The notes: a model not told the origin generated them from the letters alone. Shown: positions 1 to 64,000, counted from the first letter of the stretch. The stretch is 64,000 bases of DNA from Hydrocarboniphaga sp. (GCF_028291725.1 NZ_JAQGNT010000064.1:1-64000), one strand, 5' to 3'. Made by a program: numbers and translations.

Positions 1-124
1 TCCGGGCCGTGTGCGATGCAAGGAAGAAAGCACAGCAATAGTGGTGACTATTGCGAGCATTTCTGACGCAGCAGCGTGCGCGGAACGGGCGGTCGGGCAC
101 ATCTGATTTCTCCGATTCAGCGGA
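1..124. other. Left edge, no gene called
   Basis: No convincing gene is visible before the stop codon of the MaoC-like gene. A perfect 8-bp inverted repeat (gcaatagt / actattgc, 4-base loop) sits at 35-54. A reading frame on the minus strand opens with ATG at 60 and runs off the left edge, but its 20 codons are too few to identify. Confidence 0.4.
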
Positions 125-973
125 CTAACGGATCAGCCCGCTCAGATACGTGCGTTCCTTGTTCGCCGCGAGCATCAGGAATTCGTGTCCCTTGCTGGTC
201 ACGGAGCGCTTTACCACCGCCTTGGCCGGCAGCATCAGCGGCGCGCGGTACTGCACCTGCAGTTCCCTGGGCGCGCCGTCGAGATCGCCTTCCAGCAGCG
301 CCGCGCAACGCGCGACCGTCCACATACCGTGCGCAATCGCCTGCTTGAAACCGAACAGGCGCGCGGTCAGCGGGAACAGGTGGATCGGGTTGTAGTCCTG
401 CGATACCGCCGCGTAACGGCGGCCCGTGTTGGCCGGTGCATCGATCGGCTTGTAATCGGCAAGGCCGGCCAGCACCGGCTCGGGCATCTTGCCCTTGGGC
501 ATGTCGGTCTTCAGCCGCACCAGCGGCGTGGTCACCGACTTGTAGACCACCTCGCCGCTGGCATCGGTGAACTCGGCGAGCAGGTCGAAGATGATGGCGT
601 TGGGGATGCGCCGCGCCGGGCCGACGCTGGCGGTGACCTCGTAGACGCCGTCGATCGGCAGGCCGTGGGTCTGTTCGATCTTGTTGCGCAGATGGACCAG
701 GCCGAGCAGCGAGAACGGGAAATCGGGCTGGGTCATCAGCCACAGGTGCAGCGAAGTCGCCAGCACCTGCGGATAGGTAATCGGCATCGCGCTGGACTCG
801 GCAAAACCGCAGACCGCGCGATAGCGGTCGACCAGCGCAGCGTCGGCCCTGACGCCGGAAACCTTGACCGACAGCGGCGGGATCTTGGCGTCGGCGCCGG
901 GCTTGCGGCTGATCGTGCCCAGCGCTTTCAGCAGCAGCGGGCGGGCGTCCGGCAGTTTGGGCAGCGTTTGCAT
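125..973 (-). CDS. MaoC-like hot-dog dehydratase/hydratase family protein
   Basis: A protein of about 282 residues with the length of a two-domain (double hot-dog) MaoC-type protein. The C-terminal half carries a MaoC-like stretch, SQDYNPIH followed by a phenylalanine-rich segment and HGMWT, in which the Asp and His match the hydratase catalytic pair of this fold. Members hydrate enoyl-CoA or related thioesters, or act as HTD2-like dehydratases. It lies 62 bases after ccmI on the same strand but has no known role in cytochrome c maturation, so co-transcription may be incidental. Two adjacent ATG codons (976 and 973) could start it; I use the second. Substrate is unknown. Confidence 0.72.
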   Translation of the reverse strand: MQTLPKLPDARPLLLKALGTISRKPGADAKIPPLSVKVSGVRADAALVDRYRAVCGFAESSAMPITYPQVLATSLHLWLMTQPDFPFSLLGLVHLRNKIEQTHGLPIDGVYEVTASVGPARRIPNAIIFDLLAEFTDASGEVVYKSVTTPLVRLKTDMPKGKMPEPVLAGLADYKPIDAPANTGRRYAAVSQDYNPIHLFPLTARLFGFKQAIAHGMWTVARCAALLEGDLDGAPRELQVQYRAPLMLPAKAVVKRSVTSKGHEFLMLAANKERTYLSGLIR

Positions 974-1035
974 CATGCGGGCATTCCTGTACGGCCGTCA
1001 GGCGGCTCTTCCAATGGGTAAATTGATTGCGGACC

Positions 1036-2295
1036 TCAGGGCACGACCTGGTCGATCGTCAGCGCCAGTGGTTCGCCGGCCTCGGCCCGCGTCACCACCC
1101 GACTGCCCTGCAGATCACCGCTCTGTGCCTTTGCCTGGCCGCTGCCGCTGAGCCTGGCCGTCACGACCCAGCTGTCGAACTGCGACAGCTTCATCGTCGG
1201 CATCACCGCCATGCTGTCGTCAAGCCGCACATCCGCCGGCAATACCGGCGCGGGTCCGCGATTGACGGCGACCGGCATGGGCGGCCCGCTCTGGGCACGG
1301 GCGAAGACGATCAGGACCGCATCCTTCGGCGCTTTGTTACGCAGTTCTGGTGCCAGGCTCAAATGTACCTGCAACGCAACCGTCGACGGTGTGGCCTGCG
1401 CGGGCGCGGATTCTGGCGCAGCGGCCAAGCCGGGCGGCGCCGTGTCGGCCGGCGCGTCGCCGAGTTCCTGCAGGCGCTGCGCGATCACCGTGCGCAATTC
1501 GTCGGGGAGTTGCTGCGCCAGCAAGACACTCCAATGCTGACGCGCCAGTGCGGCGTCGCCCGCCTGGGCGGCCGCGAGCCCCGCATACCACAGGCTCTTG
1601 CCGTGCATCGGCTCGATCGCCAGCGCCTGGTCGAAAAGCTCGCGCGGACGACCGCTGAGATCGCGGTTGCCGGCCAGTGCCAGTGCCTCGCCTTCGCTGG
1701 TCAGTGCATCCGGGTTGCGGTGGTCGGTGATGCGATTGACCTGTGCATACGCGCGCGCCGAATCGGCGTAGCGCTGCAGCACGAAGTACGAGCGGCCGAG
1801 CATCGCCCAGCCATCGGCATCTTCGGGAGTCGATTCGAGTTGGCTCGCCAGCGTCGCGACCGCCTGTTCCATCGCCTCGGCGCTCATCGCCTCGGGCTTG
1901 GCTTCGCCGCTGACCAGGCGCTGCAGCTGCCAGCTGCCTTGCCAGTAGTAGTAACCGCCGGCAAACACGCCCAGCAGCAGCAACAGGATCAAGGCGGCGC
2001 GACGCGGCGGCGACGCAGTGCTGATCGGAGTGGCGGCGGCATCGACGGCGCCGACATCGTCGAGCAGCCGGCCGCCGGCTTCATCGCGCATCGCGGGCGC
2101 GGCATCGGCGGCGATCAGCCCGGCGGCGACCTCGTTGTCGATCTCGGTCAGGCGATGGCGATAGGCCTCGACATTGCTGGCGCGGCGCTGGGCCTCGGGG
2201 CTCGCGTGGCGCTGCCACCAGGGGCGCGACAGGCTCACAGCGGTGACGATGGTCAGCAGCGTCATCAGTGCAACCAACAGCATCGTTCCCGACAT
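1036..2295 (-). CDS. ccmI: Cytochrome c maturation protein CcmI
   Basis: CcmI is the apocytochrome c chaperone of System I, presenting the unfolded CXXCH apoprotein to the CcmFH heme lyase. The protein has a short N-terminal membrane segment, a cytoplasmic loop, a second membrane segment near residues 100-120 (AALILLLLLGVFAGGYYY), then a periplasmic TPR domain (ADGWAMLGRSYF, SLWYAGLAAAQAGD) and a C-terminal beta-rich domain. The ATG at 2295 overlaps the ccmH stop by one base (TGATG), which fixes the start; a longer reading would begin at a TTG. It is the last ccm gene of the operon. Confidence 0.93.
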   Translation of the reverse strand: MSGTMLLVALMTLLTIVTAVSLSRPWWQRHASPEAQRRASNVEAYRHRLTEIDNEVAAGLIAADAAPAMRDEAGGRLLDDVGAVDAAATPISTASPPRRAALILLLLLGVFAGGYYYWQGSWQLQRLVSGEAKPEAMSAEAMEQAVATLASQLESTPEDADGWAMLGRSYFVLQRYADSARAYAQVNRITDHRNPDALTSEGEALALAGNRDLSGRPRELFDQALAIEPMHGKSLWYAGLAAAQAGDAALARQHWSVLLAQQLPDELRTVIAQRLQELGDAPADTAPPGLAAAPESAPAQATPSTVALQVHLSLAPELRNKAPKDAVLIVFARAQSGPPMPVAVNRGPAPVLPADVRLDDSMAVMPTMKLSQFDSWVVTARLSGSGQAKAQSGDLQGSRVVTRAEAGEPLALTIDQVVP

Positions 2296-2762
2296 CAACG
2301 ACCATCCTCTTCCGACAGCAGGCGTTGCAGCGCCTGCTGATCAACCGCAACCGGCACCGGCCGGCGGCGCGAACGGCGCGTGAAAATCACCGCGGTAATC
2401 AAAGCCAGGGCCAGCAATACGAACGGGCCGAACCACAGCAGGATCGTGCGCGGTTTCAGCTGCGGCTTGTACAGCACGAAATCGCCATAGCGATCGGTCA
2501 TGTACTGGCGGATCTGCGCATCGCTGCGGCCTTCGGCGATCTGCCGATGAACCTGCTCGCGCAGATCCAGCGCCAGCGGCGCGGTCGAATCGGCAATAGT
2601 CTGGTTCTGGCACACCAGACAGCGCAGCTGGCTGATCAGCTGCTGATAGTGCTCCTGCTGCGCCCCGCTCAACGGCGGCAGCGGATCAATGGCGGCGGCG
2701 AACGAAACCGAAACCGCCAGGCTCATCAACAGGGCCGCAACGAGGGACGCAACGCGCATCAT
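2295..2762 (-). CDS. ccmH: Cytochrome c maturation protein CcmH (thioredoxin-like reductant)
   Basis: CcmH reduces or resolves the apocytochrome c haem-binding cysteines and partners CcmF and CcmG. An N-terminal signal segment is followed by the family motif LRCLVCQNQ (residues 47-55) with its redox CXXC pair, and one C-terminal membrane helix (ILLWFGPFVLLALALI). At 155 residues it is the short form, with the TPR part encoded separately by ccmI. Two ATG codons (2762, 2759) are possible starts, and the first overlaps the end of ccmG by four bases (ATGA). Confidence 0.94.
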   Translation of the reverse strand: MMRVASLVAALLMSLAVSVSFAAAIDPLPPLSGAQQEHYQQLISQLRCLVCQNQTIADSTAPLALDLREQVHRQIAEGRSDAQIRQYMTDRYGDFVLYKPQLKPRTILLWFGPFVLLALALITAVIFTRRSRRRPVPVAVDQQALQRLLSEEDGR

Positions 2763-3280
2763 GAAGCGCGGCCCGCCGTCATCAGCGGCGCGATGTGCTC
2801 ACGCCAGGCCTCGAGGGTCATCGGCCCGATCTGCTTGTACAGGATGCGGCCGTCGGCGCCGAGCACGAAGGTCTCCGGCACGCCGTAAACACCCCAGTCG
2901 AGGCCGGCCGTGCCCTGCTGATCGGCGATCACGCTGCGATACGGCAGGCCGTGACGGTCCAGCCATTGCTGTGCGGCCTCCTGCGTGTCCTTGTAATCCA
3001 TGCCGACGATTTCGACGCCGTATTCGTGCGCCAGCTGCATCAACACCGGATGCTCGACCTGGCAGCCGGCGCACCAGCTGGCGAAGAAGTTCACCAGCAC
3101 CGGCCGGCCCCGCAGATCCAGCGGCGTGACGCGTGCGCTGCCCTGCAGATTCGGCAGATCGAAAGCCGGCGCCGGCTTGCCGATCAGCGGGCTCGGCACC
3201 ACCCGCGGATCGAGCCTGAGCCCGTAACCGAGCAGCGCCAGCAGGCCGACGAGAACCACGATCGGAATGGCAAAACGCAT
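2759..3280 (-). CDS. ccmG: Thiol:disulfide interchange protein CcmG/DsbE
   Basis: A membrane-anchored periplasmic thioredoxin that keeps apocytochrome c cysteines reduced for haem attachment. One N-terminal helix (PIVVLVGLLALLGYGL) is followed by a thioredoxin fold with the active site FFASWCAGC and the cis-proline loop GVYGVPETF. The length of 173 residues is usual. It starts 3 bases after the ccmF stop and overlaps ccmH, as expected within this operon. Confidence 0.95.
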   Translation of the reverse strand: MRFAIPIVVLVGLLALLGYGLRLDPRVVPSPLIGKPAPAFDLPNLQGSARVTPLDLRGRPVLVNFFASWCAGCQVEHPVLMQLAHEYGVEIVGMDYKDTQEAAQQWLDRHGLPYRSVIADQQGTAGLDWGVYGVPETFVLGADGRILYKQIGPMTLEAWREHIAPLMTAGRAS

Positions 3281-3283
3281 CGT

Positions 3284-5254
3284 TCAGACCGCGGCTGTCG
3301 CGTCGCTTGCGGCGGCCGCGCGGGCATGACGCGCCAGGCGATAACGGCGATCGCTTGCAGCGAAGATGCCGCCGATGAACATCAGCACGCCGCCGAACCA
3401 GACCATGCGGATGAAGGGCTTGTAGTAGAGCCGCAAAGCCCAGTCCTGATCCCCGATCGGCTCGCCGAGCGCGACATACAGATCGCGGCGCGGATTGTGG
3501 TCGACCGCGGATTCGGTCATCACGCTGCCCTGCGAGGGATATAGCCGTTTTTCGGGCTGCAGCTTGGAGATCAACCGCCCGTTGCGCTCGACGATCACGC
3601 TGCCGGTGTCGGCGCGATAATTGACGCCTTCACTGTGCTGCGTACCCTGAAAAGTGAACGTGTAAGCGCCGATTTCGGCAGCCTGCCCCGGTGCCAGGCG
3701 CACGTCTTTTTCGACGCTGAACAAGCTCGCGTAGGTCACGCCGAAGATCCAGAAGCCGAGCCCCAGATGCGCCAGCGTCATGCCCCAGGTTCCGGACGGA
3801 ATGGAACGCAGGCCCTGCCAGCGATCACGCCTGGCGCGGACACGATGCACGACGTCGAGTAGCGCGCCGATCATCACCCACACTGCAAGCGCAGTGCCGA
3901 GTATCGCCATCCAGGCCCAGGAGCGTTCCAGCACGAACGGCAGCAGCACGGCGCAGATCACCGAGCCCAGCGCGATCCAGCGCAGGCTCCAAAGCGCGTC
4001 ACGCAGGCGCGCTTGTTTCCAGCCGACGCGTGCCGACATGCCGACCAGCACGGCCAGCGGCATCATCAGCGGCAAAAAGATCGAATTGAAATACGGCGGC
4101 CCGACCGAGATCTTGCCGATGCCGAGCGCGTCGACGACCAGCGGATAAAGCGTGCCGATCAGCACCGCAGCCGCTGCCGCGACCAGGAACACGTTGTTCA
4201 GCAGCAACAGGCCTTCACGCGACATCAGCTCGACCGCGCCGTCCGACACCAGCTTCGGCGCGCGGATCGCATACAACAGCAGCGCCGAGCCCAGCACCAC
4301 CGTCAGGAACGCCAGGATGAACACGCCGCGCGCCGGGTCGGTTGCGAAGGCATGCACCGACACCAGCACGCCCGAGCGCACCAGGAAGGTCCCAAGCAGC
4401 GACAGCGAGAACGCGAGGATCGCCAGCAGCACGGTCCAGGACTTGAGCACGCCGCGCTTCTCGGTCACCGCCAGCGAATGGATCAGCGCGGTGCCGACCA
4501 GCCAGGGCATGAAGGACGCATTCTCGACCGGGTCCCAGAACCACCAGCCGCCCCAGCCGAGCTCGTTGTAGGCCCACCAGGAACCCAGCGTGATGCCCAT
4601 CGTCAGGAACAGCCAGGCGGTCGTCGTCCACGGCCGTGTCCAGCGCGCCCAGGCGACGTCGAGCTTGCCGGTGATCAGGGCCGCGATCGCGAACGAGAAC
4701 GCGACCGACAGCCCGACATAGCCCATGTACAGCGTCGGCGGATGGATGATCAGACCCGGGTCCTGCAGCAACGGATTGAGGTCGTGGCCTTCCAGCGGCA
4801 CCGGGAACTGGCGCTCGAACGGATTGCTGGTGAACAGCATGAACAGCAGGAAGCCGACGCTGATCGAGCCCATTGTCGCCAGCACCAGCGCCGCGATGTC
4901 CGCCGGCAAACGGCGGCTAGACAGCGACACTGCGAAACCCCAGCCGGTCAGCATCAGCACCCAAAGCAGTAACGAACCTTCGTGCGCGCCCCAGACCGCG
5001 GACAGCCGATAGATCAGCGGCAGCGCTGAATGCGAATTGGCCTCGACGTACTTCAGCGAAAAATCGTTGTAGATGAAGGCCAGCGTCAGTGCGGCGTACG
5101 CGAGCACGATCAGGCCGAACTGCGTCTGCGCGCCGCTGACGCCGATCGCCAGCCAGCGCGAATCACGGCGCAGGTAGCCGATCACCGGCAGCACGGTCTG
5201 GGCGATCGCAACGCCCAGCGCGAGTATCAGGGCGAAGTGTCCGATCTCAGCCAT
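3284..5254 (-). CDS. ccmF: Haem lyase CcmF
   Basis: CcmF is the integral-membrane core of the System I haem lyase, which accepts haem from holo-CcmE and attaches it to apocytochrome c. The 656-residue protein has many membrane helices and the tryptophan-rich WWD signature (WGGWWFWDPVENASFMPW, about residues 233-250). This is the full family length. The gene is separated from ccmE by 284 bases of repeat sequence, the only sizeable gap within the ccm operon. Confidence 0.96.
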   Translation of the reverse strand: MAEIGHFALILALGVAIAQTVLPVIGYLRRDSRWLAIGVSGAQTQFGLIVLAYAALTLAFIYNDFSLKYVEANSHSALPLIYRLSAVWGAHEGSLLLWVLMLTGWGFAVSLSSRRLPADIAALVLATMGSISVGFLLFMLFTSNPFERQFPVPLEGHDLNPLLQDPGLIIHPPTLYMGYVGLSVAFSFAIAALITGKLDVAWARWTRPWTTTAWLFLTMGITLGSWWAYNELGWGGWWFWDPVENASFMPWLVGTALIHSLAVTEKRGVLKSWTVLLAILAFSLSLLGTFLVRSGVLVSVHAFATDPARGVFILAFLTVVLGSALLLYAIRAPKLVSDGAVELMSREGLLLLNNVFLVAAAAAVLIGTLYPLVVDALGIGKISVGPPYFNSIFLPLMMPLAVLVGMSARVGWKQARLRDALWSLRWIALGSVICAVLLPFVLERSWAWMAILGTALAVWVMIGALLDVVHRVRARRDRWQGLRSIPSGTWGMTLAHLGLGFWIFGVTYASLFSVEKDVRLAPGQAAEIGAYTFTFQGTQHSEGVNYRADTGSVIVERNGRLISKLQPEKRLYPSQGSVMTESAVDHNPRRDLYVALGEPIGDQDWALRLYYKPFIRMVWFGGVLMFIGGIFAASDRRYRLARHARAAAASDATAAV

Positions 5255-5538
5255 GGCTCAGCGCGCGCCGGCGGTCACAGCGAGACGAGTAGGTTGGGGT
5301 GAGCGCAGCGAACCCCAACATTGGCGCCGCGACGAGCGTTGGGGTTCCTGGAAAGCCCCGTGTTCCTTGTCCTTGCAGACCTGCTCACGGACCCTGAACC
5401 CCTGCGTAGGCTGGGATGGAGCGAAGCGCAATCCCAGCGCTGCGGCCCGAATCCAGCGCTGGGTTTCCGCTCCGCTGCAACCCAGCCTACGGGTGGGTCG
5501 GGCTCTCGATTCATGGAGAGGGAAAACGCCGACCCGCC
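5255..5538. repeat. Cluster of palindromic repeats between ccmE and ccmF
   Basis: This 284-bp gap holds several self-complementary units: 5290-5320 (GGTTGGGGTGAGCGCAGCG followed by AACCCCAAC), a half copy with GTTGGGGTT near 5338, 5403-5442 (GGCTGGGATGGAGCGAAGCG then CAATCCCAGC) and its inverted relative at 5453-5491 (CTGGGTTTCC then GCTGCAACCCAGCCTAC). The units share a GAGCG-AGCG core flanked by arms that pair. This looks like a dispersed REP-type palindrome family. It carries no plausible gene and could form mRNA hairpins that modulate or protect the ccm transcript. Confidence 0.75.
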
Positions 5539-6024
5539 TCATTCGACAACCCCGGCACTCGCCACATTGCCGTTCACTGACTTGAACGGCGCACAGGAAT
5601 GCTTGCCGTCCACGGTTTTCAGCGAGCTGGCGAGTTCCGGCGGCATGTAGTTCTCGTCGTGCTTGGCCAACACTTCGTCGGCCCTGAACGAGCCATCGTC
5701 GGCCACCATGCCGGTCGCGACGATGCCCTGCCCTTCACGGAACAGATCCGGAAGAATGCCCTCGTAGCGCACTTGCACTTTTTGCGCGCAATCGGCCAGC
5801 GTGAAATTGATCAGCAGACCGTCGCCGCGCTTTACGCTGCCGCGCTCGACCAGACCGCCGAGCCGCAGGCGCGCGTGCTTCGGCGCGGTCTGTGCGACCA
5901 GGTCACTGGGTGTGTAGAAATACATCATGTTCTTGCGCAGCGCGGTAAAGCCGAGCGCCGCCGCCAGCGCGATACCCGCCAGCAGAGCCCCGATCCACAT
6001 CATCCTGCCCTGGCGCTTTGTCAC
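5539..6024 (-). CDS. ccmE: Cytochrome c-type biogenesis haem chaperone CcmE
   Basis: CcmE carries haem covalently from CcmABCD to the CcmF lyase on the periplasmic side. An N-terminal anchor (MMWIGALLAGIALAAALGF) is followed by the OB-fold domain. The haem-binding histidine sits in the motif LAKHDENYMPPE, with the family tyrosine four residues later. The length of 161 residues is normal. Its ATG overlaps the ccmD stop by 4 bases. Confidence 0.95.
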   Translation of the reverse strand: MTKRQGRMMWIGALLAGIALAAALGFTALRKNMMYFYTPSDLVAQTAPKHARLRLGGLVERGSVKRGDGLLINFTLADCAQKVQVRYEGILPDLFREGQGIVATGMVADDGSFRADEVLAKHDENYMPPELASSLKTVDGKHSCAPFKSVNGNVASAGVVE

Positions 6025-6185
6025 TCGTGTTCTCCGGCCGTGTCTTCGTCTTCCGTCAGCTTACGCATCACGCCGGCGCGCGCGATGCCCGGCGTCAATA
6101 CGTTCCAGATCACCACCGCGGCGAATACGCCGAAGCTGCCCCAGACGTAGGGCGCATAACCGCCCATGGCAATGAACTCAGACAT
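6021..6185 (-). CDS. ccmD: Haem exporter accessory protein CcmD
   Basis: CcmD is a very small single-helix protein required to release holo-CcmE from the CcmABC complex. The 54-residue product starts MSEFIAMGGYAPYVWGSFG, the conserved start of the family, followed by one hydrophobic helix and a charged tail. The ATG at 6185 lies inside the end of ccmC; an upstream start at 6206 would add seven unconserved residues. It overlaps ccmE by 4 bases. Confidence 0.92.
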   Translation of the reverse strand: MSEFIAMGGYAPYVWGSFGVFAAVVIWNVLTPGIARAGVMRKLTEDEDTAGEHE

Positions 6186-6933
6186 TCCCGGCCGCCTCGC
6201 GTTCAAGCCGCCAGTTTCGCACCCAGGCGCTGCGGCGTTCGCGGATCAGCAGCTCGTTCTGTACGCGCTGCAACACCGCCCAGGCAAAGAACGCCATGCA
6301 GCCGAAAGTCATCGCCAGCAGCGGCCACAGCATCGCTGGCACGATCGACGGCTTGCCGATCCGGGAGATGGTCGGCCCCTGGTGCAGGCTGTTCCACCAC
6401 TCCACCGAGTAATGCACGATCGGCACGTTGACCACGCCGACCAGCGCCAGCAGGCCGCAGGCGCGTGCGCCGGCGCGCGGATCTTCGAACGCCTGGTTCA
6501 GGCCGATCACGCCGAGGTACAGGAACAGCAGCACCAGCTCCGCGGTCAGGCGCGCGTCCCAGACCCAGTACGCGCCCCACATCGGCTTGCCCCAGAGCAT
6601 TCCGGTGACCAGGGCCATCGCAGTGAAACTGGCACCGACCGGTGCGATCGCCACGACCACGCACTCGGCCAGCTTGATCCGCCAGATGATCGCGACCACC
6701 GCGGCGGCAGCCATCGCAACGTAGCCCGACAGCGACAGCCAAGCCGCCGGCACGTGCACGTAGATGATCCGGAACGCATCGCCCTGCTGGTAGTCCGCCG
6801 GCGCCAGCACCAGGCCGCCAACCAGGCCGTAACCGATCAGCAGCGCCGCGATCACCGCCAGCCAGGGCGAAAAGCGATCAGCCAGACGATAGAACGTCGG
6901 CGGCGAAGCAAGCCGATGAAACCAGGTCCACAT
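6178..6933 (-). CDS. ccmC: Haem exporter protein CcmC
   Basis: CcmC is a six-helix membrane protein that binds haem through the WWD domain and loads it onto CcmE. The signature WGAYWVWDARLT (residues about 119-130) and conserved flanking histidines are present. The length of 251 residues is typical. It lies 21 bases after ccmB and overlaps ccmD by 8 bases. Confidence 0.96.
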   Translation of the reverse strand: MWTWFHRLASPPTFYRLADRFSPWLAVIAALLIGYGLVGGLVLAPADYQQGDAFRIIYVHVPAAWLSLSGYVAMAAAAVVAIIWRIKLAECVVVAIAPVGASFTAMALVTGMLWGKPMWGAYWVWDARLTAELVLLFLYLGVIGLNQAFEDPRAGARACGLLALVGVVNVPIVHYSVEWWNSLHQGPTISRIGKPSIVPAMLWPLLAMTFGCMAFFAWAVLQRVQNELLIRERRSAWVRNWRLEREAAGNV

Positions 6934-6954
6934 GGAATAGTTGATCGGGTGGGT

Positions 6955-7623
6955 TCAGTCGAAGCTGTTACGCAAAGCCGCGGTTGCGGCGAGGGGCAAA
7001 AGACAGAGCCCGAGGACGAGCAGCGATGCCAGCAAGTATAACGGACCGGCCGCATCCAGACCCGCGGCGGCGGCGCGTGCGGCGCCGGCACCGAAGATCA
7101 CCACCGGCCCGATCAGGGGCAGCACCAGAACCGGCAGCAGCACCGCGGCGCGCGGCAGCCCGACCGTCAATGCCGCCGCGAAGCCGCCGATCAGGCTGAG
7201 CATCGGCGTGCCGAGCAACAGGCCGGCCAGCAGGCTGCCCAGCACCGCGCTCGGAACGCCCAGCTGCAGCGCCAGCGGCATCGCCAGCAGCGCCAGCGGC
7301 AGTCCGCCTAGCAGCCAGTGGCCGCTGAGCTTGGCGTAGACCACGGCAATCGGGCCATGCGGCGCCAGGAACATCTGCTCCAGCGTGCCGTCGTCGAAAT
7401 CGGCGCGGAACAAACGATCCAGGTTCAACAAGGCCGACAGCAGCGCGCCGACCCAGAGCACCGCCGGCGCGAACGCGGCCAGCTGGGGATCATTGGGTTT
7501 GCCGCCGAGCGCGAACAGCGTGACCACGATCAGATAAAACAGCGGCGGCAGCAGCCAGTCGCCCTTGTGGCGGGCCGCGACGCGCAGCTCGCGGCGCAGC
7601 GCCGCGGCGAAGGCGCGCAACAT
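6955..7623 (-). CDS. ccmB: Haem exporter permease CcmB
   Basis: CcmB is the membrane permease of the CcmAB ABC complex, which uses ATP to release holo-CcmE from CcmC. The 222-residue protein shows about six hydrophobic helices and the family start MLRAFAAALRRELRVAARH. Its ATG shares one base with the ccmA stop (TGATG), implying translational coupling. Confidence 0.94.
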   Translation of the reverse strand: MLRAFAAALRRELRVAARHKGDWLLPPLFYLIVVTLFALGGKPNDPQLAAFAPAVLWVGALLSALLNLDRLFRADFDDGTLEQMFLAPHGPIAVVYAKLSGHWLLGGLPLALLAMPLALQLGVPSAVLGSLLAGLLLGTPMLSLIGGFAAALTVGLPRAAVLLPVLVLPLIGPVVIFGAGAARAAAAGLDAAGPLYLLASLLVLGLCLLPLAATAALRNSFD

Positions 7624-8210
7624 CAGCCGATCTCCAGCAACTGCAGGCGATCACGGCCCACCGGCAGCGCCTGATGGCTGGTGACCAGCGCCCCGCCGTC
7701 GCGCTGCAAATGTTCATCCAGCATCTGCCCGACATAAGCGAGGCCTTCGGCGTCGAGCGCGGCCAGCGGCTCGTCCAGCAGCCACAAGGGACGCGGCGCG
7801 ATCAGCAGGCGTACCAGCGCCGCCCGGCGTTTCTGCCCAGCCGACAGCGTGCGGCACGGACGATGCCGCAGCTTCGCCAGGCCGAGCCGCTCGAGCGCAC
7901 CGGCGATGGCCGAAGCATCGCAGTGCTGCAGCGCGCACCAGAACTGCAGGTTCTCCAGCACGCTCAGATCGCCGTTCAGCGCGTTCTTGTGCCCGAGCCA
8001 GTGCAGCCCGCCCGCCGTCCGTTCGACTTTGCCGGAAACCGGGGATCGCAGGCCTGCCAGAACCTCAAGCAACGAAGTCTTGCCAGTGCCGTTGCGACCG
8101 CGCAGGTGCACCAGCTGGCCGCAGCCGACCGCGATCGTCAGCTCACGCAGCAGCACGCGATCACCGCGGCCGACGCTGAGACTCTCCGTTCGCAGCAGCA
8201 GGTCGCTCAA
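7623..8210 (-). CDS. ccmA: Cytochrome c biogenesis ATP-binding export protein CcmA
   Basis: The ATPase subunit of CcmAB. Walker A (GRNGTGKTS), the ABC signature (LSAGQKRRA) and Walker B (LWLLDEPLAALD) are all visible. No ATG fits: the best start is TTG at 8210, giving SDLLLRTESLSVGRGDRV at the usual family position, whereas the longer open frame to 8312 runs through tRNA sequence. The start lies only 38 bases from the tRNA-Leu 3' end, so the native promoter was probably upstream of or within the tRNA and is now separated from the operon by the inserted element. Confidence 0.92.
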   Translation of the reverse strand: MSDLLLRTESLSVGRGDRVLLRELTIAVGCGQLVHLRGRNGTGKTSLLEVLAGLRSPVSGKVERTAGGLHWLGHKNALNGDLSVLENLQFWCALQHCDASAIAGALERLGLAKLRHRPCRTLSAGQKRRAALVRLLIAPRPLWLLDEPLAALDAEGLAYVGQMLDEHLQRDGGALVTSHQALPVGRDRLQLLEIG

Positions 8211-8248
8211 GATCGTCGAGTGGATCGAAAGAAGTGGAAGAAACGCTA

Positions 8249-8303
8249 TGGTGCCCGAGGCCGGAATCGAACCGGCATAACCGCGAGGTCGAGGGATTTT
8301 AAG
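8249..8303 (-). other. Attachment site: 3' fragment of tRNA-Leu(UAA)
   Basis: Read on the minus strand, this stretch gives an anticodon loop CTTAAAA (anticodon UAA), the 3' side of the anticodon stem, a long class II variable arm, a perfect T arm (GCCGG-TTCGATT-CCGGC), the acceptor strand CTCGGGC and an encoded CCA. The 5' half is absent: upstream sequence neither pairs with the anticodon stem nor forms a D arm. Such a 3' tRNA fragment beside a tyrosine recombinase gene is the usual end of an element integrated into a tRNA gene. The intact tRNA should lie at the other end, to the right of this window. Confidence 0.85.
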
Positions 8304-8313
8304 CAGGAGCATG

Positions 8314-8339
8314 AGGTCAGCGCCAAAGTACGCTGACCT
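8314..8339. repeat. 9-bp inverted repeat next to the attachment site
   Basis: Arms aggtcagcg (8314-8322) and cgctgacct (8331-8339) are perfectly complementary around an 8-base spacer. The repeat sits 10 bases inside the element from the tRNA fragment, where recombinase or excisionase arm sites are expected. No T-run follows on either side, so a terminator is unlikely. Confidence 0.5.
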
Positions 8340-8478
8340 GCGAAAAAGCCCGCCACAGCTGGTTTCTCGGGGGTTTATCAGCAGACATTATACGCAGGCG
8401 CCCGATCGAATCCGCCCCGATTCTCTCTCGCCTGGCTCCTAGCTGGCTCCTGGAATCCGGGCTTTCTCAGGAGCATTT

Positions 8479-9813
8479 ATGGCCAAGGTCAAGCTGACAA
8501 AAACAGTCGTCGATGCGGCACAAGCCCAATCCACGGACATTGAATTGCGCGACTCAATGGTCCCAGGTTTCCTGTGCAAAGTGACGCCGTCGGGCCGCAA
8601 AGTTTTCATGATTCAGTATCGCACGAACGCCGGCGTGCGCCGTAAACCGGCGCTCGGGCAGTTCGGCGAATTGACCGTGGAACAGGCCCGGGTGCTCGCG
8701 CAGGATTGGCTGGCCCAGGTTCGCCGCGGTGGTGACCCCGGCGGTCTGAAAGCAAAGGAACGCAAGGCGCCGACCGTCAAGGAGCTGTGCACCCAGTTCA
8801 TGGAGGACTACTCGAAGACCCGCAACAAGCCGAGCACCCAGCGCTCCAACCAGTTCCAGATCGATCGCTACATCATTCCTGCGTTCGGCAGCACCAAGGT
8901 CCATGAAGTCACGCGAACGGACATAACCTCGTTGATGAAGCGCATGGAGAAAGCGCCGAGCAGCGCCAACCATGCGCTCGCCTGCCTCCGCAAGATGTTC
9001 AACCTGGCCGAGCTATGGGGCTACCGGCCCGATGGCTCCAATCCCTGCCGCCATGTCCCGAAATACCCGGAAAGGGGAACGACCCGTCTGATCACCGATG
9101 AACAGATGGGAAAGCTGTTCGCCTATCTCGACCAGGCCGACGCCGAGGGGCTGGAGAATCCTTCGCTGACGCTGGCGATCCGCCTGCAGTTCGAATTTGC
9201 GGCGCGCATGTCCGAAATCCTGCTGCTGGAATGGGATTGGGTCGATCTTGTCCACCGGCGCGTAGTCTGGCCTGACAGCAAGACGGGCGACATGTCCAAG
9301 CCCATCAACGAGGAAGCCCACCGGCTGCTCTCGGCGGCACCACACTATAAGGACAGCCGCTACGTTTGCCCGTCGCTGTTCAATCGCCAGCGCCCCATGA
9401 CCGGCCACGGCTACTACAGCGGCTGGCGACGCATCCTCGGCCGTGCCGGGGTACCGCATGTCGGCACTCACGGTGTCCGCCATCGGGCGACGACGGACAT
9501 CGCTAACTCGGGCATTCCGGTAAAAGTCGGCATGGCGTTGACCGCACACAAGACCGTTACGATGTTCATGCGCTATGTCCACACCGAAGACGACCCGGTG
9601 CGGGCGGCGGCCGAACTGGTGGCCAACCGGCGCAAAACGGTTGTCGAGAACCGTAAGCCCGCTTCTCCAGAGTTCATCGGGTCTGATGCGGACCGGCCCA
9701 TCAAGGCCGTAATCCCTTACCGTCCCCGACAGCGCCGAAATAGAGGAACGCAGCCGCGCTCATCCGGCAGCCAACATGCAACCGGCACTTCAGCCGAGTC
9801 TGCCGAGCCGTGA
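8479..9813 (+). CDS. int: Tyrosine recombinase / site-specific integrase
   Basis: A 444-residue integrase of the P4-like type. An N-terminal DUF4102-like arm-binding domain (about 1-90) and a core-binding SAM-like domain (about 95-180) precede the catalytic domain with FAARMSEIL (Arg), DSKTGDMSK (Lys), HGVRHRAT (His-x-x-Arg), AHKTVT and the nucleophile in MRYVH. All catalytic positions look intact. The ATG at 8479 has a good ribosome site (caggag). It points away from the tRNA fragment 175 bases to its left and should catalyse integration and excision of the whole element. Confidence 0.94.
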   Translation: MAKVKLTKTVVDAAQAQSTDIELRDSMVPGFLCKVTPSGRKVFMIQYRTNAGVRRKPALGQFGELTVEQARVLAQDWLAQVRRGGDPGGLKAKERKAPTVKELCTQFMEDYSKTRNKPSTQRSNQFQIDRYIIPAFGSTKVHEVTRTDITSLMKRMEKAPSSANHALACLRKMFNLAELWGYRPDGSNPCRHVPKYPERGTTRLITDEQMGKLFAYLDQADAEGLENPSLTLAIRLQFEFAARMSEILLLEWDWVDLVHRRVVWPDSKTGDMSKPINEEAHRLLSAAPHYKDSRYVCPSLFNRQRPMTGHGYYSGWRRILGRAGVPHVGTHGVRHRATTDIANSGIPVKVGMALTAHKTVTMFMRYVHTEDDPVRAAAELVANRRKTVVENRKPASPEFIGSDADRPIKAVIPYRPRQRRNRGTQPRSSGSQHATGTSAESAEP

Positions 9814-9847
9814 CTGTTCGGCCGCGTCTCACTGTGGCCTCGCGGCC

Positions 9848-9875
9848 TTGATGCCTGTGAATTATAAGTTACAAT
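9848..9875 (+). promoter_or_regulatory. Probable sigma-70 promoter of the HigB/HigA-like pair
   Basis: TTGATG (9848-9853) and TACAAT (9870-9875) are separated by 16 bases and end 12 bases before the toxin ATG. The short leader and AT-rich spacer fit a strong promoter for a toxin-antitoxin operon. Confidence 0.55.
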
Positions 9876-9887
9876 GGAGACTGCACC

Positions 9888-10211
9888 ATGATTGACGTGC
9901 GCCGGTATCAGCGCCTTGATGGCGTGATACCGCTGACTGAATGGCTGGCTGGATTGCGTGATGCGCGGGCCAGAGCCAAGCTAGAAATCCGCTTCCGGCG
10001 GGTGTCGATGGGCATCTTCGGCGACATCAAGCCGGCAGGCGAAGGCGTACTGGAATTGCGTGAAGACATCGGCCCCGGCTACCGCGCCTATCTGGGCCGG
10101 CATGGCGCAACGCTGGTCATCTTGCTCTGCGGTGGCGACAAGCGCACTCAGGATGCGGACATTAAACGGGCCAAGGAGTATTGGCTCGATTGGAAACGGA
10201 GAAACACATGA
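9888..10211 (+). CDS. HigB/Gp49-like addiction-module toxin (RelE superfamily)
   Basis: A 107-residue protein of the phage-derived Gp49/HigB group, expected to act as a ribosome-dependent mRNA interferase. The characteristic core GDIKPAGEGVLELRED, GPGYRAYLG and LCGGDKRTQDADI is intact. Its stop overlaps the antitoxin ATG by four bases (ATGA). As in other HigBA-like modules the toxin comes first. It probably stabilises the element just inside its integrase. Confidence 0.85.
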   Translation: MIDVRRYQRLDGVIPLTEWLAGLRDARARAKLEIRFRRVSMGIFGDIKPAGEGVLELREDIGPGYRAYLGRHGATLVILLCGGDKRTQDADIKRAKEYWLDWKRRNT

Positions 10212-10543
10212 GCAAACACAAACACGCCGCTTCGGTTCCTCACTCGGAGGCAACCATCGCCGAGCTGCGTGCTGATCGGGCGTTTGCCGTTGAGTACCTG
10301 AAATCAGCTCTGGAAGAGCTGGACGATCCGGAGCACCGTGCGGTCGGCTTGCTCGCCCTGCGTGATGTCGCTGAGGCTCGTGGCGGACTGGCGGCTATCG
10401 CTCAAGAAGCAGGGATTACTCGTGAAGCGCTATATCGGGCGCTGTCGCCGAGTGGTAATCCAACGCTCAAGACTTTACTGGCGGTACTACATGCCGTTGG
10501 CATGCGGCTGTCTGTGTCGCCGGCCGAGGCGGCGCCAGTTTAA
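10208..10543 (+). CDS. HigA-like addiction-module antidote (HTH protein)
   Basis: A 111-residue partner of the upstream toxin. Its C-terminal half is a Cro-like helix-turn-helix (ARGGLAAIAQEAGITREALYRALSPSGNPTLKTLLAVL), usual for the antidote family that accompanies Gp49-type toxins. It should bind the toxin and repress the operon. The start at 10208 is fixed by the ATGA overlap. Confidence 0.85.
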   Translation: MSKHKHAASVPHSEATIAELRADRAFAVEYLKSALEELDDPEHRAVGLLALRDVAEARGGLAAIAQEAGITREALYRALSPSGNPTLKTLLAVLHAVGMRLSVSPAEAAPV

Positions 10544-10557
10544 GGCTGAAGCTGGTA

Positions 10558-11301
10558 TCAGCTCGCCATGCTCCCGGTACCAACCAACCTGCGCAGATTT
10601 GCATGCAGCAGTCGGTCCGCATCAGAGATGGACATGCCCCAGAGTTCTGCTAGCCCCTCGGTCGCTCGGTGCGCATCCCAGGGCTTGGCCGCAACACCGT
10701 CAATCTGGGCAAACGGGCCATCAGTTTCCGTTAGAACTCGCTCTGTCGGCATGTCGCGCACCAGGCCACGACTCTTTTCCGCAACCAACATTGCTGGTCC
10801 AACGCTGAACCAACAGCCCAAAGCTACAGCCCGCTCAAGCTCCCGCTTGCTTCCCGAAAACCAATGCAGGATAGGCGTGCCGGCCTCCGAATTTCCTTCA
10901 AGATGATCGAGCACTGCAGCGCTGGCCCGGCGGCTATGTATCGACATGATTCGACCACCAGCAGATTGACACGCCTTTAATATATGGTCAAAGACAGCCA
11001 CCTGCGTCTGCCAATATCGCTTGTAGTCGGGCGCACCATCGAGGCCGATTTCCCCGACATACATCGATTCATTCAAATATTCGTCGAATAGAGGCAACTC
11101 GCCAGACCGCAGATGCGCTAGCTGCGGGTGAAGGCCTAGCGCGGTTCGAATCCGTGCGCCCGGCCCAACAAGCGCTGAAGTACCCTTCCAAGCGCTTGGC
11201 GTCGTGGTCACCGACAGGACGTACATCCCTCGCTCGACGACCTCCCGGACCACCGAGGCCGGATCAGGATAGAGATCCAGATGGGCATGAAAATCGATCA
11301 C
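10558..11301 (-). CDS. qatD: QatD: TatD-family metal-dependent nuclease of the Qat anti-phage system
   Basis: A 247-residue TatD-type amidohydrolase-fold protein. Metal ligands are visible in FHAHLD (residues 4-9), VGEIGLDG, SIHSR, HWFSGS and LTETDGPF. It is the last gene of a four-gene operon whose content and order (KAP ATPase, QatB, QueC-like, TatD) match QatABCD. Its start overlaps the end of qatC by four bases. Only 14 bases separate its 3' end from the convergent antitoxin gene. Confidence 0.92.
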   Translation of the reverse strand: MIDFHAHLDLYPDPASVVREVVERGMYVLSVTTTPSAWKGTSALVGPGARIRTALGLHPQLAHLRSGELPLFDEYLNESMYVGEIGLDGAPDYKRYWQTQVAVFDHILKACQSAGGRIMSIHSRRASAAVLDHLEGNSEAGTPILHWFSGSKRELERAVALGCWFSVGPAMLVAEKSRGLVRDMPTERVLTETDGPFAQIDGVAAKPWDAHRATEGLAELWGMSISDADRLLHANLRRLVGTGSMAS

Positions 11302-12575
11302 CGAACACCCAAAGCTAGCATCAGCGACTCAATTTCGGCCAACCCTCGCTCGACCGTGCTTGCAAGCAGGGGCTTGTCGGCGACGAGACCCGAACTGAGG
11401 GTGGAGCCGAGCCACCGCGCCGTCCCCGCTTCCTTACGCTCGGCGATAGCGATCAACGCCGAACGAACATCGTCGAATCCTGCGTGCTCCTCGTTATCAA
11501 TGGCTAAATTGCCGTACACGTAGTTCGTGTCGTCTCGTCCGTTCCATGAATGGAAAGCTGCGCGTCTAACCAAGCACGGAACACATCGACCGCAGTGTTT
11601 ATAGCCGAAGTGCTTAAAGCGGCCGCAGCTCGTTGTGCTCCATGCGTACGAAGCTAGCAGCGCTTGATCCAAGCATTCATGCAGCATCTCCCCCTTGGTC
11701 TTGAATCTGTAGGGATTGACGATTCGAACTCGTAATCCGGCTGCATCGAGCACCTTCTGGAGCAATGAAAGGACTACAGGATGCGTCGTTCGAGTGCTGA
11801 GACTGCCGAGCCTGCCGCCTGTCAGCGGGGGATTAAGCGCGATGAACCCGTTTTCACAGATGTACAACGTCACCTCTTCTCCGGCGTGATACCGAGCAAG
11901 CGTGGTGGCTATGAACACACCGTATGCGATGAAAATTATCGACCTTGCTCGCTGCGAGGGAGGGTTCTCAGGGTCCGGGACAACGGCATTGTGGTTCGCC
12001 TGAAAATGCCGCAAGCCACCACCAATCTTAGCTGCGAATGTGATCTGCTTGTCCCCATCTCCGCGCACCATCTGGCTTACAGCAAGCGGCTTTTTGCCCT
12101 GAGCTGCCAGATCGACTGTACCGATGTAACTATCCAGTCCGCCTGACAACAGGACGATGCAGTCTTCTGTCGGGTGTTCTGGCTTGCGAGTAGGTTGAGG
12201 AAGAATGCCGCCCTCAATAAATCGCAGCGTCCAACGGTCGGTGCTGAGGTACGCAAGGAACTGCTGTAGCACGGCAGCGTTTGCGTTCCAGAATGGAGCA
12301 TCGACTACAGAAACCGTGAGGTCGAATTCTCGTGTCCACCCGTCAGGGCTTCGTTCGCGGTGTCCTGCAAAATCTGAAGATACTACTGCCAATGCCAGGG
12401 ACAAAAGGTCCCATGCTCGTGCCGCAGGAGAAACCTTTTCCTGCATTATGGCGTGCTTTAACGCCACACCAACTGATCCGCGCGTAGGAATGCCAGAATT
12501 TCCGAAGAGAACAATGTCCAAATCACTTGGTGTTCCCGAAAAATCGAAATCGGAAAGCGCGCAGGTGATCTTCAT
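11298..12575 (-). CDS. qatC: QatC: QueC-like PP-loop protein of the Qat anti-phage system
   Basis: A 425-residue protein whose central part resembles 7-cyano-7-deazaguanine synthase QueC. The PP-loop motif LLSGGLDS (about residues 143-150) and a C-terminal zinc-type cysteine set (CGRFKH...HCGRCVPC) are intact. The N-terminal 130 residues are an extension not found in housekeeping QueC. In Qat systems this protein is thought to make or attach a deazapurine-like group; the target is not known from this sequence. ATGA overlaps join it to qatB and qatD. Confidence 0.92.
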   Translation of the reverse strand: MKITCALSDFDFSGTPSDLDIVLFGNSGIPTRGSVGVALKHAIMQEKVSPAARAWDLLSLALAVVSSDFAGHRERSPDGWTREFDLTVSVVDAPFWNANAAVLQQFLAYLSTDRWTLRFIEGGILPQPTRKPEHPTEDCIVLLSGGLDSYIGTVDLAAQGKKPLAVSQMVRGDGDKQITFAAKIGGGLRHFQANHNAVVPDPENPPSQRARSIIFIAYGVFIATTLARYHAGEEVTLYICENGFIALNPPLTGGRLGSLSTRTTHPVVLSLLQKVLDAAGLRVRIVNPYRFKTKGEMLHECLDQALLASYAWSTTSCGRFKHFGYKHCGRCVPCLVRRAAFHSWNGRDDTNYVYGNLAIDNEEHAGFDDVRSALIAIAERKEAGTARWLGSTLSSGLVADKPLLASTVERGLAEIESLMLALGVR

Positions 12576-13441
12576 TCGGCATACCCCTCGAACACCTGAT
12601 AGGTCTCGCGGATTGCGCTCTGCACGATCTGCGTAATTCGCCGGGTCGCCAATGACTGCCCAGCTTCGCGCAATCGACGGAACGAAGCAGAAATCGCTTC
12701 CCGAACATACTCTCGGACTTCCTTGAGCCGTCCCATGCCGATAACCGCGTTCGGAGCTTTCTCGCGAATTGTCTTCCCGATATCCAAATCGATTCGGCGA
12801 AACACATCGCCCGCGACAAACCGCTCGATCGCCAAATCACGCTGCTCTTGTTGGAGATTCAGAAGGTCCGCATCTGGGTATTGATTCAGAACGTCGGCCA
12901 ACGCGTCTTTTATGGAAGTCCGGCTGGCTTCAGCATCTTGCGTTCCGTCCACGGGACGCACTGCTTCCACCACAGCATCCATGATCTCGTTTGCGGATCG
13001 TCCGGCCGTCAATACTGGGTCTAGCGGACCGCCAGCTTCCGAGTAAGAGCTAGCCTCTCCTCCAGAGAGCGCTGAGTACAACGCTTGCGCGGTCTGAACG
13101 GTGCCGCCCATTCTTCGGGTTGCGGTCCCGCTCCCTCCGTATCCCTTTTTGACGTATTGTCCGAGACCGCGCTGCATATTCGCGCGATCACCGCTTCGCG
13201 CGTACTCGCCCAAGTTCCTATTCGCCCCTGAAAATCGACGCGCCGGTGCGACTGGAATGGGCTGACGGGGCTCCGTGTTCGGCGCGGATGTCGTGTCCTG
13301 ATCAGGCGCAGCCTCTGGAGGAGCGCCTTCGCCGGCATCCGGCTCGGCGGGAGGCGAAGCAGGAAGAGGCAGGTCCGGCACCCACGGTGGCACCATGGGA
13401 ACGCCAGATGGCGAGCCGTTACTTGACTGTGAGGTTCCCAT
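12572..13441 (-). CDS. qatB: QatB: Qat anti-phage system protein of unknown fold
   Basis: About 289 residues. The start MGTSQSSNGSPSG at 13441 gives the Gly/Ser/Pro-rich N terminus typical of QatB proteins; the open frame continues to 13540 but overlaps qatA more deeply without family support. A disordered acidic/proline-rich stretch (about 20-90) is followed by a helical domain with ANMQRGLGQYVKKGYGG. The function is unknown beyond being required for defence. It overlaps qatA by 23 bases and qatC by 4. Confidence 0.87.
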   Translation of the reverse strand: MGTSQSSNGSPSGVPMVPPWVPDLPLPASPPAEPDAGEGAPPEAAPDQDTTSAPNTEPRQPIPVAPARRFSGANRNLGEYARSGDRANMQRGLGQYVKKGYGGSGTATRRMGGTVQTAQALYSALSGGEASSYSEAGGPLDPVLTAGRSANEIMDAVVEAVRPVDGTQDAEASRTSIKDALADVLNQYPDADLLNLQQEQRDLAIERFVAGDVFRRIDLDIGKTIREKAPNAVIGMGRLKEVREYVREAISASFRRLREAGQSLATRRITQIVQSAIRETYQVFEGYAE

Positions 13442-15317
13442 GTCCCTTCCTCGCCTTGATCGCGCTCTTGACCGGCTTACTAATTTGATCGTCATCGTCC
13501 CAGACGGCAAAAACTCCCTTCGCCCATGGCTCATCCGCAATCTTCGGGACGATGCTGGCCTTGATCTGCAAAGCAGGACGTTCTTGTAGGAAACCTGCCA
13601 GGCGTTGACCCTGCGGCGGGTCCGCAGCTACAACGACCATGCACGCTTCCAGAATGGCTGGGGTTCCCCATTCCTGCTCTTGCCGTGCCCGTCCGAGCAA
13701 TCTATCCATGATCACCGACATTTCAGGTCGTGCCAGCGCAACAAGCCGATCCTTGATGCTCGCGGCCATGTCGGGATGCTCCAAAAGCCCTTCCAGCAAA
13801 TCCGCAGCCTCGGCTGAAAGACGATCCTCCGGCGTAATCAAAGGGGCGTGCTCTCGACTCACGTAAAGCGCGCCGCGTAAGTCACTGCCACCCAGTAGCG
13901 GCGGCAGACGGAGCCATTCGGCGATGAAAGGATCATCCCAAGGCGCCTTGAGGTCCAACTTCTCACCAGAGACTGCTTTCTGCTCCCACTGGGAAAGGAG
14001 GTTTGGCTTGCCATCGTCCGCCTCCGTAACCGATTTAATGAGCTCTGCGTAGGCCTTTGGATTCCCGCACCGCTCAAACAGCAGCACCTTGGCGAGTTCA
14101 GACTCATCGACGCCGACACCTTGCGCGCGCGACATCGCCATTCGGATCGAGAGCGCATTCAGGAATCGCTTAATCAGTCTTGGATTGCCGGCGATACCGG
14201 TTGCAGTCGTCATCAGCGGAGCTAGGCGATCGGCAACGTCGAGACGCGCGACCAGTTCGGCCGGCAAGGTGTCGTGCAAACTTCGCAAGAACTTGAGGTC
14301 TACGCGCTTGCCTTGCCAGGTCTTTCCGAGCTGTAAGCAAACACCAGCTCGGAGCACTTCTTTCGTTTCGGGTTTGAGGCCGCTGTTCTCAATAAACAGC
14401 AACATCATGTACGCGCGAACCTCTTGCGTTCCCAACGGTGGGACGCGAATGGGAAACTGGATGAGCTTGTCGAAATAGTTGGTGACAAGGTCGTCTTCGA
14501 CACCTTGAAAGTGCCGCTTGACCGCGTGCTTGATCATCTGATCATCGGCGGCGATCACGAAGGCGGTGTGCTTGAGAAACAGAAGCAGTCTGATCGCCTC
14601 CAACGTCGAAATGGTCGTTTCCGGCAAGCATCGATCGAGGTCGTCAATCAACACGATCAAAGTCACGCCCATTTCATCGAGAGCGCCTTCGAAGCTTTCG
14701 CGCAAGGCTTCAATCTCTTTTGGCGGAGAAAATGCCTGTTTATCTTTAATCAGCCCTTGGGCAGATTCACCAACCTTGCCTGCTGCTGCATCTACAGTCG
14801 TGATTGCCTCCTGATCGATGCCCCCGTTGAATACTTTTCTGCCAACGCCCAACAGCTCACCCAGTAACCCTGCTGGAGGCAACCCCAGTGCGAGCGATGC
14901 TGCGGACCCAGCCGTCAACTTAATCGCCCGAAACCAGTTGACTCGTCTCAACAAGTCCTTTGTCCTTTCAACTCCGGTCTTGCGTTTCTCCGCCTCAGTC
15001 GCGAGGGCGGATGTGACGACATCAATCAACGCAGCGCGCGCGTCGTCATAACCTTGATAGAGCCATGCATTGAACTCGACAAAAATGAATTTTTTCTCTG
15101 TGGACTCAGTATCGGAGCTTGTATGCTCCTTGGCTTTGGCTCGATCTTTTAGCTCACTTCGGATCAGTTTGATCATCGAGGACTTACCTACGCCCCAAGC
15201 CCCCGAGACGCCGATTGAGATCGGGCGGGATTGAGCCTGCTCGATGACTTCGGCGACCGTCCGAGCGACGCTACTGAAGTTCAAGAAGTCTTGCGCTGTC
15301 TCGTTATCGGTCCACAT
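13419..15317 (-). CDS. qatA: QatA: KAP-family P-loop ATPase of the Qat anti-phage system
   Basis: A 632-residue KAP NTPase. Walker A (GAWGVGKSS, about residues 40-48) and Walker B (LIVLIDDLDRCLPE) are intact, and hydrophobic stretches between them (SAASLALGLPPAGLLGELLG) may touch the membrane, as in many KAP proteins. It is the first gene of qatABCD. A nuclease-like gene ends 24 bases upstream on the same strand. The operon is visibly less GC-rich than the ICE backbone to the right, consistent with separate acquisition. Confidence 0.93.
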   Translation of the reverse strand: MWTDNETAQDFLNFSSVARTVAEVIEQAQSRPISIGVSGAWGVGKSSMIKLIRSELKDRAKAKEHTSSDTESTEKKFIFVEFNAWLYQGYDDARAALIDVVTSALATEAEKRKTGVERTKDLLRRVNWFRAIKLTAGSAASLALGLPPAGLLGELLGVGRKVFNGGIDQEAITTVDAAAGKVGESAQGLIKDKQAFSPPKEIEALRESFEGALDEMGVTLIVLIDDLDRCLPETTISTLEAIRLLLFLKHTAFVIAADDQMIKHAVKRHFQGVEDDLVTNYFDKLIQFPIRVPPLGTQEVRAYMMLLFIENSGLKPETKEVLRAGVCLQLGKTWQGKRVDLKFLRSLHDTLPAELVARLDVADRLAPLMTTATGIAGNPRLIKRFLNALSIRMAMSRAQGVGVDESELAKVLLFERCGNPKAYAELIKSVTEADDGKPNLLSQWEQKAVSGEKLDLKAPWDDPFIAEWLRLPPLLGGSDLRGALYVSREHAPLITPEDRLSAEAADLLEGLLEHPDMAASIKDRLVALARPEMSVIMDRLLGRARQEQEWGTPAILEACMVVVAADPPQGQRLAGFLQERPALQIKASIVPKIADEPWAKGVFAVWDDDDQISKPVKSAIKARKGHGNLTVK

Positions 15318-15341
15318 CGTGCTTCTCTCCGTCGCGCTGGA

Positions 15342-16274
15342 TCAGGCCTTTTTTTCTGCACCCGATATCGGATGCACGTAGATGAGCCCCTTCGTTTGTG
15401 CCGCTTTTACTTTTCGGTCCATCATGTCGCGAAAGCTCAGATGCCCTTCCAGGATCAGGATCAGATCTTCGCCATCAACGAAGAGCGTCTGAATCTCCTT
15501 GCCTATGACGAGGCTGCGGACGACTTCCGAGCTGAATCCGTTGACTGAGATGAACAGGCCGCGCCCGTAAAGCTTTCCACCGACCTTGCTGGCAAACTGA
15601 TAGACCGGCTCGTTACTCGCTGATTTCTCCTGCCATTTGGCTTCTATGAGGTAATGTTCTCCGTCGAACTTAACGGCGCCGTCGATCTGCTCGCCATTGA
15701 CGCGAAACGCTTCCGTCGTTTCCAGACGCGAGAGCCGCGCAAGTTCGGCCAGAATGCGCTCCAGCGCGTAGCCTCTTTGTTGCCTCGATATCTTGTGGGC
15801 TAGCAGATCGAGGTACTCGACGTGTAGTTCGTCCAGCGTCGTCGTCGGCTGCTGACGCGCCGCCTCATGATTTGCTCGACGCTCTCGGTCCACTTTGATC
15901 TTGGCATCGCGGATTTCCTGCAGTTGCTTCAGATGATCGAGATTTCTGGTCGCCGCGGCGCGGTCCAATTTACGTAGCGCGTCGAAGTAATAGGGATCAA
16001 AGTGTGCCCACGCCAGCAGCGACTGCAGCATGGCCCTGAATGGTCCTAGCCCATTGTCTGGGCGAACGTCCAGCTTTCCAAACAGCACATCAATAATCTC
16101 GTGCCGCTTGAGCCCATTCTCCCCTTCGATCTGCAGGCTGCTTAGTTCTGCTTTTGTGCATCCGTGCTTCTCAAAAAAGCCGACTATGTCCTTGCGCGGC
16201 CAGAACAAGGACAAGATGCAATCCTTCATGCAGCCCTTGATGTCCGCCGGAAAACTCGTTGCATACTCCTTCAT
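15342..16274 (-). CDS. Mrr-like restriction endonuclease-fold protein
   Basis: A 310-residue protein. The C-terminal half has the PD-(D/E)xK layout of Mrr-type nucleases: a conserved Glu in the helix YALERILAEL, Asp in QIDGAVKFDG and EAK in YLIEAKWQ, followed by a glycine-rich strand/helix. The N-terminal part (about 1-150) is an uncharacterised helical domain. It ends 24 bases before qatA on the same strand, so it may be transcribed with the Qat operon as an accessory nuclease. No methyltransferase is nearby, so it is either a modification-dependent enzyme or a DNA-triggered effector. Confidence 0.75.
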   Translation of the reverse strand: MKEYATSFPADIKGCMKDCILSLFWPRKDIVGFFEKHGCTKAELSSLQIEGENGLKRHEIIDVLFGKLDVRPDNGLGPFRAMLQSLLAWAHFDPYYFDALRKLDRAAATRNLDHLKQLQEIRDAKIKVDRERRANHEAARQQPTTTLDELHVEYLDLLAHKISRQQRGYALERILAELARLSRLETTEAFRVNGEQIDGAVKFDGEHYLIEAKWQEKSASNEPVYQFASKVGGKLYGRGLFISVNGFSSEVVRSLVIGKEIQTLFVDGEDLILILEGHLSFRDMMDRKVKAAQTKGLIYVHPISGAEKKA

Positions 16275-16299
16275 TCGGGGATCACGTCGAATATCTGGT

Positions 16300-16875
16300 T
16301 TATAGAACCAGACGATAGGTAGCTAGCAATTTACTAGTCTGCACGAGACCTTGTCGCAGCAAGATGTCGAGGTAGCGGTCTACATCGATCGGTGGATTCT
16401 TGAGCTGCCGCCGCTGGCGCTGCGCGGCTGCCACGACGGCCGCTTGATCGAGATCAAATAGATACTCGGTAAAGACGTCGGGATGCTGACAATCGATGCC
16501 GAAGGTCGCGAGCACCTCGGCAGGAAAATCCTTTTCGTTGAATGTCACGATCACGCTGGCGTTGCAGCGGATCGCGGCGGCCAGCACGTGGCGATCATCC
16601 GGGTCTGGCAGGATCAGCCCGGCAATCAGATGCTCATGCCCGGTCACCAGAGCATCTGGAATCGCCAGATCCATGAGCGATGACGTGCGATCAAGCTGCT
16701 CCGCCGTCAGGTCGAGCCGGTTCGCGAGGAGGTTGCGTTTCCACTCATCATGGATCTGCTGGCTCCATCGCGCCCGGAACCGACCCGTTAAGCCCAACCA
16801 CATCAGGAAATCGCGAAGGGGCGCGGGATACAGGACGCAGGCGTCATAGACGGCTGTGAATGGCGAATGCCTCAT
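16300..16875 (-). CDS. PIN-domain ribonuclease toxin
   Basis: A 191-residue PIN protein. The acidic active-site positions appear in VYDACVLYP (first Asp), DPDDRHVLAA and TFNEKDFP. The first 130 residues are the PIN fold and the rest is helical. It overlaps the upstream HTH gene by four bases (ATGA), the antitoxin-first arrangement of many PIN/HTH toxin-antitoxin pairs. Target RNA is unknown. Confidence 0.83.
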   Translation of the reverse strand: MRHSPFTAVYDACVLYPAPLRDFLMWLGLTGRFRARWSQQIHDEWKRNLLANRLDLTAEQLDRTSSLMDLAIPDALVTGHEHLIAGLILPDPDDRHVLAAAIRCNASVIVTFNEKDFPAEVLATFGIDCQHPDVFTEYLFDLDQAAVVAAAQRQRRQLKNPPIDVDRYLDILLRQGLVQTSKLLATYRLVL

Positions 16876-17339
16876 TCGTATCCCATGCCCAGCTCCTGAG
16901 CCTGTTTGGTCAGCCCCTCCATCGCCTGCTCGCTAGCGCGGTCGCGCTCCGATTTGAAACTCATCAAATCAGCGAAGCGCACGCGCCGGTGCTTGCCAGT
17001 CTTGTGGAACGGCAATGAGTTTGCCTCTAGCAGCTTTACCAAGTGCGGCCGCGAAACATTGAGCAGGTCGGCTGCTTCTTGGGTGGTCAGCTCCGCATGG
17101 ATCGGTACGACTTGAACGGCATTGCCGTCCGCTAGCTCGGCAAGGATGTCCACCAACAGACGCAGCGCACTAGTCGGTAACTCGACCTGATGCGCCTGAT
17201 TTTTGTCGTCCAAGATTTGGATGCGCTGGGTTTCAAACTGGGTGGTCAGATACGCGGCCAAGGCTCGCTGGCTCTCGACCGCCGCCTGCACCTCGCGTGC
17301 AACGGGGAGATTCATAACGGTTAGGGAGGCATTGCTCAT
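16872..17339 (-). CDS. Excisionase-like HTH antitoxin paired with the PIN toxin
   Basis: About 155 residues from the ATG at 17339 (MSNASLTVMNLPVA); the open frame extends to 17420 but that part is AT-rich upstream sequence containing repeats. A MerR/excisionase-type HTH is seen at TTQEAADLLNVSRPHLVKLLE, followed by the wing RRVRFADLMSF. It should neutralise the PIN protein and repress the pair, probably through the TAAACGAAA repeats just upstream. Confidence 0.82.
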   Translation of the reverse strand: MSNASLTVMNLPVAREVQAAVESQRALAAYLTTQFETQRIQILDDKNQAHQVELPTSALRLLVDILAELADGNAVQVVPIHAELTTQEAADLLNVSRPHLVKLLEANSLPFHKTGKHRRVRFADLMSFKSERDRASEQAMEGLTKQAQELGMGYE

Positions 17340-17380
17340 GACGAACTCCGAGGGCTTTAGACGACTCAGGAGAAGCACTT

Positions 17381-17414
17381 TAAACGAAATAAACGAAAAT
17401 CGCAATAAACGAAA
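17381..17414. promoter_or_regulatory. Three TAAACGAAA direct repeats, likely operator of the PIN/HTH pair
   Basis: TAAACGAAA occurs at 17381-17389, 17390-17398 and 17406-17414, immediately upstream of the antitoxin start at 17339. The first two copies are adjacent and the third follows after 7 bases. Short direct repeats at this position fit an autoregulatory operator for the HTH antitoxin. Confidence 0.55.
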
Positions 17415-17546
17415 CGCCAATTCCCGTGGGACTTTCCGCCCTCGCCTCCGACATTGAACTGATTGGCAAATTCGGAAGAGTTACAGGACACTCCAGTGTA
17501 TTGATTCGCAGCCGTTTTTTCATAGCGTTCGGCCGAGGTAGTCCGG

Positions 17547-18392
17547 ATGAAGGGAGAGGGGCAGGATTTTCATTCGCTAGTTGGCGACTTTGCGGGCGCC
17601 GATGACCTGCTGTGGGCCGCTCAAACCGGGGAACTGCAAGCCGTCGGAAAAGTCGTGCTTTCGCGGTCGGGCCGCATCGGTCCGCTCGTAGAACTGGAAA
17701 TGGCTCGACGAGCGTATTCGTCGATCTACTCGGATGTCGTTGTCGCACCGCCTTTCGCGAAGCTCATTCGTGCCGCGATGACCGCTGCCGCCATCAGCGG
17801 CACCCATCGTGACGCACGAATAGGCGTGTTCCCTCTCGGAGTTCTTGGACGCGACGGCGATACAACAGATCAATGGACGCTCTGGGCAAGTCGAGCAGAT
17901 CAAGCGGCAATTTATGCTGGATTTCCCCCGAAAGTGGCAGCCGAAATCGTCGGCGCTTTGGGGGAATTGCAAGACAATATCTTCCGCCATAGCTCCGCAT
18001 ATGAGAGCGGCCTTGTCGCCTTTGCTGCCTCTCGGAACACATTCGAAGTCGTCGCTAGTGATGCCGGAATCGGGGTGCGCGCGAGCCTTCATCAATGTCC
18101 CGAATACGCTAACGTTGAAGACGCGGGTGCCGCGTTGAAAGTGGCCGTCATGGACGGCGAGTCCAGGTTCGGTCGCAATAGCGGCTGTGGCTTCGGTATG
18201 GGACAAATGTTTCGAGCACTCGCCAATCATGACGGGGAGCTACGATTCCGAAGCGGCGATCACGCCCTTCAAATCTATGGGCACAGCCCCAGCTTGCAGG
18301 GACGCCTCGAATTGCTTCACAAAGCTTCTCTGCCAGGGTTGACGATCAGCGTCTTGTGTCGGGCGCCGGGGAGCACGGAAAGCACGCTCTAA
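17547..18392 (+). CDS. GHKL (histidine-kinase-like) ATPase domain protein
   Basis: A 281-residue soluble protein with a C-terminal GHKL ATP-binding fold. The N box is GELQDNIFRHS (139-149), the G1 box SDAGIGV (171-177) and the G2 box SGCGFGMGQMF (212-222). There is no His-phosphoacceptor domain, so it resembles anti-sigma-type or stand-alone ATPases rather than a sensor kinase. The first 110 residues match nothing I recognise. Its 3' end overlaps by 153 bases the convergent gene that ends a STAS-like operon. GHKL ATPases often partner STAS proteins, so the two transcription units may form one module. Function unknown. Confidence 0.75.
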   Translation: MKGEGQDFHSLVGDFAGADDLLWAAQTGELQAVGKVVLSRSGRIGPLVELEMARRAYSSIYSDVVVAPPFAKLIRAAMTAAAISGTHRDARIGVFPLGVLGRDGDTTDQWTLWASRADQAAIYAGFPPKVAAEIVGALGELQDNIFRHSSAYESGLVAFAASRNTFEVVASDAGIGVRASLHQCPEYANVEDAGAALKVAVMDGESRFGRNSGCGFGMGQMFRALANHDGELRFRSGDHALQIYGHSPSLQGRLELLHKASLPGLTISVLCRAPGSTESTL

Positions 18393-19517
18393 AACCACAG
18401 GGGCCGCGGAGGTGATTTGACTCAGCACCTCGCGCCGCGTCGCAATGTTGTGCATCAGAAGATCATCGATGGGCGCGTCCCGTGGTGTCTGCGTTTGCAC
18501 CCAACGCAGGCGTCCGGTTGCCGTTACCGTCGCGCGGCGACGTTTGAGCGTCCGAGCAAACGAGTCCGTGTCGATCAGGATCACGCGCGCGAAATGCTTT
18601 CGCAATTGATGTAGGACGTGGACTCCGCCGCGTACCACCAGCGTCAGATTACGCTCGACATTATCTGCAAGCTGGCAAAGCTGCTCGACATGCCAATTGA
18701 TCCGGCCTGGGTAGCCAGCACCTGTCCCGAATTCGAAGGCAATGCTTTCGACCTCGGCTCGGTCCGCCACAAAGCGCGCCCAGCGGGCATAGTCGTGCTC
18801 GGTGCGCGCATTGACATGCAGCGCGGCAGGAATTCCGGCCGACATCAATTGAGCCCAACTCAGGGCAATGCGCTTCATGCCGTGCAGATTGTCCGGCCTC
18901 GGCACGTTCGTAAACAGGCTGAAGTTGGGCGTCGTAACGAGCGCAACACCGAGATGGCGCAGCGTCTTGAGAATATTCTGCCGATTCGCCAACGCCCACC
19001 AGGCTTCGATCTTGACGTCCCGATCGACGCCCGACACCACGAGTACGGCATCGCGCCGAATGAGAAAGCGATCGGCCAGCTCTTCGCGATTTCGTACCAG
19101 CGGCTCGCCCGTGCCCCGGTGAAACAGGTCGAATAGGGATACGGCGACTACTGGCTCCAGAAGTGTCGCCTTGCGGCTGTGCTTGTGGTCGATGAGCGGC
19201 ACGAAAACCGGTAACGCAGCTGCAGCTACGGACGAGACGCGGGGAACCGTGTCCAGTTCGAAGCCCCCCACTTCCATGAAGCGCTCGAAGAAGGTAACCG
19301 GCTTGTTGCGACAGACCATGTCGCAGAGGTCTGGATTGGCGCAGGAACACAGGTCATTGCAGTCATAGACGTCGGCATCGATATTCAGGCCGCCGCAGAC
19401 CTTGAAGTCAGGGCACGAAGGACAGCCCAGGCACTTCGAATTGCGCGTCGCGTCGTTAAGCAATTTGTGTGACGGGGAAAACTCCCGTGTCGGTTCGTGA
19501 GCGGGACGTGCGTTCAT
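18240..19517 (-). CDS. Cys-rich protein, possibly DUF4417-like
   Basis: A 425-residue protein starting at an ATG that overlaps the upstream gene by four bases (ATGA). The N terminus has a dense cysteine cluster (CLGCPSCPDFKVCGG, about residues 30-44, then CNDLCSC, CDMVC), which suggests a zinc or Fe-S site. The middle part (TPNFSLFTNVPRPDN, LMSAGIPAALHVNARTEHD, AFEFGTGAGYPG) resembles the DUF4417 layout, but this is pattern memory only. It ends inside the 3' end of the GHKL gene on the opposite strand. Enzymatic role unknown. Last gene of a three-gene operon. Confidence 0.62.
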   Translation of the reverse strand: MNARPAHEPTREFSPSHKLLNDATRNSKCLGCPSCPDFKVCGGLNIDADVYDCNDLCSCANPDLCDMVCRNKPVTFFERFMEVGGFELDTVPRVSSVAAAALPVFVPLIDHKHSRKATLLEPVVAVSLFDLFHRGTGEPLVRNREELADRFLIRRDAVLVVSGVDRDVKIEAWWALANRQNILKTLRHLGVALVTTPNFSLFTNVPRPDNLHGMKRIALSWAQLMSAGIPAALHVNARTEHDYARWARFVADRAEVESIAFEFGTGAGYPGRINWHVEQLCQLADNVERNLTLVVRGGVHVLHQLRKHFARVILIDTDSFARTLKRRRATVTATGRLRWVQTQTPRDAPIDDLLMHNIATRREVLSQITSAAPVVLERAFRAPRRPTQDADRQPWQRSFVKQFEASLQAGAVPIDLKGVIAASES

Positions 19518-19867
19518 TTGAGCCTGAGTTCCACCGTCTGGCCCAAGCCACCGACCCGCTCCACGACAGCCTGGATCATCCCGTGGTGCTGCGTGACATT
19601 CGCAGTCACCCCTGCAGGCGGAGCCGCGATACGGGCGACCGCCTTCAGTCCGTCGTAAATAAGGAGATCGCCGGCACCCGTCGCCTGAACCAGAACGGTG
19701 ACGCCGGTTTTGGGTGCGCCGCCTGGTGTGAGCACCGCCGTGATTGTGCGACTCTCGCCGGCCAGTTCCATCCCGATTAGCTGAGGGCTCTTGGTCCGGT
19801 CGAGGCCGTCCGCCCACCGCTTCGCGTACGGCTTACCGCCTCTGCTCCGAATGAATTCGATACCCAC
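19514..19867 (-). CDS. Small conserved-looking protein of the STAS/GHKL module
   Basis: A 117-residue protein with GTG start at 19867 that shares one base with the stop of the STAS-like gene (TAGTG), and an ATGA overlap with the next gene. It is basic at the N terminus (IEFIRSRGGKPYAKRWADG) and then appears as alternating beta strands, with no cysteines or membrane segments. I recognise no family. The tight coupling on both sides says it works with its neighbours, perhaps as a small adaptor. Confidence 0.6.
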   Translation of the reverse strand: MGIEFIRSRGGKPYAKRWADGLDRTKSPQLIGMELAGESRTITAVLTPGGAPKTGVTVLVQATGAGDLLIYDGLKAVARIAAPPAGVTANVTQHHGMIQAVVERVGGLGQTVELRLK

Positions 19868-20442
19868 TACGTCGCCTCCAGGACAGGAGAAAAGGTCTTC
19901 GTCTTGCCGCCGCGTCGCTCCATCAATAAGCCCCGAGCGGCAAGGAACGCCAGCCGGTTATTCCATGCCGTCGGGCTTACCGCGGCGCCTTCAGTGCTTT
20001 GAGCGGCCAAGGTTGGGGCGCTGGCCGAACCCAGCTTGATCACCATCTCAAAGGTCATCCGGTGCGCTTCATCCAACTCGCCGAGCAATCGGGGTTCGTT
20101 GAGGGCGCCGTGCTTGTCGAGTCGGCAACTCCAAATCGCATCCTTGCGGTGGCGCAGGAAGAAATCGAGTTCTTCTGTGACGCTCGCCGATGCATTTGCG
20201 ACAACCGGAAAGAGCGCTGGCAACGTAGATCGTGTGTAGTCGCGGAATGCGACGACGCTCTCGCGCAGGAACGAGGCGGTCGCGACAGTCACGCCTGCGA
20301 AATCAAGAAAGACAGGCGCCGGCTCGCCGCCCTGCGGCGCAGCAGCAGCGATCAGCTTCGAAAACAGATTCCTGCCCGATTGCGCGCCAGAGAGAATTGC
20401 CAAGTTTTCCGTCAGCGCATGGATCTGCAACCGCATCTTCAT
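19867..20442 (-). CDS. STAS-like (DUF4325-type) protein with C-terminal winged-helix-like segment
   Basis: About 191 residues from the ATG at 20442; a TTG start at 20490 would add 16 residues. The segment PVFLDFAGVTVATASFLRES fits the beta-strand/loop/helix of STAS-like DUF4325 proteins. The C-terminal part (AWNNRLAFLAARGLLMERRGGKTKTFSPV) looks like a winged helix. STAS proteins usually bind GHKL ATPases, one of which is encoded convergently 2 kb away. It leads the three-gene operon; no function is known. Confidence 0.6.
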   Translation of the reverse strand: MKMRLQIHALTENLAILSGAQSGRNLFSKLIAAAAPQGGEPAPVFLDFAGVTVATASFLRESVVAFRDYTRSTLPALFPVVANASASVTEELDFFLRHRKDAIWSCRLDKHGALNEPRLLGELDEAHRMTFEMVIKLGSASAPTLAAQSTEGAAVSPTAWNNRLAFLAARGLLMERRGGKTKTFSPVLEAT

Positions 20443-20574
20443 ATCCTCATTGAGTTCAGTGAGGATATTCCCGGCCGTACCCGACGTCAACCCCCGGCTA
20501 TCTAGCCCCGGCAGTACAAGCGGACAAAGACGGATCGTTTGCCCTTCCGCTGCTCAGGACGTTGGGTGAATTTC

Positions 20575-21882
20575 CTAGGATTGCGCTAGGCGTTGAACGA
20601 CCAGAGACACTAAAGCCTCCGCCTCCGCAGGAAGGATCGAGTGAGGTGAATGAGCGCTGGGAATGATGACCTTCGCCAATTCCTCCGGGCTGACGAAACC
20701 GTAGCTATCGGTCGGTGTACAGCCAAGCAGTTCAGACACTTCCAGCTTGAGGCTCATCAGTGTCGAGCCGCAGTGATTGCAGATCGTGCTCGCATTGACC
20801 CATTTTCCAAATCCCCTGTTGGTTTGGAGATAGAAGCTGATTTTGTTCTTCTCTCCCACATAGGTGGTTTCTTGCTTCGAGCGTCTGCAAATTGGACAGC
20901 GCCAATTCTCTGAGACTGAGTTCCATGTTCGGGCACGGGCTTCTTCTGAGCGCAGCATTGCAAGAAAATTGTCCGGCAATGCTTTGCCTGGCTTCGGCAC
21001 TGTGGTGCGCCAACGCGACAGGTTGCGCGCCGAGGCCGCTTTCCCAGGACCCAGCGCTCTATATAACGCTTCGCCCGATACCCACTGCTGGATCGTGCGA
21101 TCGCTGCTGCGGTAGATCACTGAATCGCCGTATCCAAAGACCGGAATGGCGCTTGTGCGACGAGGGTATGGTTCGTACCAGTGGGCGTCCGTGGCTGCGG
21201 CATGGCCAACAGCCCGGATCAGCTTCATCCTTAGTTCGTATGCCGGCTTCGCCTCCTGCCAGATTTGTTGAGCCATCGTCGCATCGACCTGGTGCGGCTG
21301 GTGATCACCGCACCGGATGAATCGCTTGATCTGACCGGGAGAAAACGAGAAGAACAACGGTGACTCGACGAGCTTTTTAGCTTCGGTGTCGGCGTTGTTG
21401 CAGTCCTCGCAGATCAGCACTTCCTCGTAAGCCGCGAACGCGCTGCCCATGCGTTCAACGAGCCGTAAGCCCTCAACCTGTTCCACGCTTGTTCCAGCTT
21501 TCTCGAAGGCGGCATGAAATACCGCTTCCAGCGCTCCTCCCATGTGGTCGTGGTGAACGACTAATTTGGCCAGAATTTGGCGCTTCTTCCCGACGCGGGC
21601 AATCTGGAACTTCGATCTGGAGCAGCATGGGCACATCCAGTCTTGCGACGAGCCGATCCAGTTGGAGTTCATCTCGAAGTTGGCGAGTTGATGATGCGCC
21701 TTGATCTTCTTCGACAGTGGGGTATCGATGCCGTCCAGGCTGATGATCTCCCCGGCATTGATGGATTCCACCAGGACGCTGAGGGCCTCCCGTCTCAGCG
21801 CTTGCTCTTCGTCATATTTGAGCGGGGCATGCTCGGTACACCAACGGAAGAATCGGCTTTGAAGAAACAGATCATCGGTCAT
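20575..21882 (-). CDS. HNH-type zinc-ribbon protein, putative nuclease
   Basis: A 435-residue protein with an HNH-like core: a zinc ribbon (WMCPCCSRSKFQ), VVHHDHMGG supplying histidines, then ICEDCNNADTEAK closing the second zinc pair. A second, possibly regulatory zinc ribbon follows near residues 330-370 (CPICRRSKQ, CNHCGSTLMS). A GTG at 21888 is an alternative start. It sits among defence genes on the same strand as a second HNH gene. It may be a DNA endonuclease; the catalytic assignment is inference. Confidence 0.65.
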   Translation of the reverse strand: MTDDLFLQSRFFRWCTEHAPLKYDEEQALRREALSVLVESINAGEIISLDGIDTPLSKKIKAHHQLANFEMNSNWIGSSQDWMCPCCSRSKFQIARVGKKRQILAKLVVHHDHMGGALEAVFHAAFEKAGTSVEQVEGLRLVERMGSAFAAYEEVLICEDCNNADTEAKKLVESPLFFSFSPGQIKRFIRCGDHQPHQVDATMAQQIWQEAKPAYELRMKLIRAVGHAAATDAHWYEPYPRRTSAIPVFGYGDSVIYRSSDRTIQQWVSGEALYRALGPGKAASARNLSRWRTTVPKPGKALPDNFLAMLRSEEARARTWNSVSENWRCPICRRSKQETTYVGEKNKISFYLQTNRGFGKWVNASTICNHCGSTLMSLKLEVSELLGCTPTDSYGFVSPEELAKVIIPSAHSPHSILPAEAEALVSLVVQRLAQS

Positions 21883-21959
21883 ATGCACTCCACGGGCCTG
21901 CAGCGAGCATCGCGATTGATCTGCTACTTCCCTCGGATGGTGGGGAACCCACTACGAGT

Positions 21960-22745
21960 TCAGTCTTCCTGCTCATCGCCTGCCAAGAACTCTTCGTAGC
22001 TGCGGAAGGATCGATGCGCCTTTCCTTGGTTGATCCTCGCTTGACGGGTTCTTGCGATGCGGTTCTGAAGATAGTCGAACACGGCGCCCGCTCTTTCGAT
22101 CGGGAGCAGCTTCCACTGCGAGCCGAAGGTGGTTTCGATGTTTTTCGAGATCGCGCCGTAGCTGAAGCTCGTCTTACGCGTCGGATCATCGGCGCCAAAC
22201 TTGTTGTAGCGATTGATCAGATATTGAACGTACCGACTCGCCTGCAGATCGGCACCGATCGATCCCGGTGGCGAATTCAGGACTACCTTCTTCTTGCTGG
22301 TCTTGACGTTGACGGTATGTCCCTGGATGGCGCCGGGGCTGTTGATGGCGACATTTCCGGAATTGTTCTTGACGACGATCTTCCGGTAATCGTTGATGAG
22401 CAGCGACGCGAAGAAGCCATCCTGCTCACGTTCCGGGCGACCCAGCACATTTTCATGGATGGATTTGATTTGCCGGAGCGCCTCCACGGTGTAGACATCC
22501 GGCTGAGCATCAACCACCTTATGGTGCCGGCGACACAGCAGAATCAGATTGTCGAAACCATGCCGCTCCGCTTCGGTTTGTGCCGGATCGAACCGAGGTC
22601 CGCCGGGGCTGCGGGCTTTGATATGGCACATCTCACCAGTCACGACGCCGCTGTCTTCAAAGATCGGCAGTTGGCAGGACGGGAATGCGCAGCGATTGCC
22701 TGAGAGGGCAAACAACCTTTTGACTGTTTTATCGTTAGGTTCCAT
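21960..22745 (-). CDS. HNH endonuclease with uncharacterised C-terminal domain
   Basis: About 261 residues from ATG 22745 (MEPNDKTVKRLF). The N terminus is a clear HNH module: RCAFPSC, GEMCHIKARSPGGPRFD, NLILLCRRHHKVVD, in which the cysteines bind zinc and His/Asn form the catalytic site. After a beta-rich linker (GNVAINSPGAIQGHTVNVKTS) comes a helical domain of about 110 residues, perhaps a sensor. Such HNH-plus-sensor proteins are common effectors in defence islands. The upstream frame to 22805 lacks family support. Confidence 0.75.
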   Translation of the reverse strand: MEPNDKTVKRLFALSGNRCAFPSCQLPIFEDSGVVTGEMCHIKARSPGGPRFDPAQTEAERHGFDNLILLCRRHHKVVDAQPDVYTVEALRQIKSIHENVLGRPEREQDGFFASLLINDYRKIVVKNNSGNVAINSPGAIQGHTVNVKTSKKKVVLNSPPGSIGADLQASRYVQYLINRYNKFGADDPTRKTSFSYGAISKNIETTFGSQWKLLPIERAGAVFDYLQNRIARTRQARINQGKAHRSFRSYEEFLAGDEQED

Positions 22746-23171
22746 CGTCACCCCTGAAGTGTCTCTCCGCACCGAGACTGATCCCGCATCAGTATCGGCG
22801 ATCAAAGCGGGCCGAGTAATTATCGATATTGGCTAGCGTCAAATATCGCAGCAGTGAACAAGGGCGTCCCGGCGTTCCGCCGCTGGGCTCGCGGGCTGCG
22901 CCCCGCGACTCGCTGAGTCGCGGCCATCCGGCTTTGATCCCTGACGCCTTCGGCAGCCTCGCTGCCTGCGCGCTCCGCTTGCCGTGGGTTGCAGGGTGGG
23001 CGGCTTTGCCTGTCCGTTTCACCGTATCACGTCGTTCTCGCCGTCAAGACGCTGCGTTGCTCGCTGCGCTCCTCTACTCGCCGGGTGGCCGCTGGCCAGT
23101 CTGTGACGGCTGCGCTGCGGCGTGAGGGCTCCGGCCTTGGGCAATCCGCCTGAGACCACCGGAGTACGACC
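22746..23171. other. Intergenic region, no gene seen
   Basis: The left part is AT-rich and probably holds the promoter of the minus-strand HNH gene. The right part is very GC-rich, with short inverted repeats (for example GCGACTCGCTGAGTCGC near 22908), before the radC-like gene. No frame in it looks coding. It marks the switch from the defence island to the ICE backbone. Confidence 0.5.
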
Positions 23172-23681
23172 ATGTCGAACCATCCTTCTCTCGACGCTTC
23201 CGCTGAACTGTTCGTTCGCGATGCCGGCGGGGAATACCGCACCGCCACGGGTGATGAGGTGCTGCACCGCGCCCGCAGGGTGCTCAGCCATCGTGTAAGG
23301 CGTGGAACCGCATTCAGTTCGCCCCAGGTCTCCCGGGATTACCTGAGCTTGCGATTGGGCTCTCTTGAGCATGAGGTTTTCGTTGTCGTGATGCTAGACA
23401 CGCAGCATCGGCTGATCGAGGTGCTGGAGATGTTTCGCGGCACCATCGACGGGGCGGCGGTGTATCCACGCGAGGTGGTGAAGGAAGCGCTGGCGCGCAA
23501 TGCGGCGGCGGTGATCTTCGCGCACTGTCATCCGTCGGGGGTCGCCGAGCCGAGCGCGGCGGATCGGCTGCTGACGGATCGCTTGAAGGCAGCGTTGGCG
23601 CTGGTTGAAGTACGGGTGCTAGACCATCTGGTCGTGGGCGGCGACACCATCGTGTCATTTTCCGAACGTGGACTACTTTGA
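23172..23681 (+). CDS. radC: RadC-family JAB/MPN domain protein
   Basis: A 169-residue RadC-like protein of the type carried by mobile elements. The JAB1/MPN metal motif is present as a Glu in [10 protein letters not shown] and HCHPSG followed by the Asp of AADRLLTDR (about residues 116-130), with HLVVGGD near the end. It lacks the N-terminal HhH part of chromosomal RadC. Proteins of this group sit at one edge of many ICEs and may protect entering DNA, but their activity is not established. It is followed by a strong terminator. Confidence 0.87.
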
Positions 23682-23698
23682 TATGTGAAATAGCGACG

Positions 23699-23727
23699 AG
23701 GGGGGCCAAAAGGCCCCCTTTCTTTTT
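23699..23727 (+). terminator. Rho-independent terminator after radC
   Basis: A stem of seven pairs (GGGGGCC, AAAA loop, GGCCCCC) is followed by TTTCTTTTT. It lies 19 bases after the radC stop. Confidence 0.85.
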
Positions 23728-24066
23728 GCTTCGCGTACCGGCGCTCAATCGATCGTTTTCTTCTCCGGCGGCCGGGTGCCCCGGCCGCCTGCGCGCCGCT
23801 GAGCGGCTTGCGTGGCCTCTGCGGGCGCTCCTTCCGTCAAGGGTCGCACGAGCCCCCGTGTCCTCGCCTGCGGCTGCGGGCCGCGCCAGGGCTCGTGCTT
23901 GTTCCCTTGACGGCGCGCCCGCGCCGGCCGGCGGTTGGCCATGGCCGCGAAGGTCTTCGCGGCCATGGCGAAGGCCCGACTGCCCAAGGAGGACGCCATG
24001 CCCTGATCCGTTTCGCTTCTCGATTTCGAGTTCGCTTTTCCTTTTGCTTCCATATGGAGATTCACC
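23728..24066. other. Leader region upstream of parB, no gene seen
   Basis: This 339-bp stretch is GC-rich and contains a clear ribosome site (ggag) before the parB ATG. Overlapping frames on both strands are Arg/Ala-rich and look like composition artefacts. It probably carries the parB promoter. Confidence 0.45.
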
Positions 24067-25947
24067 ATGAACATGCACACCACGATCACCGCTTCCCAAG
24101 AACTGCTGTTGATTCCGATGTCGCAGTTGCGGCCTTCGGCCCGCAATGTACGCAAGACCGGCGGCACGTCGATTCCCGAACTGGCATCGAGCATCGCCCG
24201 CGTCGGCCTGCTGCAAAACCTCACCGTCATCGCCTGCGACGATGGCGAGCATTACGAAGTCGTGGCTGGCGCTCGACGGCTGGCGGCATTGAAGCTGCTG
24301 GCGAAGAAGAAGCGGCTGCCGAGCGCGCACGAAGTGCCTTGCCTCGTCGTACCGGATGCGGCGGCTCGCACGGCCAGCCTTACCGAGAACGTACAACGCG
24401 AGGCGATGCATCCGGCCGATCAATTTGAGGCATTCCAGGCGCTGATCGAGGAAGGCCGGCCCATTGAGGACATCGCCGCCGACTTCGGCGTGACACCGCC
24501 GGTGGTGCAGCGGCGCCTGAAACTCGCCAACGTCTCGCCTCGCTTGCTGGCGGACTACCGGGCCGATGCGGTCACGCTCGATCAACTGATGGCGCTGGCC
24601 ATCACCGACGATCACGCGGCGCAGGAGACGGCGTTCTACGAGTCACCGGAGTGGCAGCGCAGTCCGCATGCGCTGCGCGAGCATCTGACCGAACGCGACA
24701 TTGACGGCCTGCGCGATCCGCTGGCGCGTTTCGTCGGCGTGGCAGCGTATGAAGCCGCAGGCGGCACGGTGCGCCGCGACCTGTTTTCGGAAGATGCGGA
24801 GCAGGCGTATCTGACGGATGCCGAACTGCTCGACCGGCTGGCGCGGGAGAAGCTCGCGGCATCGGCCGACGACGTGCGCGCCGAAGGCTGGGCCTGGGTG
24901 GACGTGGTGCCGCGTATCATGCCGGCCGATCTGTCCGTGCTGCACCGGGTACGCCCGGATCGGCGCAAGCCAAATGCGAAGGAAGCCAAGCGCATCGCCA
25001 AGCTGGAAGCACGGCAGCAGGCCATCGAAGACAAGCTGGAAGGCGGCGATGCGGCCGAGATTGCCGAGGGAAAAGCGCAGACGCTGTGCGACGAGAGCGA
25101 CAAGCTCGACGCTGAGTTGGAAGCCATTGAGCAGTCGCTGATGGTCTTCTCACCCGACGTGCTGTCGGTGGCGGGCGCCGTCGTCACCGTCGATCATGCC
25201 GGCGAAATCGCCGTGCATCGCGGGCTGCTGCGGGAGGCCGATACCGAGGCATTACGGCAAGTGCAGGAGCAAGGCCGGCACACGGATGGCGCGGTCGTGC
25301 CGAAGACGCAGACTATGGCGGACCGAACGGTGTCGGCCAAGCTGGCGCGGCAGTTGAGTGCGCATCGCACGGCGGCGTTGCAGGCGGAGCTGGCGCGCCA
25401 GCCGGGCGTGGCGCTGGTCGCCGTCGTTCATCGTCTGGTACTGCACACCTTCTACGACGATCGCCACACGGACACGGCGCTGCAAGTGTCCTGCACGCCG
25501 CAAGATGCGCTCGACCGCTGCGCGCCCGATCTGCCTGAATCGCGGGCCGTCACGGCATTGGCAGATGCCCGGCAGGTTTGGATGGACGAGCTGCCTGTGA
25601 AAACGGAAGGACTGTTCGCCGCGCTGCAAGCGCTTTCGCAGGACGACCTGCTTTCTCTGCTGGCGGTCTGCGTTGCCGGCTGCATCGATGCAGTCAGCCC
25701 GCATGAGACGGACGGCAAGGCCAACGAACTGGCATCGGCGCTGGGCCTCGATATGGCGAAGTGGTGGACGGCGACGGCGGCCGGCTACTTCGCTCAGGTG
25801 TCCAAGGCCCGCGTGCTCGAAGCGGTGCAGTGCATCGCGCCGGATCAGGTGCGCGCACTCGGCTTGAGCAAGAAGCCGGAACTCGTCGCCGCCGCCGAGC
25901 GGCTGGCGGCGGGCACCGGCTGGTTGCCGGCGATGTTGCGGTCGTAG
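24067..25947 (+). CDS. parB: ParB/RepB/Spo0J-family partition protein
   Basis: A 626-residue ParB of the long plasmid/ICE type. The N-terminal ParB nuclease-like domain has the box VVAGARRLAALKLL (about 61-74) and TENVQREAMHPADQFEAF (about 108-125), followed by the HTH (IEDIAADFGVTPPVVQRRL). The rest is a helical/coiled domain with AKEAKRIAKLEARQQAIEDKL. It should bind centromere-like sites and act with the ParA encoded near 31.8 kb, although the two genes are separated by 6 kb, as is usual in Tn4371-like ICEs. Good ribosome site (ggagattcacc). Confidence 0.92.
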   Translation: MNMHTTITASQELLLIPMSQLRPSARNVRKTGGTSIPELASSIARVGLLQNLTVIACDDGEHYEVVAGARRLAALKLLAKKKRLPSAHEVPCLVVPDAAARTASLTENVQREAMHPADQFEAFQALIEEGRPIEDIAADFGVTPPVVQRRLKLANVSPRLLADYRADAVTLDQLMALAITDDHAAQETAFYESPEWQRSPHALREHLTERDIDGLRDPLARFVGVAAYEAAGGTVRRDLFSEDAEQAYLTDAELLDRLAREKLAASADDVRAEGWAWVDVVPRIMPADLSVLHRVRPDRRKPNAKEAKRIAKLEARQQAIEDKLEGGDAAEIAEGKAQTLCDESDKLDAELEAIEQSLMVFSPDVLSVAGAVVTVDHAGEIAVHRGLLREADTEALRQVQEQGRHTDGAVVPKTQTMADRTVSAKLARQLSAHRTAALQAELARQPGVALVAVVHRLVLHTFYDDRHTDTALQVSCTPQDALDRCAPDLPESRAVTALADARQVWMDELPVKTEGLFAALQALSQDDLLSLLAVCVAGCIDAVSPHETDGKANELASALGLDMAKWWTATAAGYFAQVSKARVLEAVQCIAPDQVRALGLSKKPELVAAAERLAAGTGWLPAMLRS

Positions 25948-26545
25948 GCAAGGAAAGCCGGCGGCGATGCCTCATGCATCGCCGCCGGATCACTTACCAC
26001 CAAAAAACGCGCCCCGCCGTCAGGCGGGGCGCCGAACTGCGCTGGAACTCGCCGCGCTGGGTTGTCGGATGTGTTGCCGTCCCCGACGCTGACGGCCGGG
26101 TCGCCAGGAACGAGGGGCAGCTCACCGACAGAGCCGTTGTCATGCCGAGCATCTTCCACGCAGCGCCGATCAAGCCCGCGCAGAAGCCGGGCGCCTTCAA
26201 GGCTATCGGCCGGCGCCGGCCTTGTCTGCGTCAGAACCATGCCGATCAAGCCGTCCGTGCGGCATGCCGAAGTCATGGTTCCTTTCGGCAAGGATCGTCC
26301 ATTGCGGCCATGGCTTGTCGTAAATCCTGGCGACGAACCGGCTGCGCCTCGGGCTATCGGCTGCAACCCTGCGGCGCAAAGATTTTCCCCGGCGCGATGC
26401 GCCTTCCTCGCGGAACAAATTCTTTGCGCCTCCGGGTCCTCCGCTGCGCTGCGGTCGCAGGCGATGCAACCCGCCCGTCCGTCGCCCCTTCGGATTCCGA
26501 CAAGGCCGCAAAGGGCGACCTTGCAACCACAAAAGGAGATTCACC
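25948..26545. other. Intergenic region with a minus-oriented terminator, no gene seen
   Basis: No frame here is convincing; those on both strands look compositional. The structure at 26002-26031 is described separately. The last bases hold the ribosome site of the DUF736 gene (aaaaggag). Confidence 0.5.
26002..26031 (-). terminator. Hairpin with T-run on the minus strand
   Basis: The 22-bp palindrome CGCCCCGCC-GTCA-GGCGGGGCG (26010-26031) is preceded on the plus strand by AAAAAA (26002-26007), so it reads as a terminator for minus-strand transcription. Its sequence is the exact reverse complement of the terminator core after the DUF736 gene. No minus-strand gene is recognised upstream of it, so it may instead stop antisense transcription. 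Confidence 0.6.
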
Positions 26546-26851
26546 ATGACCACCATCGGCACCTTCACCGCTCAGAACGACGGCTTCAACGGCACGGTTC
26601 GCACCCTGACGCACAACGTCAAGGTCAAGATCACGCCGGCCGACAAGGAAAGCGAGAACGCCCCTGACTTCCGCATCTACGCGGGCAACTACGAGATCGG
26701 CGCGGCCTGGAAGAAAGTCTCGCGGGCGGACCGGCCCTATCTGTCGGTGACCCTCGACGACCCCTCGTTCCCGGCGACCCTCTACGCCCGTCTGGTCGAA
26801 AGCGAGGACGGCACGCACAACCTGATCTGGTCGCGAGCCAAGGGCGATTAA
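26546..26851 (+). CDS. DUF736 family protein
   Basis: A 101-residue protein of the DUF736 family, found almost only on ICEs and plasmids next to parB and repA. Family features are the start [18 protein letters not shown], the central [16 protein letters not shown] and [17 protein letters not shown]. Function is unknown. It has its own strong ribosome site and is followed by a terminator, so it is probably a highly expressed single gene. Confidence 0.9.
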
Positions 26852-26865
26852 TCGCCCGCCTCAGT

Positions 26866-26893
26866 GCCCCGCCTGACGGCGGGGCGCTTTTCT
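26866..26893 (+). terminator. Rho-independent terminator after DUF736 gene
   Basis: GCCCCGCC-TGAC-GGCGGGGC followed by GCTTTTCTT, beginning 15 bases after the stop codon. The same stem occurs inverted at 26010-26031. Confidence 0.82.
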
Positions 26894-26895
26894 TG

Positions 26896-27506
26896 CAAGC
26901 TCTCCGATGCCAACGGCTACTTCGACAGCTCGGGCAAGCAATCCGTGAAGTCGTGCGGAATTCTGCTCGCAGGGTTGGCGATGCTCACTTCGCCGGTCAG
27001 GATCGACAGCGTCATGCTGGGATCGTATGAGGGGTCTTTCTTTTCCGGCTACTTCTGCACGGATGAGCGATGGGCGTCTCCCGAAACTCCGGGCCGCGCT
27101 GTCGTGCTGCGCATCGAGCCGCCGATGGCGTCTCGCCCCTCCGGCATCCATCGCTGACGCTTAATCGTTCCATCTGAAGCGTCGGCTGCGTATCGACCGG
27201 AATCCGCTTCTGCTGATTTCAGGATTTCCCCAAAAGCGCATCGGCTGATCTGTGTTCTTGCGGATCAGCGGGTTTGTGCGAAGCCGGGCGCCGCGAATCC
27301 ATCGCGGCAGTGCTGCCGATCCTGGTCGCTTCCCGGCATCACTCCACGTCGAACAGAGTCGCGAGCCTGGCGCACGCCGCTTGCCGTCAACCCCGGTCCG
27401 TTCCGGACCCCGCACACCCGTGTCCGGGGTATGACGGCCGCGCTCGATGCGTGCGCCCCCGTCGCCTCGCTCCGCCGTGGAGCGAACCCTCAAAAAGGAA
27501 GCGACC
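26896..27506. other. Intergenic region, no gene seen
   Basis: About 600 bases between the DUF736 terminator and the first DUF2958 gene. Frames here are short and low in conserved features. Palindromic pieces such as CCGTTCCGG and the pair GTCCGGGGT/ACCCCGG occur near 27370-27430. It may hold promoters or cis sites for partition, but nothing specific is recognisable. Confidence 0.45.
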
Positions 27507-27854
27507 ATGAAGACTCTGATCACCAACGAACAACGCGCACAGTTGCTCGCCAACTGGGCCGCGAGCAGCCTCGACGAAAACCACGATCCGATGCCGGTTG
27601 TGAAGCTGTTTACGCCGGATGCAGGCGCGACTTGGCTCCTGACTGAGCTGAAGCCGGAAGACGGCGATACGGCCTTCGGCCTATGCGACCTTGGATTCGG
27701 CACGCCCGAACTCGGCTACGTGCGGCTTTCGGATCTGGCGACGATACGCGGGCCGATGAGGCTACCGGTCGAGCGCGATCTGCATTTCGTTCCGAAGCGG
27801 ACACTTTCGGAATATGCCCGACTGGCGCGGGCCGACGGATCAATCAAGGACTGA
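27507..27854 (+). CDS. DUF2958 family protein, first copy
   Basis: A 115-residue DUF2958 protein, a marker of Tn4371-like ICEs and related plasmids. Characteristic segments are LITNEQRAQLLANW, PVVKLFTPDAGATWLL and YGLCDLGFG-like FGLCDLGFGTPELGYV. Function is unknown. The ATG at 27507 has an upstream AAGGAAG. A paralogue of about two-thirds identity lies 1.2 kb to the right. It ends 12 bases before a strong terminator. Confidence 0.88.
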   Translation: MKTLITNEQRAQLLANWAASSLDENHDPMPVVKLFTPDAGATWLLTELKPEDGDTAFGLCDLGFGTPELGYVRLSDLATIRGPMRLPVERDLHFVPKRTLSEYARLARADGSIKD

Positions 27855-27866
27855 TCCGTCGTTATG

Positions 27867-27896
27867 GATGGCTCGCCGCCGGCGAGCCATCTTTTT
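27867..27896 (+). terminator. Rho-independent terminator after the first DUF2958 gene
   Basis: Perfect 11-bp stem GATGGCTCGCC / GGCGAGCCATC with a 3-base loop, followed by TTTTT. On the minus strand it could also end the convergent HU-like gene, but no T-run follows in that direction. Confidence 0.87.
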
Positions 27897-27920
27897 GCTG
27901 CCGCCCGCTGCGGTGCGATA

Positions 27921-28313
27921 TCAGGCCGCGGCGTCCTTCAACTTCTTCAGCGCGCGGACCTTCACCTTCAACGAGGCCGGCTTCGCTGCGAACACCTGTT
28001 CCAGACCGGTAAACCGGTTGATGCCCTTGCGCTTGGGCTTCGCGGCGACCTTCGTGGCGCTGACCTTGAAAAAGCCCGGCAGCACGAAGGCGCCCGCGCC
28101 TTTCTTGCTGACCGATGCAACGATGGCGCCTTCGAGACCGGCGATCACTTTCCGCACGAGCTTGGCATCGACGCCGCTGCTATCGGCGACGTGCGCGATC
28201 AGACCGGTCTTGCCCAAAGTCTCCTTGATCGGTTTGACGGTCGCCGTTTTGGCGACAGCCTTGCTCGGGGCTTTCTTCGTCGCCGCTTTCTTGGACACTT
28301 TCTTGGTTGCCAT
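27921..28313 (-). CDS. HU/IHF-family DNA-binding protein with lysine-rich N-terminal tail
   Basis: A 130-residue HU-like protein. Residues 1-30 are a Lys/Ala-rich tail (ATKKVSKKAATKKAPSKAVAKTATVK) resembling histone H1 tails, and the remainder is the HU fold with PGFFKVSATKVAAKPKRKGINRF at the DNA-binding arm. It likely compacts or bends ICE DNA and may silence or organise it. The gene is convergent with the first DUF2958 gene and codirectional with the XRE regulator upstream. Confidence 0.82.
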   Translation of the reverse strand: MATKKVSKKAATKKAPSKAVAKTATVKPIKETLGKTGLIAHVADSSGVDAKLVRKVIAGLEGAIVASVSKKGAGAFVLPGFFKVSATKVAAKPKRKGINRFTGLEQVFAAKPASLKVKVRALKKLKDAAA

Positions 28314-28425
28314 TATTTTTCAGGTGCTCGGTAGAGGGTTGAGTGCCCCGATACGGGAGAGGCAGGCGGAATGTAGGGCAATCGCAGCGTGACGCCAACT
28401 TGTCACCGGCGAGAGCCGGCGCCTT

Positions 28426-28734
28426 TCAGGTTTTTCCGGCCGCCGGTTGCCAGGTCTTCGGCAACAGCGCTTCGGTCGCGAGCATCAGATCGGCCGAGCT
28501 GCAGCCCAGCGCTTTGGCGATCTTGAGCACGAGCGCGAGCGTCGGCATATGCTCGCCGCGCTCGATCTTCCCCATGTGGGAGCGCTCGATGCCGGCGCGA
28601 TGCGCCAACAGCTCCTGGGCGACGCCGAGTTCCGTTCGTGCCGCGCGTACCGCGGCGCCGAACGCCAGCGCGGGCTCGACGTCGAAGGTCATTGCGCCCT
28701 TCGGTCGGCCTCGCTGGATGGTGCGCTTCTGCAT
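28426..28734 (-). CDS. XRE-family HTH transcriptional regulator
   Basis: About 102 residues from the ATG at 28734 (MQKRTIQRGRPKG). The Cro/C1 HTH is clear: FGAAVRAARTELGVAQELLAHRAGIERSHMGKIERGEHMPTL. A longer frame begins at 28761 without support. It lies about 110 bases upstream of the HU-like gene and is transcribed away from the second DUF2958 gene, so it may control either. Single-domain regulators like this often repress ICE transfer genes. Confidence 0.85.
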   Translation of the reverse strand: MQKRTIQRGRPKGAMTFDVEPALAFGAAVRAARTELGVAQELLAHRAGIERSHMGKIERGEHMPTLALVLKIAKALGCSSADLMLATEALLPKTWQPAAGKT

Positions 28735-29018
28735 GGACAAAAGCGTCGGCGACCACCACAATTAAAACCACGTTATCTTTAACTCATTCAGGCGGATCAG
28801 GACGCTGCCCGAGAACCTGTAGGAACATTCTGGCAGCCTGAAACCCGCATTCGCGTAAGCCCCTGTTTCTGGCTTTGCGAATCGGCGGTTCCAGGTTCTT
28901 GCGGGGATGCGGATTTACGTCTTTACGGATAGGGGCAGACGCGGGTTTCATCATCGGCGCAATGGCACATACCCACTTTTCCAAGTTTTCGGATCGGCGA
29001 CGTTCCGCAGCTATTCAA

Positions 29019-29369
29019 ATGATCATGACACTGCTTACCGACGAACAACGCCAGCAACTGCTCGCCAACGGTGCGCTTACCGCCCGTGGCGAGCCGCACG
29101 ACCCGGTGCCGGTAGTGAAGCTCTACACGCCGGACGCGCACGCAACCTGGCTGCTGACCGAACTCGATCCGCGGGACGGCGACACTGCTTACGGGCTCTG
29201 CGATGCCGGGCTCGGCAATCCTGAGCTGGCCCATGTGCGAATCTCCGATCTGGAAAGCATCCGTGGCCCGCTCGAACATCGGGTCGTACGCGATCTGCAC
29301 TTCAAACCCAGCAGCACCCTGTCCGAATACGTCCGACTGGCGCAGTCGGACGGCTCGATCAACGACTGA
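29019..29369 (+). CDS. DUF2958 family protein, second copy
   Basis: A 116-residue paralogue of the protein encoded at 27507. It shares the segments LLTDEQRQQLLANG, PVVKLYTPDAHATWLLTEL and YGLCDAGLGNPEL and the ending YVRLAQSDGSIND. The start could be ATG 29019 or 29025. The longer open frame to 28875 extends through AT-richer promoter-like sequence. Two diverged copies in one ICE suggest an old duplication with retained function in both. Confidence 0.87.
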   Translation: MIMTLLTDEQRQQLLANGALTARGEPHDPVPVVKLYTPDAHATWLLTELDPRDGDTAYGLCDAGLGNPELAHVRISDLESIRGPLEHRVVRDLHFKPSSTLSEYVRLAQSDGSIND

Positions 29370-29632
29370 ACCAAATTCGAAATTCTATCGTCACACCAGT
29401 GACGCGCACGCCGCCCTCAGGGATGATCGAAGTATCGAAGTGCTGCGATCCCGAATCGATCTGCATTTCGAAGCGGCGAGTCTCACACTGAAGGCCGATT
29501 CCTCAACATTTGGTGAGATTCCGCATTTTCGGTGAATCGTTGATACTGAAAACCTGAGTTCGTCCGAGCTCAGCAGCGCCGGCCAGTGTCCCGTGGCGAT
29601 CCACTCCTGCCGTTGTAGAGGAAGGATTTGGT

Positions 29633-30388
29633 ATGAGTGTCTTGCATGCGCACTGGATTCCCATCGCGGGCTATCTCCACATCCTGTTGCTCGACGGGCC
29701 GTCACTCGCTTGGGAATATCTGCGGCGCAACCCGGAATATCGCAGGGACTGGCAACGCTATCTCCGCCGTCCAGACGCCTTGCTTCCTGAACGCTGGGGA
29801 CTTCGGCTGTTTGAAGACCCGGCGAGTGATGCACGCCGGGTGCAGCCGGCTTGGCTACCTGACCCCGATGGACTCGTGCCATTGCACGCCGACGACAACC
29901 CGGGCGCGGAAGCGCCGCCGTTTCGGCTATGGGGAATTCCAGGCCGCAAGCAAATGACCCATGACGGCCGGCGGCTGGTATTGGCAAGCTTTCTCGGCAA
30001 CCAAGTCATCCGCCTAGCGATTGCGCGCGAGCTGCGGGACGGCATGCCCTACAGCTATGCAGTACGAGCCGGGCTGGATGCGCGCAGCCGCTGGCGCGCC
30101 GTCGAAGCACAGCTGGCATTGCTCGATTCCGGATCGGCCGAGCCTGCGGTTCCACGGCCGACGCGGGTGCTGATGGCTCACATGCGCTCCATCCAGGCCC
30201 TCGATGGCGTCCAGGCCGGCGCTTCGCAGCGCGAAGTCGCCGAAGCCCTGTTTGGCGCTGACGAAGTTGCGGATCGCTGGCACGCCGACGGCGAGTTGCG
30301 CGCCCAAGTACGACATCTGATTGGGCGCGGTCGCGAGTTCATGACGAATGGATACCGCCGCCTGTTGCGGCTTCGCAGTCATCCATAG
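29633..30388 (+). CDS. DUF6499/DUF2285 domain protein
   Basis: A 251-residue protein of the group found just upstream of repA in Tn4371-like ICEs. An N-terminal DUF6499-like part (WEYLRRNPEYRRDW) precedes a DUF2285 part with a C-terminal helix-turn-helix-like region (GASQREVAEALFGADEVADRW and RGREFMTNGYRRLL). It probably binds DNA as a regulator. A good ribosome site (gaggaagg) precedes the ATG. Shared direction and spacing suggest transcription with the AlpA-like gene and repA. Confidence 0.85.
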   Translation: MSVLHAHWIPIAGYLHILLLDGPSLAWEYLRRNPEYRRDWQRYLRRPDALLPERWGLRLFEDPASDARRVQPAWLPDPDGLVPLHADDNPGAEAPPFRLWGIPGRKQMTHDGRRLVLASFLGNQVIRLAIARELRDGMPYSYAVRAGLDARSRWRAVEAQLALLDSGSAEPAVPRPTRVLMAHMRSIQALDGVQAGASQREVAEALFGADEVADRWHADGELRAQVRHLIGRGREFMTNGYRRLLRLRSHP

Positions 30389-30504
30389 GGAGGCGAGCAC
30401 CGGCCTGCCGAATCTCCCTGAGCAATGCGCCGTCGCGCTCGGACACTTCCTTCACCCGGCTGCGCTTCGCCTGCCGGCGATCTCCATGGATGGAGGAAGA
30501 CCGA

Positions 30505-30765
30505 ATGTCCGCACTTGGATTGCAGCCCCCTCAGCTTGTCACCAAACAGCCGAGCCGCTACCTGACCAACGACGAGGCCGCAGAGTTCCTGCGGCTCTCG
30601 CCACGCACGATGGAGAAGCAGCGCGTCATCGGCGGTGGACCGCGCTTTAGGAAGTTCGGCCGGCGCGTGCTCTATGCCATAGAAGACCTCGAAGCCTGGG
30701 CCAGCTCCCGGTCCTTCGAGATGACGTCCGATCCGGAGTACATCGACACCGTCGCTGGCCGCTGA
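30505..30765 (+). CDS. AlpA/excisionase-like HTH protein
   Basis: An 86-residue protein with a MerR/excisionase-like HTH (RYLTNDEAAEFLRLSPRTMEKQRVIGGGPRFRKFGRRVLYAIEDLEAW). The ATG at 30505 follows a strong ggagga site; the frame also opens at 30490. Placed directly before repA, it probably regulates replication or excision. Ends 15 bases before repA. Confidence 0.85.
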   Translation: MSALGLQPPQLVTKQPSRYLTNDEAAEFLRLSPRTMEKQRVIGGGPRFRKFGRRVLYAIEDLEAWASSRSFEMTSDPEYIDTVAGR

Positions 30766-30780
30766 CGCGGACATCGCGCC

Positions 30781-31635
30781 ATGTCGCTCATCGACCCTCG
30801 CGATGCCAAGCGCGAGCAGCTGGAGTTGTTCAACGCCCTGCCGGGCGACATGGCGCCGCGCGATGCGCAGGACCTGATGACCTGGCCGTTCTTCTCGCTG
30901 GCGAAGTCCCGGCGCACCGTCCCGATCGATTTCGGTTCCGGTAGCGTCACGGTCCGCGTCGAGGGCACGGTCGAACATGGCCTGGCGACGATCTGGGACG
31001 CCGACGTGCTGATCTGGGCCGCGAGCCAGATCGTCGAAGCTCGCGACGTTGGCATTCGCACGTCGCGCCTGATGCGCGCGACGCCGCATGAAATCCTGAC
31101 CTTCATCGGTCGCGGCACTTCGGTGCGCGACTATCTGCGATTGAAGGCCTCGCTGGACCGGCTGCAATCGACCAGCATCGCCACGTCGATCCGCCAGGCC
31201 GCGGGCCGGCGCCTGCACCGCTTCTCCTGGATCAACGAGTGGAAAGAGCTCGCTGACGCAACAGGCCGGCCGCTCGGCATCGAGCTGATCCTGCCGGACT
31301 GGTTCTATGCCGGCGTGATCGAAGAAGCGCTGGTGCTGACGATCGATCCGGCCTATTTCCGGCTCACCGGCGGCATCGAGCGCTGGCTCTACCGCTTGGT
31401 GCGCAAGCACGGCGGCCGGCAGCGGCAAGGCTGGCAGTTCGACTTCGAGCACCTGTATGCGAAGTCGGGAAGCATGGCGCGCTTCTCCGACTTTGCGTTC
31501 GACATTCGTCGCATCGCGACACGACAGACCCTGCCCGGCTACCAGCTCGCGGTGAGCCGTGCCTTCGGCGGCACGGAAGTGTTGTGGTTCCGCGCGAAGT
31601 CCTCCATCGGTGCAATCGCTGGGGGCAAGCTGTGA
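30781..31635 (+). CDS. repA: Replication initiator protein RepA
   Basis: A 284-residue initiator of the RPA family carried by many ICEs and broad-host plasmids. Typical stretches are LPGDMAPRDAQDLMTWPFFSLAKSRR at the start and FAFDIRRIATRQTLPGYQL near the end, with two winged-helix-like regions. It should bind the iterons that follow 6-75 bases after its stop and let the excised element replicate. The initiator-iteron-parA order is that of a self-replicating module. Confidence 0.9.
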   Translation: MSLIDPRDAKREQLELFNALPGDMAPRDAQDLMTWPFFSLAKSRRTVPIDFGSGSVTVRVEGTVEHGLATIWDADVLIWAASQIVEARDVGIRTSRLMRATPHEILTFIGRGTSVRDYLRLKASLDRLQSTSIATSIRQAAGRRLHRFSWINEWKELADATGRPLGIELILPDWFYAGVIEEALVLTIDPAYFRLTGGIERWLYRLVRKHGGRQRQGWQFDFEHLYAKSGSMARFSDFAFDIRRIATRQTLPGYQLAVSRAFGGTEVLWFRAKSSIGAIAGGKL

Positions 31636-31641
31636 ATCCGG

Positions 31642-31710
31642 TCGTGCTATCAGGCGCACGAAGGCACGTGCCATCAGGCGCATTTCACTCGTGCTATCAG
31701 GCGCACGAAA
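31642..31710. repeat. Three iterons downstream of repA (probable origin)
   Basis: The unit CGTGCTATCAGGCGCACGAA occurs at about 31643-31662 and 31690-31709 exactly, with a variant CGTGCCATCAGGCGCATTT at 31667-31685. The unit starts are 23-24 bases apart, about two helical turns, so bound proteins would align on one face. The following AT-rich stretch (31737-31780) could be the unwinding region. Only three copies are present; I take this as the RepA-binding origin. Confidence 0.72.
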
Positions 31711-31834
31711 CCTCGAATGCCTCTTTCGATTCAATTCACTGCGCGACCGCTAACTTATATAACAAGAAAAGAATAACGATTAGTAGAAGGCTCCGGCGCT
31801 GTGGAAAACCCCGTCTAATCGGGTTTTCAACGCC

Positions 31835-32473
31835 ATGATCATCGCCTTGCTCAACCAGAAAGGCGGTGTCGGTAAAACGACGCTCGCCACGCACATCGCC
31901 GGCGATCTGGCACTTTCAGGCAGCAGCGTGCTGCTCGTCGACGCCGATCCCCAAGGGTCGGCACTCGACTGGACGCAGCGGCGCCAGCAGACGGGCTCGC
32001 GGCGATTGTTCGGTGCGGTTGGACTCGCACGCGAGACGTTGCACCAGGAAGTTCCCGAACTCGCCAGGAGAGTCGATCACCTCGTCATCGACGGACCGCC
32101 TCGCATTGCGGCGCTCGCGCGTTCTGCGCTGCTGGCGGCTGATCTGGTGCTGGTTCCGGTACAGCCGAGCCCCTACGACATTTGGGCTAGCGCCGAGATG
32201 GTGGCCTTGATCCGCGAAGCACAGATCTTCCGGCCGTCGCTGCGCGCGGCCTTCGTCATCAATCGCCGCGTCAGCACCACGCTGATCGGACGCGAGGCCC
32301 GCAGCGCCCTCGCCGACCAACCGCTGCCCGCGCTGCTGTCGGAGGTCCGGCAGCGCATCGTCTTCGCCGACAGCGTCGCCGCAGGCCAGCTTGCACGCGA
32401 ACTCGATGCTGAAGGCCTCGCAGCCGGAGAGATCGCAGCGCTGACGACCGAAGTCTTGAAGCTCGCACCATGA
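31835..32473 (+). CDS. parA: ParA-family partition ATPase
   Basis: A 212-residue small ParA with the deviant Walker A motif QKGGVGKTT (residues 8-16), ADPQGSALDW and the Walker B-like LVIDGPPR. It should power segregation together with the ParB or the small protein encoded next. It heads a run of six genes joined by 4-base overlaps up to the relaxase. The upstream iteron region probably contains its promoter. Confidence 0.93.
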   Translation: MIIALLNQKGGVGKTTLATHIAGDLALSGSSVLLVDADPQGSALDWTQRRQQTGSRRLFGAVGLARETLHQEVPELARRVDHLVIDGPPRIAALARSALLAADLVLVPVQPSPYDIWASAEMVALIREAQIFRPSLRAAFVINRRVSTTLIGREARSALADQPLPALLSEVRQRIVFADSVAAGQLARELDAEGLAAGEIAALTTEVLKLAP

Positions 32474-32715
32474 GCAGCGGCAAGCGCGTTGCCATCGGTG
32501 GTCGTCCGCCTGCGAACCCGCAGGCCGAGGCCTGGGTGCGGCAAGGTGACGGTGCCGACATCAGCAAAGCGGATCTCTACACCGCTCGACTGACCATCGA
32601 CGTGATGCCGGCGCTGCGCGCCCGCATCAAAGTAGTGGCGTTCACGCAGGGCCTGACGGTTGCCGAAATGTTGCGTGAACTACTGGAGCGCGAGTTCCCG
32701 GAGAAGCACCCGTGA
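32470..32715 (+). CDS. Small ribbon-helix-helix-like protein beside parA
   Basis: An 81-residue protein with ATGA overlap to parA. The second half (YTARLTIDVMPALRARIKVVAFTQGLTVAEMLRELLEREF) has the strand-helix-helix spacing of ParG/Arc-type ribbon-helix-helix proteins; the N terminus is basic and probably disordered. Similar small proteins serve as centromere binders with short ParAs. I infer the same here. Confidence 0.75.
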   Translation: MSSGKRVAIGGRPPANPQAEAWVRQGDGADISKADLYTARLTIDVMPALRARIKVVAFTQGLTVAEMLRELLEREFPEKHP

Positions 32716-33254
32716 ACACGCACTCCATGCCGACACCGGCGGCAGCGCCGGCTTCGCCAGCCCCACCGCAGCTGCTTTCAGACGCATCGGCGTACACGCC
32801 GACTACACGGGTTCTGCTCGCCTATGTCGAGCAGCGCATCAACCTCTACTTGCGCTTCGGTCATCCGGTTCGTGAGCAGCGCCTCGATCGCCAACGGCGC
32901 ATAGCATGGTTCACGCCGACGGCGGTGTTCTGTCGAATCCGCTGGGAAGCGAACGATTACGGAACGACCCGATGGCAGCTGATGGTGCTGCAAGCCGGAG
33001 CCGTACTCGATGCCGTTCAACGCATCCCGGGCATTGCGCCGGGCGCGTCGCTGCTGCTGCGCGCAGAAGGTGAGCGACAGGTGCAGCCGGTGTTGCAGCT
33101 GATCGACGGCATCGAAGCGCGCGGCATCGATCCTGCGGCGGTGTCGCCTGCTTACTGGCGCACGCTGTGCAACCGGCTTGCTGCGCGCATGCCGCTACCG
33201 ATCTACACCGCGGAACGCCACGCGGCGCATCTGGCAGGAGCGGTGTTCCGATGA
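32712..33254 (+). CDS. DUF2840 family protein
   Basis: A 180-residue DUF2840 protein, always found on ICEs between parA and traF. Family stretches are YVEQRINLYLRFGHPVREQRLDRQRRIAWF and AVFCRIRWEANDYGT. The GTG at 32712 forms a GTGA overlap with the preceding stop, which supports it over a later ATG. Function unknown; position suggests a role in partition or transfer. Confidence 0.85.
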   Translation: MNTHSMPTPAAAPASPAPPQLLSDASAYTPTTRVLLAYVEQRINLYLRFGHPVREQRLDRQRRIAWFTPTAVFCRIRWEANDYGTTRWQLMVLQAGAVLDAVQRIPGIAPGASLLLRAEGERQVQPVLQLIDGIEARGIDPAAVSPAYWRTLCNRLAARMPLPIYTAERHAAHLAGAVFR

Positions 33255-33775
33255 ATGCTTCTGCGCGCAAAGCCCGCTTGCTGTTCTGGTCATTCTGCGG
33301 CGTTGCGGCACTCGCCCTGCCACTCTTGGTGACACCCACCGCACTGGTCATTTACAACCCCTCGGACAGCGTGCCGAGAGGTTGGTATCGCGTGACGCAG
33401 GCAGCATCGCTACACGTCGGCGACTACGCCGTTGCCGCGCTTCCGCCGGATGCAGCCGCACTGGCAGCACAGCGCGGCTACCTTCCTGCGCACATCCCGG
33501 TCATCAAGCGCATCGGTGCTATGCCGCCGCAATGGGTGTGCGTGTCCGACGGCGTGGTCAGCATCGACGGCGCGGCGGTCGCCGCCACTCTCGCTGCTGA
33601 TCCCCGAGGCCGCACCCTGCTCGCCTGGCGGCAATGCCGGCGGCTGATCGATGACGAGCTGTTCCTTCTGAGTGCGACGAACCCGGATTCATTCGACAGC
33701 CGATACTTTGGCCCGATCAAGGCATCATCGGTATTCGGCCAAGCGTTGCCGCTTTGGACGAGTGACGCCCCATGA
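33251..33775 (+). CDS. traF: TraF, S26-family conjugative signal peptidase
   Basis: A 174-residue membrane peptidase. After an N-terminal helix (LLFWSFCGVAALALPLLVTP) comes the catalytic serine box NPSDSVPRGWY and the lysine box PVIKRIGAMPPQWV, the usual Ser-Lys dyad. TraF of IncP/Tn4371-type systems processes the pilin. The ATG at 33251 overlaps the DUF2840 stop by four bases. Its presence implies the element encodes a trb pilus elsewhere. Confidence 0.92.
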   Translation: MNASARKARLLFWSFCGVAALALPLLVTPTALVIYNPSDSVPRGWYRVTQAASLHVGDYAVAALPPDAAALAAQRGYLPAHIPVIKRIGAMPPQWVCVSDGVVSIDGAAVAATLAADPRGRTLLAWRQCRRLIDDELFLLSATNPDSFDSRYFGPIKASSVFGQALPLWTSDAP

Positions 33776-34086
33776 CCATGCACTCCGACGTGCAGACCCG
33801 CTGCACTTCGATTGCGTCGCCGGCTGCACACGCGGCGCCTCCTTTGTGCAGACCACCGCAGCGCGGACGTCGAAGCCAGACGCGAAAGCGGATGGCGAAG
33901 ACGGAGGGCAAGATAAAAGGGCGCGGCACGGTAGTGCGCGCAAAGCCTGGTCTGCACATGGGGGAGCGCGGCACGCGCCTGGGGTGGCGACGTGCTGCTG
34001 ATGGCGCTAAGTCTCCGTCCGACTTGCGGGTTTCGGGTGCCTTGTTTGCTGGAGTTGGCGGGTGTTCGCTGGAGCGCACGGCATGA
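33772..34086 (+). CDS. Small basic hypothetical protein between traF and the relaxase
   Basis: A 104-residue open frame linked to traF by an ATGA overlap and to the relaxase gene by another. It is Arg/Lys-rich and low in conserved features (RRSQTRKRMAKTEGKIKGRG), so the protein itself is weak evidence. The exact overlaps on both sides are the main support. It could be an accessory DNA-binding protein or merely a translated coupling sequence. Confidence 0.5.
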   Translation: MTMHSDVQTRCTSIASPAAHAAPPLCRPPQRGRRSQTRKRMAKTEGKIKGRGTVVRAKPGLHMGERGTRLGWRRAADGAKSPSDLRVSGALFAGVGGCSLERTA

Positions 34087-36032
34087 GTGCCCGCGACGAC
34101 GACCGCTTCCGTGTGCGTCCCGGGGCTCCGAAGAATCGTCAGCAGAAGTTCGTTTCCCAAGTGATCAGGCAACTCGGCAAGGCCGGTGGACAATCAGCCG
34201 GCAAGGTTGGCGCGCAGCCCGGCGCACGTCTCGGACGCGGCCACGTCGCAGCGCAGTTCGCTGGCCGCTCGCTATCTCCGAACGCACGGCGCGTCACCAT
34301 CAAGACCCGGCTGGTGAATCTCAAGCAGGCCGGGCCGCGGTCGGTCGCCAGGCATCTGCGCTACATCGAGCGCGACGGTGTCGGGCGTCAGGATGAGCCG
34401 GGGCAGGCATACGGACCTACGGCGGACCATGCCGACCTGACTGCCTTCGAGGTACGCGGCCGGGAGGATCGTCACCAGTTCCGTTTCATCGTCTCACCGG
34501 AGGACGCGGAACATCTCGAAGACCTGCGCGGCTACACCCGCCAGCTGATGAGCCGCATGGAGGCCGACCTGGGCACGAACCTGGATTGGGTGGCAGTCGA
34601 TCACTGGAACACCGACAACCCGCACACGCACATCGTGTTGCGCGGCAAGGTCGACAGCGGCCGGGATCTGATCATTTCCCGCGATTACATCGCCAGGGGC
34701 ATGCGGGAGCGCGCTGCGGGACTGGCAACCGAATGGCTCGGGCCACGTACGGCGCGAGAAATCCAGCGGAGCCTACAGCGCGAGGTCGATCAGGAGCGGT
34801 GGACGAGCTTGGATCGCAGGCTGCAGCGCGAAGCGCAGGCCGGCGTGATCCGGCTGCAGCCGCCGGCGCGGGATGTCGAGACACGGCAGCAACGCTCGCT
34901 GCTGCTCGGGCGTCTGCAGCGCCTGCAGCAGATGGGGCTGGCGCAGGAATCATCACCTGGCGCGTGGAACCTGCAGGCCGACGCCGAACCGGTTCTGCGA
35001 ACGATGGGCGAGCGCGGCGACATCGTGCGCACGATGCAGCGGGCGATGCGCGGACTGCGGCGCGAGTTCGCGGTATTCGAGGCGAACGAGAACGCCCACC
35101 CGGTGGTCGGCCGGGTGGCGGCCAAGGGCTTGGCCGACGAGCTGTACGACCGCGGCTATTTGGTGATCGATGGCATCGACGGAAAAGCGCACTACTTGGC
35201 TCTCAATGCCAAGGCAGAGCTGGGGCAATATCCGGTCGGGTCCGTCGTCGAAGCCTGCGGCTCAACCGAGATCCGCACAGCGGACAAGAACATCGTAGCG
35301 CTGGCTGTTGATGGCGTGTACCGGGTCGACCATCACCTGGCATTGGCGCGGGGACAGCCAACTCCGAATCGCAACCCGAAAGAAGTTGTTGATGCGCATG
35401 TGCGCCGGCTGGAAGCGTTGCGCCGAGCCGGCCTCGTGGAGCGTATTGCCGAAGGTGTCTGGCGAGTGCCTACGGATTTGCCCGAGCGCGGCCGGCAATA
35501 CGATGCTCAGCGCTTGGGCGGCGTGTCGGTGGAACTGCGCTCACACCTGCCGATCGAGCGGCAGGCGCGCGTCATCGGAGCGACCTGGCTGGACCAGCAG
35601 TTGATCCGCGGCGCCACGGGCATCGGCGATCAGGGTTTTGGCGGCGAGGTGCGCGCAGCGCTGCGCCTACGTTCGGATTTCCTGATCGAACAAGGGCTGG
35701 CCGAGCGGCGCGGACAACGCGTGATCGTTGCGCGCAACCTGTTGGCGACGCTGCGCGACCGCGAAGCTGTAGCAGCGGCGCAAGACATCGCCTCAGAGAC
35801 TGGATTGGTGCATCGGCTGGTGACCGACGGAAATCGGGTCAGCGGCGTCTATAGGCGCAGCGTGATGTTGGCTAGCGGGCGCTTCGCCATGCTTGATGAC
35901 GGCACCACGCTAAGCCTTGTACCCTGGAAGCCGGTCATCGAGCACAGGCTAGGACAGGCGATGACTGCAATGGTACGAGGCAATAGTGTGAGCTGGGAGT
36001 TCGGACGACAGCGAGGCCTGCCTACTCAATAG
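34083..36032 (+). CDS. Conjugative relaxase (VirD2/TraI-like, DUF3363)
   Basis: A 649-residue relaxase starting MSARDDDRFRVRPGAPKNR. The N-terminal relaxase domain has the tyrosine motif RHLRYIERDG and the metal-binding histidine motif VDHWNTDNPHTHIVLRG; the C-terminal two-thirds is DUF3363. It nicks oriT to start transfer. The oriT should lie nearby but I could not locate it. The gene ends the ATGA-linked chain. Expected downstream partners traG and trb are not in view. Confidence 0.92.
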   Translation: MSARDDDRFRVRPGAPKNRQQKFVSQVIRQLGKAGGQSAGKVGAQPGARLGRGHVAAQFAGRSLSPNARRVTIKTRLVNLKQAGPRSVARHLRYIERDGVGRQDEPGQAYGPTADHADLTAFEVRGREDRHQFRFIVSPEDAEHLEDLRGYTRQLMSRMEADLGTNLDWVAVDHWNTDNPHTHIVLRGKVDSGRDLIISRDYIARGMRERAAGLATEWLGPRTAREIQRSLQREVDQERWTSLDRRLQREAQAGVIRLQPPARDVETRQQRSLLLGRLQRLQQMGLAQESSPGAWNLQADAEPVLRTMGERGDIVRTMQRAMRGLRREFAVFEANENAHPVVGRVAAKGLADELYDRGYLVIDGIDGKAHYLALNAKAELGQYPVGSVVEACGSTEIRTADKNIVALAVDGVYRVDHHLALARGQPTPNRNPKEVVDAHVRRLEALRRAGLVERIAEGVWRVPTDLPERGRQYDAQRLGGVSVELRSHLPIERQARVIGATWLDQQLIRGATGIGDQGFGGEVRAALRLRSDFLIEQGLAERRGQRVIVARNLLATLRDREAVAAAQDIASETGLVHRLVTDGNRVSGVYRRSVMLASGRFAMLDDGTTLSLVPWKPVIEHRLGQAMTAMVRGNSVSWEFGRQRGLPTQ

Positions 36033-36054
36033 AAACCGCCGCCCTGCAATATCG

Positions 36055-36123
36055 TCATCCTGTCCGATAACACGTCGTATCCTTTGCCAAATCGACCGCG
36101 ATGGTTGTAGCGTCTTTGATCAT
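36055..36123 (-). pseudogene. Remnant of an IS110-family transposase start
   Basis: On the minus strand, AGGAGAGCGGTC followed by ATG (36123) encodes MIKDATTIAVDLAKD, the typical beginning of IS110 transposases (start, strand with the first acidic catalytic residue), then runs to an unrelated stop at 36055. Everything after the first 15 residues is missing. It lies between the relaxase and the catabolic genes, suggesting past IS activity at that junction. Confidence 0.55.
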
Positions 36124-36334
36124 GACCGCTCTCCTGAGATTGGAATCATCAGACAGCCGCAAAAAGACCGGGGCGAGAGCCATTTCATCACTCGCACGCA
36201 TCGGCTTGGCACAACCGTGTTCATTGACACTCAGAGCGGCCGCGGCTGTGGCTCTGCAGCACCACAGTGGCATCGACAAGCGGGCCTTTTTTGCCAGGGA
36301 CGAGACGCTCCTGACTACGAGGCTCGCCTGAGTT

Positions 36335-37117
36335 CTAAATCACCGAGACCGATAGACCGCCATCGACCACGAGATCTGCGCCGGTCATATAAGAGCTCAG
36401 CGGAGAGCAAAGGAACAGGATCGTACGGGCAATCTCCTCGGGGGCACCGAATCGACCCAGCGGCGTCTTATTGATCATTCGCTCTGCCGCCTGCCCTTCG
36501 AATGCATCGGCCAGCTTCGTCAGGATGACTCCGGGCGACACCGTATTGACTCGGACTCCGCTGGCTCCGTATTCGAGCGCGAAAGATCGACTCATGCCGA
36601 TCGTTGCGGTCTTCAGAGTCGAATACAGACTGAGCATTCTCTCGGGGTGCCAACCTGCGATCGAGGACACATTGACGATGGAACCGCCGCCTCGCGGCCG
36701 CATCAGCCGAACAGCGGCGGCCGATATGTACCAGTTCCCCTTGAGGTTGACTTCCACGGCCTTGTCGAACAACGGCACATCGGTGTCGTCGATGCTGCGC
36801 CATGGGCTCAGAACCGCGTTGTTCACGAGGATATCGAGTCCGCCATGCGCTTCGTTCAAATGCTGCTGCATTGCTGCGATGTCTTCGCTACGACCGATAT
36901 GACATGCGCGAGCTTCAGCGCTCAATCCCGATGCTTTGAACTCTGCCACCACCCGCTCGCATTCGGCCTGTTTCCGGCTGCTGATCACAACGTGCGCGCC
37001 GGCCTCGGCGAGCATTCGGGCAGTCGCCTGCCCGATGCCGCCCGTAGAGCCCGTCACCAGTGCGATCTTTCCCTTGAGCGTGATCAGATCGAGCAATGCG
37101 GCATCTTGTTTCGTCAT
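36335..37117 (-). CDS. Short-chain dehydrogenase/reductase (SDR)
   Basis: About 260 residues from ATG 37117. A Rossmann TGSTGGIGQ motif, NNAV, the catalytic Ser in NVSSIAG and the YSTLK Tyr-Lys pair are present. Classical SDRs oxidise secondary alcohols or reduce ketones with NAD(P). It ends the five-gene operon behind the Fe-type alcohol dehydrogenase (31-base gap). In blc/att-type lactone operons an aldehyde dehydrogenase occupies this place, so the SDR suggests a secondary-alcohol intermediate. Substrate unknown. Confidence 0.88.
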   Translation of the reverse strand: MTKQDAALLDLITLKGKIALVTGSTGGIGQATARMLAEAGAHVVISSRKQAECERVVAEFKASGLSAEARACHIGRSEDIAAMQQHLNEAHGGLDILVNNAVLSPWRSIDDTDVPLFDKAVEVNLKGNWYISAAAVRLMRPRGGGSIVNVSSIAGWHPERMLSLYSTLKTATIGMSRSFALEYGASGVRVNTVSPGVILTKLADAFEGQAAERMINKTPLGRFGAPEEIARTILFLCSPLSSYMTGADLVVDGGLSVSVI

Positions 37118-37148
37118 GGGACTAGCGGCCTGAAAGGTAGCTCGACGA

Positions 37149-38351
37149 TCACCATGCGAGCTCAAGGATTTCTTCGACTTCGCGGGGGGAACTGATCTTT
37201 CTCGCGTTGCCTCGGGTGCTGTGGTGTTCCAGCATCGGCATGGAGTATTCGGCGACCTGTGAAAGTTGAGAGCGCTGAACACCTGCCTCGGACAATCGTT
37301 TGGGCTGCCCCAGTCTGGTCAAAAGCTCGCGCACGGCGTCCGAAAGACTGGCGGAAGGACCTCCGAGCGCCTGGAGCAGTTTCTGTTGTCGTGCGGCGGC
37401 AATCGGCTCGGCAGCATTCCACTTCAGAACCGCCGGCAGCAGCAGGGCCGACGTCTGGCCATGAGCCACATTTGCAAGCGCACCGAGGACTCGCCCTATC
37501 GCGTGGCTTGCGCCGACGGGCACACCCGCCGCCGGGCCCGAGATTGCCATCCAGGCTGCCGTCTGCAGATTCATGCACGTCTGCAATGTGGCGCGTCCAC
37601 TTGCCACCTCGGATAGGCCATGTACCAGCAGCTTCAAACCTTCGGATGCCAGCGCATCGAAGTATGGGCTCGCCTCGCTCGAGCAGAACGTTTCGACGCA
37701 GTGATCGATCGCCCGAACGCCCGTCATCACAACCAGTTCCGGCGGAGCATCGGCGAGCGCCTGCGGGTCCAGAATCACGAATCGCGGAACCATCAATGGG
37801 TGCTCGAACGGTTCCTTGCGCCCCGTTGCTGAAAGGGTCATCCCGGCGAATGGGGTGAACTCTGCAGCCGAAAGCGTCGTGGGAATCGCGATCATCCGCA
37901 GACGACATGCGGCGGGATCCACCGCCGCACCTTTCGGGCCAACGACGTTATCGAGGTCGTCTACCTTGTGGATACCCGCCCAGATCGTGAGCTGCATCAC
38001 CTTGGCAGCGTCGATCACCGAACCTCCGCCGACCGCCACGATGATGTTCGCCTCGGCCTTTCGGATTTCGTCTGCACCGTCAATGACGCATTCCCGAGGA
38101 GAATGTGGTGTCACTCCTGCAAAGACGCCCACGCAACCTTCGCCAAGGCGAGACTGGATGCCTTGAACCAGAGCACTACCGGCAACCGATTTCGACGTGA
38201 CCAGGAAAATCCTGTCCAACCCGTGCGCCGACGCAAGGTCGGCGACGGCTTTTGCCGCCGGCACCCCCAGGACCAGTTGGTCCTGAAGCTGGAATTTATG
38301 GCTCATCGCTCTGACGTCTCCGGATTGCTCGACGACGCTCGGCGCGGTCAC
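37149..38351 (-). CDS. Iron-type alcohol dehydrogenase (maleylacetate-reductase-like)
   Basis: A group III Fe-dependent dehydrogenase of about 400 residues. NAD binding GGGSVIDAAK, metal ligands in AIDHCVETF (Asp, His), GASHAIGR (His) and NVAHGQ (His) are all present. The subfamily resembles maleylacetate reductases and gamma-hydroxybutyrate dehydrogenases. GTG at 38351 overlaps the hydrolase stop (GTGA); an ATG at 38306 is an alternative start. The neighbour is a metallo-beta-lactamase hydrolase, as in gamma-butyrolactone operons (blcCB). Confidence 0.86.
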   Translation of the reverse strand: MTAPSVVEQSGDVRAMSHKFQLQDQLVLGVPAAKAVADLASAHGLDRIFLVTSKSVAGSALVQGIQSRLGEGCVGVFAGVTPHSPRECVIDGADEIRKAEANIIVAVGGGSVIDAAKVMQLTIWAGIHKVDDLDNVVGPKGAAVDPAACRLRMIAIPTTLSAAEFTPFAGMTLSATGRKEPFEHPLMVPRFVILDPQALADAPPELVVMTGVRAIDHCVETFCSSEASPYFDALASEGLKLLVHGLSEVASGRATLQTCMNLQTAAWMAISGPAAGVPVGASHAIGRVLGALANVAHGQTSALLLPAVLKWNAAEPIAAARQQKLLQALGGPSASLSDAVRELLTRLGQPKRLSEAGVQRSQLSQVAEYSMPMLEHHSTRGNARKISSPREVEEILELAW

Positions 38352-39229
38352 GCCTCCTCCACGCGCCAGACATCGCCATGCGGCGTGACGCGTACCCCGG
38401 TAGGTTCAGCGAAGTGAGTCCCGAGGACGACCGCGGACGTGCCGCTGTATTTTCCGAGAAAGCTCTTGCGAGTGCGGCGCGCTTGGTCTTGGTCTGCGCA
38501 GAAAGTGCTGCAGACGTCAGGCTCACAGATCTGCACCGGGTGATGCATCATGTCGCCGGTGATGAGCGCTTCCTGGCCCTTCGAGCTGATGTGGATGCAG
38601 CAGTGGCCCGCCGTATGGCCCGGCGTCGAATCGATCCACACTTCGTCGTTGATGTGATGGTCGAACTCGACCAGCGTGACCAAGCCCGCATCGACGACCG
38701 GCTTGATTGAATCGAGGTACGTGGCTTCCGCTTCGGGACCCTTGTCGACTTTGGCGTTCTCGTACTCCACGCGGGCGAAAAGGTATCGCGCATTGGGGAA
38801 AGTCGGAACCCACTTTCCCTCCACCAGACGCGTGCTCCAGCCGACATGGTCCACGTGCAAATGGGTGCACAGCACGATATCGATCGACTCCGGTGGGAAA
38901 CCGGCCTGCGTCAGATGCTCGAGAAACGGCCCCTTGTGCATGGCGAAGAGCGGGCTCTCACGTGGCTTGTCGTTGCCGATGCAAGGATCCACCATGATCT
39001 TCAACCCACCGGCTTCGATGATGAACGCCTGAATGTTGACGATGATCTGCCCTTCTTCTGTCGCGAAGTTAGGCTTGAGCCAAGCGTGTTTCTTCACCGT
39101 CTCGACGTCGGTCTTGAGCAACCACTCCGGCGCTATAGTGAGCGGGTCCATCTCCAGAACGCGGGTCACGGTCACATCGCCGACCTGCCACTTCTTGAAC
39201 GTTAGTGTCGTCGCCTTGTTGTTGGTCAT
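38348..39229 (-). CDS. Metallo-beta-lactamase-fold hydrolase, possible lactonase
   Basis: A 293-residue MBL-fold protein. The dinuclear metal motif is THLHVDHVG (H123, H125, D127, H128), with further ligands in STPGHTAGH, ITGDMMHH and GTHFAEPTG. Its layout matches the AttM/AiiB-like and related lactonase or thioesterase-type hydrolases. Coupled by a GTGA overlap to the Fe-dehydrogenase, it may open a lactone that is then oxidised. It lies 59 bases after the thiolase stop. Confidence 0.85.
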   Translation of the reverse strand: MTNNKATTLTFKKWQVGDVTVTRVLEMDPLTIAPEWLLKTDVETVKKHAWLKPNFATEEGQIIVNIQAFIIEAGGLKIMVDPCIGNDKPRESPLFAMHKGPFLEHLTQAGFPPESIDIVLCTHLHVDHVGWSTRLVEGKWVPTFPNARYLFARVEYENAKVDKGPEAEATYLDSIKPVVDAGLVTLVEFDHHINDEVWIDSTPGHTAGHCCIHISSKGQEALITGDMMHHPVQICEPDVCSTFCADQDQARRTRKSFLGKYSGTSAVVLGTHFAEPTGVRVTPHGDVWRVEEA

Positions 39230-39288
39230 CTGTACTCCTCCACCTATATCAACTGGGTTTGAACAACGCTTACTCGATCTTTCCTGCC

Positions 39289-40521
39289 CTATCGCCCGAG
39301 AATCGTGACGGCGGCGACTGCTTCCTCGACCCCTTGAAAACCACCTCCGTTCTCTGCCAAGGCGAATCTCGATCCGCTGACCTGCCGGGCACCGGCGATG
39401 CCGCGCAGATGAAGAGCAAGCTCATAGATTTGCCCCAGCCCGCTTGCAGCAATCGGATGCCCTTTCGATTCAAGCCCACCTGAAGGGTTGATCGGAATGC
39501 TGCCGCCGAGACTCGTCTCACCACGTTCGGCGAACCAGCCGCCTTGGCCCAGCTCACAAAAGCCGAGGTTCTCGGTCTGAATGATTTCGCCGAAGGAAGA
39601 CGCGTCATGGACCTCGGCTACTGAAATGTCTTTCGGGCCAATTCCGGCCAGGTCGTAAGCTTTGTTCGCTGCATTGCGGCACAGGTGATTGCCGAAGTCG
39701 CTCCAATCGCGATCACTGCCACTGACTAGTACGGAGGCAAGTACTCGTAGCGCGCGCGACTTGGAAAAGCGCTCGAGTGCCGAGCGCGTACAAACGATGG
39801 CCGCGGAGGCGCCGTCACTGATAGGTGAGCACATCGGCAACGTCAGTGGCCAACAGATCAGCGGTCCGGCCAGCACTTCTTCGACCGACATGCTCTTCTG
39901 ATACTGGGAGAGTGGATTCATCGTGGAATGCTGATGATTCTTCGAGGCCACGATGGCCAACTGGCGTTCCGTCGTGCCGAACCGAGCCATGTGGCCGCGG
40001 GTTATGGATGCGTAGAGCTCCATGAAAGGACTCTTGACACCCGATTCCTTGCCTGCCGGCACCGGCATTCCGTTACCGATGGAGCCGAGCGCCTCTGCAA
40101 CTGCACCGGTCTCATGAACATCCCAGGCTCCATCGAAGATGGCTGTGGACTTTCTCTTGTCCGGATCCACCATTTTTTCGACGCCGACCGCGAGAGCGAC
40201 ATCGGCGAGGCCGGCCTTCAAATACGCTATTGCCTGGTGCAGAGCGGTTGCACCGCCTGCGCAGGCGTTCTCGACATTGATGATCGGGATGTTTTGAAAG
40301 CCCATCGAGCGAAGCGCCATCTGCCCGCGAACCGAGTGCTGGCCATCGATGATGGCCTGCGTGCTGTTGGCATAGAACGCGACACCGACATCCGGGATGG
40401 TCGCGTCCGCATCGGACAGAGCGTCGCCGACCGTTTGGGCAACCAGTGACTTCACTGATCGATCGAGCAGCTTGCCGAACGGCGTCATCGACACGCCAAT
40501 TAGAAAAATATCATCCCGCAT
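39289..40521 (-). CDS. Thiolase, SCP2/SCPx-like type
   Basis: A 410-residue thiolase-fold protein from ATG 40521 (MRDDIFLIGVSMTPFGK). The nucleophilic Cys lies in NVENACAGGATAL; HDASSFGEI (residue usually His/Asn in this group), GHPIAASG and ENGGG complete the site. SCP2-type thiolases cleave beta-ketoacyl-CoAs of branched or steroid-like substrates. Related Ltp2 aldolases need a DUF35 partner; none is visible here, so a true thiolase is more likely. Second gene of the operon. Confidence 0.86.
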   Translation of the reverse strand: MRDDIFLIGVSMTPFGKLLDRSVKSLVAQTVGDALSDADATIPDVGVAFYANSTQAIIDGQHSVRGQMALRSMGFQNIPIINVENACAGGATALHQAIAYLKAGLADVALAVGVEKMVDPDKRKSTAIFDGAWDVHETGAVAEALGSIGNGMPVPAGKESGVKSPFMELYASITRGHMARFGTTERQLAIVASKNHQHSTMNPLSQYQKSMSVEEVLAGPLICWPLTLPMCSPISDGASAAIVCTRSALERFSKSRALRVLASVLVSGSDRDWSDFGNHLCRNAANKAYDLAGIGPKDISVAEVHDASSFGEIIQTENLGFCELGQGGWFAERGETSLGGSIPINPSGGLESKGHPIAASGLGQIYELALHLRGIAGARQVSGSRFALAENGGGFQGVEEAVAAVTILGR

Positions 40522-40552
40522 AAATAGTCGTCCTGGATCGCTAGAAATGGGT

Positions 40553-41344
40553 TCAACATCCAGTGAAAATCGGGCGGCGCTTTTCGTTGAAGGCTGCGAT
40601 GCCTTCATTACGGTCCCGACTCGTGGTGTGCAGCTGGGAGACCAACTGTTCTAGGCGAATGCTGGCTGCCATGGGCTGGTCAAGACTGCTTACCGCCAGC
40701 ATCTTCATTCGACTGAGACCGATCGGACTCTTGGTCGCGATCTTCGCGACGACTGCGTCTACCGCAGCCACCAGCTCGGCGTCTTCGACGATCTGATTGA
40801 TCAGTCCGCATTCCACGAATCGCTCCACGGGCAAGAGGTCTCCCGTAAAGAACAAATAGTTCGCTCTGTTGGCGCCGATCTTTCGCGGCAGCCGCGCCGA
40901 AGCGCCGGCACCGGGGAGCAGCCCGTAATTGGCGTGTCCATCTCCGATTCGGGCGCTCTTGGCTGCATAAACCAAGTCGCAGCTCAACAGCAGTTCCATG
41001 CCACCGCCTGCCGCCAATCCGTTGACTGCCGCGATGACGGGCTTCGGATACGCTTCGAGTCGATCCATCAGAGCCGCAGCACTGGCGATGAAGCGATTAC
41101 TTTCCGCTTCTCTCTCGTCTTCCTGATACTCGTTGATGAATTTGAGATCGGCCCCCGCGCAGAAGCCGCGGCCATTCGCGGAGAAGACGACAGCGAAGAT
41201 CGTGGGGTCGGCCATTGCCGCATCCAAGACTTGGTGAGCCTCCGCAATGAAGCCTTTGCTCAGCGGGTTCATCTGGTCCGGACGATTGAGTCGAATCCAG
41301 GCCGCGCCGCCGCGGCGCTCGTAAGTCAGATCGTTGAAGTCCAC
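40553..41344 (-). CDS. Enoyl-CoA hydratase/isomerase (crotonase) family protein
   Basis: A 263-residue crotonase-fold protein and the first gene of the operon. Oxyanion hole segments (CAGADL and NGLAAGGGMEL) are intact and Glu117 matches the first hydratase glutamate. The position of the second glutamate is His137 (GDGHANYGLLPG). True hydratases need both, so this may be a hydrolase, lyase or isomerase, for example a ring-cleaving crotonase. Its promoter region holds a perfect palindrome. Confidence 0.87.
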   Translation of the reverse strand: MDFNDLTYERRGGAAWIRLNRPDQMNPLSKGFIAEAHQVLDAAMADPTIFAVVFSANGRGFCAGADLKFINEYQEDEREAESNRFIASAAALMDRLEAYPKPVIAAVNGLAAGGGMELLLSCDLVYAAKSARIGDGHANYGLLPGAGASARLPRKIGANRANYLFFTGDLLPVERFVECGLINQIVEDAELVAAVDAVVAKIATKSPIGLSRMKMLAVSSLDQPMAASIRLEQLVSQLHTTSRDRNEGIAAFNEKRRPIFTGC

Positions 41345-41374
41345 AACACTCCTCGTTATGTTCGTCTGTTGCTA

Positions 41375-41388
41375 TGACTTTAAAGTCA
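41375..41388. promoter_or_regulatory. Perfect palindrome TGACTTTAAAGTCA, probable operator
   Basis: A perfect 14-bp palindrome in the 160-bp gap between two divergent catabolic genes. On the minus strand it overlaps a plausible -10 region (TTGCGT, 17 bases, TAAAGT). Related sites at 49763 and 51255 suggest a common regulator, probably TetR-type. Confidence 0.65.
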
Positions 41389-41504
41389 GTTATATGATTA
41401 CGCAAGTCAGAACTATAGAAGACGCGTAACAAAACCCGCGTGCATCTACTCCGCGCAGCAGCGGCAAACGGGCGAGCCGCCCATCTCAATCAGGAACAAC
41501 ACAG

Positions 41505-42290
41505 ATGACCGATCTACTCGATCTGAAAGGGCGCTACGCGCTCATCACCGGCGCCGGCCAAGGCGTAGGCCGTCAAGCCGCCCTGCACTTCGCGTCTTCT
41601 GGCGCGGCAGGAATCGTCGTCAACGACTTTCATCTGGAGCGCGCAGTTTCGGTGGTCAAAGAGATCGAAGAGGCCGGCGGCAAAGCGATCGCTGTTCAGG
41701 CCGATATCACCAATCTGGCCGCTGTCGAGGCGATGGTCCAGAAAGGCATCGATGCCTTCGGCCAAATCGACATCCTCGTCAACAACGCCGGAAATGCCGG
41801 TCCCGTTCAGGACGTCTCCAAGGTGAAACCGTTTTGGGAGAGTTCTCCGGAGGACTGGAACCAATTTGTCGGCACCAACTTCTTCGGTGTATTGAACTGC
41901 TGCAAAGCGGCGTTGCCTGGAATGATGGCTCGAAAGTATGGGCGCGTGATCACCGTAATCTCGGACGCGGGCCGTGTCGGTGAACCGCATCTGGCAGTCT
42001 ATTCGGGCGCGAAGGCTGGTGCTGCCGGTTTCATGCGTGCGCTTGCCAAGGCAGTTGGACGCGCCAACGTGACGGCCAACTGCGTCGCGCTCTCTGGGAT
42101 TCGCACACCGGGTATCGCGGGCATGCTCTCAGACGAGAACGTTGCTCAGGCACTCAAGTCCTATGTCATCCGCCGCCTCGGAGAACCAGAGGACGCCGCA
42201 AATCTGATCCTCTTCCTCGCCTCGGACGCGGCGAGCTGGATCACGGGCCAGACTTACCCAGTCAACGGTGGATACGCATTCTCAGTGTGA
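41505..42290 (+). CDS. SDR-family dehydrogenase
   Basis: A 261-residue SDR with TGAGQGVGR, NNAG, the catalytic ISDAGRVG serine region and YSGAK. The fold and this serine region are reminiscent of 2-hydroxycyclohexanecarboxyl-CoA dehydrogenases (BadH type), although that is similarity by eye. It is transcribed alone, divergently from the crotonase operon, and shares its palindrome. It ends with no recognisable gene for the following 850 bases. Confidence 0.88.
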   Translation: MTDLLDLKGRYALITGAGQGVGRQAALHFASSGAAGIVVNDFHLERAVSVVKEIEEAGGKAIAVQADITNLAAVEAMVQKGIDAFGQIDILVNNAGNAGPVQDVSKVKPFWESSPEDWNQFVGTNFFGVLNCCKAALPGMMARKYGRVITVISDAGRVGEPHLAVYSGAKAGAAGFMRALAKAVGRANVTANCVALSGIRTPGIAGMLSDENVAQALKSYVIRRLGEPEDAANLILFLASDAASWITGQTYPVNGGYAFSV

Positions 42291-43145
42291 TTCGGCAGAT
42301 ACAGGCGGAATGAAGTGCAGCGCCACTCCGGGGCTGCAGAGCACAAAGGAAGCTCGATGAATCGACGAAGCTTCTGCACCGCGTAGGCGGCCGGAGCCAG
42401 CGCCCTGACGCTGCCAATGCTGTCTGCGGCCGGTTCCGCACCTGTCTCCGGGATCAGAAGCCGATCGGACGATATCGTCCTGGAAACCTTGACCGGCCCG
42501 ATGCGCGGGGCGGAAGTCTTCGCACCGAAACTCAGACGAAAGTTTGGTGATCCCGCCGCAAACTCGATCCTTCGCGACAACCTGATCTACGCGTTCCGGC
42601 GTGGGGACCACGTGGCTTGATCGATCGAAGGCATCCGAGCACTGACACCACTCCTCTTTTCCGGAATTTCATATGAACGCCCGCCACTATGTTGTTACAC
42701 GAGTACGCCAGAAAGCGTTCTGTCGGGTCGAGAGGCCTAGCAGCAGTTGGCCCCACGCGGCCATGGGACTTCGGACGATGAACGGCCTTCCGGCTCAAGT
42801 GCCGATCGTCAACGACGCCACTCGCCTCCTCCCGACCCGACTATGCAGATGCGTCTGTTGACCCCGATCATCCGTTGCAAGGTTAAGGCCGGCCGATGTC
42901 GTGCCATGAGTATGGCTTCTCGGATCGGATGCTAGCCCAGGACGTTTGCAGTGCAGCGATATCTGATGGCTATAACGGACCTTTCTTTGGTTCAGTACTT
43001 CCAACGCACAAAGCAGCTATCGAAGCAGTTCTTTCGCGGCACCCCAGCTATTTAGTACCGTCTTGTCAGGCCGCAGCTTAGCGGCTATCCGACGGGGTCG
43101 CGATCCGAGTCGGGCAGATTCTCTGATCGCCCGACCTGTTCAATT
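42291..43145. other. Long intergenic region, no convincing gene
   Basis: About 855 bases after the SDR gene. Short frames exist on both strands (for example 42417-42620 plus) but none has a recognisable motif or good ribosome site. It may be decayed coding sequence in the accessory region. Confidence 0.45.
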
Positions 43146-43445
43146 CTACTTCTCGGACAGGCCCTCGAAGCTGAAAATGAAACTGGTGTCCGCTGAGCCG
43201 TGCCGTAACGGTATGGCTTGCTGATATTCCGGCGATAGGTACCACTCCTGCAACGCGGCCTGGTTCTCGAAGCGCAACAAGATGATGCGTTGCGCCGGGA
43301 CATCACCTTCGATGGCCCTTGGGCTGTCGGACACTGCCAAACACTCTATGCCGTACTTTTCGATGCTCTGAAAGCCTACCTCCTCGTAGCGGGCATAGAG
43401 GTCGAGATCCTTTCGATTGATCGCTGCAAAGAAGTAGATGGGCAT
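43146..43445 (-). CDS. DUF1330 family protein
   Basis: A 99-residue ferredoxin-like barrel protein. DUF1330 features are the start MPIYFFAAINRKD, EGDVPAQRIILLRFEN and WYLSPEYQQAIPLR. The family includes small isomerase- or EthD-like proteins of unknown reaction. The gene begins 6 bases after the upstream oxidoreductase stop, so they are cotranscribed. Confidence 0.87.
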   Translation of the reverse strand: MPIYFFAAINRKDLDLYARYEEVGFQSIEKYGIECLAVSDSPRAIEGDVPAQRIILLRFENQAALQEWYLSPEYQQAIPLRHGSADTSFIFSFEGLSEK

Positions 43446-43451
43446 ATGTCC

Positions 43452-44510
43452 TCAGCTCAGCGTGATGATCATTTTTCCGATGTTCTCGCCACGAAACATT
43501 CTCGACACTGCGCTCGGCGCCGAATCGAGCCCTTCTAGGCGCGTCTCCAGCGCGATGATCTGCCCGGCGCGCAGCCAGTACGCGAGCTGTGCAATCGCAG
43601 CTGGGAAGAATTTCTGGAAGTGGAACGTGGTATAGCTCTCGAACCGCAAACCGTTGGCGTGGATTGGACGGACATCGACGGTCCAACCGCCGCCGACGTC
43701 GTCATACGTCGATATCTGGCCGCATTCCACCACCCTTGATCCGCGGCGCATGAGCCACATCACGGTATTGCTTACAGTCCCGCCGACGTTGTCGAAGTAT
43801 ACGTCCGGTCCGTTCGGCAGCAACTCGAGCAAGTCCGCCTTCAAGGTCGGTGAGCGGTAGTCAAGGGCCGCATCGAAGCCCAGCTTGTCCACCAAAACCC
43901 GCCGCTTCTCCTCTGAACTCGCCAAGCCGATGACTCGGGCTCCTTGCAGTTTGGCGATCTGACCAGCGAGGGATCCGATACCACCGGCGGCGCCGGATAC
44001 CAGCACCGTTTCTCCAGTCTTGGGACGGCCCACCTCAAGGATTCCGAAATAGGCGGTGATACCGTTGACGCCCAAGGCTCCCAGCACCTGCGAAGCTGGC
44101 TGGATCAGAGGGTCGATCTTTTCGAGCGTCTCGCCGAGCGGATGCACCTTCTCGAGCAGCTCCTTCCCTAGTGGGTGGTTCGCAAACGGCTGCCAAACGG
44201 ATGTCTCAGCCCAAGCCAGGAGTCCGGTCACGACATCGCCGGCTTGGAGCCCTTCGATCTTCGATTCCAGGATCTCGGCCACTCCGAACGAATAGACTGA
44301 GGATTTCAGCGGCAAACTCGGAACGAAGTCGTTCAAGCCAGTCAGCTGAACGCGCAGAGCTGGATCGACCGACAATGCCAGGGTCCTGAGCTTCGCCTCG
44401 CCGCGTTCGAGGGCGGGCAAGTCATGATCGACGATGCTGAAATCGGAGGGCTCTACCGCGCGCCCATTCGAGTAAGAGGTCACCGTTACAGTACGGGTTT
44501 TTGAGGTCAT
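43452..44510 (-). CDS. NADP-dependent oxidoreductase (MDR, CurA/LTB4DH-like)
   Basis: A 352-residue zinc-less medium-chain dehydrogenase from ATG 44510. Nucleotide binding is seen at VSGAAGGIGSLAGQIAKLQG and DVYFDNVGG. This branch reduces alpha,beta-unsaturated ketones such as curcumin or leukotriene-type enones. It is downstream of a LysR gene on the same strand (206-base gap) and upstream of the DUF1330 gene. A possible role is saturating an enone intermediate. Confidence 0.88.
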   Translation of the reverse strand: MTSKTRTVTVTSYSNGRAVEPSDFSIVDHDLPALERGEAKLRTLALSVDPALRVQLTGLNDFVPSLPLKSSVYSFGVAEILESKIEGLQAGDVVTGLLAWAETSVWQPFANHPLGKELLEKVHPLGETLEKIDPLIQPASQVLGALGVNGITAYFGILEVGRPKTGETVLVSGAAGGIGSLAGQIAKLQGARVIGLASSEEKRRVLVDKLGFDAALDYRSPTLKADLLELLPNGPDVYFDNVGGTVSNTVMWLMRRGSRVVECGQISTYDDVGGGWTVDVRPIHANGLRFESYTTFHFQKFFPAAIAQLAYWLRAGQIIALETRLEGLDSAPSAVSRMFRGENIGKMIITLS

Positions 44511-44716
44511 TGCCTTGTTCGCGAAGTCGTAGTTGGAGCGCCCGTTCGGAGCGCCGTGACGCGACAGGCAACGCATGCAAGTAAGCCCGAAGGCATTGCA
44601 TTTGGTTACGAGTCCCGACGTGTAGTGCCGCGACTAACCTACACGTCGAGACCAAAAGAACAAATAGGGCCAGCCTCCCCACTGAAGTGACCCGAAGGAC
44701 GCAATCTCCCGCTGTT

Positions 44717-45625
44717 TCAGGCGGTGGCATTTCCCAACGATGGTCCTGCGTTCCGAAGCATGTCGATCAGCACCTTGGCCGCCGGCGCGAGATGCCGTGA
44801 GGGTGCATGCACGACACTGATCGGCATGGAAGGCATCGCGTACTCCTGAAGGATTCGAACAAGCTTCCCGCTCTGAACGAGATCATCGACAAGATAATCC
44901 GCCACCATGATGATTCCCATCGACTGCAGTGCTGCTGCGACGAGCGCGTCGCCATCGTCGACGGTCAGAGAGCTACCGAATGACAGCGAGGCGACCTCGC
45001 CATCGATCATGAAACGATACTTGTATCGATTCGTCGTACCCGGTGTCATAAAACCGACGAACCGATGGTTGACCAAGTCACGGGGGTGAGACGGAACGCC
45101 CGCTGACGCCAAGTACTCCGGAGATCCGCACAGCGCAAGCTTGGTCTCGCCGATCCGCCTCGCGATCAAGCCGGAATGCGCCAGGTTACCTATTCGAATC
45201 GCCAGGTCCACCCCCTCCTCGACCAGTTCTACGTTCCTGTCGCTGATGCGGGCTTCCACTTCCACCTGTGGGTGCAACCTGATGAACTTGGCAACCACCG
45301 GTAGAACTCGATTCCGTACTATTCCCGTGGCCGTGATGCTGATCGTCAGCTTTCCCTGCGGAAGCAATGCAGCCGCCGAAGCCGAGTGTTCCGCATCGGC
45401 GAGTTCCGCCAGGATCCCCTTACAACGAGCATGAAACGAATGGCCCGCTGGGGTGAGCCGCACGGACCGCGTTGTACGTGCCAGCAACTGGATACCAAGC
45501 CGGTTTTCCAATCGAGCGACGGCCTTGCTGACGCCAGACGAGGTCATACCCAGTACAGCACCGGCCGATCGAAAACCGCCAGTGTCTCCGACCGCCACGA
45601 ATGCGCTGATCGCTACTAGATCCAT
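44717..45625 (-). CDS. LysR-family transcriptional regulator
   Basis: A 302-residue LysR protein starting MDLVAISAFVAV. The HTH GFRSAGAVLGMTSSGVSKAVARLENRLG is followed by a substrate-binding domain (TISITATGIVRNRVLPVV and GVDLAIRIGNL). LysR regulators of this CrgA-like group often control a neighbouring oxidoreductase, here the downstream MDR-family gene. No typical T-N11-A site was tested. Confidence 0.9.
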   Translation of the reverse strand: MDLVAISAFVAVGDTGGFRSAGAVLGMTSSGVSKAVARLENRLGIQLLARTTRSVRLTPAGHSFHARCKGILAELADAEHSASAAALLPQGKLTISITATGIVRNRVLPVVAKFIRLHPQVEVEARISDRNVELVEEGVDLAIRIGNLAHSGLIARRIGETKLALCGSPEYLASAGVPSHPRDLVNHRFVGFMTPGTTNRYKYRFMIDGEVASLSFGSSLTVDDGDALVAAALQSMGIIMVADYLVDDLVQSGKLVRILQEYAMPSMPISVVHAPSRHLAPAAKVLIDMLRNAGPSLGNATA

Positions 45626-45726
45626 TGTGAAGCCGAACAACTCAGCACCGGACCAAAACGAGCCGGTCTCGAGACCGGCCCACTGCGCGACACTGCTTCT
45701 TCAATCATCGAGCATCCACCCCGCCG

Positions 45727-46316
45727 CTACCATGGCTCGACCTTGTCCGCACTGAAGAATCCACCGGTAGGGCCATAGTCGGGAAGAAGCGCGAGTCGAA
45801 CAGCGGCGGCGGCACCCTCCGGTACCATTTGATATCCACGGTTGTTATTCAGATCGGTTTTGGTGAAACCTGGATCGGAAGAGTTGACCTTCATTCCGGT
45901 ACCTTGCAGCTGTGCCGCGAGTTGTACGGTCAGCATGTTCAGTGCTGCTTTCGAAGCGTTGTAGCCGATGATCTTCATATGGGAGAACTCCCCGTTCGAA
46001 TCGCCGTTATGCGTGAGAGGGCCGAGCCACTGGACACGTTGACGATGCGCGCCGATGCCGACTTTTGAAGCAGCGGAAGCATGGCCTGAGTTGCCGCCAG
46101 TCTTCCGAAGAAATTGGTCTCGAAGACGCGTCGGACAGCCTCCATACTCGCCGCACCGGGCTGGCCGTCGCTACGATCCGTGATACCGGCGTTGTTCACC
46201 GAGATATCGAGACGACCGAAATCGGCTTCGATCGCGGCGGCGGCATCTTCGATGGTCGACGGATTGCCGAGATCGACACGAATACAGCGCGCATCGATGC
46301 CCTCGGCGAGTCCGCA
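45727..46316 (-). pseudogene. Broken SDR gene (5' truncated, frameshifted)
   Basis: Two overlapping minus-strand frames together read as an SDR. The upstream frame gives NNAG and NVSSGSALSR then continues out of family (ITAIRTG) near 45980; the other frame picks up at MKIIGYNASKAAL with the catalytic Tyr-Lys and runs to the end. The N-terminal cofactor-binding Gly motif is missing, because the sequence upstream of about 46316 belongs to the AraC gene end. So the gene is both truncated and frameshifted. A single sequencing error could account for the shift but not the truncation. Confidence 0.75.
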
Positions 46317-46347
46317 CCTCCAGGGACGCATGCCGATCGACCGAATA

Positions 46348-47301
46348 TTAATGCGACGCAATGTAGATGGATGAAGGTGCTGGCGCGGGATAAGCAAACG
46401 TTCGCTTCATCCGGTCGACTTCCTCGATGGGCGTCTTGCCGAACATCCGCTTGAACTCGCGGTTGAATTGCGAGGCGCTCTCGTAGCCGACTTTACTGCT
46501 CGCGAGAGTGGCCGTGATGTCACTTCGAACCATCAAAAGTCTCGCCTGGTGAAGTCGCGTCGATTTCAGGTATTGAATTGGCGAAGTGTTGGTAACCGAT
46601 TTGAAGTGCGCATGGAACGTGGGCACGCTCATCTTGGCTTCCTTGGCCAGCCTTTCCACGTCCAGATCGTCGGTGTAGGCGATGTGTATTTTTCTGAGTG
46701 CTCTCGCGATTTTTCCAAAGTGTCCCTGCTTGGCGAGGGCGGCGCGCATGGTGCCCCCCTGCTCCCCGACGAAAACACGGAAGTAGATTTCCCGAACCAA
46801 AGCCGGCCCCAATATGGCAGCTTCGATCGGGGAGGACATCACCTCGAGAAATCTCAAAACAGACTCCAATAGCCGAGGATCCATCAGCGTCGAAACCATG
46901 CCTTTCGGCTTCGCCACCACAGGGCTACCGGATTCTTGCAATTGCAACAGCAAATCCGCAGCGACGTTCAGATCGAGGCGAAAGTAGATTGCCAGAAGTG
47001 GCTCACGCTCGCTCGCGTCGGTCTCCATCGAGAACGGGATCGGAACGGAGACGACCAAGTAGTGATTCGCGTCGTAAAGATAAACGTCACTTCCGAGGAA
47101 GCCCCGCTTTCTCCCCTGACACACGATAACGATGCCTGGATCGTAAAGCACGGGAGCTCGGTCCAATGCTCGATTGGATCTGAGGAAGCGAACGTCCGGC
47201 AACGCGGTCAAATTGTAGCCCTCGTTCGGTGCGAGCCCCCCGATGATTGAGATCGTGCGTTGGGTTGTGGCCGATCGGTCCGTCGAATCGTTTTGATTCA
47301 C
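46348..47301 (-). CDS. AraC-family transcriptional regulator
   Basis: About 317 residues from a GTG at 47301 with a strong ggaggg site; a TTG start at 47349 is possible. An N-terminal AraC-type sensory domain (PGIVIVCQGRKRGFLG) is followed by two HTHs (LAKEAKMSVPTFHAHFKSVT and SSKVGYESASQFNREFKRMFG). It is transcribed away from the intact SDR gene at 47547, a common regulator/target pair. Its end runs into the remnant SDR gene. Confidence 0.88.
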   Translation of the reverse strand: MNQNDSTDRSATTQRTISIIGGLAPNEGYNLTALPDVRFLRSNRALDRAPVLYDPGIVIVCQGRKRGFLGSDVYLYDANHYLVVSVPIPFSMETDASEREPLLAIYFRLDLNVAADLLLQLQESGSPVVAKPKGMVSTLMDPRLLESVLRFLEVMSSPIEAAILGPALVREIYFRVFVGEQGGTMRAALAKQGHFGKIARALRKIHIAYTDDLDVERLAKEAKMSVPTFHAHFKSVTNTSPIQYLKSTRLHQARLLMVRSDITATLASSKVGYESASQFNREFKRMFGKTPIEEVDRMKRTFAYPAPAPSSIYIASH

Positions 47302-47546
47302 TGGGATTTCCCTCCTGGATCTCGGTTTCTCATAGGAATAGGCAATCAATTTAGAGGAACCGGCCTACGCCTGAAACGCATTGACTAATAGCATAGCGAT
47401 ATCGTCGAGCGAGTTGGCATCGGTCCTCTTCAGATAGAGGAAACCCTATTACATGTCGCCGCGGCGAGAATGGCAAACGACCGCTCGACAGTCGAGTCTC
47501 AGCCAATCGCCCGTCCGCGGCAGAACGCAAAGTGAGAGAAAACCTG

Positions 47547-48380
47547 ATGAGAAAATCGAAGATCTACTTCATTACGGGTGTGTCCAGCGGTTTCGGCCGA
47601 GCTATCGCGACAGCCGTACTGAACGCCGGCCATAAAGTTGTCGGAACCGTAAGAAACGAAGCGGCGCAGCGCAAATTCCAATCACTGAATCCTTCACTCG
47701 CCACCGCTTTCATCCATGATGTAACGCATTTCGATGCCACAGACGCGCTCGCAAAATCCGTTGAGTCCACGATTGGTCCGGTCGACGTCCTGATCAACAA
47801 CGCGGGCTACGGCCACGAGGGAATCCTTGAAGAGTCACCACTGTCTGAGATGCGGCAACAATTCGACGTCAACGTCTTCGGAGCAGTGGCCGTCATCAAG
47901 GCGTTCCTGCCCTATTTCCGTAATCGTCGTGCCGGACATATCGTCAATATCACTTCTATGGGCGGTTTTATAACCATGCCGGGTATCGCGTACTACTGCG
48001 GCAGCAAGTTCGCTCTGGAAGGAATTTCGGAAGTCTTGAGCAAGGAACTCAAGCCCTTTGGTGTCTTCGTCACCGCCGTCGCCCCCGGTTCGTTCAAGAC
48101 CGATTGGGCCGGTCGCTCGATGGTGCGTACACCACGCAGCATCTCCGATTACGACGCCATCTTTGAGCCGATTCGCGCAGCACGCATCGAGAAGAGTGGT
48201 AAGCAGTTGGGTGAGCCTGCCAAGGCTGCTCTTGCGATCATCAACCTTGTTGACAGCAAAGAGCCACCGGCTCATCTGCTGCTCGGTAGCGATGCGTTAG
48301 CCTTGGTCCGCGGCAAACTCGAGCAGATGTCGAGGGAGATCGATGGTTTCGAGGGAATCACTCGATCGACCGACTCGTAG
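47547..48380 (+). CDS. SDR-family oxidoreductase
   Basis: A 277-residue SDR. TGVSSGFGR, NNAG, NITSMGG and YCGSK are visible, and the long C-terminal tail is typical of the branch with 3-ketoreductase-like or unknown alcohol substrates. Start at ATG 47547 preceded by GAGA. It is divergent from the AraC gene and convergent with the old-yellow-enzyme gene. Confidence 0.87.
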   Translation: MRKSKIYFITGVSSGFGRAIATAVLNAGHKVVGTVRNEAAQRKFQSLNPSLATAFIHDVTHFDATDALAKSVESTIGPVDVLINNAGYGHEGILEESPLSEMRQQFDVNVFGAVAVIKAFLPYFRNRRAGHIVNITSMGGFITMPGIAYYCGSKFALEGISEVLSKELKPFGVFVTAVAPGSFKTDWAGRSMVRTPRSISDYDAIFEPIRAARIEKSGKQLGEPAKAALAIINLVDSKEPPAHLLLGSDALALVRGKLEQMSREIDGFEGITRSTDS

Positions 48381-48517
48381 TTCGCTTCGGTAGGCGCATG
48401 TCGTATCCGGCCGATGCAAGAGACAGCATCACCTGGATACGACACGAGATTGCAGATGGTTCGACCGCTCCGAGAGAAGGTCAACGACTCCGGCAGAGCG
48501 GCTCGGCAAGCGGCGAT

Positions 48518-49660
48518 CTACGCCGCATGCTCCACTTCCTTGCTCTCGCCGAATTGGTCGAGGCATGCAGTGAAGACCGGGCGCTTGAGCCAGGCGCCGT
48601 ATTGATTGGGGAGAACTCGCCACGGATCCTCCTTCCCAAGAATCTGCGCGGCGTGATACGGCCAGCGAGGATCGGAGAGGATCTGACGCCCGATCATGAT
48701 CAAATCCGCCTGCTCGTCACGAATGATTCGATCGGCGTCTTGCGGGCGCTCGATGTTCCATCCCGCGGCGACGGGGATCCCGACTTCACGCCTGATCCGT
48801 TCTGCCATCGGTACCATGAAGCAGGGACCCCACGGAATTCCGGATACATCGGGCGAGTTGAAACCGATACTGATGTCGAGCAGATCGAGTCCCTCCTGCT
48901 TGAGCAGCCGGATCAGCTCAAGAGAGTCCTCGAACTGCAAGCCGTCCGGATGGAAATCACTGACGCCCAACCGTGCAATCAGCGGGAGCCGCTCTGGCCA
49001 GACAGCGCGCACTTGACGGAAGGTTTCCAGCAGGAAACGCGAGCGGCCCTCGAAGCTTCCTCCATATTGGTCGGTTCGAAAATTGCCGAACGGCGAGAAA
49101 AACGACTGCGCCAAGTATCCGTGAGCGAAATGAATTTCGAGCAGTTCGAAACCGGCGGTGAGCGCGCGTTTGACAGCAGAGACCCATTCGCCTTGCACTC
49201 GCTTGATGTCGTCGAGGCTCATTTCCTGCGGGCACCGATCCAGCAGGCCACCGAACGGCCGCGCCGAAGCGGCGATGATAGGCCAGCCACCCTCGCTTTC
49301 AGGAATATGGGCGTCGCCAAGCCAAGGAGGGTTCGCGCTTCCTTTCCGCCCGGAGTGCCCCAACTGGATGCCGACAACCGCGCCCTGCCTCTTGCAGAAG
49401 CGAACGACTTGCGACCACGCTTCGGCTTGCTTGTCGTTCCACAATCCCGCACAACCCGGCGTCACGCGACCAATCGGCGAAATGGCGGTGTTTTCCGCTA
49501 TCACCAGACCAGCTCCGCCAACAGCAGGCGCGCCGAGATTCACGACGTGCCAGTCCTGGACAACGCCATCGATCGCTGAACATTGCCCCAACGGCGGCAC
49601 GGCAATCCTATTTTTCAGGGTCACGCCTTTGAGCTTGTACTCGCTAAACAGATCAGCCAT
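48518..49660 (-). CDS. Old yellow enzyme (NADH:flavin oxidoreductase, YqjM/XenA-like)
   Basis: A 380-residue FMN ene-reductase. The family segments KNRIAVPPLGQ, the active-site pair in LGHSGRKGS, and HFAHGYLAQSFFSP with NFRTDQYGG are present, as in class III thermophilic-like OYEs. It reduces activated C=C bonds. Its promoter region holds a near-perfect copy of the TGACT-type palindrome, linking it to the crotonase operon. The gene ends convergent with the SDR gene. Confidence 0.9.
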   Translation of the reverse strand: MADLFSEYKLKGVTLKNRIAVPPLGQCSAIDGVVQDWHVVNLGAPAVGGAGLVIAENTAISPIGRVTPGCAGLWNDKQAEAWSQVVRFCKRQGAVVGIQLGHSGRKGSANPPWLGDAHIPESEGGWPIIAASARPFGGLLDRCPQEMSLDDIKRVQGEWVSAVKRALTAGFELLEIHFAHGYLAQSFFSPFGNFRTDQYGGSFEGRSRFLLETFRQVRAVWPERLPLIARLGVSDFHPDGLQFEDSLELIRLLKQEGLDLLDISIGFNSPDVSGIPWGPCFMVPMAERIRREVGIPVAAGWNIERPQDADRIIRDEQADLIMIGRQILSDPRWPYHAAQILGKEDPWRVLPNQYGAWLKRPVFTACLDQFGESKEVEHAA

Positions 49661-50311
49661 TTGTCTCTCCAGTTTCTCTCGCGTTTTTTTGGCTCGGCTC
49701 TAACTGCGCCAGCCACTAACAAGTACTTCGGTCAGCGCCAATAACTTATAAGTAAATTATAATGACTATAAAGTCAATTCCGATTGACTGCAAGGAGAAT
49801 GGCTTCGGTGATCGAGGTTCCGACTAAAATCGCTGCGCGGATTCGTCTTGGCGAGGATTACGACGCGCGCATTTTGAGCGAGCTAGCGCGCGTTGGTTCG
49901 CTGCCTGCTTAGAGCACTCGACTCCGGCCTTTCGCCGATGGTCGCCCCCGACGCGGGGCTACCCGCGCGTTGTCGCTTGATTTACCAGATAGCTCAAGCA
50001 GAGAGACTGCAGCTGCTCGCGCAAAACCAGAATCAGCTCCTTTGGAGCGTCCGCCCTCGAGAATCGCCCGAGTCGGCCCCACCATGGCGACGGCGAACAT
50101 ATAGGTAGTCAAGGTAACGTTGTCGAAATGATCGAACTGCTCACTGGCGAACATCGGACGGCCATCAACGGGGCCTACCTCAATTGTACCGACCATGAAC
50201 TGGAGCTCGTGGCTCCTGCGACCGAACAGTGGGCAGCCGGCGATCTCGTGGCTACGAGCCGATCGTTGATGTCGGCCGATCTCTGGCACCACTCCCCAAG
50301 CGCTGCGGACG
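49661..50311. other. Intergenic region with operator; no convincing gene
   Basis: The left part carries the old-yellow-enzyme promoter and a TGACT palindrome. A 37-codon frame starts at ATG 49799 directly after AAGGAG, beginning MASVIEVPTKIAARIRLGEDY, and ends at 49912. The remaining frames, such as 49909-50292 minus, show no recognisable motif. Decayed coding sequence is possible. Confidence 0.4.
49763..49776. promoter_or_regulatory. Near-palindrome TGACTATAAAGTCA, probable operator
   Basis: It differs from the perfect palindrome at 41375 by one base. On the minus strand it overlaps a -35-like TTGACT, 17 bases before a TACTTA, upstream of the old-yellow-enzyme gene. Confidence 0.6.
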
Positions 50312-51130
50312 CTACCGCGTCCGCCGCCTGGCGGCGAACTGAGCCGCCAGCGCTTTCGCTTCCGGCGACGCTGTCATGCGTGAAATCGATCTGGCTTCCA
50401 TTTCGAGATGCGTCTCCAGCGTTTCCGAGAAAGCCGACAAGAACAGAGTGCGAAGCGCTCCGACTGCCGATGGGCTTCCCTTGGCGAGTCTTTGAGCGGC
50501 CGCCAGGGCATCCGGCATCAGCGCATCGTGTACTACGACGCTCGTGACCAATCCCATGGACAGCGCCTCGTCAGCGCCGATCTTCCGATTCCCAAGGGCG
50601 AACTCCTGTGCCCGCCGCAGGCCTACGAGACGAGGCAACATCCAGCTCACCCCACCGTCGGGGCTGAGCCCGATCGCGGTGTAGGCGGTAGTGAACGAGG
50701 CCCTCTCCGAAGCGATCACGATGTCGCCCAACAAAGAGAGACCCAATCCGGCCCCGGCAGCCGCGCCGTTGACGGCGACGACTAAGGGTTTGTTCATCCT
50801 CGACAGTCTCGATACCGCAGCGTTGAGATAGACCGTTATCTCTTTCATGAGCGTTGGCAGTCGGTCACCGGCAGCGGCAAACGACGGGATGTCGCCGCCC
50901 GCACAGAACAGCCTTCCCTCGCCCGTCAGAACAACGCACCGAATCGCCTCGTCCTCGTCCACCCGGATCGCCGCCAGCATCAACGCATGCAACGTCGGCC
51001 TGTCGAGCACATTACCTACGGATGGACGATCGAGCGTGATGATCGCGATATCGTCGGTCAACTCGAACCTGATTCCGGCATTGGTGCCGCTCTCACCGGA
51101 CACCGTACTGCTGACTTCACCCGTTTGCAT
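50312..51130 (-). CDS. PaaG-like enoyl-CoA isomerase/hydratase (crotonase family)
   Basis: A 272-residue crotonase. The oxyanion segments CAGGDI and NGAAAGAGLGLS lack the first catalytic glutamate, whereas Asp158 in AIGLSPDGGVSW is the residue used by PaaG-type isomerases and related enzymes. Isomerisation of double bonds or epoxide/oxepin CoA chemistry is thus more likely than hydration. ATG 51130 with a GGAG site is preferred to ATG 51166. Divergent from the muconolactone-isomerase-like gene across TGAC-type sites. Confidence 0.83.
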   Translation of the reverse strand: MQTGEVSSTVSGESGTNAGIRFELTDDIAIITLDRPSVGNVLDRPTLHALMLAAIRVDEDEAIRCVVLTGEGRLFCAGGDIPSFAAAGDRLPTLMKEITVYLNAAVSRLSRMNKPLVVAVNGAAAGAGLGLSLLGDIVIASERASFTTAYTAIGLSPDGGVSWMLPRLVGLRRAQEFALGNRKIGADEALSMGLVTSVVVHDALMPDALAAAQRLAKGSPSAVGALRTLFLSAFSETLETHLEMEARSISRMTASPEAKALAAQFAARRRTR

Positions 51131-51254
51131 CGTTTGGTCTCCGAATACTGGACACGGCACGGTCATGTCGCGGCGGAGTGGGCGATCGACTGGTGCTACG
51201 CATTCATCAATGCCCTCTCCTTATTGGATAATATGACTTTACGGTATTTATTAT

Positions 51255-51268
51255 TGACTGCCACGTCA
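51255..51268. promoter_or_regulatory. TGACTGCCACGTCA operator-like palindrome
   Basis: Within TTGACTGCCACGTCAA (51254-51269), arms TTGAC/GTCAA pair perfectly. A partial TGACTTTACGGT lies 21 bases to the left (51234). It sits between divergent genes and resembles the sites at 41375 and 49763. Confidence 0.5.
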
Positions 51269-51459
51269 ATTCCATGAATGATGAGCAGCTGCACCGTGGA
51301 CTGCACACGAATTGATCGCACAGTTCCCGAGGCGGGTTACAGAGGATCGATAAGCCAAGTTCTCAATGGGCGAATGTGCCAAGGAGATAAGGGGCGATCC
51401 AGCCTAAAGAAAAGCATGGCCCGGACGCTGACGTCCGCACGTACGTACAGGAGAACCAT

Positions 51460-51795
51460 ATGTTGTATCTATTCCAAGCCAGCCTTGAAAAGCCGGCCGA
51501 CATGACGCGCGCCGACTTCTACCACCTATGGGAGCAGGAATCAGAGGCCGCAATCGCCTTCCTTCAGTCCGGGGAGGCCCTTTCGGCCTACAAGCTTGCG
51601 GGCGCTGATGAACTCATCGCAATTTTCGATATCGTTTCGAACGATCGAATCGATCAAATAATGCAGAGCCTACCGATCTGGCGACTCAATGCTCAGCATA
51701 TGGCGAAGGTACGCTGGACACCCCTCCGCGCTTATGCGGACTGGTACGCTGATCTCAAGATCTTGTCGGGCAGCAAGGCGAAGGCTGAAGCTTAG
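51460..51795 (+). CDS. Muconolactone delta-isomerase family protein
   Basis: A 111-residue ferredoxin-like protein. The stretch LYLFQASLEKPADMTRADF, AIFDIVSNDRIDQIMQSLPIW and VRWTPLR fits the muconolactone isomerase (CatC) family, slightly longer at the C terminus. No other ring-cleavage genes of the beta-ketoadipate pathway are visible, so the true substrate may be another lactone or enol. Good ribosome site (aggagaacc). Confidence 0.82.
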   Translation: MLYLFQASLEKPADMTRADFYHLWEQESEAAIAFLQSGEALSAYKLAGADELIAIFDIVSNDRIDQIMQSLPIWRLNAQHMAKVRWTPLRAYADWYADLKILSGSKAKAEA

Positions 51796-52027
51796 TTATT
51801 GAATGCATCCAGGCGTCTGCGAGATATCTACGAGGAAGCGCAGGCGTACTGGTAAGCGAATAGCTATCATCATTGAAAGTGATGGCGCACTACGCACTTA
51901 TCGAGTTACGGAGCCGCCGAAGCACATTCACTCCGACAGAGAGCGCTCCGAAAAAAGACTTTCAGTCTACGTCGTTTAGCAAGCGACCGACACACTCCGA
52001 TGACGATTCAATGCTTCGAGTGGAAAG

Positions 52028-52177
52028 TCAGTCTGTTTGGCTATGCTCCAGGCCAAGGGCCGCGATCTTCTCGTCGGCCACCGCACGGGCATTGGCGCCG
52101 ACGACAAGAACGGTCTGAGTCATTGGGATTTTCTCTTGAAGCCATCGCAGCCTTTCGGCCAAGTTGAGAGTGTTCAT
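52028..52177 (-). pseudogene. Short open frame, possible dehydrogenase remnant
   Basis: A 49-codon frame on the minus strand contains TQTVLVVGANARAVADEKIAALG, a hydrophobic strand plus glycine that resembles a nucleotide-binding start. Nothing after it continues the family. It may be decayed or simply chance. It lies just upstream of an AraC gene on the other strand. Confidence 0.25.
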
Positions 52178-52242
52178 CGAACCCCTGGTCGCCCACCTCG
52201 CCCATCCGCCGGAAAGGGCAAGCCCATCGCGACCTTGTTGAA

Positions 52243-53088
52243 ATGAGAACGCCGAACGATCACGTAGACCTAGTGCGTGATGCCCCGAGCGGCATCGAAG
52301 CCATTCGTGCTCGATTTAGCGCGCACGCCTACGACATGCATCGCCACGATGAGTGGCTGATCGGCGTAAAAAACTTTGGAGTGCAGGAGTTTACTTGCCG
52401 CGGGGTCCGGTGCCGTAGCACCCTTGGCCGCGTAATCCTGATCGAGCCGGGTGAGGCTCACGACGGCGATGCAGGCAGCGAGGAAGGTTTCGACTACACC
52501 ATGCTCTATCTACCAAACCAATGGCTGAAAAGCATCGTGCCCTCAGGCATCGGTTCGGCTTGGGGATTTGCAGAAACCCTGATGGCAGACGCCAGCCTCG
52601 GCGGAGCAATACGTGAAACCTACGATGCGTTGAGAGCGCCGTCCGCTCGTCTGCACCGGGATGCGCTGCTCGACAAGGTCGTACACCTGCTGCTGCCTCA
52701 CCTTGGACGCGCAGCGACTCGTTTGAAGGAAGGTCGAGCCGAGCGGGTTGCGCGGCGAGCCCGAGAGCGGCTACATGACATGGTCGAGGACGATATCGGG
52801 GCTGATGCGCTCGCCATTGCCGCTGGTGCTGCGGATCGTTTCCAGCTGGCCCGCGCATTTCGAACGGAATATGGCGCCTCGCCTCACGCATACCTCGTGC
52901 AAATTCGTTTGATCCGGGCCCGTCAACTATTGGCTGCGGGAAAAACGCCAGTTGAAGCTGCTGCCGCCTGTGGCTTCGCGGATCAGAGCCATCTCGGCCG
53001 GTGGTTCCGACGCGCGTTTGCCTTGACCCCGGCCGCCTATCGCGAGCAATGCACGGGCATTCCAGACGGGGGCCGCCAGATCGGCTGA
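52243..53088 (+). CDS. AraC-family transcriptional regulator
   Basis: A 281-residue AraC protein with an N-terminal cupin sensor (HAYDMHRHDEWLIGV, GRVILIEPGEAHDG) and two C-terminal HTHs (LAIAAGAADRFQLARAFRTEYG and AAAACGFADQSHLGRWFRRAFALTPAAYR). It is followed 33 bases later by a DUF2000 gene, a pairing often seen for this AraC subtype. The target is likely a small amine or acid exporter or the DUF2000 gene rather than the CoA catabolism. Confidence 0.88.
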   Translation: MRTPNDHVDLVRDAPSGIEAIRARFSAHAYDMHRHDEWLIGVKNFGVQEFTCRGVRCRSTLGRVILIEPGEAHDGDAGSEEGFDYTMLYLPNQWLKSIVPSGIGSAWGFAETLMADASLGGAIRETYDALRAPSARLHRDALLDKVVHLLLPHLGRAATRLKEGRAERVARRARERLHDMVEDDIGADALAIAAGAADRFQLARAFRTEYGASPHAYLVQIRLIRARQLLAAGKTPVEAAAACGFADQSHLGRWFRRAFALTPAAYREQCTGIPDGGRQIG

Positions 53089-53121
53089 ACTACCGCCCCA
53101 ACCCCGAACGGATTTCATGCC

Positions 53122-53532
53122 GTGCTCTTCGACACGAAAGTATCAATCCTGATTCTGGATGAGCTGCTGGTCTGGCAAAAGCTCAACGTCACAGCGTTCC
53201 TTGCGACCGGTATTGCAGCGGAAGCTCCGGATGCATTGGGCCAACCCTATATCGATGCTGCAGGCAGACGGCATGCCCGATTGCTCGGCCAGCCAATGAT
53301 GGTTTACGCCGCGCGTCCCGAACAACTTCAGCGTGCATATCGCGTCGGCATAGAGAGAGAATTGACCAGGGCCGTGTACGTCCGCTCAATGTTTTCAACG
53401 GGTCACGACGAAGCGAATCGCGCGGCATTTTCCATCGAGCCGGCCGATGCCCCGGACCTAGTGGGCATCGCGGTGCGTGGGCTGAAGAAGGACGTCGACA
53501 AGGCAATCAAGGGATGCGCCTTGCATCCATGA
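53122..53532 (+). CDS. DUF2000 family protein
   Basis: A 136-residue protein of the DUF2000 family with GTG start. LDELLVWQKLNVTAFLATGIA, GQPYIDAAGRRHARLLGQPMMVYAA and VGIAVRGLKKDVDKAIKGC fit the family length and order. Reaction unknown. It probably forms an operon with the upstream AraC gene. Confidence 0.85.
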   Translation: MLFDTKVSILILDELLVWQKLNVTAFLATGIAAEAPDALGQPYIDAAGRRHARLLGQPMMVYAARPEQLQRAYRVGIERELTRAVYVRSMFSTGHDEANRAAFSIEPADAPDLVGIAVRGLKKDVDKAIKGCALHP

Positions 53533-53590
53533 TCCAATGGGGCTGCACGTACCAGATCGCTGTGCTCTAACCACCGGCAAGCCGTGGCAG

Positions 53591-54145
53591 CTACCGAGCC
53601 GGCCCGTCGCGCTGGGGCCATCCGATTCTTGCTGCCCGACGCAAAACGGACCGCACGACCTGGCGATGAAACGGAGCAATCAGCCAGATATAGATGCGCC
53701 CTAGACAATTGTGGCACTGCACAACCGTAGAAACGATCAAGCGAGGCGGACGTTCTGCATTCCCGCTGTCGGGCCGGTAAGAGATCGACAACCGAAAGTC
53801 CAGGTGCTCGTCATTCTCTCCGAGAATCACCTCGTCGTTGTGGCTCTCATAGATCTTGAAAATATGGATCCTGTCTTTCGGCTGATACCGATCGAGTGCT
53901 TTCAATTGCTTCGCAGTTTTAAGTCCGAAAACGGCAGCGATCAGGTCCCGAAACTTCATCAGCGAAACAATCCATCGAGGCTGGTTTTCGAATAGAAAGC
54001 GCGCCAACAACTCTGGATCGCTTACCGTTCCTTCGGGCAGATCAATGGAAAATGCGTCCCTCAGATCTTCAGCCCCGTAGATGCCGTTCAACCGGCAATC
54101 CAGTGGTATGTCGACAGCCGTGACCGCTTGCCCTTTGTCCTTCAT
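53591..54145 (-). CDS. DUF2867 family protein
   Basis: About 184 residues from ATG 54145. The stretch AEDLRDAFSIDLPEG, DPELLARFLFENQPRWIVSLMKFRDLIAAVFGLKTAK and HLDFRLSISY is characteristic of DUF2867, whose members look like START/SRPBCC-type ligand-binding proteins. It follows the TetR gene on the same strand after 72 bases, so it may belong to that operon. Confidence 0.82.
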   Translation of the reverse strand: MKDKGQAVTAVDIPLDCRLNGIYGAEDLRDAFSIDLPEGTVSDPELLARFLFENQPRWIVSLMKFRDLIAAVFGLKTAKQLKALDRYQPKDRIHIFKIYESHNDEVILGENDEHLDFRLSISYRPDSGNAERPPRLIVSTVVQCHNCLGRIYIWLIAPFHRQVVRSVLRRAARIGWPQRDGPAR

Positions 54146-54217
54146 AGCAATCCAATCAAGTGGCCGTGGTTGGCGCGCGTCGACGCAGGACACCGACGCA
54201 TCCGGGTCAGCTACCGC

Positions 54218-54871
54218 TCAGCGATGCAATTCATTGGTGAAGAGTGTCACGACACTGTCGAGATGCTCGCGCCTCTGTAAAGGCGTAAGGTCGAATGGTA
54301 GCCCCATCGCCTTGCGGAGAAACGCCTCCCCGATCAGCGAGAAGTAGAATAATTCTGCAGCCTTCCGAGGCAAATGCGTTTCTTGCTTACGCCGAGTCCA
54401 GGCCTGCGCGAAAAAGGCGGCCAATTTCGAGAGCAGAAGATCAGAACCCGAATCCCAGAACAACTGCGACAGATCGGAAGCGCTGCGCTCCGAACCGGTG
54501 AGCAGCCGGATCAGCTGAGTCGATTCAGGCGCCATGGAGAAATCAAAGACAGCTTCGGCGATCTTCGACAGCCTGCCGCTGAAAGTCTCCTTGTCCTGGA
54601 GCTCAAAGACGTCACCAGGAACCCGCCTGGAGCCCAGTTGGCGGACCACGGCGACGTACAGGGCGTTCTTATCCTCAAAGTGGCTGTAGAGCGTGACCTT
54701 GGCCACGCCAGCCTTTTGCGCGATCGCGTCCATGCTAGTCGCGTAAAGCCCGTCGCTCGCGAATAGCTCTCGCGCCGCATCGATGGCAGCCTGATGTTTG
54801 GGCGTGTTTCGCGGGCGTCCCTTGAATGCGCTCCCGTTCACATCAGCGGTGTTTGCAGAGCGCTGCAGCAT
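54218..54871 (-). CDS. TetR/AcrR-family transcriptional regulator
   Basis: A 217-residue TetR protein from ATG 54871. HTH at AARELFASDGLYATSMDAIAQKAGVAKVTLYSHFEDKNALY, with a C-terminal AcrR/TetR_C-type ligand domain. The start overlaps the preceding enoyl-reductase-like gene by four bases (ATGA), so the two are translated together. It is the only TetR gene in the catabolic region and is the best candidate for the protein that reads the TGACTTTAAAGTCA sites. Confidence 0.88.
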   Translation of the reverse strand: MLQRSANTADVNGSAFKGRPRNTPKHQAAIDAARELFASDGLYATSMDAIAQKAGVAKVTLYSHFEDKNALYVAVVRQLGSRRVPGDVFELQDKETFSGRLSKIAEAVFDFSMAPESTQLIRLLTGSERSASDLSQLFWDSGSDLLLSKLAAFFAQAWTRRKQETHLPRKAAELFYFSLIGEAFLRKAMGLPFDLTPLQRREHLDSVVTLFTNELHR

Positions 54872-56034
54872 CAGTCTTCTCGTGTAAAGGCCAGTCCGGC
54901 GTGCGTTTCGAGCCGGTCTATCAGCTTCGTCCCGAGTGCCGCACCAGGCAACCAAAAGCCGCCGCCTGGCTGGCCGTGGCTCTCCAGCAGCATCAGCGCT
55001 GTCTCCGAAACCATTTTCGCGGTCGAGCCATATCCAGGATCACGGTCTCCTCGTACCGCTATCTTCAGCAGTTCGCCGTCTTCATGGCGACCGTAGAACA
55101 GGATGTCGTAGGAGCCCGTTTCCCGCTCGTGCTTGCTCGGGCCCTCGCCCGGCTTCGGAGCGTTGGGACCTCCGAAGCGGTCTTTCTGCATCAGTTCTTC
55201 GGCGCGCTGTCGTCCGGGCTCTCCAGAGCCGGCTATCTCCATTTCGTCGTACTGGAATTGCTCGCCATAGGCGTGCCCCATCAGATAGCTCGACCGATGC
55301 AGGTTCTTCGTATTGATCGGCGCCATCATGAACGGGGTCAGCCACACGCCGAGAGCGTCGTCGTATCTGATCTTGTGCATTGCCGGCTGCTTGGGTCCTT
55401 CGAACCCGGGGGTCAGTGCAAACGGATTCATCAACACGGCGCGCACCGCTTCATCCTTCGCGAGTTGCTGACTGACGAGTCCAGCCGCGATGGTGCCGCC
55501 CGACAATGTGCCGTTGAACGCGCGCACCCGGCCCGACACACTCGACAACGCCTTGCCGCTTCTCGCCACTGCGAGGCGCTGAAGCGCCAGCACGCCGAGT
55601 TCGAAGGGGATGGAATCGAAGCCTGCCGACAACAGGAGTCGCGCGCCACTCGCTTGGGCTGCCGGCTGATGCCGGAGAATCATATCGTGCGCCCATGCCG
55701 GCTCGCCCGATATGTTGACGTAGTCTGTTCCCGCAGCCGCGCAGACTGCCACCAGCGGCGAGCCATAGAGGTGGAAAGGCCCGGCCGTTGCAAGCACCAG
55801 CCGGGTACGCCTGACGAGTTCGCCGAGTGCAGCCTGATCGTTCGCATCGGCGAGCAATATCGGCAGGCCAGCGTGACCGATCTCAGCCGCCAGAGATTCC
55901 AGCCGTTCGCGATCACGTCCGGCCAGCGCCCATTTCAAGCCGTGATCGCGCGTGGCGAGATATTCGGCAACCAAACGGCCGGTGAAACCGGTGGCTCCGT
56001 ACAAAACCAGGTCGAACTCGGGCTTGGCGCTCAT
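54871..56034 (-). CDS. Saccharopine-dehydrogenase-like / trans-acting enoyl-reductase-like protein
   Basis: A 387-residue protein from ATG 56034. The Rossmann motif LYGATGFTGRLVAEYL near the start and SGEPAWAHDMI, LLSAGFDSIPFELG are those of the family that includes mycobacterial trans-acting enoyl reductases and saccharopine reductase-like proteins. A hydrophobic stretch near the end is shallow. It is coupled to the TetR gene. Likely an NAD(P)-dependent reductase of an acyl substrate; exact reaction unknown. Confidence 0.8.
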   Translation of the reverse strand: MSAKPEFDLVLYGATGFTGRLVAEYLATRDHGLKWALAGRDRERLESLAAEIGHAGLPILLADANDQAALGELVRRTRLVLATAGPFHLYGSPLVAVCAAAGTDYVNISGEPAWAHDMILRHQPAAQASGARLLLSAGFDSIPFELGVLALQRLAVARSGKALSSVSGRVRAFNGTLSGGTIAAGLVSQQLAKDEAVRAVLMNPFALTPGFEGPKQPAMHKIRYDDALGVWLTPFMMAPINTKNLHRSSYLMGHAYGEQFQYDEMEIAGSGEPGRQRAEELMQKDRFGGPNAPKPGEGPSKHERETGSYDILFYGRHEDGELLKIAVRGDRDPGYGSTAKMVSETALMLLESHGQPGGGFWLPGAALGTKLIDRLETHAGLAFTRED

Positions 56035-56068
56035 AGACTCCACTTCCAATCAGTTTTTAGACAAAGGC

Positions 56069-57868
56069 TCAGGCAGCCTCTTCAACATCGATAAAGACCG
56101 AGCCGCCCGACACCACACCGGCAAGCAATGCGGATGAGCCGGGCAACACGTGCTCCGCATAGAAACGGGCAACGGCGATCTTGCTCCTGCAATAAGCAGT
56201 GCCCACTTCGGCATTCGATAGCGCCCTTGCCGCCACGGCCGATCGAAGCAGCTGCCAACCGCCGCAGACAATTCCAAACAGGTCCAGCAAGGGAGCAGCC
56301 CCCGCTAGAACGATATCCTGCGATTGCTTGAAGTTTGAGACGACATAGTCGACCCCTTCTTCAAGGCAGAGCATCGATTCTTCGAAGTGGCGTTTGATCG
56401 CCAGCAGATCGGCGCCGTCATCGACTCCGACCGATGCGAGCGTGGCACGCATCTGCAACAGCAAAATCTTGGCTGCCTTTGCTCCATCGCGCGCGATTTT
56501 CCGCCCCACCAGATCATTCGCCTGGATGCCGGTGGTTCCTTCATAGATCGCCGTAATGCGGGCATCACGAAGATGCTGCGCTGCGCCGGATTCTTCGACG
56601 AAGCCCATGCCGCCATGGACTTGGATCGCGATCGACGCGATCTCGGTAGAGCTCTCGGTAAACCAACCCTTGACCACCGGAATCATCAGATCGACGAAGG
56701 CCTGTCGCTCGTCTCTCACCGCCGCATCGGGATGCAGGTGAGCCAGATCCATTGCCTCGGCGACCACGACCGCGAGCGCGCGCATCGCCTCGGTACGAGA
56801 ACGCATCGTCAGCATCATGCGCCGCACATCGGGATGATGAGCGATCGACACCTTGCCGCCTCCGGGTCCCGAACGCTCACCCTGTATGCGTTCACTCGCA
56901 TACGCGGCAGCTCGTTGATAGGCACGCTCGGCGATTCCCAGTCCCTGCAATGCCACGCCAAAGCGTGCGGCATTCATCATGATGAACATGATCTCCAGGC
57001 CACGGTTTTCATCGCCGATACGCCAACCGATCGCGCCACCGCTTTCCGTGCTATCCGTGCCGAACTGCATGGTGCAAGTCGGGCTGCCGTGGATGCCAAG
57101 CTTGTGTTCGATCGACGTGCAAAGCAGATCGTTACGGGCTCCCAATATACCGTCGGCGTTGACCAGGAATTTTGGCACCAGGAACAGCGAGATACCCTTG
57201 ACGCCCGCCGGTGCGCCAGGCGTACGCGCGAGCACGAGGTGCACGATGTTTTCGGTGAGATCGTGTTCGCCGTAGGTGATGAAGATTTTCTGGCCGCTGA
57301 TCCGATAGCTGCCATCAGGCTGCGGTCGCGCTTGCGACCGAATCATAGACAGATCCGAGCCCGCCTGCGACTCCGTGAGATTCATTGCACCGGCCCACTG
57401 GCCGGTGATGAGCTTCTCCAGATAGACGCGCTTAAGTTCATCGGACCCTCGAAGCAGCACAGCCTCGGCAGCGCCGCGAGTGAGCAGTGGACATAGCGCA
57501 AACGCCATGTTCGCCGAGTTCCACATCTCTTCGGTCAGCGTCGCCAGCACCATCGGCAAACCCTGGCCGCCAAAATCTGTCGAACCCGCCAGACCGTTCC
57601 AGCCGCCGTCGACGAAAGCGCGGTACGCATCGATCCAGCCTGGCGTGGTCACCACCTCGCCGTCCTTGCAGCGAGCCCCGTCCAAATCACCGCGACGATT
57701 CAACGGTGACAGCACACCGCTCGCAAAGCGACCGGCTTCATCGAGTACAACCCGGGCGAGATCCGCGCCGAAGCCGTCCAGCCCGGGCAGCTGTGCCAAC
57801 GCGGCCATATCGACCAGATGGTCGAGCACGAAACGCATGTCCTGAATCGGCGGCTGGTATTCCTGCAT
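56069..57868 (-). CDS. Acyl-CoA dehydrogenase, long (DmdC/FadE5-like) form
   Basis: A 599-residue ACAD with an N-terminal extension and C-terminal domain beyond the usual 380-residue core. FAD/substrate segments MNLTESQAGSDL, FITYGEHDLTENIVHLVLAR and the catalytic glutamate in AIYEGTTGIQAND are present. This form acts on 3-methylmercaptopropionyl-CoA or medium/long acyl-CoAs. It sits 27 bases downstream of the FadH-type gene and 34 bases upstream of the enoyl-reductase-like gene, implying one transcript. Confidence 0.9.
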   Translation of the reverse strand: MQEYQPPIQDMRFVLDHLVDMAALAQLPGLDGFGADLARVVLDEAGRFASGVLSPLNRRGDLDGARCKDGEVVTTPGWIDAYRAFVDGGWNGLAGSTDFGGQGLPMVLATLTEEMWNSANMAFALCPLLTRGAAEAVLLRGSDELKRVYLEKLITGQWAGAMNLTESQAGSDLSMIRSQARPQPDGSYRISGQKIFITYGEHDLTENIVHLVLARTPGAPAGVKGISLFLVPKFLVNADGILGARNDLLCTSIEHKLGIHGSPTCTMQFGTDSTESGGAIGWRIGDENRGLEIMFIMMNAARFGVALQGLGIAERAYQRAAAYASERIQGERSGPGGGKVSIAHHPDVRRMMLTMRSRTEAMRALAVVVAEAMDLAHLHPDAAVRDERQAFVDLMIPVVKGWFTESSTEIASIAIQVHGGMGFVEESGAAQHLRDARITAIYEGTTGIQANDLVGRKIARDGAKAAKILLLQMRATLASVGVDDGADLLAIKRHFEESMLCLEEGVDYVVSNFKQSQDIVLAGAAPLLDLFGIVCGGWQLLRSAVAARALSNAEVGTAYCRSKIAVARFYAEHVLPGSSALLAGVVSGGSVFIDVEEAA

Positions 57869-57895
57869 TGCTCTTTCCTTCAGCTGGTGACGACG

Positions 57896-59917
57896 TCAAA
57901 GACTTGCCGCGAGACGCGCGCCTTGATTGATGGCGCGCTTGGCATCGAGTTCGGCGGCGACGTCAGCACCGCCAATCATGTGGACTCGGGCACCGCCCGC
58001 TGACAGGGATTGGAACAGTTCGCGTTGCGGCTCCTGGCCCGCACACAACACGACGTGGTCAACCGCCAGTGTTTTTTCCTGACCATCGACGCTGTAATGC
58101 AGGCCGGCGTCGTCGATGCGCCTGTAAGTGGCTCCTGCGATCATCTGTACGCCCCGGCTTTTTAGCGAAGTGCGGTGTATCCAACCGGTGGTTTTGCCCA
58201 GGCCGGCACCGAGCTTGTCGGCCTTGCGCTGTAGCAGATAAACGGTGCGCGCCGGCGCCTCAATCTTCGAATCACGCAAGCCACCGGGACGCTTGTACTC
58301 AGGGTCGATACCCCATTCCGCGTAGAACTTCTCTGGCGCCAGGCTCGGACTTTCGCCGGAATGGACCAAGTATTCGCTGACGTCGAAGCCGATGCCGCCA
58401 GCGCCGATAACCGCGACCGTTTTACCTACCGGCGCCGCGTCTCTGAGCACGTCGAGGTAGCCCAGCACCTTCGGGTGATCGATTCCTTCGATCGGCGGGC
58501 GGCGTGGAACTACGCCGGTCGCGAGCACGATCTCGTCGAATGCCCCATCCAAAAGCTCGGCCGCGCCGACGCGCCGTCCGAGGCGCTGCGTCACACCTCG
58601 GCGCTCTATCTCGCCTGCAAAATAGCGAAGCGTTTCGTGGAACTCTTCTTTTCCGGGGACACGCTTGGCGACATTGAACTGGCCACCGATTTCGTCGCTG
58701 GCGTCGAACAGCGTCACATCGTGGCCGCGCTGAGCGGCAACCGATGCGAAGCTCAGGCCCGCCGGGCCGGCACCGACGACAGCAATGCGCCTCGGCGCCG
58801 TTGTCGTGCGATAGACCAATTCGGTCTCGTGGCAGGCCCGAGGATTCACCAGGCATGATGTGATCTTGCCGCCGAAGGTGTGATCCAGGCAGGCCTGATT
58901 GCAGGCAATGCAAGTATTGATCTCCTGCGAGCGGCCAGCAGCCGCCTTCGTAACGAACATCGGATCCGCCAATAGCGGCCGAGCCATCGATACCATGTCG
59001 CAGGTGCCTTCCTGCAACAGCCGCTCGGCAATCTCCGGCGTGTTGATGCGGTTGGTGGCGATCACGGGGATCCCCACTTCGCGCTTGAGTCGCTTGGTCA
59101 TCCAAGTGAAGGCGGCTCGCGGCACCTTGGTGGCGATCGTCGGAATCCGCGCCTCGTGCCAGCCGATGCCGGTGTTGATCAGATCGGCACCCGCCGCCTC
59201 GACGGCTCGTGCCAGTTCGATAACCTCCGGCAAGGAAGATCCGCCTTCGACCAGGTCAAGCATCGACAGGCGGTAGATCAGAATGAAATCGCGGCCCACG
59301 AGGTCGCGTGTACGGCGAAGGATCTCGACGGGAAAGCGCATGCGGTTCGCATAAGTGCCGCCCCATTCGTCGTCTCGGATATTGGTCCGCCGCGCGATGA
59401 ACTCGTTGATAAGGTAGCCTTCCGAGCCCATGATCTCGACCCCGTCGTAACCCGCCGATCGAGCCAGTGCAGCGCAGCGTGCGAAGTCCGTTATGGTCTG
59501 CTCGACTTCTTCGCTGCTGAGAGCGCGTGGCGTCAACGAATTGATCGGTGAACGGATCGCACTGGGAGCCACCAGATCGGCGTGCTCGGCGTAACGACCG
59601 AAATGCAGAATCTGCAGGGCGATCTTCCCGCCCTCGCGATGCACGGCATCGGTGACCACGCGATGCTGCTGCGCTTCCTTCTCGCACGCCAGCATGGCGC
59701 CGGATTCGATCCACCTTCCCTGCTCGTTCGGCGCGATACCGCCGGTGACGATCAACGCAACGCCGCCCCGAGCACGCTCGGCATAGAAAGCGGCCATGCG
59801 CTCGAATCCGTTCTCTGCCTCCTCGAGTCCGACATGCATCGAACCCATCAGGACACGGTTACTCAGCGTCGTGAATCCGAGATCCAGCGGCTGTAGCAGT
59901 CGAGCGAAATTCGTCAT
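57896..59917 (-). CDS. fadH: 2,4-dienoyl-CoA reductase (FadH-type, FMN/4Fe-4S/FAD)
   Basis: A 673-residue three-domain enzyme of normal length. Residues 1-330 form an OYE-like TIM barrel (TTLSNRVLMGSMHVGLEE), then the Fe-S cysteines CIACNQACLDHTFGGKITSC with C in NPRAC, then FAD/NAD domains (VGAGPAGLSFASVA, VIGAGGIGFDVSEYL). It reduces 2,4-dienoyl-CoA with NADPH to handle double bonds, but this family also covers ene-reductases with other substrates. Confidence 0.9.
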   Translation of the reverse strand: MTNFARLLQPLDLGFTTLSNRVLMGSMHVGLEEAENGFERMAAFYAERARGGVALIVTGGIAPNEQGRWIESGAMLACEKEAQQHRVVTDAVHREGGKIALQILHFGRYAEHADLVAPSAIRSPINSLTPRALSSEEVEQTITDFARCAALARSAGYDGVEIMGSEGYLINEFIARRTNIRDDEWGGTYANRMRFPVEILRRTRDLVGRDFILIYRLSMLDLVEGGSSLPEVIELARAVEAAGADLINTGIGWHEARIPTIATKVPRAAFTWMTKRLKREVGIPVIATNRINTPEIAERLLQEGTCDMVSMARPLLADPMFVTKAAAGRSQEINTCIACNQACLDHTFGGKITSCLVNPRACHETELVYRTTTAPRRIAVVGAGPAGLSFASVAAQRGHDVTLFDASDEIGGQFNVAKRVPGKEEFHETLRYFAGEIERRGVTQRLGRRVGAAELLDGAFDEIVLATGVVPRRPPIEGIDHPKVLGYLDVLRDAAPVGKTVAVIGAGGIGFDVSEYLVHSGESPSLAPEKFYAEWGIDPEYKRPGGLRDSKIEAPARTVYLLQRKADKLGAGLGKTTGWIHRTSLKSRGVQMIAGATYRRIDDAGLHYSVDGQEKTLAVDHVVLCAGQEPQRELFQSLSAGGARVHMIGGADVAAELDAKRAINQGARLAASL

Positions 59918-60031
59918 GGATGGGACCGGCCGCAGGTAGCATCGTCGTCAAAAAAAGGAGGCAGTGACCATTTCGGCAATGCCAAGGCTCGGAGCGCCAG
60001 GAAGCTGTTCCTGCAGCGCTTACGAGCCGAC

Positions 60032-61252
60032 TCAGTGAGCCTTCGCCGGCTGGTAGGCCGCGAGTTCAAGTCGACCGATCTGATTCCGATGCACTTCGTC
60101 GGGTCCATCGGCAAGGCGCAGTACACGCGCATGCGCATAGGCCGCGGCAAGGCCGAAGTCGTCGCTGACACCAGCGGCTCCGTGAAGCTGAATCGCCCAG
60201 TCGATGACCTTGCAAGCCATGGTCGGCGCCGCGACTTTGATCATCGCGATCTCCTTGGCCGCCACCTTGTTGCCCACCTTGTCCATCATGTAAGCCGCTT
60301 TGAGCGTCAGAAGGCGAGCCGAATCGATGAGGATGCGGGATTCCGCTATGCGCTCGAGCGTGACCGTCTGCGTTGCCAGCGGTTTGCCGAACGCAATTCT
60401 CTTGACGGCGCGATCGCACAGATTCTCGAGTGCCCGTTCGGCAAGGCCGATCAATCGCATGCAGTGGTGAATGCGCCCAGGGCCGAGACGCCCCTGGGCA
60501 ATCTCGAATCCGCGGCCCTCTCCGAGCAACATGCTGCTAGCCGGAACACGCACGTCTTCAAAGATCACTTCACCATGGCCATGCGGGGCATCGTCATAAC
60601 CGAAAACGGGCAAGGGTCGAGAGACTTGAACGCCGGGTGTGTCGCGCGCCACCAAGATCATCGACTGCTGGCGATGACGGTTCGTATTTTCCGGATCAGA
60701 CTTGCCCATGAAGATGAAAACGGCACAGCGTGGATCGTTGGCACCGGAGATCCACCACTTCCGTCCATTGATCACGTAGTGATCGCCGTCACGCACGATG
60801 GAGCTGGTGATATTGGTTGCGTCGCTGGAAGCCACTGCGGGCTCGGTCATGGCGAAGGCAGACCGGATTTCACCTGCGAGCAACGGCTTCAGCCACCGTT
60901 CCTGTTGCTCAGGGCTACCGTAACGCGTCAGCACTTCCATGTTGCCTGTATCGGGAGCCGAGCAATTGAACACTTCGCCCGACCAGATCACACGCCCCAT
61001 GATCTCGCACAGTGGCGCGTACTCGAGATTACTGAGGCCGGCACCATGCGCCGACTCGGGTAGAAACAGATTCCACAAACCAGCCGCCTTGGCCTTGACC
61101 TTCAATTCTTCGATGACTGCGGTCGGCTCCCATCTGTCGCCCGTCGCGACTTCCTTGTGAAACCGAGCCTCGTTGGGATAGACCTGCTCGGCCATGAATG
61201 CTTGCAGCCGCGTCATCAGCTCGCGTGTTTTGCTCGAATACTCGAAGTCCAT
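60032..61252 (-). CDS. Acyl-CoA dehydrogenase, ACAD10/11-like
   Basis: A 406-residue ACAD resembling the dehydrogenase half of ACAD10/11 and LvaC-type proteins. [32 protein letters not shown] and the end motif [14 protein letters not shown] are characteristic, the latter containing the catalytic-base region. It is 58 bases downstream of a phosphotransferase gene, the partner fused to it in ACAD10/11. Such pairs remove phosphate from 4-phosphoacyl-CoA to give enoyl-CoA. Function as a plain dehydrogenase is the alternative. Confidence 0.87.
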
Positions 61253-61310
61253 GTCACGAATCTCGGTTTGGGCGCCGGTCGATCCCGACGCCGAGAATGA
61301 AGCGCGCGCG

Positions 61311-62393
61311 TTAAGCGGCGCGGCCTAGTCGGATCGATTCGACCTGACGCCATGCGATGTCCGCGATGGGTTCGACGGCCGCCGCCATCTCCATCGCCTG
61401 CGGGCTGGCGGCCGTACCCTCGACCACCCGCCCCGCGATGCCCTGCAGAATTCCAGCGAACCGGAACATGTTGTAGGCGAGATAGAACGACCAGTCTGCC
61501 GGCGAGATCGGCTCGCGCCCGGCGCGGCGGCAGTAGGTCGCGACGTATTCCGCCTCGTTCGGTATGCCCAGCGCAGCGAGGTCTTGCCCCGCGAGCCCGC
61601 GCACCACGCCGGGCTGCAGATGCCAGGTCATGCAGTGATAGGAGAAGTCAGCGAGCGGATGGCCCAGGGTCGACAACTCCCAGTCCAGCACAGCACGCAC
61701 GCGAGGACCATTGGGTTCAAGCATCAAGTTGTCGAGACGATAGTCACCGTGGACGACTGACACTTCATCACCCGGCGGGACATGCCGAGGCAGCCAGTCC
61801 ATCAACCTTTCCATCGACGCGATGGCTCGCGTTTCGGACGCACGGTACTGCTTGCTCCAGCGAGAGATCTGGCGCTCGAAATAATTTCCCGGCTTGCCAT
61901 AGTCGGCCAGACCGACAGCGCCGACGTCGACCGTGTGCAGCGCCGCGATGACGCGGTTCATCTCGTCGAAGATCGCAGCGCGCTCCGAAGGCGTCGCCCC
62001 CGGAATCGACGGGTCCCAGAGAACTCTTCCTTCGACCCAATCCATGACGTAGAAGCTGCTGCCGAGAACGCTTTCGTCCTCGCACAGGCACCAAGTACGA
62101 GCGACGGGCACTCCGGTATCGCTCAGGGCGGTCAGTACGCGATATTCGCGGTCGACCGCATGGGCGGAGGGCAACAGTTTCCCCAGCGGCTTCCGGCGCA
62201 ACACATAGCGATGCTTGGGGGTAATCAGCCCGAACGTCGGGTTCGACTGCCCGCCTTTGAATTGCACGACTTTCAGCGGGCCAGCGTACTGCTCGATGTT
62301 GCTCTCGAGATACTCGGCGAGACGTGCCTCGTCGAAACGATGCGAGTCGCGAACCTCGGTGGTGTCGGCGTCGAGCCGATGTGTATCGATCAC
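61311..62393 (-). CDS. Aminoglycoside-phosphotransferase-fold kinase (ACAD10/LvaA-like)
   Basis: A 360-residue APH-fold protein with GTG start. The catalytic loop [12 protein letters not shown] (Asp and Asn) and metal motif [18 protein letters not shown] are intact. The N-terminal lid has [10 protein letters not shown] and YVLRRKPLG. This branch phosphorylates hydroxyacyl-CoAs (4-hydroxy). It lies seven bases downstream of the thiolase stop and precedes the ACAD gene. It is unlikely to be a drug-resistance enzyme. Confidence 0.85.
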
Positions 62394-62400
62394 GGCGCGA

Positions 62401-63588
62401 TCACACCCGCTCGAAGATGGCGGCGATGCCCTGGCCGCCGCCGATGCACATGGTCACCAACGCGTAACGGCCGCCGATACGACGCAACTCGTGGATCGCT
62501 TTTGTCGCGATGATCGCGCCGGTAGCTCCCACGGGGTGACCGAGCGAGATACCCGAGCCATTCGGGTTGACCTTGGCGGGATCGAAATCCAGTTCGCGAG
62601 CGACGGCGCAAGCCTGTGCGGCAAATGCTTCGTTCGCCTCAATGACGTCGATGTCCGCTATGCGCAGCCCCGCGCGTTCGAGCACCATGCGAGTAGCCGG
62701 CACGGGACCGATCCCCATGTAGGCGGGCTCTACACCGGCATGCGCATAGGCGACCAACCGAGCCAACGGTGCCCGGCCACCGAGCTTCTTCAGTCCGGCT
62801 TCCGACGCGAGCAGCAAGCCTGCGGCACCATCGTTCAATCCTGCAGCATTGCCGGCGGTGACCAAACCATCCTTGCGGAAGGCGGGCTTCATCGCAGCGA
62901 GTTGCTCCAGGGTGACACCGGGGCGGACGTGCTCGTCGGTATCGAAAGCCTCGAAGCCCTTTTTCGACGGGACATCGACCGACACGATCTGCCCCTTGAA
63001 GCGCCCTTCGGCGATCGCCGCTGCGGCTCGGCGTTGGCTCTCCACAGCCAGCTCGTCCTGCGCCTGGCGAGTGATGCCGTAACGCTGCGCGACGTTCTCC
63101 GCCGTGATCCCCATGTGAAAATGCTCGAAGGGGTCCTGCAGGGCTCCAGTCACGTAGTCGAGCATCGGACGGTCGCCGAGGCGAGCTCCCCAGCGAGCTG
63201 CCGGAAACAAGTAGGCACCTCGAGTCATCGATTCCGCGCCGGCACCGATCGCCACATCGACGTCGCCCAGCAACACGCACTGCGCCGCGGAGACGATAGC
63301 CTGCAAGCCCGATCCACAAAGGCGATTGACGTTGAAGGCAGGGGTCTCTTTGGGTATTCCAGCTTCCATCGCAGCGACGCGACCGAGGTAAGCATCACGC
63401 GGCTCGGTCGGGATCACATGTCCCATGACCACATGGCCAACCAGGGCTGGATCGACATCGCTACGCGAGAGCAGCCCTTTGAGCGCCGTCGTCGCGAGTT
63501 GCGAAACGGGGACGTCGCGTAGGGCACCACCGAAACTGCCGATCGGCGTACGAACCGCATCGAGGACGTAGACAGGATTCTGCTTCAT
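62401..63588 (-). CDS. Acetyl-CoA acetyltransferase / 3-ketoacyl-CoA thiolase
   Basis: A 395-residue classical thiolase. The nucleophile lies in NRLCGSGLQAIV, with GHPVGATGA and CIGGGQG forming the His and second Cys. It cleaves the beta-ketoacyl-CoA made by the preceding steps. It is 40 bases downstream of the acyl-CoA ligase gene and leads into the kinase gene, so ligase, thiolase, kinase and ACAD likely form one operon. Confidence 0.92.
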   Translation of the reverse strand: MKQNPVYVLDAVRTPIGSFGGALRDVPVSQLATTALKGLLSRSDVDPALVGHVVMGHVIPTEPRDAYLGRVAAMEAGIPKETPAFNVNRLCGSGLQAIVSAAQCVLLGDVDVAIGAGAESMTRGAYLFPAARWGARLGDRPMLDYVTGALQDPFEHFHMGITAENVAQRYGITRQAQDELAVESQRRAAAAIAEGRFKGQIVSVDVPSKKGFEAFDTDEHVRPGVTLEQLAAMKPAFRKDGLVTAGNAAGLNDGAAGLLLASEAGLKKLGGRAPLARLVAYAHAGVEPAYMGIGPVPATRMVLERAGLRIADIDVIEANEAFAAQACAVARELDFDPAKVNPNGSGISLGHPVGATGAIIATKAIHELRRIGGRYALVTMCIGGGQGIAAIFERV

Positions 63589-63628
63589 GGAGTCGACTCG
63601 TTAACGGGTTGGGCGCGAGGACATCGCG

Positions 63629-64000
63629 TCAGATCTGTCGCGCCTTGCCGACCCAATATTTCTCACGAACAACGCGGCGCAGTGTTTTGCCCACGGTGCT
63701 CCGCGGCAGTGCTTCCCAGATTTCGACTCGCTTCGGCGCCTTCACGCTGCCCAAACGCTGCTTGCAGAACGCGATGAACTCGGCTTCGTCGAACACGTGC
63801 CCGGCCTTGATCTCGACCGCGGCGATCACGAGTTCACCCCACTTCTCATCCGGAACACCGACGACGACGCAGTCCTGCACCGCGGGGAAACCCAAAGCCG
63901 CTTGCTCGACCTCGGTCGGGAAGACGTTGAAGCCGCCGCTGATGATCAAGTCGCGCTTCCGATCGACGAGATAGAGAAACCCGTCCTTGTCCTTGATGCC
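63629..64000 (-). CDS. AMP-dependent acyl-CoA synthetase, C-terminal part (cut by window edge)
   Basis: The last 123 residues of an adenylate-forming ligase; the gene continues past the right edge. The hinge region DGFLYLVDRKRDLIISGGFNV and the catalytic lysine in RSTVGKTLRR are intact. It activates a carboxylic acid to its CoA thioester and is the first gene visible of the operon reading into the thiolase. Substrate class cannot be told from this part. Confidence 0.9.
   Translation of the reverse strand, partial: GIKDKDGFLYLVDRKRDLIISGGFNVFPTEVEQAALGFPAVQDCVVVGVPDEKWGELVIAAVEIKAGHVFDEAEFIAFCKQRLGSVKAPKRVEIWEALPRSTVGKTLRRVVREKYWVGKARQI

What the first reader, a model, noticed from the sequence alone, without database searches (positions are those of the whole stretch)
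17547..20442. GHKL ATPase facing a STAS-like/small protein/Cys-rich operon: candidate undescribed system
Inside a defence island, a stand-alone GHKL ATPase gene (N, G1 and G2 boxes visible) is convergent with a three-gene operon. That operon holds a STAS-like protein with a winged-helix-like end, a 117-residue protein I do not recognise, and a protein with a dense N-terminal cysteine cluster and DUF4417-like middle. Genes within the operon are linked by a TAGTG and an ATGA junction. STAS proteins and GHKL ATPases are classic binding partners, so a partner-switching switch controlling a metal-binding effector is plausible. I recognise no named system with this set.
Basis: partly seen in the sequence, partly recalled or inferred. 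Interest (0 to 1): 0.85.

Follow-up and report, generated by a model that had tools for sequence, protein, structure and literature searches.

The report
Kinase-switched four-gene defence-island cassette
Four neighbouring bacterial genes that always travel together encode a kinase, the DNA-binding repressor it probably switches off, a small DNA-end-reader-like protein and a cysteine-rich enzyme-like protein; they sit among anti-phage genes and look like an undescribed, self-regulated immune module.

Summary
The four genes are real and form one conserved unit. All 66 relatives from a genome scan show the same neighbours, except copies cut by a contig end or damaged (one by an insertion). A kinase-seeded search of 397 genomes gave 7 further copies, all complete. 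Orientation is not essential: three gene layouts exist.

The STAS-like protein is a STAS-winged-helix protein and the GHKL protein a kinase-type ATPase. Both are distant relatives of CapS and CapK (EMBO J 2026), where CapK phosphorylates the repressor CapS to de-repress an immune operon. A CTCAC/GTGAG-type operator overlaps the promoter of the STAS gene (strict form in 33 of 68 loci, two copies elsewhere), so the cassette probably represses itself.

The "DUF4417-like" protein has a predicted TIM barrel most like tRNA-guanine transglycosylases, plus an eight-cysteine N-terminus. The 117-residue protein has a HIRAN-like fold. Neither match is visible by sequence.

I found no named system with this set (PADLOC, NCBIfam, literature). 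Neighbours include Qat, Gabija, AbiE, Argonaute and Kiwa genes. Best reading: a new CapKS-like module carrying its own payload. Trigger, phospho-site, enzymatic activity and phage defence are untested.

The parts
17547..18392 (+). GHKL kinase-type ATPase, 281 aa (CapK-like)
   Evidence: HATPase_c_2 in 64/67 relatives; E140, N144, H148, D172, G174, G176, G215, G217 invariant 67/67; aligns to CapK, N144 with CapK N218
18240..19517 (-). Cys-rich TGT-fold protein, 425 aa (DUF4417-like; likely payload)
   Evidence: AlphaFold2 pLDDT 82.9, pTM 0.80; top 50 structural matches all tRNA-guanine transglycosylases, Z about 16; C32 C35 C41 C53 C57 C59 C65 C69 invariant or nearly so
19514..19867 (-). 117-aa protein, residues 34-117 HIRAN-like fold
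   Evidence: AlphaFold2 pLDDT 77.3; structural matches 3k2y Z 9.4, HLTF HIRAN Z 7.9, Rad5 7.3, HamB 7.1
19867..20442 (-). STAS-winged-helix protein (CapS-like repressor); likely start ATG at 20436
   Evidence: DUF4325 in 49/67 relatives; best solved-structure profile hit CapS 9z71, colinear; invariant T55, S57 and W160-N-N-R-L164
18240..18392 (.). 153-bp antisense overlap of the 3' ends of the kinase and DUF genes
   Evidence: ORF coordinates; overlap of 36-177 bp kept in convergent relatives, one excepted; kinase frame better conserved than DUF tail
20443..20466 (.). Operator: perfect inverted repeat ATCCTCA-N10-TGAGGAT
   Evidence: Sequence; family-wide CTCAC/GTGAG-type repeat upstream of STAS, strict YTCAC-N9/10-GTGAR in 33/68 loci against two copies elsewhere
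20462..20490 (-). Promoter of the STAS operon: -35 TTGACG (20485-20490), 17-nt spacer, -10 TATCCT (20462-20467)
   Evidence: Only promoter-like match in 17350-20700 (0.8 expected by chance); TTGAC conserved in relatives; overlapped by the operator

Best explanation
The four genes form one self-contained, stress-switched immune-type cassette. At rest, the STAS-winged-helix protein binds the CTCAC/GTGAG-type palindrome over its own promoter and keeps the operon low (operator shown by conservation; binding inferred). A stress signal, most likely DNA damage or ssDNA arising from phage replication or DNA cleavage, activates the GHKL kinase (inferred). The kinase phosphorylates the STAS protein on S57 or T55, the repressor leaves the DNA, and the HIRAN-like protein and the TGT-like barrel protein are made in quantity (inferred by analogy with CapK/CapS). 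The HIRAN-like protein then reads DNA ends, and the Cys-rich TGT-like protein acts on a nucleobase of DNA or tRNA, by exchange or removal, to stop the phage or arrest the cell (inferred from predicted folds only).
For: Unit: all complete relatives carry all four genes, confirmed by a kinase-seeded search; pairwise distances correlate at r 0.93-0.97. Switch: kinase boxes invariant, STAS profile finds CapS first among solved structures, CapK and CapS score 28 and 17 bits against the family profiles, a CapK+CapS-type pair is the neighbouring family; mechanism of CapK/CapS from PMC13373217. Self-repression: conserved operator over the promoter. Payload folds. Defence context: QatABCD next door; Gabija, AbiE and Argonaute genes among nearest neighbours, more than in a control set.
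Against: Homology to CapS is weak (E 0.078) and the CapS acceptor column is Ala in most members. TGT and HIRAN similarity is by predicted fold only; no sequence signal. TGT catalytic residues were not superposed. Nothing shows that the kinase senses DNA, that the payload is toxic, or that the cassette protects from phage.
Confidence: 0.5

Rival explanations
1. VapKSC-like logic: the STAS protein holds the payload inactive by direct binding, and phosphorylation by the kinase releases it. The cassette is a kinase-triggered toxin-antitoxin module, with transcriptional autoregulation as a secondary feature.
For: The payload genes are always in the same operon as STAS and the repressor controls no neighbouring operon, as in a toxin-antitoxin module; VapKSC is a proven precedent (PMC13373217).
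Against: VapS has no winged helix, whereas this protein has an invariant one and a conserved operator. No PIN or other known toxin domain is among the four.
Confidence: 0.22
2. The barrel protein is a sensor or modification enzyme rather than a killer: the Cys cluster is an Fe-S redox sensor, or the cassette adds or exchanges a base in host DNA or tRNA to mark self, and the phospho-switch tunes its expression.
For: Eight conserved Cys; DpdA, the DNA preQ0 insertase, is among the fold matches; Cys-rich DUF4417 relatives on Streptomyces plasmids lie beside ParB-like genes with no kinase or STAS gene.
Against: No queuosine or preQ0 pathway genes were seen beside the annotated relatives and no nuclease partner is part of the cassette. 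The defence-island setting and CapKS-like control fit an inducible effector better.
Confidence: 0.18
3. A stress-controlled maintenance module of mobile elements (plasmids, integrative elements) with no direct anti-phage role; it lies in defence islands because both ride on mobile DNA.
For: Several copies are on plasmids; the window has ParB-like and RadC-like genes nearby; distribution is patchy (9 of 397 genomes of one order with a strong match).
Against: Repeated direct adjacency to Gabija, AbiE and Argonaute genes is more specific than mobile-element co-location alone.
Confidence: 0.09
4. Chance neighbours or spurious ORFs.
For: Long antisense ORFs are common in this GC-rich DNA, and public annotations of two relatives list an antisense ORF over the kinase.
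Against: Recurrence in all complete loci across several phyla, correlated divergence and a conserved operator.
Confidence: 0.01

Closest known systems
CapK + CapS (Chambers et al., EMBO J 2026, PMC13373217)
   Same: GHKL kinase plus STAS-winged-helix protein; STAS protein with a palindrome at its own promoter; immune-gene setting; kinase Asn (CapK N218 / N144 here) conserved.
   Different: CapK is HTH-STAS-GHKL (368 aa) and is immediately followed by CapS, upstream of varied immune operons; here the kinase (281 aa) lies at the other end of, or opposite to, the operon, with a fixed payload of HIRAN-like and TGT-like genes and no operator at neighbours. The CapS acceptor column (S54) is mostly Ala here, with invariant T55 and S57.
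VapKSC (same paper)
   Same: Kinase, STAS protein and payload in one self-contained unit.
   Different: Payload is a VapC PIN nuclease; VapS has a short C-terminal tail instead of a winged helix; three genes, not four.
SpoIIAB/SpoIIAA and RsbW-type partner switches
   Same: GHKL kinase acting on a STAS protein is the parent logic.
   Different: No sigma factor in the cassette; the STAS protein carries its own DNA-binding domain.
tRNA-guanine transglycosylases and DpdA
   Same: Predicted barrel fold of P0002 (Z about 16 to TGT; DpdA in the Foldseek list).
   Different: No detectable sequence homology; N-terminal eight-Cys region that TGT lacks at that place; activity unknown.
DUF4417 proteins of phages and Streptomyces plasmids
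   Same: Barrel similarity to Streptomyces plasmid DUF4417 proteins (E about 1e-6 to 1e-8), which also have an N-terminal Cys cluster.
   Different: Partners are ParB-like proteins (ParB-CTPase fusions in phages, PMC12704722); no kinase, STAS or HIRAN-like gene beside them.

Membership tests
CapK + CapS | GHKL kinase domain with catalytic Asn | tested here: met
   N144 invariant 67/67 and aligned with CapK N218
CapK + CapS | STAS plus winged-helix partner protein | tested here: met
   DUF4325 hits in 49/67; CapS is the best solved-structure profile hit, full length but weak (E 0.078)
CapK + CapS | Conserved phospho-acceptor Ser at the CapS S54 column | tested here: not met
   Ala 45, Ser 10, Gly 10 of 67; flanking T55 and S57 invariant
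CapK + CapS | capK immediately followed by capS | tested here: not met
   Kinase is convergent at the far end, or last in the operon; kinase directly before STAS only in four planctomycete-type loci
CapK + CapS | CapK N-terminal HTH and STAS domains | tested here: inconclusive
   Profile alignment to CapK covers the GHKL domain only; the N-terminal 110 residues were not modelled
CapK + CapS | Activation by ssDNA and phosphorylation of the STAS protein | not testable with these tools
   Needs biochemistry
VapKSC | VapC PIN toxin in the operon | tested here: not met
   No PIN domain among the four; a PIN gene lies nearby at 16300-16875 with its own HTH partner and is not part of the conserved unit
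tRNA-guanine transglycosylase | TGT barrel fold | tested here: met
   Predicted model, Z 16.3 over 265 residues, rmsd 3.6
tRNA-guanine transglycosylase | Sequence profile of PF01702 | tested here: not met
   No PF01702 hit in 62 members; hhalign P 0.068 over 20 columns only
tRNA-guanine transglycosylase | Catalytic Asp pair (D102, D280 in Zymomonas TGT) | tested here: inconclusive
   D167 invariant, position 316 acidic in 66/68; equivalence inferred from strand order, not superposed
HIRAN domain | HIRAN fold | tested here: inconclusive
   Z 7.1-9.4 to HIRAN-type structures on a pLDDT 77 model; such Z values can be chance
HIRAN domain | Sequence profile PF08797 | tested here: not met
   No hit in 61 members; hhalign P 0.064 over 58 columns
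DUF4417 (PF14386) | Match above Pfam's gathering score | tested here: not met
   P0002 scores 11.5 against a cut-off of 28.9 bits; 2 of 62 members match at E <= 0.1; PGAP nevertheless names plasmid relatives DUF4417
Named defence systems in PADLOC-DB 2023 and NCBIfam | A convincing match of a system model to any of the four proteins | tested here: not met
   PADLOC: none for all four up to E 1. NCBIfam: none except one chance-level, non-defence hit of P0004 (E 0.041)

The most novel reading that the evidence does not exclude
A new class of immune system in which a phospho-switch releases a TGT-fold, probably iron-sulfur or zinc-containing base-exchange or base-removing enzyme, guided by a HIRAN-like DNA-end reader: a TGT-type barrel used as a defence effector.
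Probability: 0.3. Interest if true: 0.88.

Novelty: new variant of a known kind. Interest (0 to 1): 0.7.

Why it matters
It shows that kinase-repressor logic of the CapK/CapS kind, described in 2026 mainly as an add-on controller of other immune operons, also exists as a fixed four-gene cassette with its own payload in several phyla. It gives a concrete function hypothesis (TGT-like enzyme) for a DUF4417-type protein, a family that phages and plasmids also carry. It names an operator, likely phospho-site residues and likely active-site residues that can be tested at once.

Tried and rejected
Chance co-location: rejected by recurrence. Convergence as an essential feature: rejected, three layouts. 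L075 as a counter-example: it is truncated, with transposase- and resolvase-like ORFs in place of the missing part. Named PADLOC or NCBIfam system: none. Viral contigs: no close relative of the barrel protein in a single-protein scan. Sequence homology to TGT and HIRAN: not detectable. Control of neighbouring defence operons through the same operator: no copies found at neighbours' promoters. Pfam DUF4417 search in 299 genomes found nothing, controls included, so it is uninformative. Defence enrichment of neighbours rests on tallies for the 25 best families and one control set; the control comes from one genome only.

Full report
Observation. The four ORFs are present at the stated coordinates. 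The operon on the minus strand runs STAS (start 20442, more likely 20436) - small protein - DUF4417-like protein with TAGTG and ATGA junctions. The GHKL gene runs toward it on the plus strand, and the two 3' ends overlap by 153 bp (18240-18392).

Is it a unit? tblastn of the GHKL and DUF proteins against plasmids found both in Rhizobium, Sinorhizobium, Aminobacter and a Planctomyces; in each of the six records that I opened the small and STAS genes lie beside them. A genome scan seeded with the DUF protein gave 66 loci, mostly Alphaproteobacteria, with a Rhodoferax MAG and others titled Planctomycetota, Gemmata, Phycisphaerae, Bryobacterales, Sulfopaludibacter, Nitrospinae, Armatimonadetes and Polyangiaceae (many are MAGs, so some labels are less certain). 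HMM scans found all four genes contiguous in every complete locus. Four loci lack one or two genes: L048, L071 and L073 are cut by a contig end, and L075 is truncated, with transposase- and resolvase-like ORFs in place of the missing part. L072 has all four but looks degraded. An independent search seeded with the kinase over 397 genomes of the order of a Bradyrhizobium relative gave nine strong hits; two were genomes already in hand and all seven others, inspected in longer stretches, carry the full set. Pairwise identities of the four proteins correlate at r = 0.93-0.97 over 62 loci.

Layouts. Three occur: kinase convergent, with a 36-177 bp overlap in all but one of the loci; kinase last and codirectional; kinase first (planctomycete-type loci). 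In the convergent group the DUF protein has an extra C-terminal tail read antisense to the conserved kinase C-terminus. That tail is less conserved (65%) than the kinase frame (83-85%) and is predicted with low confidence, so it looks like an overprinted extension.

The switch. 64 of 67 kinase relatives match HATPase_c_2, the Pfam family I know for RsbW-type kinases, and the key residues of the N, G1 and G2 boxes are invariant. 49 of 67 STAS relatives match DUF4325. The best solved-structure hit of the STAS profile is CapS (9z71), weak (E 0.078) but colinear over nearly the whole protein. CapK and CapS, read from an Enterobacter plasmid, score 28 and 17 bits against the kinase and STAS profiles; N144 aligns with CapK N218, which is needed for CapS phosphorylation (PMC13373217). 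A kinase+STAS pair of the CapKS kind with a patatin-like gene downstream came up as the next family out in the kinase-seeded search (L160). In CapS the acceptor is S54; in this family that column is Ala in 45, Ser in 10 and Gly in 10 of 67, while the flanking T55 and S57 are invariant (numbering from the start at 20442). The acceptor, if there is one, has probably shifted to S57 or T55 (inference).

The operator. Upstream of the STAS gene lies ATCCTCA-N10-TGAGGAT at 20443-20466, over the -10 of the only promoter-like site in the region, TTGACG-17-TATCCT (one such site is about what chance gives, so the conservation matters more than the match). A CTCAC/GTGAG-type inverted repeat recurs across the family, some planctomycete-type loci included. 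YTCAC-N9/10-GTGAR occurs within 80 bp upstream of STAS in 33 of 68 loci and only twice elsewhere in all of these loci. Inverted-repeat scores are higher upstream of STAS (mean 7.9) than upstream of the kinase (4.8). The strict form is absent from promoters of the neighbouring defence genes, so the repressor appears to serve its own cassette. This is the clearest difference from CapS, which also controls a separate downstream immune operon.

The payload. AlphaFold2 on 62 relatives gives a confident barrel for the DUF protein (mean pLDDT 82.9, pTM 0.80). Foldseek's best hits are tRNA-guanine transglycosylases, with triosephosphate isomerases close behind; DpdA, the DNA preQ0 insertase, is in the list. 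The 50 best structural alignments are all TGTs (Z 15.9-16.3, about 262 residues, rmsd 3.5-4.0). Comparison with a profile of 30 TGT sequences shows no sequence relation, so this is fold similarity only. D167, N198, E262 and an acidic residue at 316 (66/68) are conserved at or near barrel strand ends; by strand order, position 316 would correspond to the TGT nucleophile (inference, not a superposition). The N-terminus has eight nearly invariant Cys, compatible with Fe-S or Zn. Streptomyces plasmid relatives beside ParB-like genes also have an N-terminal Cys cluster.

Residues 34-117 of the small protein are predicted as a HIRAN-like barrel (3k2y Z 9.4; HLTF HIRAN Z 7.9; Rad5 7.3; HamB of Hachiman 7.1), again without a significant sequence signal. 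HIRAN domains bind DNA ends (PMC8262856), and CapK is activated by ssDNA (PMC13373217); a DNA-damage trigger would join the two, but it is not shown here.

Context. The window holds a complete QatABCD system next door. Among the two nearest genes on each side in 64 relatives, PADLOC models at E<=1e-15 find GajA (6), GajB (5), AbiEi (6), AbiEii (8) and Argonaute-type proteins (up to 6 for one model in each set). A control of 98 genes from 12 other contigs of the window's genome matched 33 PADLOC families, against 218 in each neighbour set, and 24 of the 25 listed were matched by one member only. Annotated plasmid relatives add KwaB-like, NACHT and OLD/UvrD genes.

Judgement. Shown: a conserved four-gene unit, motif conservation, a conserved operator, a defence-island setting. 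Supported but weak by statistics: remote kinship of the switch with CapK/CapS. Predicted: TGT-like and HIRAN-like folds. Inferred: phosphorylation, DNA-damage trigger, enzymatic activity, anti-phage function. It probably works like CapKS, but I do not file it as CapKS, because the gene order and the acceptor column differ. No paper in the searchable library describes this set; preprints and most subscription papers are outside that library.

Noticed in passing
window 10558-15317 (-): Complete QatABCD anti-phage system: QatA, QatB, QatC and QatD each match their PADLOC models.
   Followed up: yes
window 16300-17420 (-): Excisionase-type HTH protein followed by a PIN-domain protein of the RSP_2648 family: a likely toxin-antitoxin pair between Qat and the cassette.
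   Followed up: partly
window 21960-22805 (-): HNH nuclease-type protein whose N-terminal part matches HNH effectors of CBASS/SAVED-type and PDC-M68 models.
   Followed up: partly
window 20575-21888 (-): 437-aa protein with several CxxC pairs and no clear family, next upstream of the STAS operon promoter.
   Followed up: no
window 15342-16274 (-): 310-aa protein with a Mrr_cat restriction-endonuclease-like domain, just upstream of QatA.
   Followed up: no
window 23172-25947 (+): RadC-like protein (by eye) and a 626-aa ParB-like protein (phrog_7783, E 2.9e-92): a mobile-element backbone next to the island.
   Followed up: no
L002 8120-8959 (-); L003 8120-9019 (-): In two public plasmid records the kinase gene is not annotated; an antisense 299-aa ORF is annotated over it instead.
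   Followed up: yes
L008 4304-6768; L009 4319-6741: Streptomyces linear plasmids carry a ParB-like gene directly followed by a Cys-rich DUF4417 protein related to the barrel protein, without kinase or STAS genes.
   Followed up: partly
L159 3570-4820 (-): A GHKL protein with a STAS-like segment (SSSFADE motif) at its C-terminal end in the same chain: kinase and possible substrate fused.
   Followed up: no
L160 3661-5280 (+): CapK+CapS-type pair with a patatin-like gene downstream; its STAS motif reads DYSF, so the published S54 position is not Ser there either.
   Followed up: no
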